Positions 1-64,000 of a DNA stretch of 64,000 nt are shown here, one piece after another. This stretch comes from a virus. Below the pieces are notes generated by a model. That model was not told the DNA's origin and ran no database searches. It saw only the letters and a list, made by a program, of their open reading frames with translations. Position 1 is the stretch's first letter. Each line of letters starts with the position of its first letter. The translations under genes and the position numbers were made by a program. The stretch lies in IMG/VR virus record IMGVR_UViG_3300050131_000019, positions 1-64,000 of that record; one strand, given 5' to 3'.

Positions 1-58
1 CGTCTGCCAGTGCCAGCACCAAGCAAAGCCACAAGATTGTAAGTAGTATCTTGTTCAC
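1..58 (-). CDS. Exported or membrane protein, N-terminal fragment
   Basis: Open minus-strand frame running off the left edge. The GTG at 58-56 follows an AGGAAAGG Shine-Dalgarno. The first residues, MNKILLTILWLCLVLALAD, have the basic start and hydrophobic core of a signal peptide or membrane anchor. A sigma-70-like promoter lies about 90 bases upstream. Only 19 residues are visible, so function cannot be assigned. Confidence 0.4.
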   Translation of the reverse strand, partial: MNKILLTILWLCLVLALAD

Positions 59-148
59 GGCTGCACCTTTCCTGCGCGGGCCGCAACAAACGTGTTTATA
101 AAGCCGCGCATACCACCATCCGCTCACTTGCTTTCTTGCTCCATATTT

Positions 149-177
149 AGAATACCACTATACCCTGCCCGTGTCAA
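149..177 (-). promoter_or_regulatory. Sigma-70-like promoter, leftward
   Basis: On the minus strand, TTGACA (177-172), a 17-base spacer, then TATTCT (154-149). The -35 box overlaps the polymerase stop codon. It would drive the exported gene entering from the left edge. Confidence 0.5.
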
Positions 178-3100
178 CCCTTAGTATAATATAAAGATTC
201 CATACCTTCCGCGCCTAGTAAAAAATCTGATGCCCAAGGAGGAGCCGTTGTCATACACTCTACTAGCTCCTTTACTCCGAGGGGGGAGTCTTCATCCACT
301 TCGGCCACGATTTCGTCGTGACAAGTTAGTACGATCTGGAAGCCCATATTTTTGGCTAGGTGCATTCCGTAAAACAGAATATCCCGGCAAAAAGCCTGCA
401 CGATGTTTTCGAAAGTCTTAGCCCCCCTAGTCTCTATACTCGTCCATTGGTGAGTGACTTGCGAGATGCCGTCCACACGGAGATCAGCTTTTCGGTAAGA
501 ATTACCCTTACGGGAGGTGGCGTCTACCCACGTTACCGAGGGGTTAATATAGTGCAGAGCGCGGCCCGAGGGTAGCCAGACACAGAGTACCCGGCCCTTC
601 ATTTCTAGGCGGATAGGCCCTAGTTCGGCGGTCGTATCGTTTTCCACGACTCTAGCGAAAGCCCGGTGGAGATCGTACCAGTACTGTTCTACCTCTCGGT
701 ATGTATTTCTGTAGACCTGTACCGCCTTTTCTGCATACTCTAAGGTAAGTTCAATACCCATATTTTCCGCGTAAGCAAGCAAGCCAGTCTTAACCGAGTT
801 ACCCTCTTCATCTGTAGTTTCTTCGCCCGCACTAAGTCCGTACCCGCAGTTATGAACAATCAGGGGACCCTTCTCCGTCAGGATCGTGAACCGACTCCTC
901 GGACCCGAGTTTAGAATGTCGAACGTAGGCACCCCGGCATTGGGACTGTTCTGCAATGATCCTTTCTGGAGAGAATCCTTTGTTGATTTTTCGGCAGACG
1001 TTTCCGCACTCCCGGTACTGGGGGCAGTATCTTTCCCAGAACTCAACGGCAGAAAGTTTTTCTCCCAGATAGTGGATGTAGCAAAGGTTTTCTTTATTCC
1101 TCCCATTAACTTTTGAGGTAACAAATCGAAGATTCCCTTTTTCATAATGGCCGTCATTATCTTCTCGGTCGATCTGGTACGCGGGCTTGTCATAGTTCTT
1201 AAGGGTAAGGCAGTGTCCGATGAAATCGTACACATCCTCAAATTTGCACTGAATCCCCCGTCCTCCGTAGCGATGAGCGGCAGAACCGACTCCCCGGCAG
1301 CGCGACAGAATCGCGTAGTACCTGTTCGCCAGCCGGTCAATAAGTTCTCTAGGTTCCGAAAATCTGACGTATACTCCGTTCTGGTCTTCCTGAACCTTTT
1401 TTCGGGCACAAGGGAGGCAACGACTTGTCTTACCCTTTTCAAGATTCTCCCTATTGACCAGTTTTTCGGAGCCGCAGACCCCGCATCGGCAAGGGTAACT
1501 GAGGTATTTTTTAACCTTCTGAGCGAGTCCGGTAGTAACCCACTCGCCAAATTTATAGCCGACCTCTCGTAGAGGCCACTTTGCGTCACTTCGCACGCTT
1601 CTTTCCACCCTTCTTCTGTAAGAATCCCGTGCTCCGGAGTAACATCTACTCGGAGCAGGTTGATAACTTTCTTGTCCCCCTGATACACACAACCATCGTG
1701 AGACACCCATTCACCGCCATCCCACAGCTTATCCTCTAAGGTAACGTTCACAATCTTCTTTACCCCGTGGTTGGTAAGGACCATAGTATCTTCACCGAAA
1801 CATCCGAGGGTAGGCGCTTTAGCGTTTGTCCTAGCGGTCTTATCCCCCGCCTTATACGTCTCCCACAACTCCTCGTAGGTAGCGTGACCATCCATTTGTG
1901 CTGCAAAAGCAATATAAGGGTCTCTCCCCTGACGAAACACTTCCAGAAGAGGTTCGCACTCTGTAACCCATCCGGCTCCACGAGCTTCGATAGCGGAGAG
2001 ATCGGCAATCACGAACTTCTTCCCCGGAGCCGCACACAAAATCGGGCGCAAGGCCGCACAAGCCACGTCTAGCGGGCTACTAAAATTTTTCTTGATTCCC
2101 TCATAATCCCCTGATTTTAATAGGGATAAAGCGAGATCGAATTTTCCGCCCACTTCCTTGGATGCCTTCACGAGATTCTGCACTTGCACCAGCCCGGAAG
2201 TCATGCGCCCGGTTCTAGCCGCCCCCATAAAATGGAACAATCCGCGAACCCTACCATCTGACATGATAGAAGCCCGGTATGCGTCCAGCTTACTAACCGA
2301 ACTTTTACTGAGTTGTAGCCTAAGTTCCAGAGCTTTCCGGCACTGTTCATTTAGATCACACTCCCCGTTCAAAGCCCGCTTGATAAAGGGCTTTCCGATA
2401 GACAGAAAAGTGTACCCGTTCTGTCTGGCATACGCCAGCACCTGAACCGGGGACTTGGGGTTCTTGATGCCTGTAAGTTCGAGAAACTGTTTGGTAAGAG
2501 CCGATTGCTCTTTTTCTACGACTATACTCGCCCCCTGTAGAAGCACCGAGTCCGTGTAGATTCCATAGTCGTTGATTTCTTCTGATAGCGCGAAGTTTTC
2601 ATATTCCCAGTCCGGAAGAGGAAAGTCCTTTAGCCGGTGCAGGATTTCCCGCATAGCTTCTACGTCCGTTTTGCAGTAATCACAGAAGCGGGAATACTCC
2701 TTAACATGGGTATCCCAGTCACGATAGGAAGTCGGCTCAATTCCGAAGAGGGTTAGCTCCCCGCCAAACCGAAGGGGCTTGCAGAAAAGATCGACCATGC
2801 TAACATCTTTTACAAAAAATTCGGTCAGCTTCTTGGACTTGATATCCAGAATCTTGCCCACTTTTTCCAGCTTACCGGGCATACTCATAGCCCGACTCAG
2901 GATCATCGGGTCAATAAATCTATCAACCGGAATATCAATATCAAAAAATCTTTTTATGGCAAGGCGTTCAAACTGACAATTGTGAGCGACGATTATTTGA
3001 AAAGGGTCCTGCAACCCCTGAAGTAAGTCTTCCGGGATAGGACCCTTGTGGCATTCCCATAGCTGTACGTCGGCATCCCCCCACGCATAAGCAAACATGA

Positions 3101-3194
3101 GGAGTTCGCAGCTAGGATGATCTATGTATTTGTATGCCCCAGTTGTCGAGATATCCAGTTCGTTCCGTGTTTCGAGGTCGATATGCAGAAGCAT
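174..3194 (-). CDS. Family A DNA polymerase with 3'-5' exonuclease domain, interrupted by an intein
   Basis: Replicative phage DNA polymerase precursor, 1006 residues (688 after removal of a 318-residue intein). The N-terminal DnaQ-like exonuclease shows IDLET (D6, E8), AHNCQFE near residue 71 and YCKTD near residue 173. Polymerase motif A is VIADLSAIEARG (about 395-406). Motif B, RTNAKAPTLG-CGYG, is split by the intein at LG/CGYG. Motif C is LTCHDEIVAEV near the C-terminus. The start follows AAAAGGATAAA, whose 5' edge touches the tRNA-Gln CCA end. The gene lies immediately downstream of that tRNA in the leftward operon. The intein sits in the catalytic O-helix region, a typical conserved insertion site, so unspliced protein should be inactive. 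Confidence 0.95.
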   Translation of the reverse strand: MLLHIDLETRNELDISTTGAYKYIDHPSCELLMFAYAWGDADVQLWECHKGPIPEDLLQGLQDPFQIIVAHNCQFERLAIKRFFDIDIPVDRFIDPMILSRAMSMPGKLEKVGKILDIKSKKLTEFFVKDVSMVDLFCKPLRFGGELTLFGIEPTSYRDWDTHVKEYSRFCDYCKTDVEAMREILHRLKDFPLPDWEYENFALSEEINDYGIYTDSVLLQGASIVVEKEQSALTKQFLELTGIKNPKSPVQVLAYARQNGYTFLSIGKPFIKRALNGECDLNEQCRKALELRLQLSKSSVSKLDAYRASIMSDGRVRGLFHFMGAARTGRMTSGLVQVQNLVKASKEVGGKFDLALSLLKSGDYEGIKKNFSSPLDVACAALRPILCAAPGKKFVIADLSAIEARGAGWVTECEPLLEVFRQGRDPYIAFAAQMDGHATYEELWETYKAGDKTARTNAKAPTLGCFGEDTMVLTNHGVKKIVNVTLEDKLWDGGEWVSHDGCVYQGDKKVINLLRVDVTPEHGILTEEGWKEACEVTQSGLYERSAINLASGLLPDSLRRLKNTSVTLADAGSAAPKNWSIGRILKRVRQVVASLVPEKRFRKTRTEYTSDFRNLENLLTGWRTGTTRFCRAAGESVLPLIATEDGGFSANLRMCTISSDTALPLRTMTSPRTRSTEKIMTAIMKKGIFDLLPQKLMGGIKKTFATSTIWEKNFLPLSSGKDTAPSTGSAETSAEKSTKDSLQKGSLQNSPNAGVPTFDILNSGPRSRFTILTEKGPLIVHNCGYGLSAGEETTDEEGNSVKTGLLAYAENMGIELTLEYAEKAVQVYRNTYREVEQYWYDLHRAFARVVENDTTAELGPIRLEMKGRVLCVWLPSGRALHYINPSVTWVDATSRKGNSYRKADLRVDGISQVTHQWTSIETRGAKTFENIVQAFCRDILFYGMHLAKNMGFQIVLTCHDEIVAEVDEDSPLGVKELVECMTTAPPWASDFLLGAEGMESLYYTKG
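850..1710 (-). CDS. HNH-type homing endonuclease overprinted inside the intein (-1 frame)
   Basis: A 286-codon frame wholly inside the polymerase intein, offset -1 from the polymerase frame. It shows the phage HNH family pattern: GYKFGEW (about 51-57), zinc-knuckle cysteines (CRCGVCG, CLPCA), RYGGRGI (about 147), IDREDNDGHYEKGNLRFVTSK (about 180-200) and GRNKEN. Residues 1-45 and the last 30 are probably non-native, being out-of-frame intein sequence. The only ATG is at 1710; an in-frame GTG at 1596 lies just before the family-like N-terminus and may be the true start. The TAA stop overlaps the intein's last His-Asn codons. It would be made by internal initiation or frameshifting and spread the intein by cutting intein-less alleles. 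Confidence 0.8.
   Translation of the reverse strand: MGVSRWLCVSGGQESYQPAPSRCYSGARDSYRRRVERSVRSDAKWPLREVGYKFGEWVTTGLAQKVKKYLSYPCRCGVCGSEKLVNRENLEKGKTSRCLPCARKKVQEDQNGVYVRFSEPRELIDRLANRYYAILSRCRGVGSAAHRYGGRGIQCKFEDVYDFIGHCLTLKNYDKPAYQIDREDNDGHYEKGNLRFVTSKVNGRNKENLCYIHYLGEKLSAVEFWERYCPQYRECGNVCRKINKGFSPERIIAEQSQCRGAYVRHSKLGSEESVHDPDGEGSPDCS
1506..1512 (-). promoter_or_regulatory. Candidate -1 frameshift heptamer A_AAA_AAT
   Basis: In the polymerase frame the codons read TTA AAA AAT (1514-1506), so the heptamer A AAA AAT is in the phase of canonical X_XXY_YYZ slippery sites. A -1 slip leads exactly into the HNH frame (AAA AAA TAC). It lies about 16 codons downstream of the HNH family's N-terminal GYKFGEW, so a slip here would omit that motif. 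Possibly fortuitous; no stimulatory structure was established. Confidence 0.3.
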
Positions 3195-3204
3195 TTTATC
3201 CTTT

Positions 3205-3278
3205 TGGTTCCGGGTCCACGAATCGAACGTAGGTTAGGAGGATCAAAACCTCCTGTCTTACCACTAAACGAACCCGGA
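3205..3278 (-). tRNA. tRNA-Gln (anticodon UUG)
   Basis: Complete cloverleaf on the minus strand. Acceptor arm TCCGGGT/ACCCGGA, anticodon arm GGAGG-TTTTGAT-CCTCC giving UUG, T arm CTACG-TTCGATT-CGTGG, discriminator A, and an encoded CCA. It lies 4 bases from the upstream gene and 10 bases before the polymerase start, so it must be processed out of the operon transcript. Confidence 0.93.
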
Positions 3279-3281
3279 ATT

Positions 3282-3857
3282 TTATTCCTGTTCCACCTGG
3301 TCCCAGAAAGTCTTCAGATTTATCCGAATCTTCCCCGGATACCAGCAAACAGTGGGGGCGTTACGGATTGCCTCGTTCAGTTCTTCGATTTTAGTACATA
3401 CCTCGTCAGGGAGTTCTCCATCTTCCGGAAGATCGTCACACCAATTGTCATAGTCAATAGTGTGAAGTTTCCCCCGCGCACACTTCACTATTTGAACTTC
3501 TGCTTCTTCGTTCTCCCCTAAGTCGGCTTTCAAATCGGCCATCCAATCCAAAAGAGAATCTTCATCGAAGAAGTATGTATCATCATTATAGACGCACACC
3601 GGCTCAGACCCGTCCCAGTCTTCCACAGGAAGAGCATAGTACTTATCTGAGTCTAGCTTAGACTGGCAAGAATCACACCTAACATGGCCCTTTGAGTATA
3701 TTTTACCGCAAGGGCAGGTTCGGTGGGTACACCCCGCGTATCTGGCAATATTTTCGTCTTTCCCGTAAAACCTCCCGTCGCTGGCTACCCACCCGCTTAT
3801 GTCTGTTTTGAAGGTTGCAGCTTCCGGGCTATCATACATGATTATTTTCTCGGTCAT
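3282..3857 (-). CDS. Zinc-finger-containing phage protein, unknown function
   Basis: 191-residue acidic protein. A CxC...CxxC cluster (HRTCPCGK, RCDSCQSK, about residues 50-70) suggests a zinc knuckle. I favour the ATG at 3857, behind GGGAG and overlapping the lysozyme stop as ATGA, over a GTG four codons upstream. No catalytic motif recognised. Confidence 0.75.
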   Translation of the reverse strand: MTEKIIMYDSPEAATFKTDISGWVASDGRFYGKDENIARYAGCTHRTCPCGKIYSKGHVRCDSCQSKLDSDKYYALPVEDWDGSEPVCVYNDDTYFFDEDSLLDWMADLKADLGENEEAEVQIVKCARGKLHTIDYDNWCDDLPEDGELPDEVCTKIEELNEAIRNAPTVCWYPGKIRINLKTFWDQVEQE

Positions 3858-4273
3858 TGTGTCTCCCACAACTTGAGTTCTGCTTCCCTGCGCCTAGTAA
3901 GTCCGGGCACTGGTAGTCCGCCTGATTTATCCCACCGAAGAATCTGAACAGGAATATTTTCCAGTCCGTGAGACAGCAAAAGTCGGAGTGATCCTACCCC
4001 CAAATTAAATCCAAAATCCACGAGGGAATCAAATTGATTCTGGGTAAATGTATGTTCTAGCGCGAGTCTATTTAAGACAGACTCCACGCCCTGTACATCC
4101 TTGCTGAGGAGTTCGGCGCACTGCTCTTCTGATATCCCGTTCGGGTAATGTTCCCCCGGAAGCAACAAATGGCCTACTCCGATAGTCCACTTACCGGCTA
4201 CATCTTGGTACTGTGTTAGCCGCCGCCCCTCAAAAGATTCGATAAATTGTAAACCCGCACTACTGGTTTTCAT
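3854..4273 (-). CDS. T4-type lysozyme (GH24 endolysin)
   Basis: Glycoside hydrolase family 24 muramidase of 139 residues that cleaves peptidoglycan for host lysis. Catalytic residues match the T4 lysozyme E-D-T triad: E15 in IESFEG, D24 in YQDVAG and T30 in KWTIGVGHLL. The C-terminal helix GLTRRREAELKLW is typical. No signal peptide or membrane anchor, so it is a canonical endolysin needing a holin. The ATG overlaps the preceding stop. The 5' coding sequence (MKTS) resembles that of the upstream neighbour. Confidence 0.93.
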   Translation of the reverse strand: MKTSSAGLQFIESFEGRRLTQYQDVAGKWTIGVGHLLLPGEHYPNGISEEQCAELLSKDVQGVESVLNRLALEHTFTQNQFDSLVDFGFNLGVGSLRLLLSHGLENIPVQILRWDKSGGLPVPGLTRRREAELKLWETQ

Positions 4274-4587
4274 AGCTGGCTCCCCGAGAATTCAATGCTA
4301 AAAAATAGCTCTACTTCCTCACTATCTCTTTCGGCGGAAAACCCTCCCGTGCGAATGTAGACGCTCTTGGGCTTATCAAGCAAATCAGAAATTAGCCCCT
4401 CGGCAACCTCTTTTATCTTCTCTAGAGTGGGGATAGCTTCTCCCCACTTCCATCCGGTAAGCACCATATAGGCATGTACCTTCTCGAAGTCAAACTCAGA
4501 AAATATTTCCCGTATGATTCTCCGCTTGGCTACCTCTTTACTGATTTTCATAATTCTCTGCTTATCTACATTTTTACTGGTTTTCAT
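4270..4587 (-). CDS. Small conserved phage protein, paralogue of the 10425 gene
   Basis: About 105 residues. From FDFEKVHAYM to the C-terminal TGGFSAE...FFSIEF it aligns with the gene at 10425-10718 (FDFHKVKAYM, STGGFHAR, LSLSFEPF). The N-terminus has an internal near-repeat, MKTSKNVDKQRI then MKISKEVAKRRI. Start chosen at 4587 behind AGGAG; a second candidate is the Met at 4551. Function unknown. Confidence 0.7.
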   Translation of the reverse strand: MKTSKNVDKQRIMKISKEVAKRRIIREIFSEFDFEKVHAYMVLTGWKWGEAIPTLEKIKEVAEGLISDLLDKPKSVYIRTGGFSAERDSEEVELFFSIEFSGSQL

Positions 4588-4789
4588 AGTAGGTCTCCTC
4601 ACAAGCCTCCTGAATTTGTTTGATAATTCCTAGCTGTTCCGGAGTGAATGGTCGAGATCGCTCAAAATCCTGTTTGGAATCTGCCTTCAGCCGCTCGGCC
4701 CCGCTAGGATTACTTTGCTTATTCGCAGGTAGCAACTTCCGCCAACTTACTAGGACATTTTTACTGGCCGTCTTGAAGTTGGAAGTCAT
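4574..4789 (-). CDS. Small hypothetical protein
   Basis: 71 residues, basic N-terminal half and acidic C-terminal half. Its stop overlaps the start of the next gene by 14 bases and its last codons supply that gene's Shine-Dalgarno. No recognised domain. Confidence 0.6.
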   Translation of the reverse strand: MTSNFKTASKNVLVSWRKLLPANKQSNPSGAERLKADSKQDFERSRPFTPEQLGIIKQIQEACEETYYENQ

Positions 4790-4798
4790 CCAGCCATC

Positions 4799-5665
4799 TT
4801 AGAACATTCTGTCTAGAATTTCGACCAAATACGTAGTCTCGACCTTATCTGGATTCTTGTCCCGAAGAAGTTTGATAACCTGTAGGAAATACGCCGTGTC
4901 AACACCAATCAACTGATCCTCTAGAACGTCAATGTCGGTAAGGTCCAATTCGCTGATCTGCATACAAATCTTGAGTATCTGTCCTGCATTTGCGTGCCAG
5001 CCGCGAGAAATAAATTTCTTAAGTCGAGCCACGCTGCATACAGGATACTTACTGCCCACGTACACAAGCTGCTTCGCTAGGATAGCCGCGAGAGCTTCCG
5101 GCCTAAGAACCAACTCATTATCCCAACTCGTCCAGACGTTAGTCGTGTGGATAAAGTCATAATTCTTGTGAATCTCGTCAGGCTCTCCATAGAACCGAAT
5201 CACAATCTGAATTTTGTCACTCAGGGTGATAGCGTTTGAACTCAAAAATACCGGCCTATACTTTTCCTTACCAGTCTCTGTTACCTGCTGGGCCGCAGTT
5301 TCGAGGGCCTCATACTTCTCACTGACTTCACCTTCACCACCTTCTGTGACTACCTCTCCCTCGGCTACCGCGATTCCGTCAGAAGGAATAACAATCTTGA
5401 TCCGGCCACCGATGTCGGTAACCTTGAATTCCGTGTTGTGGAATTTCTCGACGTAGTACTTTGCCAGCGCAAGAGCCGAAGCATGATCTTTGCAGTACAC
5501 GTCAAAATCGTTGACGGGTTCACCGAGCAGAAGGGAGGTAATACACCCTCCGGTTACGATGACCTTGTTCTTTACTTGGTTGCGGGTAAGTTCCGGCAAG
5601 GACTCAAGCCAGTCACCCACCTTAGCCTTCAAAATTTTGCGAATTGTTTTTGCAGTCGTGCCCAT
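4799..5665 (-). CDS. Nucleotidyltransferase-fold protein
   Basis: 288 residues. VTGGCITSLLLG followed by VNDFDVYCKD near residue 45 matches the GG-(x)n-DxD head of polymerase-beta/CCA-adding-like nucleotidyltransferases. Later segments (DKIQIVIRFYG, NYDFIHTTN) fit the rest of that fold seen in phage nucleotidyltransferases. A GGAG ribosome site precedes the ATG. Substrate unknown; tRNA end repair is possible given the adjacent tRNA, but this is inference. Confidence 0.7.
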   Translation of the reverse strand: MGTTAKTIRKILKAKVGDWLESLPELTRNQVKNKVIVTGGCITSLLLGEPVNDFDVYCKDHASALALAKYYVEKFHNTEFKVTDIGGRIKIVIPSDGIAVAEGEVVTEGGEGEVSEKYEALETAAQQVTETGKEKYRPVFLSSNAITLSDKIQIVIRFYGEPDEIHKNYDFIHTTNVWTSWDNELVLRPEALAAILAKQLVYVGSKYPVCSVARLKKFISRGWHANAGQILKICMQISELDLTDIDVLEDQLIGVDTAYFLQVIKLLRDKNPDKVETTYLVEILDRMF

Positions 5666-5679
5666 GTATTTCTCCTTTG

Positions 5680-5877
5680 TTAGTCGTTCCCTATTCTCCC
5701 GTATCTGTCAATAAACGCCCGGAAGAGAACAAAAACCTCTCCACCGTTCAGGGTAGTTTGTGCATCTATATTGAATTCCCGCAGGAAATCGTGGGATACT
5801 AAAGAAATTTCGTCGGGCAAAAGCTTCCGACGTTTCCACCACATAAACCTCTTCATAAACCGCCACTCCGGAACCAT
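5680..5877 (-). CDS. Small hypothetical protein
   Basis: 65 residues, basic and Trp/Phe-rich at the N-terminus, ending RYGRIGND. Good AGGGGAT ribosome site. Not recognised. Confidence 0.55.
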   Translation of the reverse strand: MVPEWRFMKRFMWWKRRKLLPDEISLVSHDFLREFNIDAQTTLNGGEVFVLFRAFIDRYGRIGND

Positions 5878-5898
5878 GTTATCCCCTTATCCTTAATA

Positions 5899-6174
5899 CT
5901 ACCACAACTTAGAGTCCGTGTCAAGGTATTTCCAGTGTGTAGGTTTGTAATAAACATACATGCTACCGTCTGGGAAGAACCAGAGATTTCCCTCTCGCTT
6001 TAGCCGGGTCTCGTTTCTCTTGCCGTCCCCGTCGTCTATCTTGGTATCGACAACTTCTCCGGAAAACGGAATACTGCTGTTTGTACTGATCCAGCTATCA
6101 CCGGCCTCTAGTAATTTCTTGAGTCTCGGCCCCACAGTCAAAACAGTTCCGAACTTCTTAGATTTATCAAGCAT
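5899..6174 (-). CDS. Small hypothetical protein
   Basis: 91 residues with GNLWFFPDGSMYVYYKPTHW, a likely beta-hairpin-rich C-terminus. The ATG at 6174 overlaps the upstream stop (TGATG) behind a GGGGGAG site; a GTG at 6177 is the alternative. Not recognised. Confidence 0.6.
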   Translation of the reverse strand: MLDKSKKFGTVLTVGPRLKKLLEAGDSWISTNSSIPFSGEVVDTKIDDGDGKRNETRLKREGNLWFFPDGSMYVYYKPTHWKYLDTDSKLW

Positions 6175-6458
6175 CACTTCTCCCCCTTCAGTTTTTCAAT
6201 CAAACCCAGCCGAAAGATTTTGGCGTTTTCTTCTTCCTCAAAAGTAACCCATTGATCTTTCTTATCTAGCTTAATTATATAGTTACCATAAGCAGTCTTG
6301 AATATTTCTACTCGGTCTTCTGGCTTAGCTGGTTCCGGAAAAAGATTTTTGCACACACTAGCCGCTAGGTCCGAGGAGTCTCCAATAGACATTTCGGCCA
6401 TGTCTCTACACTTATCATAAACTGTCATGAAAACATCTACCTTTGTTACTTCTGTCAT
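6174..6458 (-). CDS. Small hypothetical protein
   Basis: 94 residues from the ATG at 6458, which follows GGAGG. The open frame continues upstream without a good ribosome site. Soluble, mixed charge. Not recognised. Confidence 0.6.
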   Translation of the reverse strand: MTEVTKVDVFMTVYDKCRDMAEMSIGDSSDLAASVCKNLFPEPAKPEDRVEIFKTAYGNYIIKLDKKDQWVTFEEEENAKIFRLGLIEKLKGEK

Positions 6459-6541
6459 TTTACTGCCTCCATCCAGAAATGTTTTTAGAAATCCGAAGGT
6501 TGTATGTACTGTATCTACCATCTTCCCACTTCATTTCTGCC

Positions 6542-6943
6542 TCAATTCCAAAGGTTGTTAAAGTACTTGACAAAAAGTTTCAGGCCCTTTTTCTGAATCT
6601 TTTCGAGATTTTCCCGCTGGGTATCGGTTTCGTAAGCACAATCGGCCAAGGTGTACGCGGCACGAAACCCCTCGGATATGTCATCCAGAATTGCATTCCA
6701 CTTTTTCTCTCCCAGTCCGCAAGGGTAGCCAGGATCGAGTTTCAGGTCTTCAAGAGCTTGTGGCATAAACTCGCACAGGTACGCGTCGATGCTCCACACA
6801 TCAGAGTCCGCATACCCGCGCCAGCCGCGCTGCAAAAACCACTTTACTGGTTTGTAATAGCTGCTCGGGCTGAAAAAGTGCTTCCACCACGGTAGGCAGA
6901 ATTTTCGGTACCCCGCCCCAAAACCGATTCCTACATAGCTCAT
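6542..6943 (-). CDS. Conserved phage hypothetical protein
   Basis: 133 residues, aromatic-rich N-terminus (KFCLPWWKHFF) and a helical C-terminus (ENLEKIQKKGLKLFVKYF). The segment SIDAYLCEFMPQALEDLK resembles a family often seen in phage early regions, but I cannot name a function. Confidence 0.6.
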   Translation of the reverse strand: MSYVGIGFGAGYRKFCLPWWKHFFSPSSYYKPVKWFLQRGWRGYADSDVWSIDAYLCEFMPQALEDLKLDPGYPCGLGEKKWNAILDDISEGFRAAYTLADCAYETDTQRENLEKIQKKGLKLFVKYFNNLWN

Positions 6944-6965
6944 AATCCCTCACTCTTTAACTGTA

Positions 6966-7208
6966 TCACAGGGGGGTGCCCGAGTCAAGGGATTTCTGAA
7001 GTTTTTGGCAGGCGGGACAGACGGGATCAAAAGCCCCCCAGTGGCAGGCTTTCTTGTGATTCCGGAAAGCGGAACCGTTTTCGTACATACGATTCTTCCA
7101 AATTTTCTCTTGGAAGTTACTTACATACTTTGCGCGAGTCCCCGAGGCGAACTCCTGCGGGGTCATCTTTATTTTCTGGCCTATACGTCCTTTTTTACTC
7201 ACATCCAT
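6966..7208 (-). CDS. Small Cys/His protein with a leaderless promoter
   Basis: 80 residues from the ATG at 7208. The C-terminus HKKACHWGAFDPVCPACQK looks like a zinc-binding cluster. The -10 box ends 6 bases before the ATG, so the message probably starts at or next to the A of the ATG. First gene of the leftward unit that ends at the polymerase. Confidence 0.65.
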   Translation of the reverse strand: MDVSKKGRIGQKIKMTPQEFASGTRAKYVSNFQEKIWKNRMYENGSAFRNHKKACHWGAFDPVCPACQKLQKSLDSGTPL

Positions 7209-7214
7209 GATATA

Positions 7215-7243
7215 ATTAGAACATAGAAGCGCTTCCGAGTCAA
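7215..7243 (-). promoter_or_regulatory. Leftward sigma-70 promoter, leaderless geometry
   Basis: Minus-strand TTGACT (7243-7238), 17 bases, TCTAAT (7220-7215). The ATG begins at 7208, where transcription should start. Confidence 0.7.
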
Positions 7244-7278
7244 GGAAAACTTTTTTACAGATTTCTTGAAGATTATGC

Positions 7279-7307
7279 TTGACACGGGAAGAAACTTGGA
7301 GTATCAT
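7279..7307 (+). promoter_or_regulatory. Rightward sigma-70 promoter
   Basis: TTGACA (7279-7284), 17-base spacer, TATCAT (7302-7307). It diverges from the leftward promoter at 7243 and drives the GIY-YIG gene after a leader of about 290 bases. Confidence 0.7.
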
Positions 7308-7604
7308 AGAGATATGTAAGGAAGTCGGCTCACAAAGAACGTTCGCCTCCGCGAACGGTGGCCTTCGGCCTTTCGGGTACTGGCACTTAAGCCACCCGGC
7401 GTCTGAGGGGTATTTAAGTTTACATTTTAGCTTATTTACTTATTACGAACGTAGTCGAAGACGAAGTGAGAGCAATTGACGTGGCTTCGCCACAACAGAT
7501 AAAGGGATTACTGCTCTGGCAGAATCCCAAATAAAAGGAAGCTACAACATAAACTCAATCTCTCCCGCTCGCTTCGCTCGGGACCTCAGTAAAGGAAGAT
7601 AGAG
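7308..7604 (+). other. Structured untranslated leader of the GIY-YIG gene
   Basis: No convincing gene. The stretch contains inverted repeats: GTTCGCCTCCGCGAAC, GGTGGC...GCCACC around 7360-7398, GTGGCTTCGCCAC near 7481, and CCCGCTCGCTTCGCTCGGG near 7564. It may be an RNA regulatory leader or an intron remnant; no group I core was recognised. Confidence 0.4.
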
Positions 7605-8009
7605 ATGTTCATATATCTCGCAACTTGTTCCGAAACCGGCAAATACTATGTCGGACAGACCATAAACACCGTGAGCTTTCGGTGGAAACAGCACGTATAC
7701 TCTTCTAAAAGCTATAGGTGTAATACCTTTCTGGGTAGAGCTATACGTAAATACGGAGAGGATAGTTTTAAGCTAGAAACTCTGTGCGAGTGTCCCGACT
7801 CGGAGAGCCTGAATCTCGCGGAGAAGTTTTTCATCTACTTCTTGGGGTCCAAGAAAAAGTCTCTAGGGTATAACCTTACAGAGGGCGGAGATAGTCTTGG
7901 GTCCTACTCGAAAGAACTGGCTACCAAAAAGAACGAGCAGAAGCTACAGGAAAAGAAGTGGTTAAACTACACTCAATTTAAGTATGACTTTAAGAGAAAA
8001 GAGGACTAA
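7605..8009 (+). CDS. GIY-YIG homing endonuclease
   Basis: 134 residues beginning FIYLATCSETGKYYVGQT, the GIY-YIG core, with the downstream R (SFRWKQH) and E (LAEKFFIYFLG) of the family and a terminal YNLTEGG motif. It lies on the plus strand inside an otherwise leftward operon, which marks this block as inserted. Compact, lacking an obvious separate DNA-binding domain. Ribosome site AAGGAAG. Confidence 0.9.
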   Translation: MFIYLATCSETGKYYVGQTINTVSFRWKQHVYSSKSYRCNTFLGRAIRKYGEDSFKLETLCECPDSESLNLAEKFFIYFLGSKKKSLGYNLTEGGDSLGSYSKELATKKNEQKLQEKKWLNYTQFKYDFKRKED

Positions 8010-8314
8010 TGCCCTTCAAACCCGGAGTTAATCCCAATCCCAATAGGCATATCCCTGACCCGGATATCCCTCCCCCAGCCAAAAAGTACCAGCAGAAAAA
8101 ATCTGCCATCAACCGTCTTTTGTCCATAGCCCTGAACATAGCCGAGAACGAGAGTATCGGGGAGGCCCAGAGGCTGGCGGCGGTCAAAATCGGCTCGGAG
8201 TTGTGGAGCAAACGCCCTGCGCCCCGCCGTAAATCGGAAAAGGAGAAGCTGCTCATTAGTGCTTTGCAAGGTTCTAAGCCCAAAAAGAAAGCCCCCGCCG
8301 AGGCAGGAGCTTAG
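8009..8314 (+). CDS. Small basic protein, DUF5681-like N-terminus
   Basis: 101 residues. FKPGVNPNPNRH resembles the FKPGxSGNPxGR opening of DUF5681 proteins. The Pro/Lys-rich body suggests nucleic-acid contact. Its ATG overlaps the GIY-YIG stop by one base, so both move as one unit. Confidence 0.55.
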   Translation: MPFKPGVNPNPNRHIPDPDIPPPAKKYQQKKSAINRLLSIALNIAENESIGEAQRLAAVKIGSELWSKRPAPRRKSEKEKLLISALQGSKPKKKAPAEAGA

Positions 8315-8316
8315 TT

Positions 8317-8336
8317 TTCCATTTTCCGGAATTTTT
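8317..8336 (+). terminator. Weak terminator using the dispersed hairpin
   Basis: TTCCATTTTCCGGAA, a variant of the dispersed 15-mer, followed by TTTTT directly after the plus-strand gene pair. The stem is short, so termination strength is uncertain. Confidence 0.4.
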
Positions 8337-8345
8337 GGTCTGAGG

Positions 8346-8606
8346 CTAGAATGGAATCTCCGTGTCATTTGTTCCAGGATAGTATGGGTCTCCTACTGCT
8401 GTCGAGTAGAATGACTCAACTTTAAAATCACGCATTTTTCCTGCTTTCAAAAGTGCATCGCGTAACAGGTTTGAAATGTCCTGTGGGCTATACCAAGGCT
8501 GCGTGGTGGTTTCATCACCCTCAGTTTCAGTAATAAAGAGAGTTACTTCCCAGTCTTGTTTACGTCGGATTTTACTCACGTCTTTAGCATCCTTTCCAGT
8601 TTCCAA
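8346..8606 (-). CDS. Small hypothetical protein
   Basis: 86 residues with a beta-rich core (WEVTLFITETEG) and QPWYSPQDISNLLRDALL helix. TTG start at 8606 with a poor ribosome site, so the start is uncertain. Not recognised. Confidence 0.55.
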   Translation of the reverse strand: METGKDAKDVSKIRRKQDWEVTLFITETEGDETTTQPWYSPQDISNLLRDALLKAGKMRDFKVESFYSTAVGDPYYPGTNDTEIPF

Positions 8607-8614
8607 TTTGGAAA

Positions 8615-8797
8615 TTAGTCAATCTGTAAGCTAATTTCACTACATTTGTCTTCAAGAATTTCCCGGAGTTCTTTGTCTGTAACCAGCATCATTTCCGGCT
8701 GATCCTCCGGGCTATCCCGATCTGGCAACTCACACACATCCTGGATGATAGATTCGATCCAGTCTTGTACATTGCTCGTAGTTATACCTCTATTCAT
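8615..8797 (-). CDS. Small acidic hypothetical protein
   Basis: 60 residues. ATG at 8797 overlaps the upstream stop as ATGA, implying translational coupling. Acidic helices (DKELREILEDKC). Not recognised. Confidence 0.6.
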   Translation of the reverse strand: MNRGITTSNVQDWIESIIQDVCELPDRDSPEDQPEMMLVTDKELREILEDKCSEISLQID

Positions 8798-8934
8798 TGG
8801 GTCACCGCGTAGCGCGGAACAAAGAAGTTTTCAAGTTGTCCAGTCTTCCGGTTTAGGTTTTGTCGGATACCAAATACGTCGTGGGCAACAAAATGTCCCC
8901 CGTTTGACTCCTCTAAACAATTTGGACACTTCAT
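8794..8934 (-). CDS. 46-residue CxxC protein
   Basis: Opens MKCPNCLEESNGGHF, one CxxC knuckle, ending VPRYAVTQ. ATGA overlaps at both ends with the neighbouring genes support it as real despite its size. Confidence 0.65.
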   Translation of the reverse strand: MKCPNCLEESNGGHFVAHDVFGIRQNLNRKTGQLENFFVPRYAVTQ

Positions 8935-9170
8935 GACGCCTCCTGCCAAATTTCGTGGTTGCTACGTTCGTAGAGATACCCGCACCGGGCCGCTAGAATG
9001 GTCTGGGCATCTTCCGGAAGGGTTGAGTATACCGAGCACCAAGGGAGTTTGTATACGGTGCCCTCTAGGTACTCATTTTCGAGGTAGTCGTATACAGCTT
9101 TGTGGCTTTCTGCCTCATACCTTAGGTAGACATGAAGCAGATCACGGGTTAACGAAACGTAAAACGTCAT
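8931..9170 (-). CDS. Small hypothetical protein under a pseudoknot RNA element
   Basis: 79 residues from MTFYVSLTRDLL. The ATG at 9170 follows AAGGAGG, which is the 3' edge of RNA element copy 1, so translation is likely governed by that structure. Not recognised. Confidence 0.65.
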   Translation of the reverse strand: MTFYVSLTRDLLHVYLRYEAESHKAVYDYLENEYLEGTVYKLPWCSVYSTLPEDAQTILAARCGYLYERSNHEIWQEAS

Positions 9171-9175
9171 ACTTC

Positions 9176-9253
9176 CTCCTTGGATGATTGGTAAACGCAC
9201 ACCGTCGCCTCGTGTAGGCTCATCCTTGACGGCAACCCCGATATTGCTCGGGG
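9176..9253 (-). ncRNA. Pseudoknot leader RNA element, copy 1
   Basis: Minus-strand RNA. Hairpin 1 CCCCGA-GCAATA-TCGGGG (9253-9236), stem 2 GCCGTC/GACGGT enclosing a GCC-TACACGA-GGC hairpin, and pseudoknot GGATGA (9225-9220) with TCATCC (9187-9182), directly followed by AAGGAGG. See the finding on the seven-copy family. Confidence 0.8.
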
Positions 9254-9260
9254 CGGGCAG

Positions 9261-10226
9261 TTAATTCACGTTGTCCAAAACGGTTTCGAGGTCCAAATTT
9301 TTTGAGGCCCACCTATCCACAGAGGCTTCCAGAGGGATACCAAGTTTGCGGCACATCACTGCGATCTGCTGAGCAAACTCCACGGCCACGTTCTTGTCGT
9401 AGTCCCGGCCAAAATCTTCGGCCATAACCTCGGCGGCTAGTGCTCCGGAGAGTTCCGCAAAAATTTTGAATTTCGCCAGTAGCTTTACGGGTGAGTTCTC
9501 TGCGATGCTCTTCTTCTCCTTGGGGGGTTGACCTTGGGCCTCTTCCACCTTTTCCTTGACATCTTTTACTTTCAACTTCTCCCCGGACTTCTCCTTAGCC
9601 TTAATCAGCTTGTCCTGATCGACGGGCTGAAGCTTGGATAGCTGAAGAGCAGCCGATGTGGAAAATTCTCCCTTGCGGAGCTTGTCCTGTGCTTCTGGGG
9701 AGAGTTCCAAGAGCTTCTGGCGCTCCTTGACCCAAGCAACAGCCTTAGCCAGCTTCTCTGGGGTATCCGCTCCGGGGAAGTACTTCTTGGCAATTTCCTC
9801 TACGCCTTTCCCGAACTTGTGTTGGTAGACAGAGATGCAAAAAGCGTCATCGAGGGGGTTCACGTCAGTTCTGTTGCGATTTTCCGCCACGGTAAGGTCA
9901 AGGGCCTCTTCTTCTGACTTTACTGCGGAGTAGTTGAACTTCAGCTTGATCTTCTTAGCCGGGTCTGAAATCGCCCTGTTAAGCTGCACGATAGCCCGGA
10001 GCCTGCGATGCCCGGCAATCAGCACAGGCCACCCTTCCACCGTTTTGCAAGCTATGGCAGCAATGAGTTGACCACGGTGCAGGATATCATCTGCAAGCTC
10101 GGATACGTCTGTCTCTTCACTTCGACCGCTGAGTTCCGGCTTGATGATTACATTTTCAGGGGCAACAACATACCCGCCATTTGCAGTGCGGTCCACTCCA
10201 GCTTCTTTACAGAAAGTTACAGCCAT
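9261..10226 (-). CDS. ParB-like nuclease/DNA-binding domain protein
   Basis: 321 residues. The N-terminal ParB/Srx fold has LIAGHRRLRA (about 68-77) and AENRNRTDVNP (about 113-123). A helix-turn-helix-like segment follows (VEEIAKKYFPG...AKAVAWVKERQKLL), then a Lys/Glu linker (about 215-245) and a helical C-terminus. No partition partner is nearby; phage members may act as transcription or DNA-processing factors. RNA element copy 1 follows its stop. Confidence 0.85.
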   Translation of the reverse strand: MAVTFCKEAGVDRTANGGYVVAPENVIIKPELSGRSEETDVSELADDILHRGQLIAAIACKTVEGWPVLIAGHRRLRAIVQLNRAISDPAKKIKLKFNYSAVKSEEEALDLTVAENRNRTDVNPLDDAFCISVYQHKFGKGVEEIAKKYFPGADTPEKLAKAVAWVKERQKLLELSPEAQDKLRKGEFSTSAALQLSKLQPVDQDKLIKAKEKSGEKLKVKDVKEKVEEAQGQPPKEKKSIAENSPVKLLAKFKIFAELSGALAAEVMAEDFGRDYDKNVAVEFAQQIAVMCRKLGIPLEASVDRWASKNLDLETVLDNVN

Positions 10227-10227
10227 G

Positions 10228-10428
10228 TTATTCCTCCACGGAATCCGACAAATACTTTGTGATGGACCCTACCAAGCTCTCAGCCGGGTCCGAGTTTGAA
10301 ACCTTGAAGCCACTCCCTTTCAAATAAGTATAGACTTGGTGGAAAGCCTCATCTACACTACTTTTAATGAGAGGGTCACTAAGTTCGTACCGCGTGTGCC
10401 AATATCTTCCTTCTGGGGTTATGCTCAT
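10228..10428 (-). CDS. Small hypothetical protein
   Basis: 66 residues, MSITPEGRYWHTRYELSD start, helical middle. ATGA overlap with the upstream gene. Not recognised. Confidence 0.6.
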   Translation of the reverse strand: MSITPEGRYWHTRYELSDPLIKSSVDEAFHQVYTYLKGSGFKVSNSDPAESLVGSITKYLSDSVEE

Positions 10429-10718
10429 TTTTCCCTCGGTAGCGCGGTTTCAGTACGGAAAGGTTCAAAGCTGAGAGACAGGTAGGTGGTATTACCTTCC
10501 CATCGGTCTGTTCGGGCGTGGAATCCCCCGGTACTTACTGACCCGTGTCCCTTGTGCTTCGAGTTAAGTGCGTCTGTGAGAACCGTTCGGGCTGTACTCA
10601 CTAGGTCTTCAAGAGAGGGGGGTCCGTAGAAGTATTGCCAGTCAACGGACTCCATGTAGGCTTTAACCTTGTGGAAGTCAAACTTGTCGAGAGTTTCTTG
10701 AATCACGTTTTGCTTCAT
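10425..10718 (-). CDS. Small conserved phage protein, paralogue of the 4270 gene
   Basis: 97 residues. Shares FDFxKVxAYM, a helical middle and STGGFxAxTD...LSFEPF with the gene at 4270-4587. The ribosome site is GAGGAAAAAAAA-like. Function unknown; two diverged copies in one phage suggest distinct roles. Confidence 0.7.
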   Translation of the reverse strand: MKQNVIQETLDKFDFHKVKAYMESVDWQYFYGPPSLEDLVSTARTVLTDALNSKHKGHGSVSTGGFHARTDRWEGNTTYLSLSFEPFRTETALPREK

Positions 10719-10742
10719 TTTTTTTTCCTCACTTTCAGAGTC

Positions 10743-11015
10743 TCACGAGATTTCGCTCGTGTCAAGAAAATTTTTAATGTCCATCGCATCATATAGATGC
10801 CGCTTTCGCGCCGCAATTTTTTTCGGTAAGAGAATTTTTTCATCTTGCGGCACTCCAGTTTTTCCAAGGTGGAACTTTTTGCACAGCGGACACCTGTAGG
10901 TGTGTAAGAATTCTGCGCCGGGTAACTCTTTTCGGCGCATTTCCAGCATCACACTCTTAGCAAGGTCCTCACTTCTGTATTTCCGTTTTCCGGAAGAGCA
11001 GAGTCTGGATTTCAC
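10743..11015 (-). CDS. Zinc-knuckle protein under pseudoknot RNA copy 2
   Basis: 90 residues, GTG start at 11015 behind AAAGAGGG. YRCPLCKKFHLGKTG is a CxxC-x-H type knuckle common in small phage proteins. The dispersed 15-mer hairpin sequence lies inside its coding region near the start. Confidence 0.7.
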   Translation of the reverse strand: MKSRLCSSGKRKYRSEDLAKSVMLEMRRKELPGAEFLHTYRCPLCKKFHLGKTGVPQDEKILLPKKIAARKRHLYDAMDIKNFLDTSEIS

Positions 11016-11022
11016 AATTTGG

Positions 11023-11103
11023 CCCTCTTTCTAGATCATTGGTAGTTGCACACTCTCGCCGCGTGTAGGCTGATCCGTGAGAGCTACCCCCATACGCTGG
11101 GGG
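11023..11103 (-). ncRNA. Pseudoknot leader RNA element, copy 2
   Basis: Hairpin 1 CCCCCA-GCGTA-TGGGGG (11103-11087) lies inside the last codons of the upstream gene. Stem GCTCTC/GAGAGT encloses GCC-TACACGC-GGC. Pseudoknot GGATCA (11076-11071) with TGATCT (11038-11033), one G-U pair. Confidence 0.75.
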
Positions 11104-11707
11104 CGGGCGGCTGGTAAACAGTTACTGTTGTTCTGGAGTCCTTGGGGGACAAAGCCTTCATTACCTGTGCAATCTGTTCCCTTACTTCGGAAACCTTGCG
11201 GAGGAACAGGTCGTGCCCGAAGTAGGAGGTTTTTGTGAGGTCTGCAAACCACGGAGTTTCTATATCCCACTTTTTGAGGGTACCTATGTAGACGGTAAGG
11301 TCCCTTGTCCTCGGGTCTGTGGTGAGGTCTGTATGGACCAAAAGAAAGGCTGATACTTTGTTCTCTACCCCGTTCCCTGCCCTATTGTGGATTTCGATCA
11401 GGATAAAGGGCGACCCTTTGGGGGCCTCGGAGATAATGCGGAGAACGTCCACATCGTCTTTTGCCGATACGAAACTGTAAGTGTTGGGGGTTTTAGATTT
11501 CACCGGATTCCTCTCTTCGTACTGCTTGTCTGCGGTCTGTCTCGCCTTTAGCTCGTCTGGAGTTTTATTCAGAATCGCGGCGTGGTAAAGATGAACCCAG
11601 TTGTCGTGCGAAACAATTTCTTCCCAACTGTCATTTCCACAATACGCGGCACGATATAGCCGCGCCTTCTCGTATTCTTCGGGGGTGTGCTTTCCAGAAT
11701 AGTTCAT
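11084..11707 (-). CDS. Hypothetical protein of a three-member phage family
   Basis: 207 residues from MNYSGKHTPEEYEK. Its N-terminal 60 residues (EEYEKARLYRAAY...DNWVHLYHAA...TPDELKARQTADK) resemble the genes at 11704 and 28034. A larger C-terminal domain follows (SPFILIEIHNRAG, DLTVYIGTLKKW). ATGA overlap upstream. Confidence 0.65.
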   Translation of the reverse strand: MNYSGKHTPEEYEKARLYRAAYCGNDSWEEIVSHDNWVHLYHAAILNKTPDELKARQTADKQYEERNPVKSKTPNTYSFVSAKDDVDVLRIISEAPKGSPFILIEIHNRAGNGVENKVSAFLLVHTDLTTDPRTRDLTVYIGTLKKWDIETPWFADLTKTSYFGHDLFLRKVSEVREQIAQVMKALSPKDSRTTVTVYQPPAPSVWG

Positions 11708-11910
11708 TTCTTCTCCTTGACAAGTTCTTTGAAAAACTTGTCGGTTAACTCTTTCGCTTTGAGTTCCGTGGGGGTTTTGGCCTGCACGTATAGCTTGTAC
11801 CAGATATCCGCTTCCGTACCCTTCCAAGGTACTTTTCCAAAATTGTACTGGTCAAGCCAAATCTCTTGGTACTTGAGGCCGATTTCGAGTTGCTTCTTGG
11901 TATATTTCAA
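11704..11910 (-). CDS. Small hypothetical protein, TTG start
   Basis: 68 residues. A TTG at 11910 (reading MKYTKKQLEIGLKY) overlaps the upstream stop as TTGA and follows AGGGAAA, matching the N-termini of its relatives at 11084 and 28034. A GTG at 11934 is the longer alternative. Confidence 0.6.
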   Translation of the reverse strand: MKYTKKQLEIGLKYQEIWLDQYNFGKVPWKGTEADIWYKLYVQAKTPTELKAKELTDKFFKELVKEKK

Positions 11911-12101
11911 ATTTTCCCTCCATTCGGTCCACACTTACCGTCGATGTAGTCGAGCCAACGTTTCCTGTTGAAGTTAGGATTCCGGGATTGGCAGAATTCT
12001 GCTAGCTCCCGAACTTCCCCGTTCTTGAAGAGATCAATCCTCCACCGACCTCTGCGGATAACGTTTGCGAGTTCGATAAAGTCCTGATTTGACATACTCA
12101 C
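11907..12101 (-). CDS. Small hypothetical protein
   Basis: 64 residues, basic and Asn/Arg-rich (NPNFNRKRWLDYIDG). Starts at GTG 12101 (GTGA overlap) or ATG 12095, behind GGAGGG. Not recognised. Confidence 0.6.
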   Translation of the reverse strand: MSMSNQDFIELANVIRRGRWRIDLFKNGEVRELAEFCQSRNPNFNRKRWLDYIDGKCGPNGGKI

Positions 12102-12259
12102 GCTCCCTCCAGTGCTTCCTGGATTACTTTTTTGAGTTCTTCCTCATCAAAAACATAAAAGTTGTTCCCTACGTAGGGGTGGACTCTTTCCTCTTGATCC
12201 AAGATTTCCTGCGCGATTTTCTTGGTCAAACGTTCTAAGTTGTTTCCAGTGAATTTCAT
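12098..12259 (-). CDS. Small helical hypothetical protein
   Basis: 53 residues from MKFTGNNLERL behind GAGGAG; ATGA overlap upstream. Amphipathic helices. Not recognised. Confidence 0.6.
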   Translation of the reverse strand: MKFTGNNLERLTKKIAQEILDQEERVHPYVGNNFYVFDEEELKKVIQEALEGA

Positions 12260-12465
12260 TTTCTCCTCCCGTGTACTCCCTTGTTGCAGTGACAAACATC
12301 TGTTATGCCGTGGCTTAAATTCCGTTTTCCGGAACACTTGGCATGATAGTTAGCTTTACAGTAACTACAAGACCCAGATTTCCGGCTAGGTGTAGGGGCT
12401 TCATTTACTGGAAGCCCCAATTTTATGGTCTGATCGATTATCTCAGTTAGCGTTCGGCGTGTCAA
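12256..12465 (-). CDS. Cys/His-rich small protein
   Basis: 69 residues. CSYCKANYHAKCSGKR and CHCNKGVH suggest a zinc-binding cluster. One exact copy of the dispersed 15-mer encodes the GKRN segment. Confidence 0.65.
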   Translation of the reverse strand: MTRRTLTEIIDQTIKLGLPVNEAPTPSRKSGSCSYCKANYHAKCSGKRNLSHGITDVCHCNKGVHGRRK

Positions 12466-12659
12466 GAGGCTTCTCCGTTCAGGACAGCCAAAAGGTTGTT
12501 AAGCAGGTTGTTATCCTCAACAAGATCAGACTTGTGAGATGCAAACTGGAGAGTCTGTTTATTTTCCCAATTCAGACTTCCGGCAAAAGTACAGGGCTGG
12601 ACGGTATATAACAAACTTCCGTCTCGGTACCAAACACCCTCTTTGTAGTCAATTTTCAT
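12462..12659 (-). CDS. Small hypothetical protein under pseudoknot RNA copy 3
   Basis: 65 residues, beta-rich N-terminus then a helical C-terminus ending NNLLAVLNGEAS. The ATG follows AAGGAGG of RNA element copy 3. Not recognised. Confidence 0.6.
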   Translation of the reverse strand: MKIDYKEGVWYRDGSLLYTVQPCTFAGSLNWENKQTLQFASHKSDLVEDNNLLNNLLAVLNGEAS

Positions 12660-12663
12660 ACAC

Positions 12664-12740
12664 CCTCCTTAGACTCTTAGTAGGTGCTCAGCCGCGCCAC
12701 GGGAAGGCGAGTCTTTGCGGCCACCCGGATTTCTCCGGGG
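12664..12740 (-). ncRNA. Pseudoknot leader RNA element, copy 3
   Basis: Hairpin CCCGGA-GAAA-TCCGGG (12739-12724), stem GCCGC/GCGGC enclosing CGCC-TTCCCGT-GGCG, pseudoknot AGACTC (12714-12709) with GAGTCT (12676-12671), then AAGGAGG. Confidence 0.75.
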
Positions 12741-12744
12741 CTAG

Positions 12745-13038
12745 TTACACGAAGGAATACAAGCACTCGAACTCTTCGTCGTAGAGGATTCCGCAGCGGT
12801 GGATGTCAATCAAATCCGCCTCCGTAGCAACTTTTAGGAGTTCCCTTATGTTTGTTTCCAGAAAAATTTCATCGTGCCCGGCATTACTGACCATATCACT
12901 ATTCCCCGGAACCAGTTTATCCAGTAAGAGAAAGCCGTGTAGGTCAGGCCGGTTGCTCAACTTGTTCTCGATACGGTCAAACTTCAAGAACTCGTCGTCG
13001 TGGTCTTTAAAGAATTGGTGTAACTCTTCCTGTTTCAT
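12745..13038 (-). CDS. Conserved phage hypothetical protein
   Basis: 97 residues with DDEFLKFDRIENKLSNRPDL, HDEIFLETN and IHRCGILYDEE, a pattern I recognise from many phage and prophage small proteins of unknown function. TAACATG junction with the upstream reading frame. Confidence 0.7.
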   Translation of the reverse strand: MKQEELHQFFKDHDDEFLKFDRIENKLSNRPDLHGFLLLDKLVPGNSDMVSNAGHDEIFLETNIRELLKVATEADLIDIHRCGILYDEEFECLYSFV

Positions 13039-13039
13039 G

Positions 13040-13240
13040 TTAGCTCCTAATCCAGAAATCTGTATCTCCGAACGACACTAGACTGTAGTCGTACTGAAGT
13101 TCCCTTGCCGCTCTTTCCCAGTCAATGCCGGTATACGGCCAAGAGTTAGATACTTTGTGGTCCAGCATTCCGCAATCCTCGGCTAGCTGCTGCGCGTACT
13201 CTTCAAAGTAGCTGTCCCGGATAAGTGTCTCACCCGAGTC
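13040..13240 (-). pseudogene. C-terminal half of the 13241 gene, beyond an in-frame TAG
   Basis: 66 codons in the same frame as the upstream gene, separated from it only by TAG (13243-13241). It contains TLIRDSYFEEYAQQLAEDCG and WPYTGIDWERAARELQYDYS, conserved features that normally form the C-terminus of one phage/plasmid protein family. No start codon with a ribosome site was seen, so expression would need readthrough of the amber codon. TAG ends many other genes here, so general recoding is excluded. Confidence 0.65.
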
Positions 13241-13537
13241 CTAATCGGAGTAGCCTTCGCACTCTTCAGCCAGTTCCTTGAGAGTCTTGAGTTCTTCCCC
13301 GTCTTCGGACTCGTCCCACTCCTCAAGTTCTTTCTGGGCCGCAGAGAGAGTCTCTCCTAGAGTTTCCAGTTCCTTGGCATCACTCGCCAACACACTGGTA
13401 TCGTCGGTAGCGTCTGTTATGGTTTCTTGCGCCCCGTCAACCGCATCGACCAAGGACTGTCTCTCGGATTCGAGTTCCTCAATCCGCTCGATAACGTCTC
13501 GGCTGTCAATCACGTCGTCAAAGTTACTGATGCTCAT
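13241..13537 (-). CDS. N-terminal part of an amber-interrupted conserved protein
   Basis: 98 residues: IDSRDVIERIEELESERQ then a long acidic coiled-coil-like stretch, ending ELAEECEGYSD-TAG. In relatives known to me the chain continues directly into (L)IRDSYFEEYA; here that continuation follows the TAG in frame. Could be a recent nonsense mutation, leaky readthrough, or a true truncation. Confidence 0.75.
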   Translation of the reverse strand: MSISNFDDVIDSRDVIERIEELESERQSLVDAVDGAQETITDATDDTSVLASDAKELETLGETLSAAQKELEEWDESEDGEELKTLKELAEECEGYSD

Positions 13538-13545
13538 ACGTCCTC

Positions 13546-13899
13546 CTAGACTACCTGTGCAATGGTTGGAAACACGTTTTCTTCGGCTGTCTCACTCAGA
13601 ACGGCAACTATATCTCCCAACACCCGAAAGTTTTCCCCGTATCCGTTGAGACGGTATACTCTCATGTTCACCACGTTTTGGGTGTGTGGGTTGGGGGCCA
13701 ACCCTAAAGAAACGCCGTCTTCGTTTGCATACAACTGTTTGCAATTCCTAATCCCCGGAACCAAGGATTCAATGTAGCCTCCGACAGCTTTCTGAAGCTC
13801 CTTGAAGTCAAACTTCTTTCCGTTTTCCGGTTGGACTTTGATCGTGCGGCCATCTGTCTTGAAGATGTACCCGCGCTGAACTTTCTTTACTGCGGTCAT
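13546..13899 (-). CDS. DUF3846-like phage protein under pseudoknot RNA copy 4
   Basis: 117 residues. FDFKELQKAVGGYIESL, ANEDGVSLGLAPNPHT and VLGDIVAV match the DUF3846 pattern of small phage proteins of unknown function. Translation starts behind GAGGAG at the end of RNA element copy 4. Confidence 0.7.
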   Translation of the reverse strand: MTAVKKVQRGYIFKTDGRTIKVQPENGKKFDFKELQKAVGGYIESLVPGIRNCKQLYANEDGVSLGLAPNPHTQNVVNMRVYRLNGYGENFRVLGDIVAVLSETAEENVFPTIAQVV

Positions 13900-13904
13900 G
13901 TTTT

Positions 13905-13982
13905 CTCCTCGGGTATTTGGTAGTTACGCAGCCACCCCTCGTGCCGGGATACCCTTGTGGCCTGCCGGATAACGCTCCGGCT
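13905..13982 (-). ncRNA. Pseudoknot leader RNA element, copy 4
   Basis: Hairpin GCCGGA-GCGTTA-TCCGGC (13981-13964), stem GCCAC/GTGGC, pseudoknot GGGTAT (13954-13949) with ATACCC (13916-13911). About 75 bases are identical to copy 6 at 17481-17558, pointing to a recent duplication. Confidence 0.8.
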
Positions 13983-13994
13983 AGCGGTTGACTA

Positions 13995-14183
13995 TCATCC
14001 ACACGAAACTAGACTGATGTTTCCATTGTCGTCCGACCCAAAGTTTTCTTTAGCGAAGACAATAGCCTCCTGTTTGGTGGAGAAAATGCCAACATTCCTG
14101 AAAGGTATATCCGGATCACCAAGAGACTCCTCATCGGGGATATCAACGTACCACCGTTTTTCGTAAACGTCAAAATCAGTCAT
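13995..14183 (-). CDS. Small hypothetical protein
   Basis: 62 residues, WYVDIPDEESLGDPDIPF then IFSTKQEAIVFAKENFG, the latter like short phage domains with a conserved helix. Overlaps the upstream gene by 8 bases. Not recognised. Confidence 0.6.
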   Translation of the reverse strand: MTDFDVYEKRWYVDIPDEESLGDPDIPFRNVGIFSTKQEAIVFAKENFGSDDNGNISLVSCG

Positions 14184-14679
14184 CTTCTTCCTCCTCTTCC
14201 GTGTAAGGCGTGAGTGGTGGGTTCTCGGGGACGGCGGAGATTGCTTCCTGCTTTACTGTTTCCAATCCATAAAATCCCCAGCAGGAGTCAACGTCAGTTC
14301 CTTCCCCGTCTTCAATGATAAATCCGTAAACATCCCCAGATAGGTACTGGTTCCAAGTTTCAACCATACCCTCAGCGTATTTCCGGGTATCTGGGGTCTC
14401 GTCGCGCTTGACTACCACGAATCCGATCTGGCCGGAATCAAACCCCATGTAGTAGTGATCCAAGCTGGCTAAGGAAAGATGAACCCCGCCATGAATCAGG
14501 GCTTGCAGGGGGAATACATCATACTCTTCCTCCCACTCTGAAAGATTCTCTCCGATATCCGAGGCGTATTCTCCGTTTGGCCCCTCAACTTCAAAGTAAC
14601 GGTTCCGGGTGGTTACGATAAAGCATTCTTCGTCCCCCTCAAAGGGGCATTCGGCATCAAAGTCTTGCTCAATAGTCAC
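14176..14679 (-). CDS. Conserved phage hypothetical protein
   Basis: 167 acidic residues with DHYYMGFDSGQIGFVVVKRDE and VYGFIIEDGEG...DSCWGFYGLE, a pattern shared by uncharacterised phage proteins. C-terminus EEEEEDD. Overlaps the upstream gene by 4 bases. Confidence 0.65.
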   Translation of the reverse strand: MTIEQDFDAECPFEGDEECFIVTTRNRYFEVEGPNGEYASDIGENLSEWEEEYDVFPLQALIHGGVHLSLASLDHYYMGFDSGQIGFVVVKRDETPDTRKYAEGMVETWNQYLSGDVYGFIIEDGEGTDVDSCWGFYGLETVKQEAISAVPENPPLTPYTEEEEEDD

Positions 14680-14936
14680 TTTGTAGCCATTGTGCGTGAA
14701 GGTTTCGGTTGAGTCGTTTCTCCTACAAGCCTGACTTTCTCCAGCAAACTAGCTGGCACTGAAATTTGGTCCCCGGTCTCCCACTCAACAAACACCAGCA
14801 TCTTGCGCGGGTCCGGGTATACACTCTTACCGTGGAACCCTTCGATCATCCGGCAAACTCCCTTGTTCCCCGGACCTATGCCGGTATAGAAGTCATATCC
14901 GGTAGTCCGAACTACGTCGCCTGCTTGAAATTTCAT
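14676..14936 (-). CDS. Small beta-rich protein (KOW/SH3-like)
   Basis: 86 residues from MKFQAGDVVRTTG behind GGAGG. Pattern F-x-GDxVR...GxKGV...VxWxxGD...VPxxLLEKV resembles small SH3-type barrels. First gene after the promoter at 14982. Confidence 0.6.
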   Translation of the reverse strand: MKFQAGDVVRTTGYDFYTGIGPGNKGVCRMIEGFHGKSVYPDPRKMLVFVEWETGDQISVPASLLEKVRLVGETTQPKPSRTMATK

Positions 14937-14953
14937 AAATCCTCCACTTTTCG

Positions 14954-14982
14954 ATTGTCGCACAAATTTTCAGGTTTGTCAA
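14954..14982 (-). promoter_or_regulatory. Leftward sigma-70 promoter
   Basis: TTGACA (14982-14977), 17 bases, GACAAT (14959-14954), followed by GGAGG and the ATG at 14936. A TGTGGAAAACGTTGCAA box sits just upstream. Confidence 0.75.
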
Positions 14983-15001
14983 ACGTTGTGTTTTCAACGG
15001 T

Positions 15002-15018
15002 TTGCAACGTTTTCCACA
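15002..15018 (-). promoter_or_regulatory. TGTGGAAAACGTTGCAA box, copy A
   Basis: 17-base element about 20 bases upstream of the -35 box, followed by CCGTTGAAAAC. The same box recurs at 17242, 18887 and (opposite orientation) 20377. Likely a regulator-binding site. Confidence 0.6.
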
Positions 15019-15028
15019 GTTTCCACAG

Positions 15029-15043
15029 TTCCGGAAAACGGAA
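15029..15043. repeat. Dispersed 15-mer hairpin
   Basis: Exact TTCCGTTTTCCGGAA (minus strand), immediately after the stop of the gene at 15044. See the finding on this repeat. Confidence 0.7.
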
Positions 15044-15409
15044 TTACCTCGCCCGGTAAACTGGAACCTCCGCCAGTTTGAGACAAAGGGCGGCGGCGAG
15101 GCGATGGTTTCCCTCTAGGTTATCTCCACTTAGAGAGAGAGGATGATCGATTCCGCGCTCCTCTACTTCACTAATAAGCTCCTCTCCGGCAAACTTTTTG
15201 AGTCGTTCGTGGCTCCACCCCCGGAATACCACTGCGGCATTTCGTATTTCTTCGGGGCGCAGATAGACAAATTCCCAATCCGTCTCTCCCCGTTTCTCGT
15301 AGGAATCCAGAAGACAGCGGGCATCGTCGGAACTCTCGGGGTCCGGGATATTCTGCCAAGTACTAAATATGGTCCCCGGCTCTGGATTGTACGGCGATCT
15401 GGGTTTCAT
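15044..15409 (-). CDS. ParB/sulfiredoxin-like small protein
   Basis: 121 residues from MKPRSPYNPEP. The C-terminal SLSGDNLEGNHRLAAALCL...VPVYRAR matches the ligand loop of the ParB-like nuclease fold (GNHRLAAA in place of GHRRL). ATGA overlap with the upstream gene. Confidence 0.7.
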   Translation of the reverse strand: MKPRSPYNPEPGTIFSTWQNIPDPESSDDARCLLDSYEKRGETDWEFVYLRPEEIRNAAVVFRGWSHERLKKFAGEELISEVEERGIDHPLSLSGDNLEGNHRLAAALCLKLAEVPVYRAR

Positions 15410-15978
15410 TCCGCACTCCCTCTGGTATGTACCCAACATACCGCTTGTAGGTCGCGGGGAGAAATTCCCCCTATCCAGCGAGAAGCCTCTTGGTAGCTGG
15501 CTTCCATTTCGAGATACATCCTGCCCCCAATGGCAATAGCTGTACACAAAGGATTCGCCGCTCTAGCGGCCCAAACGTCGATGGTGCATACGTATGAGTT
15601 TCCGGTAATGTTCTTGAAGAATCTTTGTACTTTCAGCCAACGGTTACAGCGAGTACCTGATGTGAAAGTCTTCATCGGGTCTTCCCCGTTAGCAATGTTC
15701 CACGCCTTGTTAATGTTCATGTAGGTTCCGGCCACGCTCGGTATGATTTGTGACCCATTATCCGCCGCCCGGATAATCAACCTAGCCCCTTTCACGTTTG
15801 TTTCCCATGTTTGTCTGGGGGATAGCGCGGCTATTACACCGGCACCCCTGTTAACATCTTTTGGGCAGAGTTCCCTTGCAAGAGATTCTGCGCGGCCATA
15901 CCATTCCCGGCCAGCCCGCAACTCATCTTTACTGGCCGAGGAATAGCATTTGATTATGTTACGGACAAAAGGTTTCAT
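15406..15978 (-). CDS. DUF7178-like / DNA-glycosylase-like phage protein
   Basis: 190 residues from MKPFVRNIIKCY. WYGRAESLARELCP, AGVIAALSPRQTWETNVKGAR, CTIDVWAARAA and ISPRDLQAVCWVHTRG form a signature I associate with phage proteins having a helix-hairpin-helix glycosylase-like fold. Substrate unknown. The ATG overlaps the upstream TAA by one base. Confidence 0.65.
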   Translation of the reverse strand: MKPFVRNIIKCYSSASKDELRAGREWYGRAESLARELCPKDVNRGAGVIAALSPRQTWETNVKGARLIIRAADNGSQIIPSVAGTYMNINKAWNIANGEDPMKTFTSGTRCNRWLKVQRFFKNITGNSYVCTIDVWAARAANPLCTAIAIGGRMYLEMEASYQEASRWIGGISPRDLQAVCWVHTRGSAE

Positions 15979-16187
15979 TACTCCCCCAGAAAGTCTTTGA
16001 CAATTTCCGCAAGCTCTTCCCAAGTGTCTAAGGAGTCTTTGTAGGCCCGTACTGACGCGTCGTTTGCAGAAGTGTGGTGGGGCAGCATGTAGTCTCCGTC
16101 TATCCGAAGTTTGTGCCCATCTTTTCGAGTTACCGTTAGGACGGGCTGATCCCCGTAAATGTTGATTTCTAAATCAAGTTTTGCCAT
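15978..16187 (-). CDS. Small hypothetical protein under pseudoknot RNA copy 5
   Basis: 69 residues; a beta-rich start (LDLEINIYGDQPVLTVTRKDG) then an acidic helix. Preceded by AAAGGAGG of RNA element copy 5. Not recognised. Confidence 0.6.
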   Translation of the reverse strand: MAKLDLEINIYGDQPVLTVTRKDGHKLRIDGDYMLPHHTSANDASVRAYKDSLDTWEELAEIVKDFLGE

Positions 16188-16190
16188 TAT

Positions 16191-16274
16191 TCCTCCTTTG
16201 GAGATTGGCCGGATTGCTCCGTTTCTAGCCCCGCTACGTAGAAGCTCTCCTTGGGGCCACCCCGTAACCGGGGG
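16191..16274 (-). ncRNA. Pseudoknot leader RNA element, copy 5
   Basis: Hairpin CCCCG-GTTA-CGGGG (16273-16260), stem GCCCC/GGGGC, inner hairpin GCTTCTACGTAGC, pseudoknot GGAGA (16250-16246) with TCTCC (16204-16200). The linker carries an extra small hairpin, making this the most diverged copy. Confidence 0.65.
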
Positions 16275-16275
16275 G

Positions 16276-16917
16276 TTAATCCTTATTCCTTTCCCTATTC
16301 ATGCTGTTTACTGCGTCTTCTCCTTCTTGGTCCATTGCACCCCAGAGGATAGTGTCAAACTCTCCGTTGCAGTTACTATCCTCCATGATGTCATATTCGT
16401 TCCACTCTCTTTGTTCGAGGAAAGCATCAATCAGTGTTCTGATCTGGTTGTGGTCCCACTCTGAAACATTTTTGGGCCACTCCGACAGATTTGAAGAGTA
16501 GAAGCTAAGAAATCCATCATAGCTGGTGAATTTCTCTTTAACTACCTTCCGAAGAACTTCTTTATCCGCCCCCGTGTACAATCTCTTTACCGCAGCGGCG
16601 GGTATTGTCAGGAAAATCCGGTCGGTAGCGAAGTTGTATGCTCGGGGGGATTCCAAAGCGTCCCACTTCGCGTTGAGGTCAATCTTCGTCTCATCCTTGA
16701 ACCACGCGCAAAAGTTTTCTGCGTACATTTTGGCATATTCCCTGTACGCCTGCTGCCAGTTGATATGCTCCCACAGTTCGAGCGGCTCACCTTCGGAGTC
16801 TGCCAGAGGAATCTGATCTCCGTGGTCATCTTCGGTTATTTGCTCACAAGCCTTATCTAGCTCAGAATTATGGATAGAGTTGTAGAATCCGGAAAACGGA
16901 ATTGTTGCTGTCGGCAT
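16276..16917 (-). CDS. Conserved phage hypothetical protein
   Basis: 213 residues. IPFSGFYNSIHNSELDKA, the SPRAYNFATDRIFLTIP segment and FTSYDGFLSFYSS make up a family frequent in phage early regions; I recall no established function. One near-exact 15-mer hairpin copy lies in its first codons. Confidence 0.7.
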   Translation of the reverse strand: MPTATIPFSGFYNSIHNSELDKACEQITEDDHGDQIPLADSEGEPLELWEHINWQQAYREYAKMYAENFCAWFKDETKIDLNAKWDALESPRAYNFATDRIFLTIPAAAVKRLYTGADKEVLRKVVKEKFTSYDGFLSFYSSNLSEWPKNVSEWDHNQIRTLIDAFLEQREWNEYDIMEDSNCNGEFDTILWGAMDQEGEDAVNSMNRERNKD

Positions 16918-16925
16918 GATACCTC

Positions 16926-17174
16926 CTACACAAACTCAGTTACGGTTAGTATGTTTTGCAGGAGAACAGACTCCTGCCGGTTATGCGCCTTGATGCTAGA
17001 GGCCACCAGAAGCGCGGTAGGATGAGATATGCCCTCAAGCTCAATTACCAGAGAACCTTCCTCTACCCCTTTCCACGCTCCGGTAGCCTTGTACATCGTG
17101 TAGCCCTCGACTAGCCCGGAGAGAATCTTCTTGATTCCCTTCACATTTTTGCGCTCTGTAAAAATTCTGTACAT
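16926..17174 (-). CDS. Small hypothetical protein
   Basis: 82 residues from MYRIFTERKNVKG behind GGAGG, first gene after the promoter at 17222. The pattern YTMYKATGAWKGVEEGSLVIEL resembles a small beta-barrel common in phages. Function unknown. Confidence 0.65.
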   Translation of the reverse strand: MYRIFTERKNVKGIKKILSGLVEGYTMYKATGAWKGVEEGSLVIELEGISHPTALLVASSIKAHNRQESVLLQNILTVTEFV

Positions 17175-17193
17175 GTTTTCCTCCACTTTTTGA

Positions 17194-17222
17194 ATCGTAC
17201 CTGAAATTTTTAGGTTTGTCAA
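17194..17222 (-). promoter_or_regulatory. Leftward sigma-70 promoter
   Basis: TTGACA (17222-17217), 17 bases, TACGAT (17199-17194). The spacer AACCTAAAAATTTCAGG is similar to that of the promoter at 14982 (AACCTGAAAATTT), and the same upstream box is present. Confidence 0.7.
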
Positions 17223-17241
17223 CCAGCGAAAACAAAAGACT

Positions 17242-17258
17242 TAGCAACGTTTTCCACA
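17242..17258 (-). promoter_or_regulatory. TGTGGAAAACGTTGCTA box, copy B
   Basis: Second copy of the 17-base element, upstream of the 17222 promoter. A further half-like copy (TGTGCAAAACCTTGAAAACC) lies just upstream. Confidence 0.55.
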
Positions 17259-17280
17259 GGTTTTCAAGGTTTTGCACAGG

Positions 17281-17475
17281 CTAGAATTTTCGGGCATCAA
17301 CTATCACGTTGCAGACCGGCTCGGTCCAGAAGCTAAACGTGTAACCACATTCTGGACAATTGTCTGTCCAATACCCCGCAGAGGGGTTGTCATAGAAGTC
17401 CAGCGAAAGACTCTTATCACACGCAGGGCACTTGAAGTTTTCCGTGTTTCCTGCGTTTTCGCCAACTACAATCAT
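17281..17475 (-). CDS. Zinc-ribbon protein under pseudoknot RNA copy 6
   Basis: 64 residues with FKCPACDKSL and DNCPECGYTFSF, two CxxC knuckles of a zinc ribbon. Preceded by GAGGAGG of RNA element copy 6. Confidence 0.7.
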   Translation of the reverse strand: MIVVGENAGNTENFKCPACDKSLSLDFYDNPSAGYWTDNCPECGYTFSFWTEPVCNVIVDARKF

Positions 17476-17480
17476 AAATC

Positions 17481-17558
17481 CTCCTCGGGTATTTGGTAGT
17501 TACGCAGCCACCCCTCGTGCCGGGATACCCTTGTGGCCTGCCGGATAACGCTCCGGCC
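17481..17558 (-). ncRNA. Pseudoknot leader RNA element, copy 6
   Basis: Near-identical to copy 4: hairpin GCCGGA-GCGTTA-TCCGGC (17557-17540), pseudoknot GGGTAT (17530-17525) with ATACCC (17492-17487). It stands before an unrelated gene, so the element moves independently of coding sequence. Confidence 0.8.
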
Positions 17559-17561
17559 CGG

Positions 17562-17666
17562 TTATCGGAGAACTATTGCCAAGATGAGCAAGAGCAAACC
17601 TACAGAAGCTACGAACAGAACAGGAAACCAACTGACTGTTATGGGAGAATTTCTCAGTTTCTTCAT
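17562..17666 (-). CDS. 34-residue single-span membrane peptide
   Basis: MKKLRNSPITVSWFPVLFV then SVGLLLLILAIVLR: one transmembrane segment with a positively charged N-terminus. The ATG directly follows the TAG of another membrane peptide gene. Candidate lysis or envelope peptide; function unknown. Confidence 0.6.
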   Translation of the reverse strand: MKKLRNSPITVSWFPVLFVASVGLLLLILAIVLR

Positions 17667-17789
17667 CTACCACACCTTACTGAGAAAGTGCCAAGCCACT
17701 ATACCAACCACAATCCAGAAGCCAGCACCTAGAATGAATACCGCGCCCCACGCAACAAGAAACTCTGTATTAACCTCCTGTCGTCTCAT
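17667..17789 (-). CDS. 40-residue single-span membrane peptide
   Basis: MRRQEVNTEFLVAWG followed by VFILGAGFWIVVGIVAWHFL, one transmembrane helix. Good GAGGAGG ribosome site; its ATG overlaps the upstream stop (ATGA). It forms a pair with the 34-residue peptide and could be a small holin-like or antiholin-like pair. Confidence 0.6.
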   Translation of the reverse strand: MRRQEVNTEFLVAWGAVFILGAGFWIVVGIVAWHFLSKVW

Positions 17790-17950
17790 ACTTCCTCCTC
17801 GTCAGTCAGTTCCGTTTCTGCGGCAGCACGGAAGGCATCATCGGCTGCACCATAGGCGTCTGATCCTGTCCGGTATATGCAGTTTTGCGCCATTTTTTCA
17901 GACCCAGAAGGGTCTATTACAATGATTTTTACCACCCAAATATCATTCAT
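17786..17950 (-). CDS. Small hypothetical protein under pseudoknot RNA copy 7
   Basis: 54 residues from MNDIWVVKIIVIDPSGSEK behind AAAGGAGG; acidic C-terminus. Coupled by ATGA to the membrane peptide gene. Not recognised. Confidence 0.6.
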   Translation of the reverse strand: MNDIWVVKIIVIDPSGSEKMAQNCIYRTGSDAYGAADDAFRAAAETELTDEEEV

Positions 17951-17953
17951 ACT

Positions 17954-18036
17954 TCCTCCTTTGGGTAATCTGTAAACTCCAACACCCACGCCACTTGACG
18001 GCTTACCCGTGTGGGCTACCAGATTACGGCTCTGGC
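17954..18036 (-). ncRNA. Pseudoknot leader RNA element, copy 7
   Basis: Hairpin CCAGA-GCCGTAA-TCTGG (18035-18019), stem GCCCAC/GTGGGT with inner GCC-GTCAAGT-GGC, pseudoknot GGGTAA (18008-18003) with TTACCC (17968-17963), then AAAGGAGG. Confidence 0.75.
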
Positions 18037-18047
18037 TGGCCGGTAGA

Positions 18048-18581
18048 TTAGAAAGAGTAGTCTTCTGCCTCTGTGCGGGTGAGGAAGAAATGAATTCCGG
18101 AACCACATACTGTCCAACGGTTTTCATTCCAGCCGTTGAGCGGCACTACCGTCTCTCCTTTTCGGTAGGTAATAACCCCGTACTTTCCCCCGCTTTTCGC
18201 TTCTTCGGCCCCCACCACTTCGAGGACTACTGCTTTAGAGCACCGGCACTTGCGCCCCGCCCCGTGGCTTCTCTTAGCGTCTTCTGTGATGAGGAGTTTT
18301 ACCAGAATACCGCCGCTACATTTCTTCCACCCCACGAAAGACCCCTCTTCCGGAAGGAACTGTATCTGTGCTACAGCCCTTTCTGCGTTTTCGGCTCCGG
18401 ACAGGTCGGCTCCGTACAGGTTGGCTCCGTACAGGTTGGCTCCGGACAGGTTGGCTCCGGACAGGTAGGCTCCGTACAGGTTGGCTTTTGCTGCCATCGC
18501 CGCAACAACCAATTCGGTAATTGTCTTAGCGGCCTCAAGAGTAAACAAGACCGCTCCATAAACGTTTTTCAGTTCCATCAC
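18048..18581 (-). CDS. Pentapeptide-repeat protein with DUF5758-like C-terminus
   Basis: 177 residues. About residues 31-62 are tandem pentapeptides (ANLYG, AYLSG, ANLSG, ADLSG), expected to form a short right-handed quadrilateral helix. The C-terminal domain (VKLLITEDAKRS, RKCRCSKAVVLEV, CGSGIHFFLTRTEAEDY) matches the DUF5758-type domain that accompanies such repeats in phages. Role unknown; some pentapeptide proteins mimic DNA, but this repeat is short. The repeats are near-identical in DNA, so expansion is probably recent. Confidence 0.75.
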   Translation of the reverse strand: MMELKNVYGAVLFTLEAAKTITELVVAAMAAKANLYGAYLSGANLSGANLYGANLYGADLSGAENAERAVAQIQFLPEEGSFVGWKKCSGGILVKLLITEDAKRSHGAGRKCRCSKAVVLEVVGAEEAKSGGKYGVITYRKGETVVPLNGWNENRWTVCGSGIHFFLTRTEAEDYSF

Positions 18582-18588
18582 ATCTCCT

Positions 18589-18819
18589 TTACCGTGCTAA
18601 CAAAGCCGCCCATTCGTCCGTATGGAATTTAACCACACGAGCCTGTAAGAACGTTCCGCAGAACTCCAAGGCTGCGGCATGAGTCTTAAAATCTGCCGCG
18701 CTACCGTAGAGGTTACGGGCTTCCACGTACCCACCGTCTTTGTAGATGAGTACACTGTATTCCCCGGAAGTAAATCCGGTGCTAAGGTTGTGCTGTCCTG
18801 CTAACGGTGTTTCTTGCAT
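18589..18819 (-). CDS. Small hypothetical protein
   Basis: 76 residues from MQETPLAGQHNL behind GGAGG. Contains GGYVEARNLYGSAADFKTHAAALEFC. Not recognised. Confidence 0.6.
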   Translation of the reverse strand: MQETPLAGQHNLSTGFTSGEYSVLIYKDGGYVEARNLYGSAADFKTHAAALEFCGTFLQARVVKFHTDEWAALLAR

Positions 18820-18860
18820 AAATCCTCCGATGTTCAAAGCATTTCTGAAACTTTCGTTGT

Positions 18861-18903
18861 TGTCAAATCCGTTTATTTTCAACGGCTTGCAGCGTTTTCC
18901 ACA
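18861..18903 (-). promoter_or_regulatory. Third copy of the upstream box with a TTGACA -35
   Basis: TGTGGAAAACGCTGCAA (18903-18887), CCGTTGAAAATAAACGGA, then TTGACA (18866-18861). The -10 at the expected spacing is weak (AATGCT). Same arrangement as at 14982 and 17222. Confidence 0.5.
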
Positions 18904-18966
18904 GCCCAACGGGGAATATCTCCAACGGTTCCAATCTTCTTCCATACAGGCTGATTTGTCACCCGG

Positions 18967-19176
18967 CTACCTCACTCTCTCATTACAGCGGTTGTAGATT
19001 GGTTCGGAGGCATCCACATACTTCTGGATGGCGGGGGAATACTTCGGCTCCGCCAAGAAGTTTAAGATACGCTGTGCGAAATGCCCTGCGTCTGTTTCCC
19101 CGTCGAGCCACAGGCTAGTTCCATCTTCCCGGACGATCTCAGCACAATTGTAATTGAGGCTTATTGTTCCCTTCAT
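18967..19176 (-). CDS. Small hypothetical protein, paralogue of the 19651 gene
   Basis: 69 residues. MKGTISLNYNCAEIVREDGTSLWLDG and AGHFAQRILNFLAEPK align with the gene at 19651 (MREDGVELSLS, AEYAQAILNFLQEAK). ATGA overlap upstream. Function unknown. Confidence 0.6.
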   Translation of the reverse strand: MKGTISLNYNCAEIVREDGTSLWLDGETDAGHFAQRILNFLAEPKYSPAIQKYVDASEPIYNRCNERVR

Positions 19177-19490
19177 ACTTCCTCCTCATAGTCCAAGTAG
19201 TCCAGATCGTCCCAATAGTCTTTCTCTTGCATCTCCTGATAGTCGCGGCACTCTTTGGTATGAGTGTAAGTCCCGAAGACGTACTCCGGGTCAAACCACA
19301 TACCGGATACCCAAGCATCCTCGCCTTGAATAGTCAACAGTAGATGCTGGTCGTGTCCCGCGCACCCTGGGCAAGAAGAGTATCGCCAGTCCCGCACGGT
19401 AAAAGTCTCTGTTGTGCCGTGTATTGACATGGAGAACCAGCGGTCTCTGTCATTACATACGGTAACCTTGTCTCCGATTCGGAACGTCAT
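19173..19490 (-). CDS. Small conserved hypothetical protein
   Basis: 105 residues, FRIGDKVTVCNDRDR barrel-like start, CPGCAGHDQHLLL zinc-knuckle-like segment, very acidic C-terminus (YWDDLDYLDYEEEV). Overlaps the gene below by 4 bases. Confidence 0.6.
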   Translation of the reverse strand: MTFRIGDKVTVCNDRDRWFSMSIHGTTETFTVRDWRYSSCPGCAGHDQHLLLTIQGEDAWVSGMWFDPEYVFGTYTHTKECRDYQEMQEKDYWDDLDYLDYEEEV

Positions 19491-19654
19491 ATCTCCTCCA
19501 CTCCTTCAATTCTGTCCGGCATAGCATTGCTGTGCATTGCGTAGCCGACACCATACTTGGCCACATATTCTACAGCCGCGCTACCACTTACCGCGCTTAT
19601 CCTGATAGTCTCAGAAAATCCCCGGTAAGAGTAGAACACCCGGTAGTCTTTCAC
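19487..19654 (-). CDS. 55-residue hypothetical protein, GTG start
   Basis: GTG at 19654 behind AGGAGGCC, reading MKDYRVFYSYRGFSETIRI and ending RIEGVEEI. Four-base overlaps with both neighbours (GTGA upstream, ATGA downstream) support it. Not recognised. Confidence 0.6.
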   Translation of the reverse strand: MKDYRVFYSYRGFSETIRISAVSGSAAVEYVAKYGVGYAMHSNAMPDRIEGVEEI

Positions 19655-19857
19655 TTGGCCTCCTGTAAGAAGTTTAGTATGGCCTGGGCGTACTCGGCGG
19701 CATCATACATCCGGGTCTCTTCCCCGATCTGGTCATTACCCTTCCATCGCATGAAAGAGTTCCTCCAGCTAGAGAGGGATAACTCTACCCCATCCTCTCT
19801 CATTACCGACACGGAAGCTACGCCACTTCCTTCGTGTACTATCATTGTCCCTGTCAT
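19651..19857 (-). CDS. Small hypothetical protein, paralogue of the 18967 gene
   Basis: 68 residues with VMREDGVELSLSS and EYAQAILNFLQEAK, related to the 18967 gene. ATG behind GGAGGAATT. Function unknown. Confidence 0.6.
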   Translation of the reverse strand: MTGTMIVHEGSGVASVSVMREDGVELSLSSWRNSFMRWKGNDQIGEETRMYDAAEYAQAILNFLQEAK

Positions 19858-20034
19858 AATTCCTCCAACAATCTGCGGATAAATTCAACGGTATCCTTTT
19901 TCCGTTTGTCCAGAGCACACTCAGTGTACCTCGAACAACCTTGTGTAGTCAACTGGTCGGCCACCAAACTCCCTTGCACGTTGGCTAGCCGAAGGAATAA
20001 GTACAATCTCCTTGTGGCACAGGGAGCATGTCAT
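19854..20034 (-). pseudogene. Frameshifted Cys-knuckle protein
   Basis: Frame 1 reads MTCSLCHKEIVLIPSASQRA...RPVDYTRLFEVH then TGA (19923-19921). A shifted frame continues TECALDKRKKDTVEFIRRLLEEL and ends in an ATGA overlap with the next gene, so it is the natural C-terminus. Relatives I know carry C-x2-C...PSAxxRA...DYTxLF..HxxC as one chain. The junction GTACACTGAG looks like loss of one AC from ACACAC, or a -2/+1 recoding site. Confidence 0.65.
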
Positions 20035-20301
20035 TTACAGCCCCCTATAACCATACCCCAACTTCTGTGAGGTATGATAGACCATTTCCTTGAGGTTGGT
20101 GATCTTGGCGGACTCCTCAGCGATTATCTCTGAGGTAATAGTTACTAGTTGGTCGAGCAGGAGGGTATGTTCCCCCACCACCAGAGACTTTTGGTACCCC
20201 TTGAATCTGAATGTGGCGGACTCAAGCAATGAGTTATGGCGTGCAATCGCTTCCTCATACCGTGCGATTGCTCCTATGCGCTTTGCTTTCTTCGTCTGCA
20301 T
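20035..20301 (-). CDS. Helical hypothetical protein
   Basis: 88 residues from MQTKKAKRIGAIARYEEAI behind CAAGGAG, mostly helical with coiled-coil tendency. First gene of a leftward transcription unit. Not recognised. Confidence 0.6.
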   Translation of the reverse strand: MQTKKAKRIGAIARYEEAIARHNSLLESATFRFKGYQKSLVVGEHTLLLDQLVTITSEIIAEESAKITNLKEMVYHTSQKLGYGYRGL

Positions 20302-20323
20302 TGTAGCTCCTTGCCGTGTTGGT

Positions 20324-20420
20324 CGCGGCGATGTTTTGACCATAGGCGCAACGATTTTTTTTTGCAAGCCCCATTTTGTGGAAAACGCTGCAAGTTATTG
20401 AAAACGAAGCGAAAATAAAG
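20324..20420 (-). promoter_or_regulatory. Leftward promoter region with inverted upstream box
   Basis: On the minus strand TTGCAA, a 17-base spacer of mostly A then CGTTGCGCC, and TATGGT, upstream of the 20035 gene. The TGTGGAAAACGCTGCAA box is at 20377-20393 but in the opposite (plus) orientation, followed by TTATTGAAAACG. Confidence 0.45.
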
Positions 20421-20993
20421 TTCAAAATTGTGGGAAACTATTTTTAGCAACCTGTGGAAAACCGCTTTGGCCCAAAAATTGCTCGCGTGCGATAATAGAC
20501 CGGCCAACCAAACAACGTACTCCTTACCACACTACCACTCAAGGATGCGCGTGCGGGCGCGTAGGACGCGATAATAGGCACTATGCGCGATACTCTTCCC
20601 CAATTATTCCGTTTTCCGGAATATCACGCGGCACGATTCCACGTTCTGATTAAAAAAAGGGAGTGTAGCAGACTGGTAAGGTGCTGGTAAACTACTGATA
20701 GCAGACAAGTTGCGGCATGATTCACTGATCTTATCCCCGCTACCGAGTGTATTAGGCCGGTCAAGGTATGATACGTGCTATGGTGGAGTACAGGGAAGGA
20801 TCGTTTTCGCCTGATTTTCGCTTTGACGCTTTACTAACGATTTATAGGCTTATGGCGCGATAGTTCGGATTTTTGACTAGGGTATATGCTTAGACTCGCC
20901 AGCACGCTGGATAAACCGTTATGCTAACGCGGGGATCACCGTTGCACGCGCCCATGCGCTACACTTTTACAGGTTTTCAAGATATTTTGGCGC
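20421..20993. other. Non-coding stretch
   Basis: About 570 bases without a supported gene. It contains a second TGTGGAAAAC-like site (20453), GCGATAATAG repeats (20491 and 20569), and one exact 15-mer hairpin (20607-20621). Probably a regulatory boundary between two leftward units. Confidence 0.5.
20607..20621. repeat. Dispersed 15-mer hairpin
   Basis: Exact TTCCGTTTTCCGGAA in non-coding DNA. Confidence 0.7.
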
Positions 20994-21021
20994 AAGAAAA
21001 ACCCCATCCGAGGATGGGGTT
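20994..21021 (-). terminator. Rho-independent terminator, leftward
   Basis: Minus strand AACCCCATCC-TC-GGATGGGGTT followed by TTTCTT: a 10-bp perfect stem with a T tract, ending the unit that contains the genes at 21042-21832. Confidence 0.85.
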
Positions 21022-21041
21022 CAATCTTTACAGCGAATTGA

Positions 21042-21314
21042 CTATGCGCAAGCTTTACAGTGACAACCTAGTACAGGGGATGTGACATGAGCGAATGCAA
21101 GCTGCGAGGCGACACGCGAACGGTGGGCAAGTAGCTGGGCCTTGCTCTGGTATTCCGTGCGTGACACGCTACCATCGGACCGCGCTGTGACGCTGTAATA
21201 TGCAGGCATAGACCGCACAGCTTGTACAGGCCGGGATGGTACGTGGAAGTGCACGCTCGGGGCGTGAGGGCCAAACGTAGCAGGATGGGGCTGTATGATG
21301 CGCGTCTGAATCAT
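21042..21314 (-). CDS. Small hypothetical protein
   Basis: 90 residues, His/Pro-rich N-terminus (IIQPHPATFGPHAPSVHFHV) and a CHCKAC C-terminus. ATGA overlap with the upstream gene. Not recognised. Confidence 0.5.
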   Translation of the reverse strand: MIQTRIIQPHPATFGPHAPSVHFHVPSRPVQAVRSMPAYYSVTARSDGSVSRTEYQSKAQLLAHRSRVASQLAFAHVTSPVLGCHCKACA

Positions 21315-21481
21315 AGCGAAGCCTTTCCATACAGGATAACTTCGAGAGTTTCAGACAGCACGGTATGTCCATTGCCGTCACCGTAGCCATAGGTCGTAAC
21401 GGCTATTACATTACCGTCACGCTCCGCTATCTTGACAGATAGCACGTCAAGAAAAAAATCGAGGTCAAGGTCTTGTGTTTC
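21311..21481 (-). CDS. Small hypothetical protein
   Basis: 56 residues from METQDLDLDFFLDVLSV behind GGAG. Mixed beta/acidic. Not recognised. Confidence 0.5.
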   Translation of the reverse strand, partial: ETQDLDLDFFLDVLSVKIAERDGNVIAVTTYGYGDGNGHTVLSETLEVILYGKASL

Positions 21482-21670
21482 CATACACACTCCAAAAGCA
21501 AACCCCGCACCCATCAAGGGATACAGGGTTTTCGGCTTAGATAAAATGCCCCCGTACAGTCTCACAGACCCTACAAAGGCATTTTACCGTTTTGTTGTGT
21601 TCCGCGAATATGGCCCTTACATCTTTTGCGGCTAATCCGCTCCATTTTGCCGCAAGATTCCAGCACCGTG

Positions 21671-21832
21671 TCACGGTAGCACGCTGGTTTGAGTGGACTG
21701 GTAGACGCTATTGGATACCGCTACCAGTTCTGCAATATCCAAAGCGATTGAAACGGGCACGCTGTCCGATACCTGTACGGTGCGCCGTTCGGACAATTGT
21801 CCGATACGATTGACGATTACTTGGATGGTCAT
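21671..21832 (-). CDS. 53-residue hypothetical protein
   Basis: MTIQVIVNRIGQLSERRTVQ...SVPVSIALDIAEL with a GGAG site five bases before the ATG. Not recognised. Confidence 0.5.
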   Translation of the reverse strand: MTIQVIVNRIGQLSERRTVQVSDSVPVSIALDIAELVAVSNSVYQSTQTSVLP

Positions 21833-21922
21833 AAGACTCCAATGGGCTTGGATTGAATGGGCTTGTAACCATTCCGCCGCATTAACAGGGTAGCCGTTTA
21901 GCTTGCCCTGCTACTCTGCGAG

Positions 21923-22306
21923 TTACTTTACGACCGGGAGTGAAGCGAGATACTGCGCCGCCTTGACGCGCAAGTCGTTCGCCGGAACGATCTTTCCGTT
22001 TGGTGTTCCATCATCCTTGAGCAAGGGCTGTGCCGCGACAATCGCATCGGCGTTATCCCGAATGTAGGTAACAACCGTAGGGATAAAGGCGGCGATCTCA
22101 AGCCATTGACCCGGATACGCTGAAATGGGGAACTGCCCATTCACGCCATACAAGCCAACCGTGCCTCCCTTGACAGCCTTATGTGTGGCATCCGCCGCGC
22201 GGGGCGAGGAGTGTTTCACTGTGAGCTTGGTTGCCTTTGCTGCGGACTGCGCAACAATCTGCGCTTTCAAAGCTGCAATCTGTGTTTCCATTTCTTGCAT
22301 GGTCAT
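21923..22306 (-). CDS. Conserved phage hypothetical protein
   Basis: 127 residues. A helical N-terminus (METQIAALKAQIVAQSAAK), then KGGTVGLYGVNGQFPISAYPGQWLEIAAFIPTV, a short domain (VYGLxxRFPVxLYxxQW) that I associate with small phage proteins of unknown role. Confidence 0.6.
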   Translation of the reverse strand: MTMQEMETQIAALKAQIVAQSAAKATKLTVKHSSPRAADATHKAVKGGTVGLYGVNGQFPISAYPGQWLEIAAFIPTVVTYIRDNADAIVAAQPLLKDDGTPNGKIVPANDLRVKAAQYLASLPVVK

Positions 22307-22380
22307 AATACACTCGTTTTCCGCGCCATAAGCGCTTGTGATTGAATACCTTACAGGGTATTGTCTGCACTCACCTTAGT

Positions 22381-22428
22381 TTACAGGTCGTCCGGTGTTG
22401 GCTGGTCCATACCGTGAGGCTGTTTCAT
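22381..22428 (-). CDS. Possible 15-residue leader peptide
   Basis: MKQPHGMDQPTPDDL behind GAGGCAGCACA, upstream of the 21923 gene. Too short to be certain. Confidence 0.25.
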   Translation of the reverse strand: MKQPHGMDQPTPDDL

Positions 22429-22429
22429 T

Positions 22430-23088
22430 GTGCTGCCTCAATTCCTTACGCCTTCCCTATAGCAATGCAGATGCCAAACTATCGACCGCTCAAAACAAAA
22501 GACTTAGCTGGTAACGTAACTAGTAACATAATGTAAGCTTTACTCGATTGCTGTATACATTTTACAATTTGAGTGTAAAGATTGCCGATGGTCAAATTAT
22601 ACATAGTCTATATGCTTGCAATGCCATACAGTTTGCATTGATCGTTCTATCCTATTGATTGCATTAGACTTACAGATTATGGAAAACTCTTCAATATGAG
22701 GGGCAATAGCACCTGCAAGTGCTTGATTCTATTGGTTTTAGGCCCAATATGCAACCTTTTAGTTGTGTTTTCACTTCTTTCCCCAGTATTTCGTAAACTG
22801 TATTGATTGCAAACGATTTAGCTCAGATAATCCCGCAACGTTGCAAGCAAGTGACCCAATGTAGAGTGGTCGAGAGTCAAATAGTCGAGAGTCTAAGTCT
22901 ATCTGGGCCTGATACTAGCCTAGTCGTTGTCTATTCTTGCTATGTGTAGAGTATAGGGCGCTCTTTAAGTCTATTGTTGTCTATGACATACCTATTCCCC
23001 TAGTAGGGTAGGGTGGGAAGCCCCCTTGACCACCTGCATGACGCCTGAACCTGACTAGCAGAAATCACCATTTATTTCAACGGTTTAC
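22430..23088. other. AT-rich non-coding region, possible replication origin
   Basis: About 650 bases with no supported gene between leftward and rightward arms, visibly richer in A+T than its surroundings. Short direct repeats: GTCGAGAGTC at 22871 and 22888, TATTGATTGCA twice (about 22654 and 22801), and GTCTAT elements near 22900-22990. Leftward promoter-like TTTACA-16-TATACA on the minus strand near 22560. Confidence 0.45.
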
Positions 23089-23117
23089 TTGACACGGCTC
23101 TTCGCTTGTGATACAAT
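23089..23117 (+). promoter_or_regulatory. Rightward early promoter
   Basis: TTGACA (23089-23094), 17 bases, TACAAT (23112-23117), with TGTGA before the -10. It heads the rightward early operon. Confidence 0.8.
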
Positions 23118-23277
23118 GTATTCAGGGTCGAAGAAACCCAATTTCCCAAATAGGGGTACCGGGATGACCAAATTTAAGGTACCATCCCCCGAATGTAATA
23201 CACGTAATATGGAATCTCAGGATTAAGACAGTATTAAGACCATATCGGTAATACACGTAATACAAGGATTGGAATTC
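23118..23277 (+). promoter_or_regulatory. Leader with operator-like repeats
   Basis: Contains GTAATACACGTAATA twice (23195-23209, 23248-23262), ATTAAGAC twice (about 23222, 23232), and an inverted repeat built on GGTACC (23155-23160, 23178-23183). Suggests binding by a repressor or by the product of the following gene. Confidence 0.5.
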
Positions 23278-24051
23278 ATGGCAAAGAGCGAGACAGGATT
23301 TATCTACTTTATTCGTACAGAATCTTCGGACAGGGTTAAGATAGGATATACCGAGGGAAGTCCTAAGAGACGGTTGATCGAACTGTGTATAGGTTCTTCA
23401 GATAACTTAGTACTTGAGGGTGGTATACCCGACGGAACCTTCGGGCATTCGGAAAGGTCGCTACATAAGTTTTTTGAGGAGTTTCATATAAGAGGAGAGT
23501 GGTTCCGAAGGGAAGGAAATCTAGCACTGTTTATTGATAAGTGCGTGGAAGGGGATTTAGTATTAGCAGAAAAGCTATCGACGCCTGTCCCTATTCTAGA
23601 GACATTGAACCAAACAAAATTCAGTACTTTAAAATCCTTTAGAATCCCAAATGACCTTGTCGAAAGAATGGAAAGGCAGGTAGAGAACACCGGGGAGACC
23701 GCTAGCAAGATTATCGTAGACTCCTTATATCAGTACTTCGATAATTCTGATAAGGAGGGAAGATACGAGGCCCTTAATTCTAAAGCACCTGAGCCTTCAC
23801 TTACTCTGGAGGGTATCCGGAGCATATTTGAGGAGTATCTATCTCCGAGACAGACCAAGACAAAGCCTTTTAAGGCTATCCCGGAGATTGGGGTCGTGGA
23901 AGATCAGTCTGAATCCGTTCCGGTCAGCATTCCGGCTGGACTAAGAAATATTCAAAGTCAACAACATTCTGCTCGGTGCGCGTGCTTTATCTGTAAGCCG
24001 CCCAAGGATGCGGTGGCCGAGCCTAAGAAAAAGAAGTGGGGGAAGAAATGA
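23278..24051 (+). CDS. T5orf172/GIY-YIG domain protein with RHH-like middle
   Basis: 257 residues from ATG 23278 (a TTG at 23269 is possible). GFIYFIRTESSDRVKIGYT...RLIEL and HSERSLHKFFEEFHIRGEWF match the T5orf172-type GIY-YIG domain. SFRIPNDLVERMERQVEN...ASKIIVDSLYQY resembles a ribbon-helix-helix DNA-binding unit. A terminal CACFICKPP knuckle precedes a Lys-rich tail. First gene of the rightward operon; could be a homing endonuclease that also represses its own promoter through the upstream repeats. Confidence 0.75.
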   Translation: MAKSETGFIYFIRTESSDRVKIGYTEGSPKRRLIELCIGSSDNLVLEGGIPDGTFGHSERSLHKFFEEFHIRGEWFRREGNLALFIDKCVEGDLVLAEKLSTPVPILETLNQTKFSTLKSFRIPNDLVERMERQVENTGETASKIIVDSLYQYFDNSDKEGRYEALNSKAPEPSLTLEGIRSIFEEYLSPRQTKTKPFKAIPEIGVVEDQSESVPVSIPAGLRNIQSQQHSARCACFICKPPKDAVAEPKKKKWGKK

Positions 24052-24215
24052 CAGAGAAAAAGTTGACTCTTTTGGAAATCGAGATGTTAGAAGCCCTAAT
24101 TGAGGTTCTTCACGCATACGCGGATTATGGAAAAGCGGCACTCAGAGATAGCGACGAGTATACCTCCCTTACTGCGGTACGTCGGGCTATCCGAAATGCG
24201 AGGGGGAAGAAATGA
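24048..24215 (+). CDS. 55-residue hypothetical protein
   Basis: MTEKKLTLLEIEMLEALIEV...RNARGKK, helical. ATGA overlaps at both ends. Not recognised. Confidence 0.65.
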   Translation: MTEKKLTLLEIEMLEALIEVLHAYADYGKAALRDSDEYTSLTAVRRAIRNARGKK

Positions 24216-24568
24216 GCAAGTACCTTATACCTGACGGGATGCTCCAAGCTGGAAGAGGAGCGTATGACGCCTACGTGACAGCCGAAGAAGGTTCTCTCCG
24301 GATTCTAGAAGCTGGGGCAAAATGGTTGTCCGAAAATCCTATCGTGCCTACTCCCGAGCAGCTTCAAAGCATCGCAGATAAGAATAATCGGGGTAAGAGC
24401 TATCCCGAAGCTATTGAGATGTATGTGATCGGATTTCAGAAGATCATGCTCCTTAAGGCCGAGCCGGAGATGATCGGGGAAGAAACGGTCGGCCAGTTCT
24501 GCGCCCGTCATCAAACCATCGGTAAGGCTGTGATCGAAGCTTACCGGAGAGGAAAGGAATCCAAATGA
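24212..24568 (+). CDS. Hypothetical protein
   Basis: 118 residues, helical, with GAKWLSENPIVPTPEQ and FCARHQTIGKAVIEAYRR. Not recognised. ATGA overlap upstream. Confidence 0.6.
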   Translation: MSKYLIPDGMLQAGRGAYDAYVTAEEGSLRILEAGAKWLSENPIVPTPEQLQSIADKNNRGKSYPEAIEMYVIGFQKIMLLKAEPEMIGEETVGQFCARHQTIGKAVIEAYRRGKESK

Positions 24569-24828
24569 AGTATGCACCCGAAGAACACCGGCAGATGCAG
24601 GAAGCCCTCCGAATGCACGAAGGGAAGATCGTAGATACCGTCGTCCTAGATGCAGACGGCGAAGGAACAAAGTTCACCTTCTTTGGCGGGGGAACGTACT
24701 GGCATAGGAATGCTTTTACTGAGGCCGAGCAGCGGCTATACCGAGCGGAGGAAATTATCCGAAATATCCTACACGATGTTTCTGGAAGCTATGTAGCCGC
24801 CGAAGAATTTCTAGAGGAGGCTGAGTGA
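24565..24828 (+). CDS. Hypothetical protein
   Basis: 87 residues, acidic C-terminal helix. ATGA overlap upstream. Not recognised. Confidence 0.6.
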   Translation: MKYAPEEHRQMQEALRMHEGKIVDTVVLDADGEGTKFTFFGGGTYWHRNAFTEAEQRLYRAEEIIRNILHDVSGSYVAAEEFLEEAE

Positions 24829-25019
24829 GTATCCAGACCTTTGAATGTCCCAAGTGCGGGCACCGGCTAGAAAAGATCATCCGGAATTCGGAAAATGCCA
24901 TTACAGTTACCAGAGTCTATTGTCCGGAATGTATCGCCCGGCTCCAGTTGGAAGAGATGAAACAAGTTCTGAGTGTCCCATCCCCGGCCATCTGGAATTG
25001 TTCTAAGGGGTCTCTATGA
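24825..25019 (+). CDS. Zinc-ribbon small protein
   Basis: 64 residues, GTG start overlapping the upstream stop. TFECPKCGHRLEKI and VYCPECIARL form a two-knuckle zinc ribbon. Confidence 0.65.
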   Translation: MSIQTFECPKCGHRLEKIIRNSENAITVTRVYCPECIARLQLEEMKQVLSVPSPAIWNCSKGSL

Positions 25020-25201
25020 ATTGCCCCAGATGCTGGACCGATCTCGGTAATGATCCTAACCGTCCGCACTATGAGCCGGGGATTGATTATGTTCCTTGCG
25101 AACCGTCCCCCGAGGAGCAGGCATTTAAGAGGGAACTGGACTACCGGATGTGGCTAGTTTCGGAAGCTGTACGGGATATTGAGAGGGGGCTTAAAAAATG
25201 A
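25016..25201 (+). CDS. Small CxxC protein
   Basis: 61 residues opening MNCPRCWTDLGNDP. The start resembles that of the next gene (MNCPDCGRDLEK), so the two may be diverged duplicates. Confidence 0.6.
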   Translation: MNCPRCWTDLGNDPNRPHYEPGIDYVPCEPSPEEQAFKRELDYRMWLVSEAVRDIERGLKK

Positions 25202-25419
25202 ATTGTCCGGATTGTGGACGGGACCTAGAAAAGATTCCGGAGCAGTACCGGGATTTTGTACACTCTATCCCCGGAAAATCGGACTGGTGCTTGCCTCCTG
25301 AAAAGTTCTCTCCGGAAGCAGAAGCTGCTCTAGATAAGCAGGCGGAAGCGTTAACAAAACAATTTCGTAAGACCCTAGAGGAGGTACTAAATGGTAACAT
25401 GGTCATATCGTTGGGATGA
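25198..25419 (+). CDS. Small CxxC protein
   Basis: 73 residues opening MNCPDCGRDLEKIPEQ, then a helical C-terminus. Its 3' end overlaps the next gene by 29 bases. Confidence 0.6.
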   Translation: MNCPDCGRDLEKIPEQYRDFVHSIPGKSDWCLPPEKFSPEAEAALDKQAEALTKQFRKTLEEVLNGNMVISLG

Positions 25420-25708
25420 ATCGAAGAAAGGATGGACCCTTCATCGTAGGGTTGACCAGAAATATCTGGCCCGGACAGGATTTACTTGGCGCGGGCCGAG
25501 TTTGTGGTATAATAAACCTATTGGGCCAATCACCCAGTTTAACCACATTCTTAGAGAGACGTTGTTGACGAACTACTATTCAAATTCCTTTTTTAGTAAG
25601 TCACCGTTTCTTGGCGGGATGAGGATGTGTCTTCCAGTTCATTCGGGAAAGACGATCCAGTTCTTTACCTACGGCCTGAAGGAGAAAAATGAAACCCACA
25701 GTTCCTGA
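25391..25708 (+). CDS. Hypothetical protein
   Basis: 105 residues, basic and aromatic. Its coding DNA around 25494-25514 (TTTGTGGTATAATAA) is identical to the phage promoter core, which may be an internal promoter. Overlaps both neighbours. Confidence 0.5.
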   Translation: MVTWSYRWDESKKGWTLHRRVDQKYLARTGFTWRGPSLWYNKPIGPITQFNHILRETLLTNYYSNSFFSKSPFLGGMRMCLPVHSGKTIQFFTYGLKEKNETHSS

Positions 25709-25955
25709 AGTTCTACCGCTTGTCTGGGACCTATATGATAGAAGTCTGGACGGGTGCTGCCTGCATATCGTTCTGGACGACGGAAACGTAGATGATGCTT
25801 CTGTAAAGTTCTGTATGCGATACGCAGAGGAGATGGTCCACTGGGAGTGCCTATGTCTAGCTGAAACTTTGCTGCACATGAGTAAAACCCAAAGGACTCA
25901 GCTATCTAGCCGAGCCTACGAAAGGCAGCATCTGAGATACCACGGAGGAGCCTAA
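25689..25955 (+). CDS. Conserved phage hypothetical protein
   Basis: 88 residues: a short segment LDGCCLHIVLDDGNVDDASVKFC resembles a family seen in phage genomes (CxLHIVLDDxNxxD). Function unknown. Confidence 0.65.
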   Translation: MKPTVPEVLPLVWDLYDRSLDGCCLHIVLDDGNVDDASVKFCMRYAEEMVHWECLCLAETLLHMSKTQRTQLSSRAYERQHLRYHGGA

Positions 25956-26398
25956 TGGAAGAAACACGAAACAGTAAGCACTGGCTGGTAAGCCCACCAC
26001 CGCCCGGAATCCTGATCTCGGTGTTTGATACTCGGGATAATCGCGGGTGGCGCGTCATGTATCCGGAAGAAATTTCAGCCCGCCTCCCGGAGTATCTTTA
26101 CTGGAGGGTCACTGGAGTAGGAGAAGAAATGGATCACCCAGCCGTGCCTAATGCCGCTGCGTACTATATTCTCAAGGTCAAGGACTACGGGGATGTGGTC
26201 TTCTACGGTACTGAAGTTGAGGCGGAAGACCTAAAGATGACTTGGGAACTCCGGAGCAAGAGTAGCGTCTTCCTCAAGAAGGCTACTAAGAGTGATCCTA
26301 AACACAAGAAGCTGGTATCGGACGAGATCGAAGCTATCCGGTTGGATCGGTCGTTTGGAATCCAGATTCCCCCGGTTCAGACAGATGGGTGGTTCTAA
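25955..26398 (+). CDS. Hypothetical protein
   Basis: 147 residues, ending RSFGIQIPPVQTDGWF. Ribosome site GGAGG. Not recognised. Confidence 0.6.
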   Translation: MEETRNSKHWLVSPPPPGILISVFDTRDNRGWRVMYPEEISARLPEYLYWRVTGVGEEMDHPAVPNAAAYYILKVKDYGDVVFYGTEVEAEDLKMTWELRSKSSVFLKKATKSDPKHKKLVSDEIEAIRLDRSFGIQIPPVQTDGWF

Positions 26399-26577
26399 TG
26401 CTTACTGAGGAAAGACTCAAAGAAATTTTGGATTACAAGGGCCGCAATCTTGGGGTGTTTCCCAAGTGTTGTCCTTGGTCGATAGCTACCTACAAAGAAA
26501 TACTGTCTCTTGCCCAAGAGGTCTTCTGCTGGAGAAACATACAGGATTGGGAAGAGAAGTACGGGGGAACTAAATGA
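26398..26577 (+). CDS. Small hypothetical protein
   Basis: 59 residues from MLTEERLKEIL; its ATG overlaps the upstream TAA by one base. Not recognised. Confidence 0.55.
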   Translation: MLTEERLKEILDYKGRNLGVFPKCCPWSIATYKEILSLAQEVFCWRNIQDWEEKYGGTK

Positions 26578-26753
26578 AATTCGGTAAAAGTTTTCAAGAC
26601 GGGGTACTAGAGAATCTCCTCTTCCACCAAGAGCAGGACGCCGTGGCCCACAACAAGAAGTGGGATAGGATAGCTTTCTGGGGATTTATCTTTGCATGGG
26701 CTATGCTTTTTGCTGGGGTAATATGGAGCGATCTAGCAAGAGGAGTCTTATGA
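26574..26753 (+). CDS. 59-residue membrane protein
   Basis: A charged N-terminal half, then AFWGFIFAWAMLFAGVIW, one transmembrane helix, and a short C-terminal tail. ATGA overlaps both sides. Confidence 0.6.
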   Translation: MKFGKSFQDGVLENLLFHQEQDAVAHNKKWDRIAFWGFIFAWAMLFAGVIWSDLARGVL

Positions 26754-27082
26754 GTCAGTTACTGTTTTCTTTAACTTCGAAGGACTTTGTGTTTCAGACT
26801 TTTTGTACCGGGGGTAATGGAGGCCAGCATCGTAATGCTAAGCAGAACGGGGTTCGGTGTATACATCCTCCTTCTGGAGCGAGGGCGGAGCATAGGGACG
26901 GTCGGGACCAGCCTAAGAATAGACAGGAGGCATTTCGGAAGTGCTGCGAAACTCCGGAGTTCAAGGCTTGGCACCGGACGGAAGTTTTTCGGCGTCTTGG
27001 CAAGACAAAAGATATAGAACGGATTGTAGATGAGCAGATGGACTCTAAAAACATAAAGGTGGAATACTATGAGTCTTTATAA
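26750..27082 (+). CDS. Class I release-factor-like (GGQ) protein
   Basis: 110 residues containing GNGGQHRNAKQNGVRCIHPPSG and RDQPKNRQEAF, the catalytic GGQ domain of class I peptide chain release factors/ArfB-type peptidyl-tRNA hydrolases. The codon-recognition and ribosome-binding domains of full release factors are absent. It probably hydrolyses peptidyl-tRNA on stalled or selected ribosomes. Start at ATG 26750 (ATGA overlap) rather than further upstream. Confidence 0.75.
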   Translation: MSQLLFSLTSKDFVFQTFCTGGNGGQHRNAKQNGVRCIHPPSGARAEHRDGRDQPKNRQEAFRKCCETPEFKAWHRTEVFRRLGKTKDIERIVDEQMDSKNIKVEYYESL

Positions 27083-27326
27083 AGAAGGCATACACATGAT
27101 GTTGCCAAGCGAGGACGAGTCTATCCGCAGGCAGGCCGCGCAGTATTTTCACTACATGTACGCGGATCAGGAGACTCTTACCTTCGGGCAGGCTATTGAA
27201 GCCTTGGTAATCCTCAACAAGGCTCTTACTGAACGGCTCAGAGCGTATGAGAAGGCGGAACTAGATCGGGCGATGCTCTCCGTTTCTCCCGTATACATCA
27301 CGGATGATCCACTCGCAAAAAGATGA
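27069..27326 (+). CDS. Small hypothetical protein
   Basis: 85 residues, helical (QAIEALVILNKALTERLRAYEKAEL). Overlaps the upstream gene by 14 bases. Not recognised. Confidence 0.6.
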   Translation: MSLYKEGIHMMLPSEDESIRRQAAQYFHYMYADQETLTFGQAIEALVILNKALTERLRAYEKAELDRAMLSVSPVYITDDPLAKR

Positions 27327-27553
27327 ATACTATAAAGCGACGTGTAACTCTAAGGGTTTGTATGTTTTGCGGGCACCGATGGCGGTACAAGAAATGCCTT
27401 CGGGTCCGGTGCCCGGAGTGCCGGAAGAACCAGACTGAAAAAATACAAAAAGTAAAAAAGATGACACCAGTTCCGGAAACTGGAAACCAGACGCTCGAAA
27501 ATATTCGAAAAGAATTTCTCCAGAAATACCTTGACAAGGATAAGGACTTGTGA
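27323..27553 (+). CDS. Basic zinc-knuckle protein
   Basis: 76 residues with CMFCGHRWRYKKCLRVRCPECRK, a two-knuckle zinc ribbon, and a lysine-rich C-terminus. The next promoter lies inside its 3' end. Confidence 0.65.
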   Translation: MNTIKRRVTLRVCMFCGHRWRYKKCLRVRCPECRKNQTEKIQKVKKMTPVPETGNQTLENIRKEFLQKYLDKDKDL

Positions 27554-27559
27554 TATAAT
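27531..27559 (+). promoter_or_regulatory. Perfect-consensus sigma-70 promoter
   Basis: TTGACA (27531-27536), 17 bases ending TGTGA, TATAAT (27554-27559). Precedes a small exported protein gene. Confidence 0.85.
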
Positions 27560-27581
27560 GTACTTAGACTGGAAAAAAGGG

Positions 27582-27812
27582 ATGATACTTCTAGTTCTCG
27601 GGATGGCTTCTGCACAGAGTTCCTTACCTCCTGAGACCTTTCAGTCTGAACTGTTTTTGTCCTCGGTACAATGTCATATCAGAGATGGCGTTGTCTATAA
27701 CTGTAGGTTGAACAAGGATAAGAAGCTAGACGACGCTGTACAAGAGCTATACGATCTATATCAATCGAGTCTAGACTCCGGGGATGGTCCAGACGAAAGT
27801 GCGCCCGAATGA
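27582..27812 (+). CDS. Small exported protein, paralogue of the 58397 gene
   Basis: 76 residues from MILLVLGMASAQSS, a short signal peptide. The mature part VQCHIRDGVVYNCRLNKDKKLDDAVQELYDLY aligns with the gene at 58397 (ITCQIVDNG...DCKIRDGFTLDDV), sharing two cysteines. The longer reading frame upstream begins before the expected transcription start. Periplasmic or envelope role inferred. Confidence 0.65.
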   Translation: MILLVLGMASAQSSLPPETFQSELFLSSVQCHIRDGVVYNCRLNKDKKLDDAVQELYDLYQSSLDSGDGPDESAPE

Positions 27813-28024
27813 TTACCTGCCTTGAGTGCCTAACCCGAGAAGCCTGCCCCGGCTACAGCCACTGTAAGCAGTGTGAGGGCGCGGGTATTACAGGCGTCGT
27901 TCGGTTTGATACTACGGCGCTTTCCAGAGGACTTCGGGAGGAGTTTGATAAATTCGATAAGCGAATCTACGACCTTGAAGTAGCTCTTGGCCTACGTCAA
28001 GGCGTGAACAATAACGAGGGATAA
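27809..28024 (+). CDS. Cys-rich small protein
   Basis: 71 residues with CLECLTREACPGYSHCKQCEG, four or more cysteines in a zinc-binding arrangement, then an acidic helix. ATGA overlap upstream. Confidence 0.6.
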   Translation: MITCLECLTREACPGYSHCKQCEGAGITGVVRFDTTALSRGLREEFDKFDKRIYDLEVALGLRQGVNNNEG

Positions 28025-28033
28025 AAGGAGAAT

Positions 28034-28279
28034 ATGAAATATTCAAGAGAACAATACGAGCGGGCAGCAAAGTACTATGATACCTATTTCTCTAGGGGTG
28101 GTTTTTATTCTGATCCGGATAGGTGGGTAAAACTGTATGAAGAGGTTGGAAACGGGAGAAGTACTGACACAGAATTACAAGCAAAACTATTCGTAGAAGG
28201 TCTATACGGAGGACCTGCTTTCTCTCTTGGACACAGTAACATTGCTCGTACTGCGACTGGACTGGGGCGGGTTTTATAA
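28034..28279 (+). CDS. Chimeric small protein ending in a portal-like peptide
   Basis: 81 residues. The first 60 (MKYSREQYERAAKYYDTYF...DRWVKLYEE...TELQAKLF) resemble the genes at 11084 and 11704. The C-terminus GHSNIARTATG is identical in 11 residues to the portal (38061-38092), with 28 of 32 bases identical and all four differences synonymous. Ribosome site AAAGGAG. Probably a recombinant; function unknown. Confidence 0.65.
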   Translation: MKYSREQYERAAKYYDTYFSRGGFYSDPDRWVKLYEEVGNGRSTDTELQAKLFVEGLYGGPAFSLGHSNIARTATGLGRVL

Positions 28280-28298
28280 TTTCCAAATGAGGGATAAA

Positions 28299-28505
28299 AT
28301 GATATCTTGTGTTTTCAACTTTCCCCTACCCGAAACTCAAGAGGCTATCGACTTCTTGGTCGTTGAGACTCGTCATGCCGTTCAAAAAGCCCAAGTGGAC
28401 AACCCGGAGCTTCTAAAGCCCGGAGTGTTTTTTGTAACGATCTCCGCAGGAGATGTTGGTGTAACCACGGAGGAAGATAAATTTGAGTACCACCCGGAGG
28501 GATAG
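28299..28505 (+). CDS. Small hypothetical protein
   Basis: 68 residues from MISCVFNFPLPETQE behind GAGGG; alpha/beta. Not recognised. Confidence 0.55.
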   Translation: MISCVFNFPLPETQEAIDFLVVETRHAVQKAQVDNPELLKPGVFFVTISAGDVGVTTEEDKFEYHPEG

Positions 28506-28885
28506 TGACTCAGGTAAGAGGGTTTAAGCCTTCGGCAAAGTACCAAAGGCTATACAATAGGTACAACAAATTGTACTTCTCGGGGGAGCTACCACCATGT
28601 ATAGTGGGTGCTGCGCCTTTGCTAAAGATTGAATACGTCGAGAACAAAGTTTTTGGAAAGTCTAAAAAAGTGTCAGGAGGGGAATATGCCTTGCTATGCT
28701 GGGAAGATGATCAGTCCTATATTATCCTAGATAAAGGAACTACTGTTTTTCATATAGTGATCGCAAAGCAGTCGGTTCTTCACGAGCAAATTCATCTATA
28801 CTTGGGAACACGAGGCCACGGTAAAGAATTCAAGGACCAGATCAGAAGGATCGCTGCTCTAGGCGCGTTGGATACCCTAATCTAG
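28505..28885 (+). CDS. SprT-like zinc metallopeptidase
   Basis: 126 residues, GTG start. VLHEQIHLYLG is the HExxH zinc site, and RGHGKEFKDQIRRI supplies the third histidine in the SprT arrangement. An N-terminal segment YQRLYNRYNKLYFSGELP matches the start of SprT-like domains. No C-terminal zinc ribbon. SprT relatives cut DNA-protein crosslinks; the phage role is unknown. It lies between portal-like and capsid-like fragment genes. Confidence 0.75.
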   Translation: MTQVRGFKPSAKYQRLYNRYNKLYFSGELPPCIVGAAPLLKIEYVENKVFGKSKKVSGGEYALLCWEDDQSYIILDKGTTVFHIVIAKQSVLHEQIHLYLGTRGHGKEFKDQIRRIAALGALDTLI

Positions 28886-28900
28886 AAGGAAAAGGAAACT

Positions 28901-29278
28901 ATGTATACACTCAGTTTGGTACACAATACGGCCTTCCCCGAACCGGGAGAATTTTTCAACAACACTAAGAATGGCGGGGTTCTAACAATGTCTCGTCTTC
29001 GTCGAGAAGTCTTGCGGGCGAGTGTCGAAGGTCTGGAAACTTTCGAGGATAAAAAGTATCGGGGCTGGATTCATCCCTATGTCCTGCACGACGTTCTTAA
29101 TGATGCCTCCTTTAACGGATTAACAGATATTATAGCACGCGGAGAGAAGAAAGACAAAGCATTTGTATCAATAACTCTTGCGGGAGTTGAGTTTATTTCA
29201 ACGACAGACGTTCGGGTCTCTACCTTTATCTTCGGTAAAAACTCTGATCCCCTCGATCTTAAACTTATCTACATCTAA
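28901..29278 (+). CDS. Capsid-protein fragment paralogue
   Basis: 125 residues. From about residue 29 it aligns with capsid exon 2: LTMSRLRREVLR, GWIHPYVLHDVLNDASFNGLTDI (capsid GVINPLVVHDIYNDASFNGLTDI), LAGVEFISTTD, TFIFGK. It lacks the capsid N-terminal arm and C-terminus and has a new start with a strong AAGGAAA site. DNA is diverged, so it is not a recent copy. Remnant or a domesticated capsid-domain protein. Confidence 0.7.
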   Translation: MYTLSLVHNTAFPEPGEFFNNTKNGGVLTMSRLRREVLRASVEGLETFEDKKYRGWIHPYVLHDVLNDASFNGLTDIIARGEKKDKAFVSITLAGVEFISTTDVRVSTFIFGKNSDPLDLKLIYI

Positions 29279-29340
29279 AGTAACCAAAATATAGGGTACT
29301 AAAGATTTATTTGAAATGGTTACTATTCTGGCCGGATTTG

Positions 29341-29349
29341 TGGTATAAT
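29341..29349 (+). promoter_or_regulatory. Extended -10 promoter
   Basis: TGGTATAAT with weak -35. The preceding GGATTTG is shared with other phage promoters here. Drives the structured leader and the virion gene at 29690. Confidence 0.6.
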
Positions 29350-29689
29350 AGTACTAGTGACAAAAATGTTTATAGGGGGAGAAGCCTCCCGTAGAAGGCT
29401 CAAATCCTCCCCCATCGATTTAAGTTACCGGAAATATCCGGCTACCCTGCCTCGGGGGTTTGTACTGAGGCACTTTTTGATTCAGGTAATACCTGACCAC
29501 GCGGTTGTTGGAACCGCATCTGAGCAGATGGCGCTGGAGTAACATACTACCCAGGTATCTGCTCAACAATTTGATTCCGGAAAATGGAATCTGCCAAGCC
29601 GCACGTCCGGAGCAACTCCGGGGGATCGGTTGCATTGCAACGGAGGAGGTCGCTCCTCCTCTATCTCTTTTCGAAAAGGAATAAATCTT
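29350..29689 (+). ncRNA. Highly structured untranslated leader or small RNA
   Basis: No convincing gene; a 61-codon frame from GTG 29357 has no ribosome site. Successive stems: GGGGGAG/CTCCCCC (29375-29381 with 29408-29414) enclosing AGCCT/AGGCT; CAGGTAATACCTG; GCGGTTGTTGGAACCGC; TGAGCAGAT/ATCTGCTCA (9 bp, about 29521-29565); the 15-mer variant at 29575; CCGGAGCAACTCCGG; and GGAGGAGGTCGCTCCTCCTC. Likely a structured 5' leader or a processed RNA. Confidence 0.5.
29575..29589. repeat. Dispersed 15-mer hairpin, A variant
   Basis: TTCCGGAAAATGGAA, complement of TTCCATTTTCCGGAA, upstream of the 29690 virion gene. Confidence 0.6.
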
Positions 29690-30325
29690 ATGGCCGGTAT
29701 TCTCACTTCTCAATCTATCAAGAATCTTCCCACAGTGCTCCTCACTACCGCTACCGAGACCGCTGTTCTGGTCCCCGCTTCTGGTCTTTACTCTGGCTAC
29801 CCTTCGCCCATTATGCCCGCAGGTTCCGGCTTCGTCCTGATCTCCGATCCGGATGCGCAGTCGAGTAACCCCACGGCGGCTACGCCCACGTATAGCAACG
29901 CTTCATTGGATGGTCAGCCTTTCATCCTTCGTGCAGTGTTCAACGTGAATACGGCGGGTTCATACACCTTCGTTCCCAAGATTTATCAGGTTCCCGCTTC
30001 GGTGGTTGTGAATAATGCTTCGAGCACTCTCGGGTCTTCGACGCTGACGAACGATCACCTGATCGTTACCGGCGCTACCCTGACTATCAGCGGTAAGGGC
30101 CAGTACGTTCTGGAAACCCAGCTTCTGTGGGATTCAGTCTCGGGCAAGCTGAACGGCGTGTTCGATTCGATCACGGATGCTACCTACACGGGTCCTGCTG
30201 CTAATACCGCGCAGCTTACCACGGTCGGTGCGCTTGATTTGAATTTTGTGCTGAGTGTTACTCTAGGAACGGCTAATGCCGCCAATTCTTATACGCTCAA
30301 AGAATTTTCTCTCAACCGCATCTGA
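29690..30325 (+). CDS. Probable virion surface/decoration protein
   Basis: 211 residues from MAGILTSQSIKNLP behind AAAAGGAAT. Ala/Thr/Ser-rich beta protein related to the gene at 50785: both carry TATET near the start, (L/V)xWDSVxxxLxG, and end TLKEFSLNRI or TVSEFSIEQV. The clean, G/C-ending codon use suggests high expression, as for an abundant structural protein. Confidence 0.65.
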   Translation: MAGILTSQSIKNLPTVLLTTATETAVLVPASGLYSGYPSPIMPAGSGFVLISDPDAQSSNPTAATPTYSNASLDGQPFILRAVFNVNTAGSYTFVPKIYQVPASVVVNNASSTLGSSTLTNDHLIVTGATLTISGKGQYVLETQLLWDSVSGKLNGVFDSITDATYTGPAANTAQLTTVGALDLNFVLSVTLGTANAANSYTLKEFSLNRI

Positions 30326-30337
30326 TGAACTAACCAC

Positions 30338-30357
30338 GGGCCTACTTCGGTAGGCCC
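30338..30357 (+). terminator. UUCG-capped hairpin after the virion gene
   Basis: GGGCCTAC-TTCG-GTAGGCCC, 8-bp stem with a stable tetraloop, no T tract. Possible transcript-end stabiliser or attenuator. Confidence 0.55.
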
Positions 30358-30367
30358 AGAGGTCTCT

Positions 30368-30565
30368 ATGGAGTTCTTTCTAATCATTGCTTTGCTTATT
30401 GCTCTTGCCCTGTTGTGGCTAGATCGCGCCTCCACTGTTGCAGAACTCAAGACTCTCGCAGCGGGAGTGGTTATCGATATTGAAAATATTGCGGCTAAGG
30501 CCGGTAAGGGTAGTCTCAAGATTGAACTCTCTGCCGCTGTGGAGAAACTTAAAGACAAACTCTGA
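30368..30565 (+). CDS. Small membrane protein
   Basis: 65 residues: MEFFLIIALLIALALLWL membrane anchor then an amphipathic helical tail (ENIAAKAGKG...AVEKLKDKL). Candidate holin/spanin-type or structural membrane protein. Confidence 0.6.
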   Translation: MEFFLIIALLIALALLWLDRASTVAELKTLAAGVVIDIENIAAKAGKGSLKIELSAAVEKLKDKL

Positions 30566-30786
30566 TGGGTAATTTTTACCGGCTGTACCTAGATTCCGTT
30601 AAGCCGGTAAGGTGGGCTGTAGATACCGGCGATCCTTTGTCCTCTAAACACTTTGAAATCGTTATACTTAGTTCTCCGGGATCGACCAACTCTGATCCGG
30701 AACCGGGGCGTATTCCTAAAGTCTGGCTAGAATTTTATGATGCCGAACTCCGGGAAGAAGAAGGGATCGGCTACATCGAGGATTGA
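30565..30786 (+). CDS. Small hypothetical protein
   Basis: 73 residues. Overlaps the next ATG (TGATG). Not recognised; its position suggests a link to the following sugar-modifying genes. Confidence 0.55.
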   Translation: MGNFYRLYLDSVKPVRWAVDTGDPLSSKHFEIVILSSPGSTNSDPEPGRIPKVWLEFYDAELREEEGIGYIED

Positions 30787-31544
30787 TGGCTCGGAAGATT
30801 AAGTCGTATTGGTGGACGAGGGTTCCAAACTTTGGAGATGGACTGTCCCCCCTTCTTCTTTCTAGGTTCGCCAATCTGACCCCTGAATGGAGTTCGGTTG
30901 AAGAGGCTTCTGTAGTCTCTATCGGTTCTATTCTGGAGCATATCCCCCCGAATTGGGGTGGTTTTATTCTAGGATCAGGTAAACTCAGAGAAATTTCAGT
31001 TCTTAAGTTCGATCCCAAAGATGTAAAGATTCTCTCCCTTCGGGGGCCGTTATCTGCAAAAGGGATTCCCGGTGATTATTCTCTCGGTGATCCTGGAGTC
31101 TTAGCTAACGAACTAGTCGGACCGCAGGAGAAGCAGTGGGACTTGGGAATAGTTCCTCACTGGCAGGATGATGAACTTGCCGACAGGTTCTTAAAACTTA
31201 TTCCCAGTAAGTTCTCTTGCCGGGTAATTAGCCCTTCATCCGACCCTCTGACTGTAGTTCGGGAGATAGGGGCTTGTAAGAGAATTGTAACATCTTCCTT
31301 ACATGGGATGATTGTAGCAGACTCTTTTGGGGGAATCCCTCGCCGGGTTGAGTCCTGCGATAAGATGAATGTGGACGGTGGGCTATTCAAGTTTAAAGAC
31401 TATAGCGCCTCCATAAAAACAGAGTTTGAAATTGGAAAAATGATTGAGCCGTCACGGTTCCGAGTGGAAGATATTAAATTCAATATCTACGACGCTTACC
31501 GCCAACTCGGAGGTTACCGTGCGCAGAATCTACGAGACCTGTAA
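30786..31544 (+). CDS. Polysaccharide pyruvyl transferase family protein
   Basis: 252 residues from MARKIKSYWW. The N-terminal YWWTRVPNFGDGLSPLLL and C-terminal RIVTSSLHGMIVADSFGGIP match the polysaccharide pyruvyl transferase family (PF04230), which adds pyruvate ketals or related groups to sugars. Probably modifies a host or virion glycan. Coupled to a glycosyltransferase gene. Confidence 0.8.
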   Translation: MARKIKSYWWTRVPNFGDGLSPLLLSRFANLTPEWSSVEEASVVSIGSILEHIPPNWGGFILGSGKLREISVLKFDPKDVKILSLRGPLSAKGIPGDYSLGDPGVLANELVGPQEKQWDLGIVPHWQDDELADRFLKLIPSKFSCRVISPSSDPLTVVREIGACKRIVTSSLHGMIVADSFGGIPRRVESCDKMNVDGGLFKFKDYSASIKTEFEIGKMIEPSRFRVEDIKFNIYDAYRQLGGYRAQNLRDL

Positions 31545-32439
31545 AAGGGTAATTTCCTTCTACCTATCAAAGTTGTTTCATAGGCGGGGATACGGGATCA
31601 GTATCTTGGTTCCTTTATGTTTATCAGATGATGGACCCCGAGCCAGAAACTGGGCTTGGTTACAAGAGTACTGGAGAGAAAACCTTCCCGGTGCTGAAAT
31701 TGTAGTTGGAGAAGACGCGGACGTTAAAAAAGGTCTTGCCTTCTCCAAATCCGTCGCTGTGAATAATGCGGTGAGTAAGGCCCTCGGAGACATCTTTGTA
31801 GTTGTAGATGCCGATGGGTACATTTCGGTTGAGTCAGTCTTGCTCTGTGCTAAAGAGATTCGAACCGAAAGAAAAAGAGGGTACCGGGTCTGGTTCGTTC
31901 CTTACCGCAAATTTTTCCGCTTAACGGAAGAAGCTACGAAGAGGGTTTTAGAATCTGATCCAAAAAATCCCCACAAGTTTTCTATTCCTCCCTCCGATGA
32001 CGAAATTCTAAATAAAGGATTTTATAAAGATAGTCCCGAGGCTTCTATCGGGCACTGGTACGGGGCCTTAATTCAGATTATGTCCCGCGAAGCCTTCGAG
32101 GAAGTCGGAGGATGGGATTCCAGATTTCGTGGATGGGGCGGGGAAGATCATGCGGCGATGCGGGCTATGGATACGCTATACGGCCCTCATAAAACTCTAC
32201 CAAGTCCTGTTCTACATTTATGGCATCCTATTCAATCTTCTACGATAGGGTCTGCCAAAAACAGAGTGTGGAACAATCAGACTTCTGGAAGTGTTAACGA
32301 CGCCCTCTCCGGAAGATATTATTGGTCCCAAGGCAATATCCGGCGTATGCGGAGTCTAGTAGATGAATTTCGGTTTCTCAAAGTAAAAAAGATACAAGAA
32401 GTTCTTCCCGATCCTGTTAATGCAAACTACAGTCGTTAA
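31519..32439 (+). CDS. GT-A type glycosyltransferase
   Basis: About 306 residues from GTG 31519 (CGGAGG site). GISILVPLCLSDDG start, VVVDADGYI (DxD, nucleotide-sugar/metal site) and GGWDSRFRGWGGEDHAAMRAMD, the acceptor-side motif of galactosyltransferase-like enzymes. It overlaps the pyruvyl transferase gene by 26 bases, so the two probably act on one glycan. Confidence 0.8.
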   Translation: MRRIYETCKRVISFYLSKLFHRRGYGISILVPLCLSDDGPRARNWAWLQEYWRENLPGAEIVVGEDADVKKGLAFSKSVAVNNAVSKALGDIFVVVDADGYISVESVLLCAKEIRTERKRGYRVWFVPYRKFFRLTEEATKRVLESDPKNPHKFSIPPSDDEILNKGFYKDSPEASIGHWYGALIQIMSREAFEEVGGWDSRFRGWGGEDHAAMRAMDTLYGPHKTLPSPVLHLWHPIQSSTIGSAKNRVWNNQTSGSVNDALSGRYYWSQGNIRRMRSLVDEFRFLKVKKIQEVLPDPVNANYSR

Positions 32440-32453
32440 GTTAAAGAGGTTCT

Positions 32454-32813
32454 ATGGCAGCGGCAACAGCCTTCACGATCACAATTTCCACAATCTCATC
32501 CGGCCCCTTCAGCTTGGCGACACTCCTAAGTACGGGCGTTGCTCCTTCGGGCTGTACCCTCGGGGTTGGGGCCGTTATCACGCCTTACACCGCTAAACCT
32601 ATTGCCTATGTCAGCTTCCAGAATGTGAGCGGCGGAACCCTGTACCTCGGGGATTCTACTCTTACTGGAAGTACTAACATGGGCATTTCTATTCCTACAG
32701 GGGGAGTAGAGCAGATTGTTCCCGGTCGTGGCGGCTCGGCGTGGGCCAACTTTATTTACTTCAATGCTAGCGCAGCAACGGTAGTTAATATCACTGTGAT
32801 CTACGGAACCTAG
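32454..32813 (+). CDS. Probable virion protein
   Basis: 119 residues, small, beta-rich and Gly/Thr/Ser-rich, with PIAYVSFQNVSGGTLYLGDS; likely decoration or tail component. Similar in style to the gene at 49732. Not confidently assignable. Confidence 0.5.
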   Translation: MAAATAFTITISTISSGPFSLATLLSTGVAPSGCTLGVGAVITPYTAKPIAYVSFQNVSGGTLYLGDSTLTGSTNMGISIPTGGVEQIVPGRGGSAWANFIYFNASAATVVNITVIYGT

Positions 32814-32820
32814 AGGACGG

Positions 32821-32934
32821 ATGAAAAAGCTGCTTCTGTTCCTGTTCTTTAGTACCGTTTGCTTTGCACAGTCGAGCATCACCGCATCCAACACGGTAGG
32901 TATCTTTCGTAGGCGCTGCAACGCCCTCCCGTAA
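32821..32934 (+). CDS. 37-residue peptide with signal sequence
   Basis: MKKLLLFLFFSTVCFAQSS is a classic signal peptide, with cleavage likely after FAQ or CFA, followed by only about 18 residues. It resembles the signal sequences of the tailspikes and may be a truncated remnant. Confidence 0.45.
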   Translation: MKKLLLFLFFSTVCFAQSSITASNTVGIFRRRCNALP

Positions 32935-32968
32935 AACAAAAATCTTAAAAAAGTGAAATAGGTGAACC

Positions 32969-33289
32969 GTGGCAGATTCCGAGAAGTCCCTCAAGAAACC
33001 CGAGAAGTCCAAGAAGAAAAGTTCTTCCAAGAAAAAGCGTCATAAAATCCGGTCCATACATATTCAACCTACTGATAATAATGGTTTTATCGCAACTCAT
33101 GAACACGAACCAGACGAGGATGACGAGACAGGCCAAGCCCCTCCTTCTACTATTCACGCTCTTGGTAACCTCGACCAACTTCACCAGCACTTGGATGACA
33201 CGCTCGGCGGCGCACCGGGCGGCGGACAAGCTCCCCCGGCTGCTCAAGAGGCCCCTCCAGCGGCTGCTGGCGGAATGGCAGGAATGTAA
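32969..33289 (+). CDS. Low-complexity structural-region protein
   Basis: 106 residues, GTG start behind AGGTGA. Lys/Ser-rich N-terminus, His/Asp-rich middle, Ala/Pro/Gly-rich C-terminus; probably disordered. Lies in a run of small basic genes before terminase. Confidence 0.55.
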   Translation: MADSEKSLKKPEKSKKKSSSKKKRHKIRSIHIQPTDNNGFIATHEHEPDEDDETGQAPPSTIHALGNLDQLHQHLDDTLGGAPGGGQAPPAAQEAPPAAAGGMAGM

Positions 33290-33423
33290 TGCCTTTAGCT
33301 AAAGGTAAAAGCAACAAGACGGTCGGTAAAAATATTAAGACAGAAATTCTGTCAGGCCGTCCGCAGAAACAGGCAGTTGCGATTGCGCTCAATACAGCGG
33401 GTCGCGGAAGGAAAAAGAAATGA
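33289..33423 (+). CDS. 44-residue basic protein
   Basis: MPLAKGKSNKTVGKNIKTEIL...PQKQAVAIALNTAGRGRKKK. The KxxxxVGKNIxTExxxGKPxxQAxAIAxxxAGR pattern is a small phage protein family. Overlaps the upstream stop by one base. Confidence 0.65.
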   Translation: MPLAKGKSNKTVGKNIKTEILSGRPQKQAVAIALNTAGRGRKKK

Positions 33424-33533
33424 AGAAGCCTGAGAAGCCCTCGAAGGGCAACAAGCCTGAAATCAAATTGAAAATCAAGGCAAAAGGTAGTCCCGAAGCT
33501 GTCAAGGCTGCGGTAAAGAAGATCGTTAAGTAG
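33420..33533 (+). CDS. 37-residue lysine-rich peptide
   Basis: MKKPEKPSKGNKPEIKLKIKA...KKIVK, ATGA overlap upstream, ending six bases before the terminase start. Highly basic, probably nucleic-acid binding. Confidence 0.55.
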   Translation: MKKPEKPSKGNKPEIKLKIKAKGSPEAVKAAVKKIVK

Positions 33534-33539
33534 GGACCA

Positions 33540-35531
33540 GTGGACCTAGACGAATTTTACAGCAAGCACGGAGAAAATCCAGATTGGTCCTCGGTAGACG
33601 CCCTAGACTTTTACCTTCTCGTAGATAGTAAGAGGGCAGAGTTCCAAGCTCTTGCGGACGAAGGAATCCTCAATCAGCACTATCTCTGGGAGCCTATCCG
33701 CCGTAGGACAATTACTGATCTGTACTTTCTGTCCCTCTGCTGCTGGGACTCAATGCCAGATGGCGGAATAGAAGTTCCACTATCCGAGAACGTAATGAAC
33801 CTAGAAAATCACAAAGAGATGATTTCTATGTTCGTAAAGAAAGACCCTGATCTAAGCTTATCGAAACAAAAGGGTTTCAAGACTAGACTTATATTATACC
33901 CCCGTGGTACCCAGAAGTCGAGTTGGGATTATCTTGATTTGGTTCAGTGGATTCTTCTAGATCACACCGTTAGGATTCTGGTACTTACCGCCGCTGACGA
34001 TATGGCGGGCGACACTGTAGATTTAATCAAGGGCTATTTCTTTATAAGAGAGTCCTTTGTAAGCCTCATGAATCTTTTCTGGCCGGAACACTGCCTACTA
34101 GAGAAGGATTCAGGCAAGTCGGGTGACTTTACTACCCCGATGTGGACCAGAAAGCAGATCACCCGCAAAGAGCCTACCATCATGGCTCGTGGTATTACCG
34201 CCACTATAAGTGGATATCACTTTGAGATCATAGCGGGAGACGATGCAGTTTCCGACAGAAACTCTTTGACCACGGAACAGTGCGCTGCTGTAAAGAAAAG
34301 ATACTATCTCACTCGTAAAACTCTTCGCTCTTTCGGTTTCACCAATCTCGTCGGGACTCGCTACCATGAGGACGATCTTTATGGGGATATAATCTCCAAG
34401 ACGCAGGTAGGAAATTTCAAGGCAGAGAGCATCAATCTCTGTACAAAGAAAGTTACAAACGTCGAAAAGGGTATGGATATCCTGATCGGCGCGGCGATGC
34501 AGATCAAGTTAGACTGTTCCGCCGAACTAGCTAAGTTCAATATCCCTCGTCGAGATTGGTTTAGAAAAGCAGGACGGCTGGGTGTAGAACTAGTCATGCC
34601 GGGTAACCCCCACCTGACTTATGATAAGTGGCTAGGCGACTACGAAGATGATCCCGAGACCTTCGAGGCGCAGATGAACCAGAATTGCTTGAGCGCAGTT
34701 GCCTCCGTCTTTACTGAAGAGCTTCTCCTCAAAGCAGTTATACACTGGAACGAACTTCCAGTTATGGGTAGACGCTCAATTGCGTTTGACCTTAACGGCG
34801 GTAAAGGTAAAAAAGATAATGACTTCGTTGTAGGTAATTGCTGTTTATGGGACGACAAGGGCATAGGCTATATTATTGATCTAGTTAGGGATGTATTTCC
34901 TAATCCCACAGCAATAGCCAAAGCCGTAGTAACATTTTGTACCAAACACCACCCGGACATCCTGAGTATTGAAGACGCTCTCGGTTCTAGAATGCTTCAG
35001 CCCACTATAGAGGCAGAAGCAGATAAGTATAGAAATCCTAGAACCGGGGAACCAGACGAGTTCGTGAAAAATCTGGTAAGGCGCATACACTGGAGTCCGA
35101 TAGACACTAGAGAAGACTCTAAACGAAATAGAATCAACTCCCTCCAACCTTTACTGATGTATGGCCGGATGCGATTCGTGAACTACCTCCCGTACATGGA
35201 TCAACTCAAAACTGAGTTTGTCCGGAAGATTACACGCGGGAGTAAAAATGATATTCCAGATTCGATAAGTCTCCAAATTCCTTTCATGCCTGTTCCAGCC
35301 GCTACTCCTCAGTCGCAAGAAGACAAAGACAAACGGGAGCAAGAACTGAGAAAGCAGCAGCAGGAAGTCCGAGACAAATCAGCTTGGAATCAAATGTTCG
35401 AAGACAGGAATAATATCTGGTATGAAAATCCTGCTCCTCCACAGCAGCAAGAGTACTTGTTAGATGATTATCAGCAGCCGTCTCACGAGGAGGGACTCGA
35501 TAACATCCTCGGAGCGGGTTTAATAGGATAA
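33540..35531 (+). CDS. Terminase large subunit
   Basis: 663 residues, GTG start. ATPase/nuclease motor that packages DNA into the procapsid. Walker A-like LYPRGTQKSS (about 117-127), hydrophobic-DD Walker B HFEIIAGDDAVSD (about 227-238), and a C-terminal RNase H-like nuclease domain with SIAFDLNGGKG (about 415) and ILSIEDALGS (about 475). A Gln/Glu-rich C-terminus follows. No small terminase was identified, though the short basic genes upstream are candidates. Position before the portal is typical. Confidence 0.88.
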   Translation: MDLDEFYSKHGENPDWSSVDALDFYLLVDSKRAEFQALADEGILNQHYLWEPIRRRTITDLYFLSLCCWDSMPDGGIEVPLSENVMNLENHKEMISMFVKKDPDLSLSKQKGFKTRLILYPRGTQKSSWDYLDLVQWILLDHTVRILVLTAADDMAGDTVDLIKGYFFIRESFVSLMNLFWPEHCLLEKDSGKSGDFTTPMWTRKQITRKEPTIMARGITATISGYHFEIIAGDDAVSDRNSLTTEQCAAVKKRYYLTRKTLRSFGFTNLVGTRYHEDDLYGDIISKTQVGNFKAESINLCTKKVTNVEKGMDILIGAAMQIKLDCSAELAKFNIPRRDWFRKAGRLGVELVMPGNPHLTYDKWLGDYEDDPETFEAQMNQNCLSAVASVFTEELLLKAVIHWNELPVMGRRSIAFDLNGGKGKKDNDFVVGNCCLWDDKGIGYIIDLVRDVFPNPTAIAKAVVTFCTKHHPDILSIEDALGSRMLQPTIEAEADKYRNPRTGEPDEFVKNLVRRIHWSPIDTREDSKRNRINSLQPLLMYGRMRFVNYLPYMDQLKTEFVRKITRGSKNDIPDSISLQIPFMPVPAATPQSQEDKDKREQELRKQQQEVRDKSAWNQMFEDRNNIWYENPAPPQQQEYLLDDYQQPSHEEGLDNILGAGLIG

Positions 35532-35575
35532 CCTTAAGACTCGGATTAGAGAACTTTTGAGTCGGAAAAGGCAAT

Positions 35576-36289
35576 ATGGCACAGGTAGGTTTTGCGATAG
35601 GACTCCCTTTTGGCGGTCGTCTGGTCCACCCTAAGTGGGCGGTTAGCCTAAAGACGATGGATTTTCCAGTTAATACCACGCAATCAATAATCATGATCGA
35701 GGGTAAGGAAGTAACAGAAGCCCGGAACATGATTGCGAAAGCAGCGATAGAATCCAAGTGCAAGTATCTGTGGTTTCTAGACGATGACGTTATCTCCCCC
35801 CGCTATGCAGTGCAGTACCTCGGATATCTTCTCGACCAGAACGAAGATGAAGGCGTGATGGTATCCACAGGGATTTACTGTACGAAGACAGTTCCCCCGG
35901 CTCCCGTTATTTACCGTAGGGAAAGTAGCGGGGCGTTCTGGGACTGGAGTCTGAACGAGGTCTTTGATATAGATGAGTGTGGCGCAGGCTGCATGTTAAT
36001 CAATATGAAGGTTTTCGATCACCTTGAGTATCCATATTTCCGGGATACAACGGAATATAAAAACGGCGAAGATGGCCCAGTAATGCACGCTACCAGCGAA
36101 GACATCTATTTCTGTCGTTCGGTAAAAGAAAAAGGATTCAGGATTCAGGCTCACGGAACCGTTTTGTGCGCCCACTACGACAACAAAAGCAATAGCTTCT
36201 TTACTCTTCCGGAAGACAGCAAGCCTGTCAAGCTAGCCCGAAAGAAAGAAGAAGCTGAAGCTAAACTTGGAATTTTAAAGGACATCTAA
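35576..36289 (+). CDS. GT-A glycosyltransferase-like protein
   Basis: 237 residues. KYLWFLDDDVISP is the DxD motif, preceded by EARNMIAKAAIES, and followed by AGCMLINMKVFDHL and TSEDIYFCRSVKEKGF, as in GT-A (family 2-like) transferases found between phage packaging genes. May glycosylate virion proteins or DNA. Ribosome site weak. Confidence 0.75.
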   Translation: MAQVGFAIGLPFGGRLVHPKWAVSLKTMDFPVNTTQSIIMIEGKEVTEARNMIAKAAIESKCKYLWFLDDDVISPRYAVQYLGYLLDQNEDEGVMVSTGIYCTKTVPPAPVIYRRESSGAFWDWSLNEVFDIDECGAGCMLINMKVFDHLEYPYFRDTTEYKNGEDGPVMHATSEDIYFCRSVKEKGFRIQAHGTVLCAHYDNKSNSFFTLPEDSKPVKLARKKEEAEAKLGILKDI

Positions 36290-36609
36290 TGGCAGGCGAA
36301 ATCATCCAACTTTCCGAAGACCTTATGCACCCGAGAAACTACGTTGCCCCTTCTGCGGATAACGACAGGACCGAAGGCAAGGGTAAAGGCCAGATCGCTA
36401 CTCAGGGTCTGGATCAGATTTATAACAACGATGCACAGTCTAAGGGCGGTCCCGGCGATCCCGGAGTCTGGGGCGGTGCGGAACAGTCGGTTAACAAGTC
36501 TACAGCCGAAGCGGGTACTTCGGTTGCTCCCGAGTACTTTAATGACTTTACTACAGGTCAGTGGGGCTGCAAATCAGAGGCTCGTGTCAAGGGCGTTAAT
36601 CCCCGGTAA
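36289..36609 (+). CDS. Structural-region hypothetical protein
   Basis: 106 residues, Gly/Asn-rich, between glycosyltransferase and portal genes. The ATG overlaps the upstream TAA by one base. Function unknown. Confidence 0.6.
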   Translation: MAGEIIQLSEDLMHPRNYVAPSADNDRTEGKGKGQIATQGLDQIYNNDAQSKGGPGDPGVWGGAEQSVNKSTAEAGTSVAPEYFNDFTTGQWGCKSEARVKGVNPR

Positions 36610-36643
36610 CCGTTCAGTTACTTTACAGACTGTCACCGTTCGG

Positions 36644-36658
36644 TTCCATTTTCCGGAA
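36644..36658. repeat. Dispersed 15-mer hairpin, A variant
   Basis: TTCCATTTTCCGGAA, 12 bases before the portal start codon. Confidence 0.6.
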
Positions 36659-36670
36659 TACTAGGTACCC

Positions 36671-38752
36671 ATGTCTCAGATCGATCCAGCAAACACGCTA
36701 GCAGATACACTAACTGAAGAGCAGATCGCCCAAATTCTCCAAACAGGGAAGTGGGCACCTGACCCTGCTCTTACTCTAGTGCTCCGGGATACCGATAGTG
36801 CCGAAACCGCGAAGGCGGCTAAGCAGTGGATCGCGGGGTGGAATTCTGCTAGCATTCTGTACCAGTCTACGACTACTCCTAAATTTTGGGAAGGCACACA
36901 AGTAGAACGGGCTAATGTTCCCTTCTACACCGTGGCTAAAGTTGTGAACTCATTGACGCCTCAAATTGTCAATGGGCTTTTTTATGACGATCCTCCTTTC
37001 ATTTTTCAGCCTCGTCCGGGGACAAGTCAAGATACTGTAGAAGCCGTAGCAGATATCATTGGATACCAACTCAAAGAAATTGGGTTCAAAGAACAAGTCC
37101 GTCTCGGAGTAATGAACGTAGTTCTTTACGGAACGAACATCTGGAAGTGGGGATGGGACAGTAAGAAGATTTCTCGTACATACTTCGCCTTGGACGAAAA
37201 GAAGGATACTATTCCTTCGGAAATTCCGGGCCAGCCTGATGTAGAATTCCACGATCCGAACGCCCCACTAGTTGAAAGAACCGAAGAAATCCGCGTTGAG
37301 CAGCCCCGGTTCGAAAATATCACGTCTATCCGAGACGTTTTGGTTGATCCTACGCTTCGGGTACCCGATATTACCAAGGGAAAGTTTGTAATCCACAGGC
37401 TGTATCTCACTTATAATGAGCTAATTGCCCTCAAAGATACCCCCGGATACGACATTCCAAGCGAGCAAGAAGTCATTTCTTGGTTCACACCCCCGGAAGA
37501 AACTGCCCTTCCGGATATGGATGAACGTACCGGAATCAGCCCAATGTGGGATATGCGGGCCGATCCGAGGTGGGAAAAGGCTACAATTGATCCATTTAAT
37601 CAGCCTTTAGAGGTTTTAGAGCGTTGGGACAAAGAAAAAGTCATAATCGTAGTCCAGCGCAAGAAAGTTATCTGTAACGGAAAGAATCCTTACTCCGAAA
37701 TTCCCTTCCTTTCCTGTAATTTTTGGGATGTACCCGGAGCGTTTTACGGCCTCGGCGTGGGTCGGACGGTTGGTTCTGAGCAGCGTTTGCAGATGGGAAT
37801 CGTCAATACTTGGCTTGATTCCGTCGCTCTCTCCCTCTCTGGTGTATACGTTAGGAAGCGTACCAATAGTATTCCTACCCAGAGTATCCGGATTTCACCG
37901 GGCAGGGTTGTTGAACTAGAGAATGTAGAAGACCTGAAGCCTCTCGCCCGTCCTCCGGCTGTCCCGGAAGCGGCGGAGCACCTCGGAATGTCCGCGAGTC
38001 GTGTAGAGCAGAACTCTGGTGCCGGTGAAATATCTTCACAGGGTCAAGCGGGGTCTTCAGGACATAGTAACATCGCTCGTACCGCGACCGGAGCGGCGGG
38101 GCTTCTCCAAGGGCAAGGTATTGGAATCTCAGACCTCGTTGAAAAGTTTTCGTGCAACGTATTCCTTCCCTTCCTTTACCGCGTGATGGAGATGAACAGA
38201 AATCTCCTCCCGGCAGAGACAATTAAAAGAATCTTGAATGATGAACTCCAGAAGGCTTATCTCGCAGAAGGCACAGGAACTATTGAAGACATCCGTAAGG
38301 CCCGGATGGAGATCGAGATTCAGGCCGGGGCTAAACTCGCAGATCGTAGGGCGGTAAGCGCGAGTCTTCCCCTCCTAACCTCGTATCTCGGACAGCAGTT
38401 TGTTGTTCAAAACCTCGCTACGCAGGGACTCAAAGTAGATCAGAAGATGGTCGTTAAGACGATCTTTGAAGCTGCTGGATTCAAGAGCTTCTATAGTCTG
38501 ATTGTTCCAATGACCGATCAGGAAAAACAGCAGTCGCAAGCTAACTCTCCCGCCGCTATGAACCAATCCAAGATTCAGGCAGAATCGCAGATGGCTCTCC
38601 AGAAATATCAGGCGCAGTCCCAGCTTAGGGATCAAGAGAATATAGCTAAGGCAGGTATGGAAGTACTCCGGAAAAATCTCGAAGCCACTAGTACCCCCGA
38701 GGCGATGACTGGTCAGGTTGGGGCGAACGAGGGATTCGGATCAAATTTATAA
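36671..38752 (+). CDS. Portal protein
   Basis: 693 residues forming the dodecameric DNA-entry vertex. An acidic N-terminus, WEGTQVERANVPFYTVAKVVNSLTPQIVNGLF, a long alpha/beta core, and GLGVGRTVGSEQRLQMGIVNTWLDSVALS match podovirus-type portal/head-tail connector proteins. Gln-rich coiled C-terminus (about 620-680). Encodes GSSGHSNIARTATGAAG near residue 467, a peptide duplicated in the early gene at 28034. Confidence 0.8.
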   Translation: MSQIDPANTLADTLTEEQIAQILQTGKWAPDPALTLVLRDTDSAETAKAAKQWIAGWNSASILYQSTTTPKFWEGTQVERANVPFYTVAKVVNSLTPQIVNGLFYDDPPFIFQPRPGTSQDTVEAVADIIGYQLKEIGFKEQVRLGVMNVVLYGTNIWKWGWDSKKISRTYFALDEKKDTIPSEIPGQPDVEFHDPNAPLVERTEEIRVEQPRFENITSIRDVLVDPTLRVPDITKGKFVIHRLYLTYNELIALKDTPGYDIPSEQEVISWFTPPEETALPDMDERTGISPMWDMRADPRWEKATIDPFNQPLEVLERWDKEKVIIVVQRKKVICNGKNPYSEIPFLSCNFWDVPGAFYGLGVGRTVGSEQRLQMGIVNTWLDSVALSLSGVYVRKRTNSIPTQSIRISPGRVVELENVEDLKPLARPPAVPEAAEHLGMSASRVEQNSGAGEISSQGQAGSSGHSNIARTATGAAGLLQGQGIGISDLVEKFSCNVFLPFLYRVMEMNRNLLPAETIKRILNDELQKAYLAEGTGTIEDIRKARMEIEIQAGAKLADRRAVSASLPLLTSYLGQQFVVQNLATQGLKVDQKMVVKTIFEAAGFKSFYSLIVPMTDQEKQQSQANSPAAMNQSKIQAESQMALQKYQAQSQLRDQENIAKAGMEVLRKNLEATSTPEAMTGQVGANEGFGSNL

Positions 38753-38753
38753 C

Positions 38754-38782
38754 TTGACAGGACACCCTATTTGTAGTATAAT
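38754..38782 (+). promoter_or_regulatory. Perfect-consensus sigma-70 promoter
   Basis: TTGACA (38754-38759), 17 bases ending TTGTAG, TATAAT (38777-38782), directly after the portal stop. Starts the tailspike-region transcript. Confidence 0.85.
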
Positions 38783-38802
38783 GTATTTAAGATAAAGGAC
38801 CC

Positions 38803-39075
38803 ATGAAAACTCTCTCCTCCGCTGTAGCTTTTCTAATCCTATTTGCTATACTCGGTGGAGTTTTCGCCGTGTATCAGTACAATGTTCTTGTCAACGATAT
38901 GAACGTAGAATTCTCAGTCCAACAGAAACAGATTCTGAGTCTTGAGAAACAGGTACGCGATCTTCAGAAACAGAAACCAGTAAATAAGTTTTACCTCATG
39001 CCCCCCTCTCCACAGGCCCAGACTACGGAAAAGCCTAGTTCGTATAGCCCCGACCAATATACTTCTAGCCGCTAG
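38803..39075 (+). CDS. Membrane-anchored coiled-coil protein
   Basis: 90 residues: AVAFLILFAILGGVFAVYQY transmembrane anchor, then heptad-like QQKQILSLEKQVRDLQKQK and a Pro/Ser-rich tail. Possible i-spanin-like or tail-associated protein. Confidence 0.6.
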   Translation: MKTLSSAVAFLILFAILGGVFAVYQYNVLVNDMNVEFSVQQKQILSLEKQVRDLQKQKPVNKFYLMPPSPQAQTTEKPSSYSPDQYTSSR

Positions 39076-39088
39076 TGGAAAGTGGAAT

Positions 39089-39259
39089 ATGGACCCCCGA
39101 ATCCAGCTACTTGCTATACTTGAGAACATGCGCCACTTATTTGGGTCTACCTCTCCCCAGTTCTCTTACTGGAAAAGACGAGTAAATTCTGCTCTAGTGG
39201 ATGATAAAGACCTATTTATTCTGTTGAAAAATACCCAGGATGGACAATTTCATGACTGA
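39089..39259 (+). CDS. 56-residue hypothetical protein
   Basis: MDPRIQLLAILENMRHLFG...LLKNTQDGQFHD. Overlaps the start of the next gene. Not recognised. Confidence 0.5.
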   Translation: MDPRIQLLAILENMRHLFGSTSPQFSYWKRRVNSALVDDKDLFILLKNTQDGQFHD

Positions 39260-39596
39260 TTACGAAGAGCTTACCCCGGACCAGATCGCGGAAGAGGCTC
39301 AAGAACGAATTAACAAAGCGGCTGATCTTCAGTTTACTGTAAATACTAAGGGCTGGAATACTCTGCTTGCTACCTTCGAAGAAATGAAGGACGCCCAGAT
39401 CGCCAATTTTATGGCAATCCCCCCAGGTTCCGCGAACGAAAAAGATATCATTGCCGCGCACAACGTTGCGTATACTACAGCTTTTATTCTAAATGAAGTT
39501 GTTAACGCGACTAACCGAGCAATTCAAGATGGGTTCAACGCTCAAGCCGAACTACAATCTTTTAAGAACCCCGAGGTCAGTTCCGAATGGGAATAA
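39252..39596 (+). CDS. Helical structural-region protein
   Basis: 114 residues from MTDYEELTPDQIAEEA (an ATG at 39240 is also possible). Helical with an Asn/Ala-rich middle. Overlaps the tailspike start by 10 bases. Confidence 0.55.
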   Translation: MTDYEELTPDQIAEEAQERINKAADLQFTVNTKGWNTLLATFEEMKDAQIANFMAIPPGSANEKDIIAAHNVAYTTAFILNEVVNATNRAIQDGFNAQAELQSFKNPEVSSEWE

Positions 39597-42500
39597 ATAA
39601 ACTTATAGTGTTTCTTCTCTTGGCGACAGGACTGTGTTATTCACAGTCTGCCCAGAGGATTTCCGTTGCCATACAAAGCCCAGCGGCTGCGGCGGGTTAC
39701 GCTAGAATTATTCCCCATGCCTCTATCTACGTTTGTACATATAACTCTCAGTTGAACTGCTCTTCCGGTAATTACCTTTCTATTTATTCGGATGTAGGTC
39801 TTACGAGCGGAATTGCACAGCCATTGGTTGCTGATTCTGTGGGTGGTTATCAGTATTATATTCAGGCAGGTACGCAGGTAGTCGAGAAGGTTTGTTATAC
39901 GGGGGCGCAGTGCCAAAGCTACGCGGTGTATATAGGAACTAGTAACCTATCCATATCCGGGAATGGCGCTCCTACCCAGACGTGTTCTCTCCCCAATCAA
40001 GGTCAAATCTATATAGATAACCTGAATGGACAGATTTATTCCTGCAACGGGACTATCTGGCAAATAGCTGCCACCACCGCCGTGCCAGCTTCTCCCTCCT
40101 TTGCGATACAGTTTGCTAACTCGGGGGCTACACACTTTCAGGCGGACTCATCTATAACTGTGAATCCAACTACGCACACGTTCACAGCACCGAATGTATC
40201 TGCAAGCACCGTCGTGGCTGGCGCTATATCGCCCGGATTTACAGTCTCAATCAAAGACCCGCGCTGCGGTGGCGCAGTGGATGGGGTAACAGACGATGCA
40301 GCCGCCTGGACGGCTTGTATCGCACTGGCGTCGGCAAATAGCGGAACCGTCACAACGGATGGATTGTCACTGCTGGAAAGCACACCAACGATTCCGAGCA
40401 CTGGAAATTTCAAGATCGAAGGCACAACTCCTGGCGCGGGAATGCTTTTCTCAAATCCATCGGGATGGGCCAGAACGGTCGTCCTCCCGTGGCTTTATGG
40501 ATCCACAATCAATGCGGGAATTTACGTGCCCTCTGGTGCTTCTAATATCACGATTGAGGATATGGCTTTGACCTGCGCACCATCGAGCGCAACAGGTTGC
40601 GGAACGCCAATATTCTTGCTCGATGACAACAACATCACGCTACGTAATAATACCTATGGGGCTGGGATCTGGAGCAACTACGGAAATGGCATTGAGTTTT
40701 TCGGAGGTCACGACCTAACTTTCGATGGGGGAACGATCTTCGGGTATAACTCTGCTGGAATCCGAGGCAACTACTCGTCTGGATTGAGCGGCACGTCCCT
40801 GAGAGTTCATGCGCGGAATCTGAATATTCAAGGCGCTAATCCATCGAGTATATACACCCCCGGATCGTTGGAGTTTTTCAATTCCCAATCAAGCGATTTT
40901 ACCAACAACAATATCGACCAAGGTAATGTGTTGAAACCCGTCTCCAACCCTTGCTGTGGGTACGGCGGACTGTTCTACACGACTGCCAATCATCACATTC
41001 CGATTACGTCGCTCTCTGGCATGGGCCATTCGATGACAGCCACGGTCCCAGGTAGCTCACCTATCCCGATCACGTCCATGACCACCTCTGGGACGACGAC
41101 GACAATTACGGTAGGAAGTACACTCTTTCCGTCAGTTCTCGTTCCCGCCCAGACGGTTCTTTGTGGAAATTATGGAGTTGTTGGAGGCACCGGCACTTTA
41201 CCAGCAAACGGGTATTGCACAATCATCGGAACCAATCAGGTAATGTTCCCAACACCCAGTTATGATGCGACCGGGGCTAATCTGACAAACGCTGTCTTCT
41301 GGCTTTACGGATTCCTTCCCGACATCGGCCAGCAGTTTTACGTTGACCTGGCCGGTGTGTTTAGGGGAAACGCATCCATCAGCAGCCTGACCTACACCGC
41401 CTCTTATCTGACTGGGACGTTGAGCACCGGGCATTACTCAGTGCAGGACATTGGCACCTATTATGCCTGCACAATTGGGGGCATAACCGCGCCCACGTTG
41501 CCAAGCATCACCGCAAACGTAGCTGGTGGAGCAATCACCAGCTACACAGTGGTCAGCGGCGGAGCAAATGCCACCCAGGATTACAGTTTCACCATCACGG
41601 ATTCGACAGGCACAGGGGCAACCACGGGCGCACAGACATTTAATTCCAGTGGGGCATTGACGGCTTTAGCGGCAGGGACAGCTACAGGGTCGGGTTATAC
41701 AAGCCCGACTGTTACCGTGAGTGGTGGGGATGGGCTGAGCGGTAATTATAGCTGCACGGTCGCAAGCGCCGCTCCCGATACATTTACGACTCAGTTGCCG
41801 GGGCTGCATTCCGTGATTCCGGCAGCAGCGGTGGCGACTGCCACGGTTTCCAGACAGTTAGGCGTCTCCACGATGGCAACCGTCACTGGGTATGGTTCTT
41901 TTACGTTTGGCTTGGCGGGCGGAGACACAACGGGAGTCAATCTCTCTAATAGCATCCTGTCCATGACGGGCACGACGACGATCACGGTTACAGTTGGAGC
42001 GGGCATCCTCCCTCCAGTTGGCTCGACGTTCGTCGCGAACATCATAGGCGTTACGGGCGGGACCGGAACCCTGAACGGATATTTCTTCTACTCGACAGTC
42101 GCATCGCCGACCACATTCACTTTCCAGCAGTCCAAGGCTTCCGCTGTTGGTGCGAACGTATCAAGTGCTTATCTAGTGGCGCAGGCTGGCGTAGTTTCCG
42201 CGTTCGATACGTCGAGCGGCAACAAGTACAGTAACACTGGCGGCACGGGGATATACTTTGCAGATTGCAATTTGTGCAGTTCCGAAGGCGATCACTTTTT
42301 CAATATCGATCAGCAAGAGCTAGACACCTCGTTGCCGGTTGGAGCCGTGGCAATGAACGGCGTCATCGGGGGTGTAATTGATGGGGACGTAGTAAACGGG
42401 TCAGCAACAAACTGCTTTGAGGCCGAGATTACCTTTGGGTTGGTCATTTCTGGAAGTTCATGCAAAGATGCTACTGAAAGCGGCATCAAACTAGCCGGGG

Positions 42501-44158
42501 TCTTCAACTACAGCATCGGAGATTATACTCAGACGGGAACCTCAAGGTTTGGCGTCAATATCAACGGAGTTTCTACGGGTGCAACGGGGACGCTCAACAT
42601 TTCCGGCACTACCTCTGTCGCCATAAATCCATATGGCAGCGCGTCCAGCAATCTGATCTTCGGAGGCCCCACGAAGATTTTAGCATCGCAAGGATTTTGC
42701 TTGGAGGATAACACTACCGCATCATCCTACACCGGTCTCGATTGCAACGGAGTCCCGCTGATAGTCAGTGGCACAAACCAGAGTTTCGACAACCTGAGCG
42801 TTGAGAACATTCCAGCATCTAGTCCGGCGATTACCTTGTTAAATTCAACGAACGCATCATTCACAAACCTGATCGCATCTAATCTGTCGAATCTTTTCTA
42901 CACTTCAGGATTCAATTCGAATCCCAACATAAACGGAGGCCAAGTTTCCAATGTGGCCGATCCATACCTTGAAGCCTACCCGGCCTATGTCACCGGGTCT
43001 GTGGCCACTGGGTCCAATGTAATTCAATCCATAAGCAGTACACTTGGCGTGGGCGACATTGTTTCTGACGCGACAGTGTTTGGCGGCTCTGGACACATAC
43101 CAATAGGTTCGGTCGTGCTTTCGGTTAACTCCGGGACGGGTTGCACATCGGCATGTGTGGTCATATCCAACACGGCAACTGGAACCGTTTCGGGGGATAT
43201 ACTTTACGTTTTTGGCTCGGTGACGACGGGTATGAAGTGGTACAACGTAACAGCCACTGGCGGCGCCGGAGCGGGCCAGGGATTCTTGGCGTACTCGATT
43301 CAAGGGCTAGATATGCAGGGTGGCAGTTTCTCGGGCTACTCTGGAAGTGTAATTGATTTGCGTGGCACAAGCGGAACCAGCACACCCAACTCAGTGAAGG
43401 GTGTCACAATCGCAGGCGGGTCTAGAAGCCTTGGCGTGTCTCAGCAAGCGAGCAATACCACTGCAACAGCCAACTCCTTCAGCGGGGCAACGTCCGCCGG
43501 AATCTCCGATCTCACATCGAATCTGGGAAACAGTTATCTAGGCAACTTCTTATCTGGCATAACTGCGCCAACAGCGATCAGCAATGTCAATGCTGTAGTC
43601 ACCGGAAACGTGGCAGGGATAGGCACGGGGACACCAACCTCGGCAAGCATCCCATGCAACGCGAATAGCGTGTCGAATCTTTATTACCAAGCATCGACCG
43701 CCAGCGGCAGACAGCCGTGGATGTGCGATCCTGTGACGGTAACATGGGTACAAGTTCCCGCTCCTAGTGCGGTGCAATTCAACACCGTTAAAACGGTGGC
43801 CAGCGTGCCACTGACAACCTACTCAGGTACGGCTGGTATTGGAACAACTACCCTACGGACTCCGAGTGCGACCGGACTTTTCCAACTGTGTGTCTATATG
43901 GAAGTAGACACGGTGGGAACCGCCGGAAATTTCCAGTTCGGAGTAGGTTACACGTCGGCATTCGGGAGCGCCGCGCACAACAGCAATATCGGGACATCTG
44001 TTGCCGTCAGCACACCGCACGCAACTACATTTCCGGGGTCTGCGTGTTCGACATTTGGGGCTAAAGCTGGCACTAATATCGTGTACCAGATCACGGCTAC
44101 TAGTGTCACGGGCACACCGACAATCGAGTACGGCGCGACGTTGACGCAATTGCAATAG
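39587..44158 (+). CDS. Large tailspike-like beta-helix protein with signal peptide
   Basis: 1523 residues. Residues 1-20 (KLIVFLLLATGLCYSQS) form a Sec signal peptide, unusual for a tail protein. Residues about 20-120 are a head-binding-like domain homologous to the 54718 protein (ASIYVCTYNSQLNC, ADSVGGYQYYI, VVEKVC). A pectate-lyase-3-like motif, CGGAVDGVTDDAAAWTACI, starts the beta-helix near 226; Gly/Thr/Ser-rich repeats and Asn ladders follow. The C-terminal part has a different look (poorer in the CCGG/GGAG sequence common elsewhere), suggesting acquisition by exchange. Role in receptor binding or polysaccharide cleavage inferred. Confidence 0.75.
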   Translation: MGINKLIVFLLLATGLCYSQSAQRISVAIQSPAAAAGYARIIPHASIYVCTYNSQLNCSSGNYLSIYSDVGLTSGIAQPLVADSVGGYQYYIQAGTQVVEKVCYTGAQCQSYAVYIGTSNLSISGNGAPTQTCSLPNQGQIYIDNLNGQIYSCNGTIWQIAATTAVPASPSFAIQFANSGATHFQADSSITVNPTTHTFTAPNVSASTVVAGAISPGFTVSIKDPRCGGAVDGVTDDAAAWTACIALASANSGTVTTDGLSLLESTPTIPSTGNFKIEGTTPGAGMLFSNPSGWARTVVLPWLYGSTINAGIYVPSGASNITIEDMALTCAPSSATGCGTPIFLLDDNNITLRNNTYGAGIWSNYGNGIEFFGGHDLTFDGGTIFGYNSAGIRGNYSSGLSGTSLRVHARNLNIQGANPSSIYTPGSLEFFNSQSSDFTNNNIDQGNVLKPVSNPCCGYGGLFYTTANHHIPITSLSGMGHSMTATVPGSSPIPITSMTTSGTTTTITVGSTLFPSVLVPAQTVLCGNYGVVGGTGTLPANGYCTIIGTNQVMFPTPSYDATGANLTNAVFWLYGFLPDIGQQFYVDLAGVFRGNASISSLTYTASYLTGTLSTGHYSVQDIGTYYACTIGGITAPTLPSITANVAGGAITSYTVVSGGANATQDYSFTITDSTGTGATTGAQTFNSSGALTALAAGTATGSGYTSPTVTVSGGDGLSGNYSCTVASAAPDTFTTQLPGLHSVIPAAAVATATVSRQLGVSTMATVTGYGSFTFGLAGGDTTGVNLSNSILSMTGTTTITVTVGAGILPPVGSTFVANIIGVTGGTGTLNGYFFYSTVASPTTFTFQQSKASAVGANVSSAYLVAQAGVVSAFDTSSGNKYSNTGGTGIYFADCNLCSSEGDHFFNIDQQELDTSLPVGAVAMNGVIGGVIDGDVVNGSATNCFEAEITFGLVISGSSCKDATESGIKLAGVFNYSIGDYTQTGTSRFGVNINGVSTGATGTLNISGTTSVAINPYGSASSNLIFGGPTKILASQGFCLEDNTTASSYTGLDCNGVPLIVSGTNQSFDNLSVENIPASSPAITLLNSTNASFTNLIASNLSNLFYTSGFNSNPNINGGQVSNVADPYLEAYPAYVTGSVATGSNVIQSISSTLGVGDIVSDATVFGGSGHIPIGSVVLSVNSGTGCTSACVVISNTATGTVSGDILYVFGSVTTGMKWYNVTATGGAGAGQGFLAYSIQGLDMQGGSFSGYSGSVIDLRGTSGTSTPNSVKGVTIAGGSRSLGVSQQASNTTATANSFSGATSAGISDLTSNLGNSYLGNFLSGITAPTAISNVNAVVTGNVAGIGTGTPTSASIPCNANSVSNLYYQASTASGRQPWMCDPVTVTWVQVPAPSAVQFNTVKTVASVPLTTYSGTAGIGTTTLRTPSATGLFQLCVYMEVDTVGTAGNFQFGVGYTSAFGSAAHNSNIGTSVAVSTPHATTFPGSACSTFGAKAGTNIVYQITATSVTGTPTIEYGATLTQLQ

Positions 44159-44258
44159 GCAACGCCGTGTTGTGCGGGGCAACGGACACGAGCACTTATA
44201 ACTACGACATCCTGAACTAAGCACTGAAGCTGGCGGCACAGCGGTACCCCGAGGAGCT

Positions 44259-44679
44259 ATGAAAAATCCAATTCTACCGATTCTACTGACGATCTTTCTA
44301 TTTGGTGTTGGGGCCTCTGCCCAGTCTACCTACTGGGTACCTGGTAGCGGTGGCACTGTAACTAGCGTAGCAGGTACCACCAATCAAATTGATGTGGCTA
44401 CAGGTACGACCACAGCGATTATATCGCTCGATCCGGCCCTAAATTTGGGAGGTACTTTCACGGCGCATCAGTTCTACGGCAACAACCGGAACTATCGCTA
44501 CTATCAATTTCTCTGCCACTCTAGGAGTGGCCCCCGGATTGTGTATCGTCAGCCAGAATGGCGGGGGATCCCTATTTGACGTTGGTCACGGGGTCCCGAG
44601 TACCGCATCCTTTACCATTACGGCGGGATTAACGGTGGCAGCATCTACCCTGAATGTAGACTACAACTGCATTTTGTAA
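44259..44679 (+). pseudogene. Frameshifted secreted tail-fibre-like gene
   Basis: Starts MKNPILPILLTIFLFGVGASAQS, a signal peptide, then GGTVTSVAGTTNQIDVATGTTTAIISLDPALNLGGTF. Near 44465 sensible coding passes to another frame: SSTATTGTIATINFSATLGVAPGLCIVSQNG... to LNVDYNCIL and TAA at 44677. The first frame stops at 44579. One indel would explain it: a sequencing error, a mutation, or frameshifting. Confidence 0.6.
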
Positions 44680-44695
44680 CTTTTTTATAGCAACA

Positions 44696-44710
44696 TTCCG
44701 TTTTCCGGAA
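44696..44710. repeat. Dispersed 15-mer hairpin
   Basis: Exact TTCCGTTTTCCGGAA, 40 bases before the scaffold-like gene. Confidence 0.7.
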
Positions 44711-44749
44711 AAATAACCGGCTCTGGGATTCAGAGCAGTTAAGGACAAT

Positions 44750-45901
44750 ATGCCAGTAGACGAACAGAATGAAGTATTCAATGAGTGGTCTCAGGGAGTT
44801 AGCCTAGCTAACTCGGACTACTTCCAAGAGGTCCCGACTGAGCTTGATAACCCCGCAAACTTTGTGGTTCCAGATCAACCTGTAGCTCCAGAACAAGTAC
44901 TTCCCGCTGCGCCAGAACAAGTACTTCCTGTAGATAACGAACCTGAAGTTATCCAGCTTGAAGATGGGGGAACAGTAACCATCGAGAAAACCAGTAAGGG
45001 ATGGAAGGCCATTCTGGATAGTGGAACCCCCGGTGTCCCCCAGGAGAATTTTTACGGCGGAACTTGGCGTCAACTTTTGGCCGGTCTTGCGAAGGGTAAG
45101 CTCGAAGCCTCGAAGACTATCAAGAAGCTTAAGAAAGAAAAACTGTTAGGTGGAGATGAAAATACCCCACTCCCGGCCCCGGTCTCCCGACCCCTTAAAG
45201 TGAGCGTTCCTACGGCGGACGAGGTTTACGCAGTCAAGAATAAGTTTGATGAGAATATTGTTGATGGGTTTGATGAGTACTTCCGGAAACGTTTTGGGGT
45301 AGACCCAGAAGTTTTTGCCGAGAAGCTGAAGTCAGCAGACGGCGCGGAACGAATCGTTAACGCCCAGATTATCAAGAAGGCAATTGATGAAGTTAATGGG
45401 GATTTTGTAAGAGAGAACCCGGACTACGTAGAAAATTATACAGGGTCCGATGTATGGCAGGAAAATGCCCGACTCCTTATCTCCAGAATTAGCAAGACAT
45501 ATTTGAACAAAAAGATTTCCAAGAAGACTCCGGACGAGGAAGTAGACAACACTGTTGCTGAACTTTACTCGAAAGGTTTTTGGACAGTAGAGAATTTAGA
45601 AACCGCGAAGGATGAGTTGATCGATAGCGAATTGCTTAAGCGTTCAACCAAACCCCACGTTTCTACGACTCAACCCCAGCAAGTGGCGGCACCTGTAGTG
45701 ACCCGCCCATCCGAGCAACCCGCCCCGCGTATTGCAGCGACTCCCGGACAGCCAATGGTTCTAGGTTTCTCAGCTAGCAACAGTTCACCCTCTGCTACAC
45801 CGGAACCCCGAACGTTGACAGACACCGATCTTCAATCCCTCCCAATGGAGCAGCTACGGAAAATCGCGGCGGCTCAGATACAAGCGATGAGGGGAAGATA
45901 G
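44750..45901 (+). CDS. Probable scaffolding protein
   Basis: 383 residues directly upstream of the capsid gene. Acidic N-terminus with a duplicated PEQVLP segment, a charged helical middle with KTIKKLKKEKLL, and a disordered Pro/Ser/Thr region ending in PMEQLRKIAAAQIQAMRGR. Composition and position fit a capsid-assembly scaffold; no protease motif seen. Confidence 0.6.
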   Translation: MPVDEQNEVFNEWSQGVSLANSDYFQEVPTELDNPANFVVPDQPVAPEQVLPAAPEQVLPVDNEPEVIQLEDGGTVTIEKTSKGWKAILDSGTPGVPQENFYGGTWRQLLAGLAKGKLEASKTIKKLKKEKLLGGDENTPLPAPVSRPLKVSVPTADEVYAVKNKFDENIVDGFDEYFRKRFGVDPEVFAEKLKSADGAERIVNAQIIKKAIDEVNGDFVRENPDYVENYTGSDVWQENARLLISRISKTYLNKKISKKTPDEEVDNTVAELYSKGFWTVENLETAKDELIDSELLKRSTKPHVSTTQPQQVAAPVVTRPSEQPAPRIAATPGQPMVLGFSASNSSPSATPEPRTLTDTDLQSLPMEQLRKIAAAQIQAMRGR

Positions 45902-45925
45902 CAACAATAAACAAGGTGGGTCATA

Positions 45926-46195
45926 ATGGCCTATACTCCCGCAGTAAATACAGTTACCAGTGGTAACTTTCCTAACGCTTTGGCCGTTTACTATGAGCGT
46001 AAAGCAATTCCAAACCTTAAAGCAAGCACTCCGTTTCTGGGGGCAACAAAGCAGTGGCCTTTGCCGAGGCACTCCGGTAACGTGATTCAGTTCTTCTCCT
46101 ATAACCTCTTGGGCGCGAATGTCTCTCAGACCACCGAGGGTTTCGTGGGTTCTCCTGTTCCCGAGAGCGCAGTCAAGATTCAGGCGACAATCGGT
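45926..46195 (+). CDS. Capsid exon 1
   Basis: 90 codons ending QATIG (ATC GGT). Without splicing the frame continues GAA CTT GCT GCT TAA, ending 46210. Confidence 0.88.
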
Positions 46196-48093
46196 GAACT
46201 TGCTGCTTAACAGCTAACTGGCCGATATAAAATTCCGCTAAATCGGTGAACATCTGTGGTATAATGGTGTTATGCCAACAGAAAATACCGAGCTAACTCA
46301 AATGAAAGATCACACAAAAGCGTATATGGCCGGAGTCCTCGACGGAGACGGTCATCTAGGAATTCAGAAACACGGGCAGTATAGTCCTAGTATACAGGTT
46401 TGTGGTGAGTCTAAATCGCTTATGGAATGGATCGTCCTTAACTTTGGGGGATCAATCCGCAAAGAAAAAATCAAGAGCGGTAAAGACTTCTACAAATGGA
46501 TACTCTACGGGAAGAATTCTCAAAAAGATTTCGTAGAAGGTATCACACCTTTTGTGTTCATAAAAAGATCACAAGCAGAGATTCTCCAAGAGTTTCTTAA
46601 TATCAATCGGAGTGACTACGATCCGGAAAAGAGAGAATCTTACTATCTAGCAATTAGGAAAGCTAGATCATTGAGCAGCGTAGAGACTGACATGCGGAAC
46701 AAACTAGACAATAAACTGGCTTGCGCTTATGCGGCTGGTCTGGTTGATACAGACGGACACATAAATTTATACACGGTTCCCTCGGGAAAGTCTAAAGGTA
46801 GCATACGAACAGGAATAGAAATCGTAAATATCTATAGACCTATTCTCGATGAGCTAGCAAGGCAGTTTGGGGGTCACGTAAGGAAAAGAACAGAAGACGG
46901 GTACAAGACTCGGTATCAGTGGTTCGTTACTGATATGAAATCCGAGGAAAAACTCCTTCTGGCGATGCTCCCTTATATGATTGTGAAGAGAGAAAAAGCA
47001 GAAAATCTTCTCAAGCACCTCCGAGAAAGACTTAGTTTGAAGATACAGCCCGAACTCATAGGTGACTATGAGAGTGTCCCAGTGGGAACGCTGAAGACCT
47101 AAACACGTTTGCAATACGCTGATTACACCAATAGCTCTGACCTGTTCTTGGATACGGCGATTGACGACAAGGGCGCACTTAGCTCTTTGGCCGAGGAAAT
47201 GAACTATCGCCTCGCCCTCACCCTGAATCTGTTGGTCTCCACGGCTGCGGATTCTCTGAATGGCATCGACGGTTCTGTGAATCAGCAGTTGGCAGTCGGT
47301 ACCTATCTTACCGCGTCGAACCTGCGTACCATCGCTCAGCAGCTTGAGTCGGTGAACGTTCGTCCGTTCGAAGCCAACACCTACGCCGGGGTTATCAATC
47401 CTCTGGTTGTGCATGATATCTATAATGACGCCAGCTTCAACGGCCTCACGGATATCATGAAGCGCCAGTCCGATTCTTCGAAGAAGTTGTTCGAAGGTCT
47501 GGATCGTGACGCCCCTCTGGAGTTCGCGGGTATTAAGTTCAAGAGCACCACAACCGCATCGGCTGTGACCATCTCTTCGAACATTTACTATCCCACGTAC
47601 ATCTTCGGTGACGATGCTCTTCTAAGTATCTTCCTCGGTCCTAATCCGGCTGACAAGAACAAGAAGAACTACTCACTGAATATCCAGATGGCTCCCGAAG
47701 GCGGCTCGGTCTCCGACCCGGCTCGCTTGATTGGTGAACTTGCTGCTTAAGCAGCTAATCGGCCAATCTAAAACTCAGCTATATCGGTGAACCTCTCCTA
47801 AAATTTTAGGAGACAATACCGAGGGAAGACTAGGGAAAGTACCTAAACCTAGAACCCGTAACGACTAATACGCTGGGCCTTCGAAAGAAGTGAAGATAGA
47901 GTCTGAGCTATACGGCGACGTATAGAGTGTCTCCGGGGTGATCCGGGGGTGGATTAAGTCCACGATGACCTGAAAAGGCATCTCCAAAACGCAACTGGGG
48001 TGGATTTCATATAACTGTAAGTTCGTGGTCACGCCTCCGCCCGGAGTAGTTATGAGGGCACGCAAGCTCCTGAGCCAGACGTCTTCAAGCTAA
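45926..48093 (+). CDS. Major capsid protein, N4-gp56 family, split by two group I introns
   Basis: Exons 45926-46195, 47112-47735 and 47998-48093 join to 329 codons. Exon 1 (90 aa: VYYERKAIPNLKASTPFL, QWPLPRHSGNVIQFFSY) and exon 2 (208 aa: QYADYTNSSDLFLDTAID, NPLVVHDIYNDASFNGLTDI) follow the N4-gp56 capsid family order. Exon 3 gives the missing end, GWISYNCKFVVTPPPGVVMRA...SSS. Each exon junction falls between codons after Ile-Gly. Unspliced reading stops at once (GELAA). Scaffold-like gene upstream. Confidence 0.88.
46260..46265 (+). promoter_or_regulatory. TATAAT box inside intron 1, leaderless geometry
   Basis: TGTGGTATAAT ends 6 bases before the LAGLIDADG ATG at 46272. The same DNA can form one arm of an intron hairpin (CTGTGG-TATAA with TTAT-GCC-A-ACAG). 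Confidence 0.55.
46272..47102 (+). CDS. LAGLIDADG homing endonuclease (intron-encoded)
   Basis: 276 residues, single-chain with two LAGLIDADG motifs: YMAGVLDGDGHLGI (about 17-30) and YAAGLVDTDGHINL (about 154-167), each with an acidic catalytic residue. It cuts intron-less capsid genes to spread intron 1. Its start lies in an intron hairpin, and its last 20-odd codons double as the intron's 3' catalytic core. Confidence 0.92.
   Translation: MPTENTELTQMKDHTKAYMAGVLDGDGHLGIQKHGQYSPSIQVCGESKSLMEWIVLNFGGSIRKEKIKSGKDFYKWILYGKNSQKDFVEGITPFVFIKRSQAEILQEFLNINRSDYDPEKRESYYLAIRKARSLSSVETDMRNKLDNKLACAYAAGLVDTDGHINLYTVPSGKSKGSIRTGIEIVNIYRPILDELARQFGGHVRKRTEDGYKTRYQWFVTDMKSEEKLLLAMLPYMIVKREKAENLLKHLRERLSLKIQPELIGDYESVPVGTLKT
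47112..47735 (+). CDS. Capsid exon 2
   Basis: 208 codons from CAA TAC GCT GAT to ATT GGT. Read alone it seems to start at TTG 47109 and to end IGELAA-TAA in intron 2. Confidence 0.88.
47736..47997 (+). ncRNA. Group I intron 2, no ORF
   Basis: 262 bases. P1 pairs 5' exon GATTGGT with guide GCCAATC. Core elements: AATACCGAGGGAAGACTAGGG, CGTAACGACTAATACGCTGGG (R-like), CTTC-GAAA-GAAG hairpin (P8-like), GAAGATAGAGTCTGAGC (S-like, P7), peripheral hairpins, and terminal G47997. Same family as intron 1. Confidence 0.85.
47998..48093 (+). CDS. Capsid exon 3
   Basis: 31 codons GGG TGG ATT TCA TAT AAC ... TCA AGC TAA. Invisible to simple gene finding because it lacks a start; it supplies the canonical GWxSY-type capsid C-terminus. 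Confidence 0.85.
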   Translation, partial: GWISYNCKFVVTPPPGVVMRARKLLSQTSSS

Positions 48094-48103
48094 ACAAAAC
48101 AAA

Positions 48104-48140
48104 GGACTTATAGTTTATAGAAAATATTTTCTATAAGTCC
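48104..48140. terminator. Long inverted repeat after the capsid gene
   Basis: GGACTTATAG (48104-48113) pairs with CTATAAGTCC (48131-48140); the interior holds the perfect palindrome TATAGAAAATATTTTCTATA. Plus side is followed by TTGACT, the next -35 box; minus side by TTTGTTTTGTTT. Likely a terminator, possibly bidirectional. Confidence 0.65.
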
Positions 48141-48169
48141 TTGACTCAGTGAAGTTTTCGTGGTATAAT
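48141..48169 (+). promoter_or_regulatory. Sigma-70 promoter abutting the terminator
   Basis: TTGACT (48141-48146), 17 bases, TATAAT (48164-48169) with TGG before the -10. Drives the GIY-YIG gene at 48264 through a leader with hairpins (GGTGT...ACACC; GAGGGGAG...CTCCCCTC). Confidence 0.8.
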
Positions 48170-48263
48170 GTAGTTAGGATCAAACTTCCGGTGTCATGAA
48201 CCGGAACACCCGAGGGGAGTTAGCTCCTACTTTCTCCCCTCAAAAATTCTTCTAGGAGGAAGA

Positions 48264-49016
48264 ATGTACGATATTTACGAATATACGAATCTAATTAATA
48301 ACAAGAAGTATGTCGGGCAGAGTATAGATAAAGATACCCGGAGACGGCAGCACTTATACGAGGCTAAAAGGGGTTCTACCTGTCCCTTTCATCGTGCCAT
48401 AAGAAAATACGGAATAGATAACTTCTCTTTTAGAATTATTGAATCTGTAGATACTCAAAAAGGCGCTGACGATCAAGAAGACTTTTGGATAAACGAACTA
48501 GACACGCGAAGCCGGGATCGAGGATATAATCTCAGGGGTGGGGGGATAGCAGGTCTCTTAGCTGAAGAGAGTAAGCAAAAAATCAGTAATTCTCTTACTG
48601 AGTACTACTCCGATGAAAAGAACCGCGAAACTATTAGGGATTCCTTGAAGAATTACTATGAGCAGAACCCGGATCGTGTAGAGAAGATACGGGAGGAGTC
48701 CAGAGAGAATATAAAGGAAAGAAAGAGAAATGACTTGGGTCAACTTCTTCCGTCTTCGGGTGTTCCCGTTCCCGAGAAGACTCCAGAGGAGAAAAAAGCT
48801 ATTAATAAAAGAAAAAGCGAAATGATGCTTTCCAAGTCTCCCGAAGAAAAGGCTCGGATCAGCAAGAAGTTAAGTGATGCCCAGAAAGCCAGATATGCTG
48901 CTATGACCCCGGAAGAAAAAGAAGCCTTTTGTAAAAGAAAACGAGAGATTTCAGTTGCATATCACGCCAAAAAGAAATCAGGAATCCAATGCACAGTAGC
49001 CCAAGAAAATTCGTAA
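48264..49016 (+). CDS. GIY-YIG homing endonuclease with NUMOD-like tail
   Basis: 250 residues. YDIYEYTNLINNKKYVGQS is the GIY-YIG core; RRRQH and the later QEDFWINELDTR continue the fold, then GYNLRGGG. The C-terminal half carries repeated EEKxxISxKxSEAxK-like helices (SPEEKARISKKLSDAQKARY, TPEEKEAFCKRKREI), typical NUMOD3-like DNA contacts. Free-standing, directly downstream of the capsid gene; its own promoter and GGAGGAAG site. Confidence 0.9.
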   Translation: MYDIYEYTNLINNKKYVGQSIDKDTRRRQHLYEAKRGSTCPFHRAIRKYGIDNFSFRIIESVDTQKGADDQEDFWINELDTRSRDRGYNLRGGGIAGLLAEESKQKISNSLTEYYSDEKNRETIRDSLKNYYEQNPDRVEKIREESRENIKERKRNDLGQLLPSSGVPVPEKTPEEKKAINKRKSEMMLSKSPEEKARISKKLSDAQKARYAAMTPEEKEAFCKRKREISVAYHAKKKSGIQCTVAQENS

Positions 49017-49183
49017 TATATACGGAGGCTTCCGTTTCTGATCCAGCCTTCGTTGTTGTAGCGGAGGAAATTTTTCCAGATAAAAGTCCAGTCCGTTATA
49101 GCGATTTCAGCGTTTTGAAATCCATCATTGCTCAAGTAGAAGGAACTCCCGGATACAACACCGGGGTGTATTTTAGGAACTAA
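48989..49183 (+). CDS. Small hypothetical protein
   Basis: 64 residues, starts inside the end of the GIY-YIG gene, which weakens the assignment; contains YTEASVSDPAFVVVAEEIFPD. May have been truncated or re-started by the endonuclease insertion. Confidence 0.45.
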   Translation: MHSSPRKFVIYTEASVSDPAFVVVAEEIFPDKSPVRYSDFSVLKSIIAQVEGTPGYNTGVYFRN

Positions 49184-49193
49184 AAGGAAACCC

Positions 49194-49337
49194 ATGCCTG
49201 ACGAAAAAGTTGTAGTTCCCGCAGTGGCTCCGGTTGTAGCGGCTCCCGCCGTTCCCGCCCCTGAAAAATATGTCACCCTCGAAAAGTTTGCAAAACTGGT
49301 AACTCTACTTGCCGATCATGGCATTCATCTGAAGTAG
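49194..49337 (+). CDS. 47-residue Ala/Pro/Val-rich peptide
   Basis: MPDEKVVVPAVAPVVAAPAVP then EKYVTLEKFAKLVTLLADHG, behind AAAAGGAAA. Not recognised. Confidence 0.55.
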   Translation: MPDEKVVVPAVAPVVAAPAVPAPEKYVTLEKFAKLVTLLADHGIHLK

Positions 49338-49529
49338 GGCGGTTTCTAGCGGGATTCGACAGGGCCTATCCTTGGCCGGTGACTCCCTGAAGATTGTTTG
49401 GTCTCGCAAATACATTCCAAGGCTACCGTAGGCACACCGCCTACTATTCCGGAAAATGGACTAGCGGGCCAAGACCTTTCAAGACCTCCCGCAAAATTAC
49501 TCCCCGCCCCTTCAATTTCTTGGAGACCA
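49338..49529. other. Non-coding spacer
   Basis: Holds GGCCTATCCTTGGCC and the 15-mer A variant, with its last base differing (49447-49461). No supported gene. Confidence 0.4.
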
Positions 49530-49721
49530 ATGAAAAAGATTTTTATACTGTGCTTCCTTGCGCTGATCCTCGCCTGTGGGATTAAGGCTAACGCTACCAC
49601 CTACTGTGTCCACTATACCAAGTGGACTATCGGTTTGGATGGAGTAGACGTGTACCTTATGGCGCAGTGCTCCGTTAATGGCATTTGGCAAGACCCTTAT
49701 GCCATCGCTCAAATCTACTAA
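49530..49721 (+). CDS. Small exported protein
   Basis: 63 residues from MKKIFILCFLALILACG, a signal peptide with a lipobox-like ILAC or cleavage after NA. Mature part TTYCVHYTKWTIGLDGVDVYLMAQC contains two cysteines. The frame is open upstream but lacks a good start there. Confidence 0.55.
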   Translation: MKKIFILCFLALILACGIKANATTYCVHYTKWTIGLDGVDVYLMAQCSVNGIWQDPYAIAQIY

Positions 49722-49731
49722 GAGGTAATAT

Positions 49732-50127
49732 ATGTCCGTTACTGCCCAAGCTGTAGGTTCCGTAAAACTCACAAATAACTTAACGGGCGCGAACTCGTTC
49801 ACAACTCCTCTTAACCTCGCTTACGCCGGGACGCTCTCCTCGTATGCTCAGGGATTTGCTATCGCTTCTACCCCCACGACAATTTCAGTTCCTAATCTGA
49901 GCGGGCAGTTTCTGTACATCAAGAACCTCGCATCGATAGCGGGGCAGAATGTTTTGGTCACCTGGACGCCACAGGGCGGCTCTACAGAGTCAGCCCTTAC
50001 TTTGTCCGCAGGAGCCTCGATCATCTTCTGTGAAAGCGATACGACAAACGGGATCACCGCCCTTTCTCTTACCGCAACAGGAACTACCACCACAGGAACC
50101 ACCGTCGAATTTCTCTTGGTAGGATAA
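49732..50127 (+). CDS. Probable virion protein
   Basis: 131 residues, Thr/Ser/Gly-rich and beta-predicted (VPNLSGQFLYIKNLAS, NVLVTWTPQGG). Sits among capsid-region genes; likely decoration protein. Confidence 0.55.
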   Translation: MSVTAQAVGSVKLTNNLTGANSFTTPLNLAYAGTLSSYAQGFAIASTPTTISVPNLSGQFLYIKNLASIAGQNVLVTWTPQGGSTESALTLSAGASIIFCESDTTNGITALSLTATGTTTTGTTVEFLLVG

Positions 50128-50129
50128 TT

Positions 50130-50744
50130 TTGGACATCCCGGTGCTCTACCTAATCCGTCACGGACAAACGAAGCCCAACGCCGCCAACCAGTTTCGTGG
50201 GGATTCCGATGTCCCTCTGACCCCAAAAGGTCGTAAAGACGCTGAGGACGTTGCCGAATTCCTAAAGGGAATCGAGCCTAGCTTTATTATATCATCGGAC
50301 AGGTCCCGAGCGATAGAAACTACGCAAATTCTTCAGAAATATTTTGATGCTCCCGTACATACGTCCCCCGAACTTCGAGCATGGGATGTGGGGGAATTTA
50401 CCGGAAAGCCCCGCAATAAAGAAAACTTGGCGGAGATTCAGAAGTATATAGATGATCCTTGTCTCACCGTTCCGGGCGGGGAATCTTTAGCAGAATTTGC
50501 ATCGCGGACTATGCCCGCGATTGATGAGTGTTTTCAACTAGCCAACTGCCACGGAGTGGGGTTCGTCGTCGCACACAGTTCGGTAATCCATCAACTGGGT
50601 TCTGATCTGTTAGGAAGCCACACGGCCCTAGTGGTAGACCCCGGTGGGGTTGTTCTGGTAGGACTATCTGGCGAGGGTTGTTCCGAAGCAGAAGCAATCT
50701 TCAAACCAATGGAAAAAGAAGAAAATTCAGAAAGTATCTCGTAA
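50130..50744 (+). CDS. Histidine phosphatase family protein
   Basis: 204 residues, TTG start behind AGGAT. LYLIRHGQTKPNA is the RHG phosphohistidine motif; PLTPKGRKDAE, SSDRSRAIETT and GFVVAHSSVIHQL complete the phosphoglycerate mutase-like active site. Substrate unknown. Unusual but not unprecedented in the structural region of a phage. Confidence 0.88.
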   Translation: MDIPVLYLIRHGQTKPNAANQFRGDSDVPLTPKGRKDAEDVAEFLKGIEPSFIISSDRSRAIETTQILQKYFDAPVHTSPELRAWDVGEFTGKPRNKENLAEIQKYIDDPCLTVPGGESLAEFASRTMPAIDECFQLANCHGVGFVVAHSSVIHQLGSDLLGSHTALVVDPGGVVLVGLSGEGCSEAEAIFKPMEKEENSESIS

Positions 50745-50784
50745 AGTAGTTCATAGTCGGTCTGACCGAATAAGGAGAAACATC

Positions 50785-51495
50785 TTGGCAAATTTTGATA
50801 CAATCGATGCACACGTAGGTGGCACAGGCCGCGAACAAATCAATGTTCTTACCCTTACCTCCGCAACTGAAACCCTTCTCTTGATGGGTACTGACACTTC
50901 CGGTACGACGGTCACCGCCGTTCTTGGAGTTCCCACAGGATCACGTACTGACGCCTCGGGACATACTCTTCTGTATGGTGCGGGTGCTCCCGTCGAGTTT
51001 AACCAGAATGGGGCAGTTAGCTCCCAGAGCAAGGGCCGCAAGGCTTCTGTGTTTACCGCGTCCCCGAATTTCTCTGTCAGTACGTTTGACTCTGGTCGTC
51101 CGTTCCGGATCAGACTTTTTGGGACCGCCTCGGTAGCCGCAGTTACTGTTACTACGGTAACTAACTCAATCGTGGTGGCAATTTATCAGGGAACTGCAAT
51201 CGTGGCTACTCGTCAGGTTTCTATCCTTACAGCGGGCGGAAGCTCTACTAGCACGACCGCTGCCGCAGTGGGTCAGTTCTTCTTGGATACCACCGTGCAG
51301 TGGGACTCGGTAAATCAGGTTCTTGGTGGCTGGTACGGCGGAAACGCTCTTAACACCCTCACCGCGTTTCACGCGCTGGGTAACGCCGTGTCGGTTACTA
51401 CGGCCAACAACCTTCAGTTCTGTGCGTCGGCTACCTTCGGTCACGCAGAGGGTGGTACGGTCACGGTTTCTGAATTCTCGATTGAACAGGTTTGA
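50785..51495 (+). CDS. Virion protein, paralogue of the 29690 gene
   Basis: 236 residues, TTG start behind AAGGAG. Ala/Thr/Ser-rich. Shares TSATETLLL, VQWDSVNQVLGGW and TVSEFSIEQV with the 29690 product. Probably a capsid decoration or neck component. Confidence 0.65.
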   Translation: MANFDTIDAHVGGTGREQINVLTLTSATETLLLMGTDTSGTTVTAVLGVPTGSRTDASGHTLLYGAGAPVEFNQNGAVSSQSKGRKASVFTASPNFSVSTFDSGRPFRIRLFGTASVAAVTVTTVTNSIVVAIYQGTAIVATRQVSILTAGGSSTSTTAAAVGQFFLDTTVQWDSVNQVLGGWYGGNALNTLTAFHALGNAVSVTTANNLQFCASATFGHAEGGTVTVSEFSIEQV

Positions 51496-51572
51496 TGACT
51501 TTAGTAATTACTTTTGATTACTTTAATCTGAACAGTTCTCATAAAAGAGTATCATTATACCGGAATTTGTGA

Positions 51573-51578
51573 TATAAT
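51573..51578 (+). promoter_or_regulatory. TATAAT box, leaderless geometry
   Basis: TTGTGATATAAT; box ends 6 bases before the HNH ATG at 51585. No good -35. Confidence 0.6.
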
Positions 51579-51584
51579 GGTATA

Positions 51585-52331
51585 ATGAGTAAAATTAAAG
51601 ATTTGACTAATCAAAAGTTCGGGAAGCTGACGGCAATAAAAAGAATAGGGGCTACGAAGCAGGGGGCTTCCCTGTGGTTGTGTAAATGCGACTGCGGGGA
51701 AACTTCCGAGGTTCGGGCAGCAAGCCTCCTTAACAAATCCACGCAGAGTTGTGGATGTTCTAAAGTAGAAAACGCCAAGAAGAGGATTCTTGACCTTACC
51801 GGACAAAAGTTTGGAAGACTCCTAGTAACAGGACCCACCGATAAACGAGTTACCGGAAGAATCTGTTGGGAATGCCTATGTGACTGTGGGAAAACAAAAG
51901 CAGTTATCTCTAACAACTTGGTACGAGGTATCGCTACGAGTTGCGGGTGCTATAATTTAGAACTTATACGAGGAAACAAATTTGCCTCCACTCTGGAGTC
52001 TGGGGTGAAATATCTTTTAGAAATATACAGAAGTAATGCTCAGACGAAAGACCGGAGCTTTTGCCTCTCTTTTGAGGAGTTTAAAAATTTAACCTCATCT
52101 CCGTGCCATTATTGTGGGTCTATGCCCTCAAAGGTGGCTAAAAGTAGAAAAGCCCGCATTCCATATACGTACAACGGGATAGACCGGAAAAACAACGATG
52201 TTGGGTACGAAATAGATAATTGTCTTCCCTGTTGTTCGTTCTGTAACCATGCTAAGCACATTTTATCCTATGAAGATTTCCTATCTTGGATTCAACGTTT
52301 AGTTCAATTTAACCTTCATCGAGGCAACTGA
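51585..52331 (+). CDS. HNH homing endonuclease with duplicated zinc modules
   Basis: 248 residues. Two similar N-terminal modules (LTNQKFGKLTAI...LCKCDCGETSEVRAASL...SCGC and LTGQKFGRLLVT...CLCDCGKTKAVISNNL...SCGC), then an HNH core: PCHYCGS, GIDRKNNDVGYEIDNCLPCC, FCNHAKH. Free-standing between virion genes; its stop overlaps the next ATG. Confidence 0.88.
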   Translation: MSKIKDLTNQKFGKLTAIKRIGATKQGASLWLCKCDCGETSEVRAASLLNKSTQSCGCSKVENAKKRILDLTGQKFGRLLVTGPTDKRVTGRICWECLCDCGKTKAVISNNLVRGIATSCGCYNLELIRGNKFASTLESGVKYLLEIYRSNAQTKDRSFCLSFEEFKNLTSSPCHYCGSMPSKVAKSRKARIPYTYNGIDRKNNDVGYEIDNCLPCCSFCNHAKHILSYEDFLSWIQRLVQFNLHRGN

Positions 52332-52975
52332 TGACTGACGATCCGTATGTAAAGCCTTCACACAACCTTCTGTTCTCTCCCACTCTTTGTGGTAAAGAAT
52401 GCCAAGCCTGCCGCCGCGTTCTTCCATACTCAATTTTTCCGACCGATAGTTCTATCAGGGATGGAAGGGCACTTATTTGTCCAAAATGTAAAGCTACTCC
52501 AAGGCTTTCTACAGCCGAGAATGCGTCTCGGGTGCGGGAGGCCAATTTTTCTTCAGACGCAGTAAGGAAACAGCGTCGAGAGAATGAGGAAGATTTTTTG
52601 GACAGGGACCCCCGAGGCCGGGTAATGTACCTCGGGGATTTTGTTCACAAGCTTGAACAAGCCGGGGTCGTAATTATTGTGGGCGAGGCCCACTTTGCTC
52701 AAGAGGTTAGTCTGTACGTTTTTGATCTTCGGCATCCCCCCACAAACGCCTTCTATGTAGGTTGGCTCCCAACGGGGTTGATTCAAGAATTCTCCGAGTA
52801 CGAGTACAATAAGTACTCTATTCCCCAGTGGGAAACCGTTCACGGTTACCGGGGAGTTCTGAAAAATCTTATCAGCAACGGATACCTTACTGAAGATAAG
52901 TGTAGCAAAACCTTCGGGCCTTGCGATGAAAAAGTATGGGTCAAGGAAATGTTCGGGATTCGTAACAAGCAGTAA
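52331..52975 (+). CDS. Zinc-knuckle hypothetical protein
   Basis: 214 residues: CGKECQACRRVLPYSIFP...ICPKCK zinc cluster near the N-terminus, then an alpha/beta domain with VVIIVGEAHFAQEVSLYVFD. Not recognised. Confidence 0.6.
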   Translation: MTDDPYVKPSHNLLFSPTLCGKECQACRRVLPYSIFPTDSSIRDGRALICPKCKATPRLSTAENASRVREANFSSDAVRKQRRENEEDFLDRDPRGRVMYLGDFVHKLEQAGVVIIVGEAHFAQEVSLYVFDLRHPPTNAFYVGWLPTGLIQEFSEYEYNKYSIPQWETVHGYRGVLKNLISNGYLTEDKCSKTFGPCDEKVWVKEMFGIRNKQ

Positions 52976-53001
52976 GCGAGTAAATCGCGCCAATAAGGTG
53001 T

Positions 53002-53049
53002 ATTATATTGCACGTTAAGTGCCTTAACGTACATTATATTGCACGTTAA
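53002..53049. promoter_or_regulatory. Operator-like direct and inverted repeats
   Basis: ATTATATTGCACGTTAA occurs at 53002-53018 and 53033-53049. Between and overlapping is the perfect inverted repeat ACGTTAAG-TGC-CTTAACGT (53012-53030). Located upstream of the 53102 gene. Confidence 0.6.
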
Positions 53050-53077
53050 CTGATTTGTTGTATAAGGAAACGGGGTA

Positions 53078-53092
53078 TTCCGTTTTCCGGAA
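53078..53092. repeat. Dispersed 15-mer hairpin
   Basis: Exact TTCCGTTTTCCGGAA, 10 bases before the 53102 start codon, covering its ribosome-binding region. Confidence 0.7.
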
Positions 53093-53101
53093 AAGAGATA
53101 T

Positions 53102-53695
53102 ATGGCTAAGGAAACTACTACAAACGTCGATACAAACGCCCCGGTTACTTTGTCCGTCGCGGACCTTCTGACGGTAATTGCTAAGATTCAGGCGGATAAT
53201 GCCGAAGCTTTGGCTAAGTCCGGGGAGCGGAACGCGGAAGTTTTGTCCTCCTCACTAGAGAAGTTGAGTCCAAGCTACAAGACTCCGGGCCAGAAGCAGA
53301 ACGAGCAGCAGCTTAAGCAGGCTTCCCGTGAGGGCGAGCTAAACAAGATTCGCATGAAGAAGCGTCAACAGCACTTCTGCGATCATGAGATTGGTCAGAC
53401 TGGTCGGAAGCGACTGGGCGAGGGCGCGTTCTTCCCCATGAAGATGGCTACCGGAGAAGTGATTGCCGTTTGCTGCTACTGCCAGAAAGTCATTTCCAGT
53501 ATCAACCCCAAGCATGAGAAGTTCTGGAAGAAGGTCGGCGGAACGATGGGCGAGGCCGGTCAGATTTCCGGGCTTAACGATCCTATCGAGGCTGCTCTCC
53601 AGAGGCTTACTGGTGACGAGCAGGATGCCGTTCGCAAGTCCCGGCTGGAGTATAGGAAGATCGTTCCTACGGAAATCGATAACTACGACGACTAA
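53102..53695 (+). CDS. Structural-region protein with Cys/His cluster
   Basis: 197 residues. Helical N-terminus, then HFCDHEIGQTGRKR and VCCYCQKVI, a possible zinc site, and a charged C-terminus. Not recognised; probably structural or assembly-related by position. Confidence 0.6.
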   Translation: MAKETTTNVDTNAPVTLSVADLLTVIAKIQADNAEALAKSGERNAEVLSSSLEKLSPSYKTPGQKQNEQQLKQASREGELNKIRMKKRQQHFCDHEIGQTGRKRLGEGAFFPMKMATGEVIAVCCYCQKVISSINPKHEKFWKKVGGTMGEAGQISGLNDPIEAALQRLTGDEQDAVRKSRLEYRKIVPTEIDNYDD

Positions 53696-53718
53696 TACTA
53701 CAAGTAATTTGAGGTACT

Positions 53719-54453
53719 ATGCCAAGTACGATTCCGCTGTCCAAAACGATAGAGTATGCTAGACGATTCATATACAATTCCCCCCTTCTGTTTACTAATG
53801 AAGGTACGTTGGCGTTCTCTATCGCGGACGATGTTCGACAGTTTATTCTCTCTCCTCCTTTTTGCTGGAGATGGAATCGTGGAACCGTAGCTCCTATTAC
53901 CTGTCAAGCCGGTCAAACGGATTATCAGGTAAACCTCCCAGATTTTGGGTGGATCGAAAGAGCTTGGATTACCTTCCCATCAACAGGTATTGACCCTAAT
54001 CAGCCCCTCCCCACAAAAGAACTTACTGTCAATTCTACCTTGGCTCAGGAAACTGTCCAAGGCCAGCCCGCGTTCATAAGTGCATTGCTGGATGATAACA
54101 ATGGTAACATTACCTTTCGGCTTATGGGTACTCCGGATGACGAATATATTCTGAATATTATATATCAGAAAGTCCCGCCCAACTTCTCCTCGGTTACTGA
54201 TACTTGGTACCCGATCCCGGACTATCTATCCTATCTCGTACAAGCCGGTTTTCTCAGTAAGGCTTACGAATACAAGGGAGACGAACGCCTCGGTTTCTCG
54301 TGGCAGCAATTTCTTAAACAGGTAGTCGCAGCCTCGGACGGCTTGACAGAAGCCGAGAAAAATATTTTCCTCGAACCTAGAATTGCAGCAGCCCGCGAGC
54401 AGGGTGCTTTGCAGACGAGTCAGCAAGCCAGAAGCGCACGCGGAGGTGCATAG
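53719..54453 (+). CDS. Head-tail connection/tail protein, paralogue of the 58783 gene
   Basis: 244 residues. FCWRWNRGTVAPITCQAGQTDYQ, FGWIERAWI and IPDYLSYLVQAGFLSKAYEY align with NWRWNTSYIP, IGWFTSGYII and IPDDYAFLFRQGFLAKCLQA in the 58783 product. Two related adaptor/tubular proteins probably build the neck or tail. Confidence 0.65.
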   Translation: MPSTIPLSKTIEYARRFIYNSPLLFTNEGTLAFSIADDVRQFILSPPFCWRWNRGTVAPITCQAGQTDYQVNLPDFGWIERAWITFPSTGIDPNQPLPTKELTVNSTLAQETVQGQPAFISALLDDNNGNITFRLMGTPDDEYILNIIYQKVPPNFSSVTDTWYPIPDYLSYLVQAGFLSKAYEYKGDERLGFSWQQFLKQVVAASDGLTEAEKNIFLEPRIAAAREQGALQTSQQARSARGGA

Positions 54454-54734
54454 TGTTTAAATTTATTTTCGCACATCTCGGAAATCTAGGGACTAGCTTC
54501 AAATGGTTTATGACCATGTGCCTCGGAGAAGGCGGAACGATTAGTTTTGGCCGCTCCTTGAGTGCGTTTTGGAGTCTATATTTTGCTGCTATAGACTGGA
54601 ATCTATTTGCTAAGTCAGGTCATCTAGTCGATAATGCTACGCTTTTGACACAACTTACTGTTATTACCACGAGTTACGCGATCACCAAGGCACTGAGAGC
54701 AAGCGACGGAGCGAAAGATGATCCTAAAGTTTAA
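54453..54734 (+). CDS. Holin-like membrane protein
   Basis: 93 residues, GTG start. GRSLSAFWSLYFAAIDWNLFAK and NATLLTQLTVITTSYAITKAL suggest two membrane segments in a small phage holin-like layout, with a charged C-terminus. It overlaps the second tailspike gene by 17 bases. No experimental family recalled. Confidence 0.55.
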   Translation: MFKFIFAHLGNLGTSFKWFMTMCLGEGGTISFGRSLSAFWSLYFAAIDWNLFAKSGHLVDNATLLTQLTVITTSYAITKALRASDGAKDDPKV

Positions 54735-57318
54735 GTACCTTCTTCCCCTACTGTTAGTAGCCGCCGCTTTCGGTCAGTCCGGGCAGCGGTCTGGGCAGGC
54801 TTTGCTTAAAGGTGGGGGGAATTTTGCGATCATCGCCCCCAGCGCCTCTGTGTATGTGTGCGTATATAACTCCCAGCTTGCCTGTTCTACCCAAGTAGCT
54901 ACATGGTCGGACCCCGCTCTTACTGTTCCGGTTTCTCAACCTATTATAGCAGATGTGAACGGTGTATATAGCTACTATCTCCCGAGTTCCCAGAGGGTAG
55001 TGGAAAAGGTTTGTTCTATACAGAACCAGTGTAGCTCCTACGCGGTAAGTATTCCATACGGGGCGAGCGGGTCCTCCGGAGCGGTACTTGCGGTATTCGG
55101 GAGATACGGGGCAGTTGTAGCGGGTACTGGGGATTATAGCTTCTCCCAAATATCAAGTACACTTCTTCACTCTCAGTTGCCTACTCTCCTTAGTGGGGAT
55201 ATTCCAAACAACATTTCTACCGCTGCGCAGCTAACGTCGGCTTTGGCCGCGTGCGGCTCGGCAACTTGTTCGTTAACTATCATTGGAAACATTGCAATTG
55301 CGTCCAATTTGTCAATCCCTTCTAACGTTAGCCTCACCTTTTCAGGGGGTCAGTTACTACCTGGATCAGGTGCTACAGTAACGATTCTTGGAAAGATAAC
55401 GGACACGTCTTCGCAGATATTCGGTGGTGTAGGTTCTATCGCCGGGTTGACTCTTGATCGACCTGAGTGGTTCGGAACGGGAGCAACGTGCGTAAGCGGT
55501 GCGTGCCCGTCGATTAAGACCGCCATCTCAGCGTTAGGTAGTAACGGGGGTACCGTAAGACTGGGCTACGCTTTCTACCGTAGCGGATACGAAGCGGGGA
55601 CAAACCTGACGCTTCCGAATATCACAGTTCAAGGAGTTCAAGAGCCTGCATTTAATACCGCTACCCCCACTGCTTTGGTGAACGGATCGATTATTCAAGG
55701 TACCTTCGGGGTCGCTGCGGGGGCGAATAACCTCACTATTTCCGGTGTTGGCTTTGATACTGGGTCGGCCTTCGTCTCCTCGCAGTATGGAGGTACGTCT
55801 TCAGATGCCTTCTCCATCTACGTACCCGGACAAACTACAGGTACAACCCCAATATCAAATGTCAATATTAGTAACGCAGCGTGCTTGGTCTCAAGTGCTT
55901 CGGCGTTATTCCACTGTTTCTTAGCGGAGAATGTTGTCAACTCCACGTTCCGGGATATCTCAGGATTTTATGGTGTCCACGGGATGATTATCAAGGGCGT
56001 GCACGACACGGCGGACGGACTCTATTTCCACGGTCACAACTACGACTGCTTGATTGTTAAGTCGGACGACTACGCTCCAACCAGTAATATAACAGTGAGT
56101 AATATGCACTGCAATAGCGTGATAGCCGGAGATACGGGAGGCGTAATATTGCAGGCTGAAACGGCCTCGCTAGCTAACGTGTCTTTAAGCAACTTCGCTA
56201 TTCAGGGAGCGAACTTCGGTGTTTCTACGATTGTTAGTGCATCTGGGGTCTCTAGGATATCAGTTGCAAACGGAACCGTTGACTACGGTGGGCTATCTTC
56301 TGCTCCGAGTTCTCAGATGTGTATTGGCGACTCCGGAACAGGAACCTATAATTACTCCAGCTTTACAAACATAGATTGCAATAACTACCAGTACGCCACG
56401 TACTTTCCGACCCGCATGGATGCCTCCATGATCTCAAATCTAACCTCAAATAACTCCGCACAGGGCATTTGGCTTAACGGGTCAAACACGGTTATATCTA
56501 ATGTGTTTGAGGAGGCAGACACGGGGTTCAATTCATCGCTTGTTACCTCAAGTGTAGGTGGATCGAGTATCTCTGTGCAAAATCTTACCGAGTACGGGGC
56601 TTATGGGTACTTATCTATCGTGAGCAACGGTGCGCACATTGCGTTCGGTGATTTACTGGACGGAACCGGATTATTTCTCCAGCAGACCATAGAAGTTGGA
56701 AGCCCGTACACCGTGCGTGGAGGGACCGGAGCTACTAACGACTTTACCGTACAGGATGCAACGGGAGTTTATAACAACTGGTTGGTGACAGATGCCGGAA
56801 TTGGTCATCTACGCGGTGATATGTGGGCCAACAGCTATCTAGTACAAGGGCATATAGCGATCCCTGCTACGGCTGGTGGTTATTTAGGTCCGGCAACGGG
56901 ATATGTCCAGCTTGCCCCCGCTCCTTCGGGTGCTGGCTGTCTCTACCAAAACGGCGCTAGTACCTATTCATGGGCTACGTGCGGCGGTGTTACGCCGCTG
57001 GCGACTCCCGCCTCGGCCATTACAATTTCTCTCCCCCACGGGTACGGAGTTTGTACCGGGACCTGTACTGTAACGCTACCCGCCCCAACAACAGCGGGGG
57101 ATGACTTCTGTCTGTGGAACGACGTGGGAGTAAGTACTGCAATTACAATTTCAGGACATACAGGTGTTTTCTTTTCTCAAACTGATTTAAGTGCTTACGG
57201 GACAACGGGCGGTACCTTTACTGCCACGGCAGCGGCGGGGAACAAAGTTTGCATGGTGGCAAGGGATACAACGCACTGGATTCCGCTATCCTATGCAGGA
57301 ACTTGGACGGCCAATTAG
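54718..57318 (+). CDS. Second tailspike-like beta-helix protein with signal peptide
   Basis: 866 residues. Residues 1-19 (KYLLPLLLVAAAFGQS) are a signal peptide. Residues about 20-115 match the first tailspike's N-terminal domain (ASVYVCVYNSQLAC, ADVNGVYSYYL, VVEKVC). The centre is a parallel beta-helix (repeated NVSISN/NITVSN-type rungs); the C-terminal 100 residues look like a small beta domain. Likely receptor-binding or depolymerase spike. Confidence 0.75.
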   Translation: MILKFKYLLPLLLVAAAFGQSGQRSGQALLKGGGNFAIIAPSASVYVCVYNSQLACSTQVATWSDPALTVPVSQPIIADVNGVYSYYLPSSQRVVEKVCSIQNQCSSYAVSIPYGASGSSGAVLAVFGRYGAVVAGTGDYSFSQISSTLLHSQLPTLLSGDIPNNISTAAQLTSALAACGSATCSLTIIGNIAIASNLSIPSNVSLTFSGGQLLPGSGATVTILGKITDTSSQIFGGVGSIAGLTLDRPEWFGTGATCVSGACPSIKTAISALGSNGGTVRLGYAFYRSGYEAGTNLTLPNITVQGVQEPAFNTATPTALVNGSIIQGTFGVAAGANNLTISGVGFDTGSAFVSSQYGGTSSDAFSIYVPGQTTGTTPISNVNISNAACLVSSASALFHCFLAENVVNSTFRDISGFYGVHGMIIKGVHDTADGLYFHGHNYDCLIVKSDDYAPTSNITVSNMHCNSVIAGDTGGVILQAETASLANVSLSNFAIQGANFGVSTIVSASGVSRISVANGTVDYGGLSSAPSSQMCIGDSGTGTYNYSSFTNIDCNNYQYATYFPTRMDASMISNLTSNNSAQGIWLNGSNTVISNVFEEADTGFNSSLVTSSVGGSSISVQNLTEYGAYGYLSIVSNGAHIAFGDLLDGTGLFLQQTIEVGSPYTVRGGTGATNDFTVQDATGVYNNWLVTDAGIGHLRGDMWANSYLVQGHIAIPATAGGYLGPATGYVQLAPAPSGAGCLYQNGASTYSWATCGGVTPLATPASAITISLPHGYGVCTGTCTVTLPAPTTAGDDFCLWNDVGVSTAITISGHTGVFFSQTDLSAYGTTGGTFTATAAAGNKVCMVARDTTHWIPLSYAGTWTAN

Positions 57319-58400
57319 TGAGATATTCTCTCATACTCCTCGTTCTTCTTTGGATTCCTGGATGCTCTTGGCCCCAGATTCCTGGGGGGCTGATAGGGGG
57401 GATCACTCCGGTATCTTCGAATATTTTTTCCCCCGCTGCGGGACATTACAGCACTGCGCAGAGTGTAACGATCACTGCTCCAGCCGGAACCACTTGTTAC
57501 TACACCACAGACGGTAGCACTCCAAATATTGCTTCTACCCCCTATACAACTCCAATTACTGTTTCAGCAAACACAACCCTGAGTGCCGTATGCGCTGATG
57601 TTGTTAAGAGCTACACGAACGTTCAAGCTGACTCGACGCAGGATACCGGCACTAGCAGGGGTTGGAAGTGTATCACCGCGAGCGGCCTGCCTTCACCTTG
57701 CTATTCCGGTGGAGGCGTGGTGGGAACAATCTCGGCGGAATCGCAGACCTATGGTAGTACGGGGGTCGAGTCAGCTTCGACGACGGCGAGCACAGGCGAA
57801 AATCAACTCCTAGTCGTTTACACACAGTTAGGAGCGGGTGGCCTAGCGTCCGTGCTCGCAGAAGACAAAATCATTCAACCCTCGCAAGGTTCAACATACG
57901 TCGCTAATCAAGAAGCTGATATGAATTTGAACGACTCTACACAGTCTCCTCCCCGGTATCATGCAGGAGGTCTTCAGTGTAACCAGCAGTCGGGATCGCT
58001 TCAATGGCAGATTGATAATCAGCAGGGAAGTTGGCAAAACATCTCACCGCCCATTACATTCGGGTGCCCGTTATCTACCACTCAGGCTACCGAAATCAAA
58101 TACTCTATGCACTGGACAAACGGAGATACGGGGTGTGGCGGGTATGGATGTGATAGTTATGATGTACTAAGTATCTGTGTTGGGGGAACGTGTAACAACT
58201 ACTCTCTTGGAAGAACACTTGAGGCATACACGGAGACCTGGGGCGACATCATGATTATTCAGGATCAGACAGACTTGACTAATACAACGCAGTCTGGTGC
58301 AAATCCAACTACTTCTACGCGCACCATCACGCAGGATAACATGGCTGCGGGCATTTACTCAACAATGGTTACAGCTACCGCAGGATATACGATTCCATGA
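57318..58400 (+). CDS. Lipoprotein with chitobiase-like C-terminal-type domain
   Basis: 360 residues, GTG start overlapping the tailspike TAG. YSLILLVLLWIPGC is a lipoprotein signal with a cysteine at a lipobox. Residues about 38-90 (TCYYTTDGSTPNIAST...TLSAVC) match the CHB_HEX_C-type domain. The rest is secreted, Gly/Thr-rich with a Cys-rich GCGGYGCDSYDVLSICVGGTC. Possibly attached to the host envelope or virion. Confidence 0.65.
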   Translation: MRYSLILLVLLWIPGCSWPQIPGGLIGGITPVSSNIFSPAAGHYSTAQSVTITAPAGTTCYYTTDGSTPNIASTPYTTPITVSANTTLSAVCADVVKSYTNVQADSTQDTGTSRGWKCITASGLPSPCYSGGGVVGTISAESQTYGSTGVESASTTASTGENQLLVVYTQLGAGGLASVLAEDKIIQPSQGSTYVANQEADMNLNDSTQSPPRYHAGGLQCNQQSGSLQWQIDNQQGSWQNISPPITFGCPLSTTQATEIKYSMHWTNGDTGCGGYGCDSYDVLSICVGGTCNNYSLGRTLEAYTETWGDIMIIQDQTDLTNTTQSGANPTTSTRTITQDNMAAGIYSTMVTATAGYTIP

Positions 58401-58660
58401 TACGCGCCCTAGCAATCTTACTGCTCTCGATAAGTATTCCTAGTCACCAGTCTGCTCCTGTAGCTAGTCTAGTCCAGCCTCCTTCATATCCGCATAATCT
58501 TACACTCTATAATCCGAAGGGTGAGCAGGTTATAACCTGTCAAATCGTGGATAACGGAGACACCATCAAAGACTGCAAGATTCGGGATGGGTTCACCTTG
58601 GACGATGTAATGACATCATGGGCCGATGCTTATAAGGACTTGGAAGGCAAAAAACAGTGA
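58397..58660 (+). CDS. Small exported protein, paralogue of the 27582 gene
   Basis: 87 residues: ALAILLLSISIPSHQSA signal peptide, then VITCQIVDNGDTIKDCKIRDGFTLDDV. Two conserved cysteines as in the early gene at 27582. ATGA overlap upstream. Confidence 0.65.
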   Translation: MIRALAILLLSISIPSHQSAPVASLVQPPSYPHNLTLYNPKGEQVITCQIVDNGDTIKDCKIRDGFTLDDVMTSWADAYKDLEGKKQ

Positions 58661-58764
58661 CTCTCGACGTGTTTGTATTTGCGGTTGGACTTATTGGCGG
58701 CCTTTTGCTCGCGGGTGTCTTACTCGAAATGTTCTTCACGAAGTTGCTCCAAAAATATTTATAA
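58657..58764 (+). CDS. 35-residue membrane peptide
   Basis: GTG start; MTLDVFVFAVGLIGGLLLAGV then LLEMFFTKLLQKYL. One transmembrane helix with a basic tail. GTGA overlap upstream. Confidence 0.6.
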   Translation: MTLDVFVFAVGLIGGLLLAGVLLEMFFTKLLQKYL

Positions 58765-58782
58765 GAAAGCAGAGGAGACCCC

Positions 58783-59877
58783 ATTCCCGTCTTTCCAAAT
58801 CTAGCCCCACCGAGTTCCGTAACTATTCAAAGCGTGGTCGATTACTGCCGAGCGGTGGACCCCGCGTGTAACCCTATCCTCCCGGCTGGTGGCTACAACT
58901 ATGAGCCCGCGCTTACGTTTGCGAATGACGTACTCCAGAAAATCTTGTTTCAAGGAATGAACTGGAGATGGAATACCTCCTATATTCCGCTGTTCCTTAC
59001 TAACTGCCTCCAGCAGGATTACATTACGAACGTTAAAGATATTGGTTGGTTTACCTCCGGCTATATCATCGATATCAATAACTCGACCAACGCCAATAAT
59101 CAAGCACCTAAACCTATCCGAGGTCTGGAAGTAAACCGGGCAATGGGGATTACTCCCTTCGCAAATCTTCCTACTGAGTCCTGCTTCATCCTGAACAATC
59201 AAGCCAATTTTGGGGTGTGGCAACCTAATACTGCGTACCCCTGTCCTTACGGAGTCGCTGCTGCCCCGGCTACACCTATCTGCCAAATTGTGGATGGCGT
59301 CGGTAACATGCTGTTTTTGGATACCGCGCAGATGGGATTGACGACTAACTCCCCCGGATTTCCTAACAATAATTCAATACCCCCGGTCGCGCCCAATAGT
59401 CCTTATGGAGTTACAGGAAGCGTAGCACCACTGCTTCCTCCTAACTCTGCTCCGGGTACGCAGGTAATTGACGGTACGGTAACGTGGACAGTAGCCGATC
59501 CTAACGGGTATGCTATTAGATTTAATCCGCTCCCCGGTCTAGGTGGGCTTGCTTGGCTAGTGTGGATGGAGTACCAGAGGAAAGCCCCCAAGTGGCTTAC
59601 TTTACAGAGTACGATTTCTCCTATCCCAGATGACTACGCCTTTTTGTTTCGTCAAGGTTTCTTGGCTAAGTGCCTGCAAGCGGCAGGGAGCAAGAATGCT
59701 CAGGCGGCTTACCAGCAATTCGAAGAGCAGGTAGATCAAGCCCTTCGTGCGTCTACCCGAGAGATTTCTGCTTTCGGTATGGTTCCGGACAACTCTATGA
59801 GTTCTTCCAACAGTTCTATAATGAGCTACCCTGCTGGCCCATCTAATCCGTTTTCCAGCAATGTCCAGTACTATTGA
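58783..59877 (+). CDS. Head-tail/tail protein with probable ATT start
   Basis: 364 residues if begun at ATT 58783, five bases after a GAGGAG ribosome site; GTG 58834 is the nearest standard start but loses PSSVTIQSVVDYC, which aligns with PSTIPLSKTIEYA of the paralogue at 53719. The previous in-frame stop (58762) leaves no other start codon. Contains a long Pro/Asn insert (about 140-240) absent from the paralogue. Confidence 0.65.
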   Translation: MPVFPNLAPPSSVTIQSVVDYCRAVDPACNPILPAGGYNYEPALTFANDVLQKILFQGMNWRWNTSYIPLFLTNCLQQDYITNVKDIGWFTSGYIIDINNSTNANNQAPKPIRGLEVNRAMGITPFANLPTESCFILNNQANFGVWQPNTAYPCPYGVAAAPATPICQIVDGVGNMLFLDTAQMGLTTNSPGFPNNNSIPPVAPNSPYGVTGSVAPLLPPNSAPGTQVIDGTVTWTVADPNGYAIRFNPLPGLGGLAWLVWMEYQRKAPKWLTLQSTISPIPDDYAFLFRQGFLAKCLQAAGSKNAQAAYQQFEEQVDQALRASTREISAFGMVPDNSMSSSNSSIMSYPAGPSNPFSSNVQYY

Positions 59878-59878
59878 T

Positions 59879-59907
59879 TTGACGAGATCAGAACTATGTG
59901 ATATAAT
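59879..59907 (+). promoter_or_regulatory. Sigma-70 promoter, leaderless geometry
   Basis: TTGACG (59879-59884), 17 bases ending TGTGA, TATAAT (59902-59907); the ATG of the GIY-YIG gene is at 59915. Confidence 0.8.
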
Positions 59908-59914
59908 ATAGATA

Positions 59915-60805
59915 ATGGAAAATATAGAACAAAAGCCGTACGGGATTATCTACTTTGCTTTGAACAAGTTGAATGGAAAGTGCTACGTGGGACAGTCCAT
60001 CCAAGCCGAAGGGAAAAGGTGGAAGCAGCATATATCCTCCAGTCGCCATAGGGGAAGTAAACTATATTTTCATAAAGCCATTCACCACTACGGACCCGAA
60101 AACTTCGAGTTTCGTACTATCCTATCCTGCCCCGATCAAGCGTCTCTAAACTCCGCTGAAACCTATTTTATAGAATTCTTCGGTTCTATAGACCCCAAAA
60201 TAGGATACAATAGTACCCTCGGAGGGGACGCGGAAGTTCCTAGCGAGCAGACCAAAAAGAACATGATTACTGCTTGGGCTAAGCGCCGGGGAGGGGATAT
60301 CCCGGATACAGAAACCCTGATTAGGGATTATAAGTCAGGGCTATCTTCCGTTAAGATTGCAAAAAAATACGGGATATCCAAGTTCTGTGTACTCCGTAGA
60401 TTTAAAGTGGTGGGGTTTGATACACGATCTAATTCTGAGTCTAAAAGACTGCCCGGAATACCGTCGCTAGGGGATGAGTATCTGGCAGGAAAAGACCTCG
60501 GGGTTCTGGCCGAAAAATACGGGGTAACTCCTTCGTGGGTGTGGGGTCAACTAAAACAGAGCAACGTGCCCCTGAGAACGGCTACGGCCTCCCGCACTCT
60601 CAATATGGAGAAAACCGGAGAATTAAGTACACTACCCTCCCCCGAAGATTTGGCAGAAGAATACCTATCTGGAGTATCTTCCGTAAAGCTTTCGAAGAAG
60701 TACAATACAACTAAAACTAGGATATTAGCCTACCTCATCAAGAGTGGAATTACCCTTCGGACTAAATCCGAGGCTTGGGTAGGGCGAAAACAAAGCAAAA
60801 CATAA
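59915..60805 (+). CDS. GIY-YIG homing endonuclease with three HTH-like repeats
   Basis: 296 residues. GIIYFALNKLNGKCYVGQS core, RWKQHI, SAETYFIEFFG, GYNSTLGGD. Three C-terminal repeats of a DNA-binding helix-turn-helix type: SSVKIAKKYGISKFCVLRRF, LGVLAEKYGVTPSWVWGQL and SSVKLSKKYNTTKTRILAYL. Inserted between tail genes. Confidence 0.9.
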   Translation: MENIEQKPYGIIYFALNKLNGKCYVGQSIQAEGKRWKQHISSSRHRGSKLYFHKAIHHYGPENFEFRTILSCPDQASLNSAETYFIEFFGSIDPKIGYNSTLGGDAEVPSEQTKKNMITAWAKRRGGDIPDTETLIRDYKSGLSSVKIAKKYGISKFCVLRRFKVVGFDTRSNSESKRLPGIPSLGDEYLAGKDLGVLAEKYGVTPSWVWGQLKQSNVPLRTATASRTLNMEKTGELSTLPSPEDLAEEYLSGVSSVKLSKKYNTTKTRILAYLIKSGITLRTKSEAWVGRKQSKT

Positions 60806-60814
60806 AAGGATAAA

Positions 60815-63800
60815 ATGCCTAACCAGCTTAGCATAGCAGGCGCGAATCCGGGAAAACAAACCAAGAGAACTGCACTTTGGACGGCCCGCTGGTCAGATGG
60901 GCTTTTCACGAACTCTGGTGCCCTTAGAGACGTGTCTTCAAGGATCGAAGAGCATTATTACGGTGCTCACAATGGCCGTCTTATCGAACCTAGCGAAAAT
61001 GTCGAGATTACCTCCAAACTGACTCTCAAGAGACGGTATGGTAATTCTGTTTGGAATAGTAACACCTGGACCGACCTAAATTCTTTCTACGAGTTTCGCC
61101 AGTTTAACGCAAACGAAGAACAAATCAAGGTCATGGTTGATACCCAAGGCGCGTTGTATGACGCCTCAAATAACCAGCAATTGAATATCTGGTCCAAGGT
61201 TCCCACTAGTGGTCAGTCCTATATGCAGAGTGTAGGAAACACTCTATTTTGGGGGGACGGATACGACCGTAAAAAGTGGCTGACTACCCTGCTCGATAGA
61301 ATCCCATACAAGGTAAGTCCCTTCCCCGAGCCGCAGAATCCCTATAACTTCACTCCGTATAACCTAAACTCCTTTATCATAGATACCAACGGGGATACCG
61401 AACAGCTTATCGGTACCGTTTTACAGTTATCTAGCTTCTATATCTTAAATGACACTATTGTATTCTCCCTGTTATCTACCAAGAACGGACACGCTCTTCC
61501 TAGCGCGTATGAAATCTTGGTTCCCGGATTACAAATTTTCTTCCCCGCTGACTCCCAAGTCTCTCAAACTCTCGGTGAGCCTAACGGGGTAACTTTGTCT
61601 ATAGGGAGTCTTGTCGGCGGAATAGAGGCCGCGTCGGTTACCTTTGGAGGGTCTGGATACACTATTGGAGACATCGTTGCAGTAAACCAGACTTCGCCTC
61701 TGGGTAGCATGAACGGTACCCTAAAAGTTCTGAACGTCGGGGCAGCAGTCGGAACAGGATATAGTACAGCCACAGTTCCTACTACCACGAAGGGCGGGGG
61801 GTCCGGAGCGACCCTGAATATTGCCGCCCCTACGGGATACCTTGTCTCAGCCACTGTGGGAGCGGGCGGAACCGGATACGTAAACGGGGACTATATTATA
61901 CCTACGCAGGCAAACGCCTCTGGAGGGTATTTTAAAGTTGTAAGTACCGGGGGTGGCGGGAGTGTAGTTACCGTAGCCGTAGCTACGAATGCGGCAACAA
62001 GTTTAGGAATCCAGACAGCGGGGGAGGGGTACTACAATGCTACCGGAATTCCGGTTTCCGGAGGAACAGGAACCGGACTTACTGTAAGTATCGTTGACGA
62101 CGAAACACAGTTCAATGCTCCGTTTACCTACGGCGGTGGACCTGTAGCTACGGTTACTGTCACCACGCCCGGATCGAACTATAACATCGGGGATGTTATC
62201 GTGCCACTTGAGAGTACCCAGACCACTTCTGGAGGGGCGCAGTTTACGGTTACCAACGTGACCGGAGCGGCTTCTGGAGCAGGTCTTACCTACGGTGGTG
62301 CTGCGGTTGCGGGGTACGCTCTAGGCGCAGCCAGTGTATGGCAGACCTCCGGATACGGTACCAGTGCAGCTATGACTATTACTGGTGTGTCTGGCGGAGT
62401 AATCACCTCGGCTACTACAGCTTATGGGGGGTCTGGGTACTCGTCCGGAGACTTGTTATATATTTCTCAGGGTCCTGTTCGCGGTGCAACTCTTATAGTA
62501 AGTACCACGGGAGGCGGAGGGGCAGTTGCCCTTGTCACCGTGCTTAACGGGGGTCCCACAGCGTATACTCCAGCTACAGGGGTCGCCACATATACATCCG
62601 GGGGAGGCAACGGGGCTACAATAGATATTACCACGGTATCTTCCGGACAGATCACGGCAGGAGTTTTGAATGCCGGGGGTACTGGATATACTATAGGAGA
62701 CTTGTTGTACGTTGTACAGACGGGAACTGCCGGGGATGCTTATTTTACAGTAACATCCGTAACTGCCACGGGCGCAGGAGGGATCACGGGTCTAAGCATT
62801 CTTACTCCGGGACACGGCTATATTCAGGAAAGTGGAGTTGTAACTACCGCGCAGACGGGTACGGGAACGGGAGCTATACTTACCCTCGGGGTAGGCGCAG
62901 CGTCTTTCTTCCCACCTTTCGCGCTTTCGGATACACCTACGGTGTTTTCGGGCGGTAACCCTATCTCCGACGCGAGAACCAATGCACATATAACATGGGC
63001 CGGGGTTGGACAAGAGACTATTGACGGCTCCGCTTTGTGGGTCAACAGGGGAGTATCGATAGACGGCGGACCCGTGTATAACTGGGGGATGGCGGGCGGG
63101 ACTAACGCCCCCTCGGTTGTAGTAAACAACGCAATTGGCGGGTGGGTTGCGGATACTTACTACTCCCGCTGGGACTTTATTATAGTTACCGTTTCAGGAA
63201 GCAATTACCTGATGCAGGTAGAAGGAAGTGGAAAATCCGGAGCCGCCGCGCCTACGTGGAATACAGTTGTCGGGCAGAAAACTACCGATGGTACAGTAAC
63301 ATGGATGTGTATTGCAAACGACGGTGATACCTCCTTTACTTGGGCGGCAACTCATACATACACTCCGGGCCACGTTATTGAGGCTACGGTAAGTTCGCTG
63401 TCCTGTGTTTTTCGGCTACAGTCCTATTCTGGAATCATGACACAAGGAGTTATTCCTGCGTATTGCTGGCAACTCGGCTCGCAGTTCGGGACAGACGTAG
63501 GGGCCGCAGGAGAGATAAACGTAGGTGGAACTAATGCACCTATGGCTCAGAACGGCGGTCAGTCTCTAGCTACTGCCACCTATACGGGAAACATGAGCGG
63601 GCTATTCCTGACCTCTGGCTCAGGAACTGTAGGAACCCCCGCTGTCTCGGGAAATGGCTCAGTAGCGGGATCAAGTCCCCAATTGTTCCCGGCTACCTCC
63701 GATCTAAATATTGGGATGTTCCCCCAGCTAGTTATTCCCGCAGCAGGGACCTATACGTTTACAATCGGTCATCAGGTTGCGATGTTCTGGGGAATAGGTA

Positions 63801-64000
63801 GTGGAAGTCTAAGTCTGAATGTTACTTCAGTTCAGGTACGTGGTGGAACTCTAACAATCGTAGCTGACCGGGATTTGACGACTCTTCTTACCCCAGCGGT
63901 TAGCCTAACCTTTAATGGGCTGTTGTCTTCTACTTGGCTAAATGGGACTACGGTTGCAGTTAGTACGGTGACCGGAAATACTTTTACTGCGAATCTTGCT
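60815..64000 (+). CDS. Large tail protein, partial
   Basis: At least 1062 codons, open to the right edge, ATG behind AAAAGGATAAA. N-terminus NQLSIAGANPGKQTKRTALWTARWSDGLF then a conserved-looking tail domain with YEFRQFNANEEQIKVMVD. From about residue 270 it has Gly-rich repeats of the form GxGYxxGD (GSGYTIGDI, GSNYNIGDV, GSGYSSGDL, GTGYTIGDL), a common repeated beta unit in phage tail proteins. Probably a tail tip/fibre base or baseplate-like protein. Confidence 0.7.
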   Translation, partial: MPNQLSIAGANPGKQTKRTALWTARWSDGLFTNSGALRDVSSRIEEHYYGAHNGRLIEPSENVEITSKLTLKRRYGNSVWNSNTWTDLNSFYEFRQFNANEEQIKVMVDTQGALYDASNNQQLNIWSKVPTSGQSYMQSVGNTLFWGDGYDRKKWLTTLLDRIPYKVSPFPEPQNPYNFTPYNLNSFIIDTNGDTEQLIGTVLQLSSFYILNDTIVFSLLSTKNGHALPSAYEILVPGLQIFFPADSQVSQTLGEPNGVTLSIGSLVGGIEAASVTFGGSGYTIGDIVAVNQTSPLGSMNGTLKVLNVGAAVGTGYSTATVPTTTKGGGSGATLNIAAPTGYLVSATVGAGGTGYVNGDYIIPTQANASGGYFKVVSTGGGGSVVTVAVATNAATSLGIQTAGEGYYNATGIPVSGGTGTGLTVSIVDDETQFNAPFTYGGGPVATVTVTTPGSNYNIGDVIVPLESTQTTSGGAQFTVTNVTGAASGAGLTYGGAAVAGYALGAASVWQTSGYGTSAAMTITGVSGGVITSATTAYGGSGYSSGDLLYISQGPVRGATLIVSTTGGGGAVALVTVLNGGPTAYTPATGVATYTSGGGNGATIDITTVSSGQITAGVLNAGGTGYTIGDLLYVVQTGTAGDAYFTVTSVTATGAGGITGLSILTPGHGYIQESGVVTTAQTGTGTGAILTLGVGAASFFPPFALSDTPTVFSGGNPISDARTNAHITWAGVGQETIDGSALWVNRGVSIDGGPVYNWGMAGGTNAPSVVVNNAIGGWVADTYYSRWDFIIVTVSGSNYLMQVEGSGKSGAAAPTWNTVVGQKTTDGTVTWMCIANDGDTSFTWAATHTYTPGHVIEATVSSLSCVFRLQSYSGIMTQGVIPAYCWQLGSQFGTDVGAAGEINVGGTNAPMAQNGGQSLATATYTGNMSGLFLTSGSGTVGTPAVSGNGSVAGSSPQLFPATSDLNIGMFPQLVIPAAGTYTFTIGHQVAMFWGIGSGSLSLNVTSVQVRGGTLTIVADRDLTTLLTPAVSLTFNGLLSSTWLNGTTVAVSTVTGNTFTANLA

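Follow-up and report, generated by a model that had tools for sequence, protein, structure and literature searches.

Seven RNA elements in a phage genome appear to be HDV-like ribozymes that sit in a fixed cassette and would, by their predicted cleavage, cut the phage mRNA between genes; we assign this reading a probability of roughly 0.85. The elements all lie on the minus strand of a 77,775-bp phage record, upstream of minus-strand ORFs, and the window analysed here is a stretch of 64,000 nucleotides from that record. Each copy is located between the stop codon of one gene and the Shine-Dalgarno (SD) sequence of the next. The initial annotation had reported seven copies of one RNA element at these places, and a covariance model built from their alignment and run over the full 77,775 bases returns these seven and no others, at E values of 3e-20 to 1e-8 (copy 1, 9174-9253; copy 2, 11025-11103; copy 3, 12663-12739; copy 4, 13903-13981; copy 5, 16191-16272; copy 6, 17479-17557; copy 7, 17955-18036). 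All seven are real, but they represent only six independent sequences, since copies 4 and 6 share one identical block of 77 nt that starts at the first nucleotide of hairpin 1 and ends at the SD (13905-13981 and 17481-17557). The flanks of these two blocks differ, which indicates that hairpin, ribozyme and SD move together as one cassette. Our curated alignment comprises the six distinct window sequences, with the P4 hairpin of copy 5 removed before pairs were counted.

Read 5′ to 3′, the RNA opens with hairpin 1, which is followed by the first strand of stem A and, across a 2-nt joint, by the 5′ strand of a pseudoknot. A small hairpin (3 bp, 7-nt loop) comes next; stem A is then closed by its 3′ strand, and a linker leads to the 3′ strand that completes the pseudoknot. 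The four helices first described (hairpin 1, a second stem, a small hairpin and the pseudoknot) form in every copy, and the covariation claimed for the pseudoknot and hairpin 1 was borne out: in the six-sequence alignment 122/122 cells are standard pairs and 15 of the 21 pairs have changed on both sides. In 500 shuffles these values were never reached, and slid partners paired in 33-47% of cells. The 3′ strand of the pseudoknot lies directly 5′ of the SD and the downstream genes are small and unrelated, again as first described.

HDV-like ribozymes have the strand order P1-J1/2-P2-P3-P1′-J-P2′. Because the element follows this order, three predictions were tested, namely a G.U pair, a P1.1 helix and a C in J4/2; the initial annotation had the four helices right but had overlooked P1.1 as well as two invariant features, the G.U pair that closes P1 and the C that precedes P2′. 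The double-nested pseudoknot P1/P2/P3 is present in all window copies and covaries strongly. P1.1, a 2-bp helix between positions 2 and 3 of L3 and the two nucleotides after P1, pairs in 11/12 cells and covaries through A-U, U-A, G-C and C-G types, with slid controls pairing in 14-58%. Taken jointly, P1, P2, P3 and P1.1 have 99% of cells paired and 13/17 pairs doubly changed, a result as high as which was seen in 0/500 shuffles. The first P1 pair, G1.U at the predicted cut, is found in all seven window copies and in all 24 distinct rows of alignment A10, and the C that opens J4/2, in the CNRA motif before P2′, is likewise present in 7/7 window copies (as CCAA, CTAA or CAGA). In copy 5 the linker holds a further hairpin, of GNRA type, exactly at the position of P4. 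On this modelled fold and active site, the elements are almost certainly minimal HDV-like (drz) ribozymes, which are predicted to cleave themselves. Minimum-energy folds were uninformative: nested folds showed P1 in only 9/24 copies, which is expected of a pseudoknot and lends no support either.

Structure and model match place the core of copy 1, from P1 to P2′, at 9182-9233, with the predicted cut at 9234/9233 and the catalytic C at 9191. Its hairpin 1 (9235-9254, -13.1 kcal/mol) covaries between copies and lies 5′ of the predicted cut; hairpin 1 ends 1-2 nt 5′ of this position in the window copies and would therefore go with the other RNA piece. The minus-strand ORFs on either side of copy 1 are one with a ParB-type HTH on the 5′ side (9261-10226) and one of 79 aa without a Pfam family on the 3′ side (8931-9170). 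The core of copy 2 lies at 11033-11084 (catalytic C 11042) and hairpin folding places its hairpin 1 at 11086-11104. The TAG stop codon of the ORF upstream of copy 2 (11084-11086) straddles the predicted cut as TA|G, so a cut there would split this stop codon, a point against our best explanation. The remaining cores are those of copy 3 (12671-12722, catalytic C 12680), copy 4 (13911-13962, C 13920), copy 5 (16200-16258, C 16208, with the P4 hairpin CGGA-GCAA-TCCG), copy 6 (17487-17538, C 17496) and copy 7 (17963-18016, C 17972, with CAGA and only one P1.1 pair). Hairpin folding gives hairpin 1 of copy 3, with a GAAA loop, at 12724-12739, that of copy 5 at 16260-16273 and that of copy 7 at 18018-18036; for copies 4 and 6 it forms part of the shared 77-nt block.

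A search of Rfam, its cis-regulatory and riboswitch families included, gave no match that could be this element, either at the gathering threshold or at E <= 5, and a riboswitch or other Rfam regulatory family was rejected on that basis. The earlier remark that the element was not recognised as a known riboswitch class thus stands as far as Rfam matches go, but the RNA class itself is a known one. Copy 3 scores 17.5 bits with RF00094 (HDV_ribozyme; cut-off 50) and 19 bits with RF02682 (HDV-F-prausnitzii; cut-off 44), these cut-offs being library thresholds and not a biochemical definition, and both models align over its full core. Compared with these families, the window copies have shorter helices and lack P4 save in copy 5.

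A close likeness is to minimal drz ribozymes and to the theta ribozymes of tailed phages (PMC10879173), with which the window copies share a double-nested pseudoknot without P4, a 6-bp P1 with a G.U pair, a 7-nt L3 and a CNRA motif in J4/2. That paper prints the sequence of drz-Mtgn-1, an already published minimal ribozyme of metagenomic origin, which has the same layout and the same 2-nt J1/2; its L3, TTCCCGT, equals that of copy 3 in every position. Alignment A7 adds drz-Mtgn-1 and four ribozymes of other phages to the window copies; in it pairing reaches 99.5% of cells, 14/17 pairs covary and both G1.U and the C of CNRA are found in 11/11. Theta ribozymes of gut phages owe their name to frequent association with tRNAs; the function of those without a tRNA was left open, and most of the non-coding ones without a tRNA lie >200 nt from an annotated ORF (PMC10879173). 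Unlike these, the window copies are flanked by a stop codon and hairpin on one side and by an SD on the other, with many copies per phage. A theta ribozyme is marked by a cut no more than 5 nt from the 3′ end of a tRNA; none of the cuts predicted here lies so close, the sole tRNA of the window being at 3205-3278. The same paper reported enrichment of an RNA ligase of the PF09414 kind (PMC10879173); we looked for one here and found none.

Comparison with a relative of the window phage, G020 (DNA polymerase 62% identical), shows how two copies have evolved in place. The G020 copy at 46730-46808 comes after a gene homologous to the one that precedes window copy 1, and that at 48268-48348 lies between homologues of both genes flanking window copy 2. 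The flanking proteins at these two places are about 43-55% identical, and over P1, P2 and P1.1 the paired copies differ by 12 compensatory double changes and 1 single change, with 0 broken pairs.

The complete arrangement of stop codon, hairpin, drz ribozyme, SD and start codon occurs in eight other virus records, with up to seven copies each. In covariance searches of whole records, G030 yielded seven copies within 3.9 kb on one strand and G021 yielded three; G020 and G022 have two apiece, and G024, G025, G028 and G029 have a single copy each. Proteins are shared with the window phage by G020, G021, G022 and G028; G030 shares next to none, and G024, G025 and G029 share none in the stretch examined. 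The records are metagenomic and incomplete, and the cut sites referred to throughout are predicted by homology. Over all nine records, the window's included, 24 copies could be parsed, corresponding to 23 distinct ribozymes; with a parser that favours C and G.U, the catalytic C and the G.U pair were each present in 23/23 and two P1.1 pairs in 21/23. An SD-like motif lies within 20 nt 3′ of P2′ in all 23, and a hairpin ends 0-3 nt 5′ of the predicted cut in 21 (4.5 expected from shuffles), leaving two relatives without an abutting hairpin. Wherever an upstream stop codon was found it stands 7-36 nt before the predicted cut, with the one exception of G024 (73 nt), and in almost every copy P2′ ends 9-17 nt before the start codon. 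The distance of 0 recorded for one copy reflects a TTG that precedes the likely ATG.

These relatives were gathered in several ways. A first scan, with a pattern drawn from copies 1-4, matched other viral contigs, several of which resemble tRNA arrays of the theta ribozyme kind; in one (L017) a tRNA lies directly 5′ of the ribozyme copy. An SD-anchored pattern scan returned 8 stretches against 9 for its non-C control, and only a near-identical phage contig formed P1 and P2. As this was unproductive, a second pattern scan with a structural filter was used, which yielded the complete cassettes in other phages. A purely structural scan with loose rules was dropped, having produced hundreds of chance matches. 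Two bacterial genome contigs (L028 and L029) were set aside as carriers for want of a significant model match, and G001, considered as an element-free relative, turned out to be the same phage (identical terminase) in a record that lacks window positions 5,170-23,059.

The catalytic C and a large part of the core were fixed in the pattern scans by which some relatives were found, so the relatives carry some selection bias, and conservation of the C is an unbiased observation only in the window copies and, less strictly, in the covariance-model finds. A descriptor that allowed any base at the catalytic position and made no use of the SD gave 25 distinct matches in 1.41 Mb, with C in 25/25; an SD and a start codon follow in 19, and copies in tRNA arrays account for four of the other six. 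A looser descriptor allowing P4 gave two matches with T at the catalytic position, and the stricter one gave none. BLASTN against deposited phages returned no convincing match.

Other ribozymes occupy the same kind of place. A Twister-P5 ribozyme on the minus strand of the window (21857-21920; Rfam 51.6 bits, cut-off 37.6) begins 2 nt after a stop codon and ends 24 nt before an ATG, with GGAG between. G021 carries a Twister-P5 together with two ribozymes that score below threshold, a twister-P1 and one of the HDV-like type with P4. G022 carries two, each ahead of a start codon: a Twister-P5 that follows a hairpin, and one of the HDV-like type with P4. The latter (20987-21067) could not be parsed as a minimal ribozyme and falls just under the Rfam cut-off at 39.8 bits; by eye and by Rfam it is an HDV-like ribozyme with P4 in a similar cassette. 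The twister families (RF02684, Twister-P5; RF03160, twister-P1) are unrelated to the HDV-like class in fold and active site, whereas their intergenic place is alike in the window phage, G021 and G022. We would argue from this that, with ribozymes of different folds at one kind of place, it is cutting itself that is selected.

Promoter-like sites are overall no more numerous than in shuffles, and three sigma-70-like sites on the minus strand are good: TTGACA-17-GATAAT (12437-12465) 5′ of the operon of copy 2, TTGACA-17-GACAAT (14954-14982) 5′ of copies 4 and 3, and TTGACA-17-TACGAT (17194-17222) 5′ of copy 5. No convincing terminator was found on the minus strand from 8.4 to 22 kb, so with these promoters the ribozymes probably lie inside transcribed units. 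In the cassette, the stop codon of gene A would be followed by a GC-rich hairpin, the cut site, the ribozyme, the SD and the start codon of gene B. We propose that the ribozyme folds as the operon is transcribed and cuts just 5′ of G1, 1-2 nt past the hairpin. The upstream message would then end in a stable hairpin with a 2′,3′-cyclic phosphate, and the downstream message would begin with a 5′-OH and a compact double pseudoknot, the last strand of which ends just before a free SD. The polycistronic phage mRNA may thereby be split into shorter messages with defined, nuclease-resistant ends, which could keep genes read from one promoter at different levels. Such segmentation of the mRNA is probably the main role of the elements, in the window phage as in several unrelated viruses that carry them.

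On the reading of the initial annotation no cleavage is involved: the element would be a pseudoknot that responds to a ligand, to a protein or to the ribosome and so regulates how the gene downstream of it is translated. The closeness of P2′ to the start codon and of the SD to P2′ would suit such a device; however, the SD is unpaired within the element, and the invariant G1.U, the invariant C of CNRA, the covariation of P1.1, the P4 of copy 5 and the hairpin at the cut site are all left unaccounted for. We therefore give this reading very little credence, and a responsive module is needless for explaining the element, with room left for translational control by the folded 5′ leader following cleavage. 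It is also unlikely that the ribozymes are regulated switches, whose cleavage has to compete against ribosomes translating the upstream gene or against a bound factor. The short and similar distances from stop codon to cut in nearly all copies, and the stop codon that straddles the predicted cut at copy 2, would suit such competition, but the distance is variable and reaches the 73 nt of G024, and the theta ribozymes tested in vitro need only Mg2+ for cleavage (PMC10879173).

Theta-type elements might instead persist between genes as leftover or selfish sequences, tolerated there and with a cleavage useless to the phage. The exact, recent duplication seen in copies 4 and 6 is in keeping with this, as is the presence of the same core in the tRNA arrays of other phages. 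We nevertheless find it quite improbable, given the compensatory evolution at two homologous places whose flanking proteins have diverged so far, the constancy of the cassette, and the occurrence of ribozymes of an unrelated class in equivalent positions. Cutting of the phage message between genes by an HDV-like ribozyme in a fixed cassette remains our preferred explanation.

Parts of this picture were already known: the ribozyme class, its minimal form from phages, and the suggestion of mRNA cutting for another class of phage ribozyme. Tandem hammerhead ribozymes flank prophage genes, and the same general idea of message cutting was proposed for them (Perreault et al. 2011, PMC3088659). The likeness lies in several self-cleaving ribozymes placed around short gene blocks in phage transcripts; the ribozyme class differs, and no fixed hairpin-ribozyme-SD cassette is described in the parts of that report drawn on here. 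A search of open-access papers found none describing the cassette. What is new is this stereotyped unit, present in several copies per genome and in several phages, together with a plausible role for HDV-like ribozymes that have no tRNA.

The cassette offers a concrete and testable role for the tRNA-less phage HDV-like ribozymes, hitherto unassigned (PMC10879173), in which mRNA ends would be made by a ribozyme rather than by host RNases. Since Rfam thresholds miss the elements, they are probably under-counted, and the cassettes may serve as ready-made natural insulator parts. The chances are about even that some environmental phages possess a general, protein-free system of mRNA maturation, in which interchangeable ribozymes, HDV-like with or without P4 or twister, would define where one message ends (3′) and where the following one starts (5′), all from a stereotyped stop-hairpin-ribozyme-SD cassette of which a copy can be placed before any gene.

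The whole record of the window phage (77,775 bp) matches a second virus record, IMGVR_UViG_3300050020_000030, over 54.7 kb at 99.998% identity (with positions 1-77775 of the former compared), and on this sequence identity the two are one and the same phage. They overlap at both ends, so the phage genome exceeds each record in size. Within the window, the DNA polymerase A gene (174-3194, minus strand) carries a long insert that by eye is a candidate intein (CFGEDTMV ... VHNC). Several ORFs, also judged by eye, are candidate homing endonucleases of the GIY-YIG or LAGLIDADG kind (7605-8009, 46272-47102, 48264-49016 and 59915-60805, all plus strand).

G021 and G022 are two of the eight other virus records that share the cassette of stop codon, hairpin, HDV-like ribozyme, Shine-Dalgarno (SD) and start codon. 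In the first 20,000 nucleotides of G021, all intergenic and on the minus strand, lie a Twister-P5 (12627-12685) and sub-threshold matches to twister-P1 (11857-11919) and to an HDV ribozyme with P4 (9607-9681); this single phage combines these three with three minimal HDV-like cassettes. Positions 1-20000 of G022 hold more than 20 tRNAs (3050-9305, minus strand) and a permuted tmRNA (8831-9017, minus strand; RF04321, 94 bits), sharing the record with Twister-P5 and HDV-like cassettes. Elsewhere, two identical ribozyme cores of the theta type, the often tRNA-associated HDV-like kind of phages, lie about 140 bp apart on the plus strand of sequence L019 (2119-2203 and 2280-2344), and the pair recurs in L023, L025 and L027.

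The window itself has a Twister-P5 ribozyme (21857-21920, minus strand) between a stop codon and the following SD/ATG, a placement of the same kind as that of the HDV-like copies. For copy 2 of the latter, the predicted cut site falls inside the TAG stop codon of the upstream ORF (TA|G; 11084-11086, minus strand), and the cleaved RNA would therefore be without that stop codon.

Follow-up and report, generated by a model that had tools for sequence, protein, structure and literature searches.

The window analysed here comprises the first 64,000 nucleotides of the 77,775-bp viral record IMGVR_UViG_3300050131_000019. A descriptor scan for HDV-like ribozymes finds seven matches in this record, representing six distinct sequences, all on the minus strand and all in modules lying directly before a start codon. 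The order within the module is the upstream stop codon, a short hairpin, one unpaired nucleotide, the predicted cleavage site, a double-pseudoknot ribozyme, a Shine-Dalgarno (SD) sequence and the start codon. In rz13962 (13911-13962; predicted cut 13963/13962; hairpin 13964-13981, 6 bp, 6-nt loop) the start codon of the next gene, the DUF3846-like 13546-13899, follows P2' by 11 nt. The element rz17538 (17487-17538; hairpin 17540-17557) precedes a zinc-ribbon-like gene at 17281-17475, rz18016 (17963-18016; hairpin 18018-18036, 6 bp, 7-nt loop) the gene at 17786-17950, and rz16258 (16200-16258; hairpin 16260-16273, 5 bp, 4-nt loop) that at 15978-16187. The others are rz12722 (12671-12722; hairpin 12724-12739, 6 bp, 4-nt loop; next gene 12462-12659), rz11084 (11033-11084; hairpin 11086-11104, 7 bp, 5-nt loop; next gene 10743-11015, with a GTG start) and rz9233 (9182-9233; hairpin 9235-9254, 7 bp, 6-nt loop; next gene 8931-9170), the last also present in the viral stretch L004. 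In rz11084 the hairpin falls within the upstream ORF 11084-11827, whose UAG stop codon would be split by the predicted cut; a cut made there looks harmful. Separate from the seven, a Twister-P5 ribozyme (51.6 bits against an Rfam gathering score of 37.6) lies on the same strand at 21857-21920, flanked by the stop codon of ORF 21923-22306 and the start codon of ORF 21671-21832, a position resembling that of the seven for an element of another ribozyme class and fold. Between most of the operon's small genes, which overlap or lie nearly end to end, there is no ribozyme, so that the operon would be cut into blocks rather than wholly into single genes; junction lengths are approximate, as four gene-list entries are in the wrong frame or place. 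Elsewhere in the record lie GIY-YIG ORFs, such as 7605-8009; ORF 4799-5665 was considered as a CCA-enzyme and set aside, with no Pfam match and a PHROG nucleotidyltransferase match at E = 0.061.

The preliminary description of this DNA had reported two copies of an RNA element, identical over about 75 bases, before different genes. These copies are real: comparison of repeats within the record gives a longest exact match of 77 nt, between 13905-13981 and 17481-17557 (the ends given earlier were 1 nt too long), each minus-strand copy comprising hairpin, predicted cleavage site, HDV-like ribozyme and SD and directly preceding a minus-strand ORF. The labels attached to these two ORFs are weak but fair, with 13546-13899 matching DUF3846 at E = 7.3e-5, under the Pfam cut-off, and 17281-17475 giving weak matches to several zinc-ribbon and zinc-finger models, none of the 25 best (of 29) above the cut-off. 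The module pair is the sole long dispersed repeat among the four direct-repeat families of at least 28 nt listed, the remaining three being two repeat pairs, 28-30 nt long, and a 15-nt tandem array. The hairpin and the SD mark the two limits of the identity, which takes in the whole module and no flanking sequence; this argues that the element itself was copied, as had been proposed, and not a gene block. Duplication of a longer block is rejected on the unrelated flanks, and the downstream proteins are likewise unrelated (BLASTP E = 4.5). A 59-nt ribozyme block repeated in other phage contigs, and the three junctions of orthologous genes at which the distant relative G015 carries a different element, both described below, also support copying of the element itself. 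The further idea of gene conversion in preference to insertion gains no such support, and on the repeat comparison the module may have been duplicated by either route. A comparison of the same loci in sister phages had also been called for, and no close sister covering both was found: L004 corresponds to window positions 1912-11075 only, and G001 lacks 5170-23059. That first account included neither the five additional, diverged copies in the record nor the recognition of the element as a ribozyme.

For a match, the descriptor requires the helices P1, P2 and P3 together with G1 and the catalytic C. Nested P1, P2 and P3 with a 7-nt L3 are accordingly present at all seven loci, and since these helices are demanded, their pairing and covariation are partly by construction, the shuffle rate being the independent part of the evidence. 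One hundred shuffles scanned on both strands gave 8 matches in total, and 400 further shuffles gave 45 (0.11 per genome), against seven in the real sequence. Features that the scan leaves free separate the two sets further: the U opposite G1 (U37) occurs in 7/7 real and 10/45 shuffled matches, both P1.1 pairs in 6/7 against 11/45, and the two features together in six of the seven against 2/45. In view of these counts a chance origin is unlikely. P1.1, formed by L3 with the strand after P1', pairs in 13 of 14 cells (two of the seven rows being the same ribozyme, as in alignment A3, where rz16258 is in addition slightly misaligned); it varies on both sides across elements (AU, GC, CG, UA and CG, UA), and rz18016 lacks one of its two pairs. 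In a wider alignment, A4, 92.1% of the P1.1 cells pair across 63 elements, and U37 is found in 60 of 62 scorable rows. The G1.U37 wobble at the cleavage site is a feature tied to HDV-like catalysis. C-N-R-A precedes P2' in all seven, as the scan demands, and allowing A, G or T at the catalytic position adds no locus in the record (A and T each re-match one of the seven in another reading).

The elements resemble minimal drz ribozymes devoid of a P4 domain, with a linker of 13-15 nt in six of the seven and one of 22 nt in rz16258, in which a short P4-like hairpin can be discerned by eye. The published drz-Mtgn-1 is recovered by the same scan. The Rfam HDV families give no match at gathering score in the window; HDV-F-prausnitzii (RF02682) matches rz12722 weakly, at 19.0 bits (E = 4.4; gathering score 44). 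A looser scan yields one extra match, on the plus strand at 71203 with a 76-nt linker, which we took as chance. A known riboswitch was also considered and rejected, as Rfam at gathering score returns only a tRNA and the twister in the window.

All seven elements (7/7) are preceded by a hairpin of 5 bp or more whose end lies 1 nt from the predicted cut (that of rz16258 can alternatively be read as ending at the cut), against a background of 2.8% of 63,940 positions and 86 of 2,320 positions lying 40-79 nt upstream of SD-ATG sites. This rule was first noticed in the seven and afterwards applied to the distant relative G015, where it holds for 4/4 HDV-like elements (2.5% background), one also readable as gap 0. 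The exact 1-nt gap is not general: four elements of G005 have gaps of 2, 1, 2 and 3, and among the matches listed, 19 of 28 non-tRNA leaders outside the window have a hairpin at gap 0-4 and nine have none. Intrinsic terminators were considered and rejected, none being listed at the seven hairpins in a scan of 8800-22500 and terminator-like sites overall numbering 15 against 14.9 in shuffles. Downstream, each of the seven elements is followed within 17 nt by an SD and by the start codon of a frame no shorter than 50 codons, against 0.5% of 63,800 positions.

The early proteins of G015 are 30-65% identical to those of this phage, and its junctions carry four HDV-like elements, one Twister-P5, one twister-P1-like element and one hammerhead-like core; the hammerhead search was written after this core had been noticed by eye, and its second match (L230, 12071) was taken as chance. 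At three junctions of orthologous genes the two phages carry different elements. These differences point to cutting itself as the function that the elements share, and to a turnover of elements that would be independent of the genes they separate.

We consider it probable that the element represents a self-cleaving ribozyme of minimal HDV-like type, housed in an intercistronic cassette that would divide the operon message. During transcription of the minus-strand operon, folding of each ribozyme would lead it to cleave the strand it belongs to immediately 5' of G1. The message upstream of the cut would then end in the hairpin with a 1-nt 3' overhang, for which a 2',3'-cyclic phosphate is expected, and the one downstream would carry a 5'-OH at the beginning of a compact pseudoknot that stands about 11-12 nt ahead of the start codon. 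The polycistronic transcript would thereby be resolved into shorter mRNAs with structured ends, without recourse to host endonucleases, and stability and expression of the pieces might be altered. The cassette would also be portable, one having been copied within the genome and other self-cleaving classes standing at orthologous junctions of the distant relative. More tentatively, and with rather more doubt than belief, we suggest a class-independent portable cutting cassette of hairpin, ribozyme and SD, whose slot fits three classes, which is gained, lost and copied independently of genes and which sets the dosage of neighbouring genes by segmentation through RNA alone; the 1-nt overhang of its hairpin may mimic the acceptor end of a tRNA and so protect the 3' end.

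The proximity to the SD can also be read otherwise, with the pseudoknot acting mainly in translational control, as a riboswitch-like or protein-bound structure whose folding sets ribosome access, and with cleavage secondary or absent. P2' indeed extends as far as the SD, and in six of the seven the start codon comes 11-12 nt after P2'. We nevertheless regard this as unlikely: U37, tied to catalysis and dispensable for a simple pseudoknot, is kept in every element, no HDV-shaped locus in the record bears a base other than C at the catalytic position, and ribozymes of other self-cleaving classes stand in comparable places, both here and in G015.

The copying of the cassette raises the prospect, which we judge more improbable still, that these are selfish or mobile elements spreading into junctions without benefit to the phage. 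The module-exact ends of the 77-nt copy and the differing junctions of orthologous genes would fit such elements, as would the repeated ribozyme blocks of other phages: in L123, L154, L210 and L222, all of the same sequence, a 59-nt ribozyme block recurs 143 nt apart, and the sequences upstream of the repeats diverge starting exactly at the cleavage site. Against this, the five other copies in the present record have retained U37 and almost every P1.1 pair in spite of their divergence, all seven elements have the sense orientation and stand immediately ahead of an SD, and no mobility gene was found among the neighbouring proteins scanned, a subset of the ORFs.

Elements of this type recur in other viral sequences. 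Six other records hold 5-7 clustered matches each to the R1/R2-type models; these models were built from the elements described here, so that matches to the window's seven and to four of the seven in G005 are by construction, and the 35 records scanned were mostly picked for holding matches, from which no prevalence follows. In a broader descriptor sample 95 of 117 loci gave at least 127 matches, at least 111 of them unique, the window's seven included. The 63 rows of A4 derive from at least 68 unique short-linker elements, less six (in L112, L116, L128, L146, L150 and L165) and with rz16258 added. A 17-base linker pattern hit 73 stretches; the descriptor, run over the loci collected, then gave one convincing match, in L004, which had come from a separate search. 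A strict SD pattern matched L004 alone, and one with some 20 fixed bases matched 26 viral stretches and nothing in genome_contigs. Descriptor matches in L007, L029, L073 and L075, and two in L084, were taken as chance. The terminase-nearer relatives G002, G003, G004 and G037, all fragments, gave no HDV-like match, and a search for sisters with the DUF3846 protein and ORF 16276-16917 returned candidates, none of them a relative. By portal protein, the nearest named relative infects an Acidobacteriota host. In Tunturi_3 there is no R2 match over the whole record and one R1 match (E = 0.04) that is not HDV-like in look; Rfam at gathering score lists no ribozyme over 40000-97608, and the looser descriptor setting gives no match over three stretches, the single match at the first setting (65-nt linker, 5-bp P1) being chance-like. 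The RNA ligase PF09414 gives no match in G000 and G001 and is present in Tunturi_3.

None of the seven cleavage sites lies within 5 nt of a tRNA 3' end, the window's only tRNA being at 3205-3278, and we therefore do not file the elements as tRNA-associated theta ribozymes. That they are leftovers of tRNA-processing theta ribozymes, the tRNA lost and the hairpin a shrunken acceptor stem, is the least probable reading of all: the fold is that of theta and minimal drz ribozymes, and a tRNA, too, places a stem with an overhang of 1 nt at the cut, but the six distinct hairpins differ in sequence, no element stands beside a tRNA, and the catalytic features look intact, so that these are not decaying relics. 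In our preferred reading, a self-cleaving ribozyme within an intercistronic cassette, every copy predicts an exact, mappable 5'-OH end, and the 77-nt cassette offers a natural compact part for separating the genes of an operon.

Of 1281 occurrences of theta and minimal HDV-like ribozymes in Caudoviricetes, 58% are placed at the 3' end of a tRNA, and more than 80% come from gut phages; most of the non-tRNA cases are separated from any annotated ORF by more than 200 nt and are given no function (Kienbeck et al. 2024, PMC10879173). The position, orientation and SD spacing of the present elements, and the change of class between phages, point to segmentation of the mRNA between genes. Within the literature we could search, an array of HDV-like leaders in which one cassette is duplicated is new. 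The theta/drz-Mtgn type has the same minimal fold and is also found in phage genomes, whereas the elements here make up an array of seven, none of them placed at a tRNA and each immediately adjoining an SD; the window's member of Twister-P5 (RF02684) shares the kind of position with the seven and not the fold. A parallel exists in the clustered prophage hammerheads, which flank single genes or gene blocks, cut in vitro and, for the A. tumefaciens triple, in E. coli, with segmentation of the transcript proposed (Perreault et al. 2011, PMC3088659). Both systems place several self-cleaving ribozymes around genes; compared with the hammerheads, the present ones are of the HDV-like class, each has an upstream hairpin, one cassette is exactly duplicated, and the classes differ between two phages at the junctions of orthologous genes.

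We show that seven elements with the predicted fold of the minimal HDV-like ribozyme are positioned before start codons on the minus strand of the 77,775-bp record, with G1 at 18016, 17538, 16258, 13962, 12722, 11084 and 9233 (each named rz plus this coordinate). Read 5' to 3' on that strand, the element comprises a hairpin, one base, GGCCAC, AA, GGGTAT, CCC, GGCACGA, GGG, GTGGCT, a linker ending in CCAA, ATACCC and GAGGAG, and the predicted order of its parts (P1, P2, P3, L3, P3', P1', J4/2, P2') is that of an HDV-like ribozyme. It was first recognised by eye at five mutually similar places, and the descriptor search that returned the seven loci came afterwards; the same scan recovered the published drz-Mtgn-1. 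Across the aligned seven, 98.3% of 118 cells are paired and 13 of 17 pairs vary on both sides, pairing in P1, P2 and P3 being partly by construction because the descriptor demands these helices, G1 and the catalytic C. None of 500 shuffles came up to these figures, and pairing drops to 34-49% once the partner is shifted by 1-3 columns. Dinucleotide shuffles of both strands gave 8 matches in total over 100 replicates and 45 over a further 400, against 7 in the real record. Features that the descriptor does not demand set the real elements apart from the shuffled ones: a U opposite G1 (7/7 versus 10/45), both P1.1 pairs (6/7 versus 11/45), and the two jointly (6/7 versus 2/45). In a set of 63 elements drawn from many phages, 96.1% of the cells of P1, P3 and P1.1 are paired; further pair types were the one measure in this set that fell below all shuffles.

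The elements share a cassette layout. Each of the seven has a hairpin with 5 or more base pairs that is separated from the predicted cut by a single base, an arrangement found at 2.8% of minus-strand positions, and the hairpin sequences are unlike one another except in one identical pair. P2' extends to the Shine-Dalgarno (SD) motif, and the start codon lies 11-12 nt past P2' in six cassettes and, as GTG, 17 nt past it in rz11084; the combination of an SD-like motif and, 11-17 nt downstream, a start codon opening a frame of 50 codons or more is found at 0.5% of 63,800 minus-strand positions. The stop codon of the upstream gene precedes the cut by 17-32 nt in six of the seven. At rz11084 the predicted cut splits the UAG stop (11084-11086) of ORF 11084-11827, and the upstream message would therefore be non-stop, its product lacking a stop codon.

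A hand-made gene list for 8931-18820, in which four entries were misplaced and junction lengths are approximate, gives 11 junctions longer than 60 nt, seven of which contain the ribozymes. Two others hold promoter-like sites (17222-17194 and 14982-14954), one is covered by ORF 12098-12337, and one (13169-13240) is part of an apparently interrupted frame; by eye, frame 13040-13537 on the minus strand seems to be broken by an in-frame TAA at 13241-13243. All remaining junctions are at most 24 nt or overlapping. The promoter-like sites are suggestions only, since their overall number (14) is near the 11.3 expected from shuffles and the strongest (12465-12437) sits at a gene overlap. Placed like the HDV-like cassettes, a Twister-P5 ribozyme fills the junction ahead of ORF 21671-21832.

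The preliminary description had reported two identical copies of the element before different genes, and this is borne out: 13905-13981 and 17481-17557 on the minus strand match exactly over 77 nt, and the ORFs directly downstream (13546-13899 and 17281-17475) encode products unrelated by comparison. The identity starts at the first base of the hairpin and stops at the last base of the GAGGAG of the SD. Its further proposal, that the element is copied separately from flanking code, holds for the module as the copying unit in this pair, which either conversion or insertion may have produced. In four other contigs (L123, L154, L210 and L222), whose common sequence counts as one independent example, a 59-nt repeated block starts exactly at the cleavage site and the sequence upstream differs.

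G015 (47,077 bp), a distant relative, has in common with this phage structural genes (portal at 43%, terminase at 33%), the polymerase at 42% and five early genes at 30-65%. Its minus-strand early region carries four HDV-like elements found by the descriptor (10687, 10267, 9679 and 7427), all with a gap-1 hairpin, one of them also readable as gap 0; a Twister-P5 above the cut-off (53.4 bits); a twister-P1-like element below it (46.1 bits against 67.2, E = 5e-8); and a hammerhead-like core, also below the Rfam cut-off (22.6 bits against 48.5), whose core and three stems were found by a custom search written after the core was spotted. Three junctions of orthologous genes differ in their element between this phage and G015: HDV-like versus hammerhead-like after the pentapeptide gene, promoter-like versus Twister-P5 before ORF 16926-17174, and an overlapping gene versus an HDV-like element before ORF 11907-12101. 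On inspection, neither phage has a ribozyme directly before the other two common early genes (14176-14679 and 10228-10428). A hairpin close to GTCCGAATAATGGAC recurs in G015 junctions (L235), once as P4 of an HDV-like element.

Given that the catalytic features are kept and other self-cleaving classes occupy equivalent positions, we infer that the elements cut their RNA. Upstream RNA ending in a hairpin should resist 3' exonucleases, and a pseudoknot end bearing a 5'-OH should resist enzymes requiring a 5' phosphate. Cutting would split the operon into blocks, each decaying and being translated separately.

Among viral contigs, the scan gave at least 127 descriptor matches in 95 of 117 loci, or at least 104 elements after removal of duplicates and the window's own. 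Of the 104 listed, 12 adjoin a tRNA (ARAGORN or T-loop motif), a count that may be too low because several uncalled flanks look tRNA-like by eye; in 30, two of them also tRNA-adjoining, an SD-like motif and the beginning of an ORF lie no more than 36 nt from P2', compared with 615 of 9,360 positions (6.6%) chosen at random in these loci. Across 35 modelled records, mostly picked for holding matches, covariance models find seven elements per whole record in this phage and in G005, five each in G007 to G011 (several of which resemble each other), one to three in 26 and none in two. No protein is common to G005 and this phage when ORFs with 50 or more codons are compared at E <= 1e-4. A pattern for the subtype with a 13-nt linker matched nothing in the collection of bacterial and archaeal genomes. 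G007 also carries a RAGATH-16 RNA (L227, 9845-9915, minus strand).

As for other relatives, contig L004 matches window 11075-1912 at 99.98%, containing rz9233 and part of rz11084, and has about 1.1 kb extra (4607-5692) at window 6470-6485. G001 is identical or nearly so to the record over 1-5169 and 23060-77775 and gave no ribozyme match; because its sequence stops at the place expected for the ribozyme region, this is no evidence that the elements are absent. The overlap of the two records suggests a genome of perhaps 106 kb, from which one record lacks 28.7 kb and the other another stretch, of 17.9 kb. The sole named phage found by portal protein (31% identity) is Tunturiibacter phage Tunturi_3 (PP885686; Acidobacteriota host), in which no convincing ribozyme was found, the Rfam scan having covered part of the record; it has a permuted tmRNA (RF04321, 88172-88396) and an RF-1 domain protein. 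The window likewise encodes a GGQ-containing RF-1 domain protein (26696-27082, plus strand; above the cut-off for PF00472), which may be a ribosome-rescue factor; its link to the ribozymes is doubtful, because contigs L082 and L084 have this protein and no HDV-like ribozyme was found in them. Elsewhere, the window holds a Family A DNA polymerase (174-3194, minus strand) with an apparent intein insert by eye, and a GIY-YIG ORF (7605-8009), others of similar look occurring elsewhere in the record.

Minimal HDV-like theta ribozymes of phages lie mostly at tRNA ends, others having no assigned function (PMC10879173), and for hammerhead clusters around prophage genes transcript segmentation has been proposed, with cleavage tested (PMC3088659). 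Searches of openly licensed PubMed Central papers turned up neither arrays of HDV-like ribozymes immediately ahead of phage SDs nor an exchange of ribozyme class at junctions, though subscription papers or supplements may describe them.
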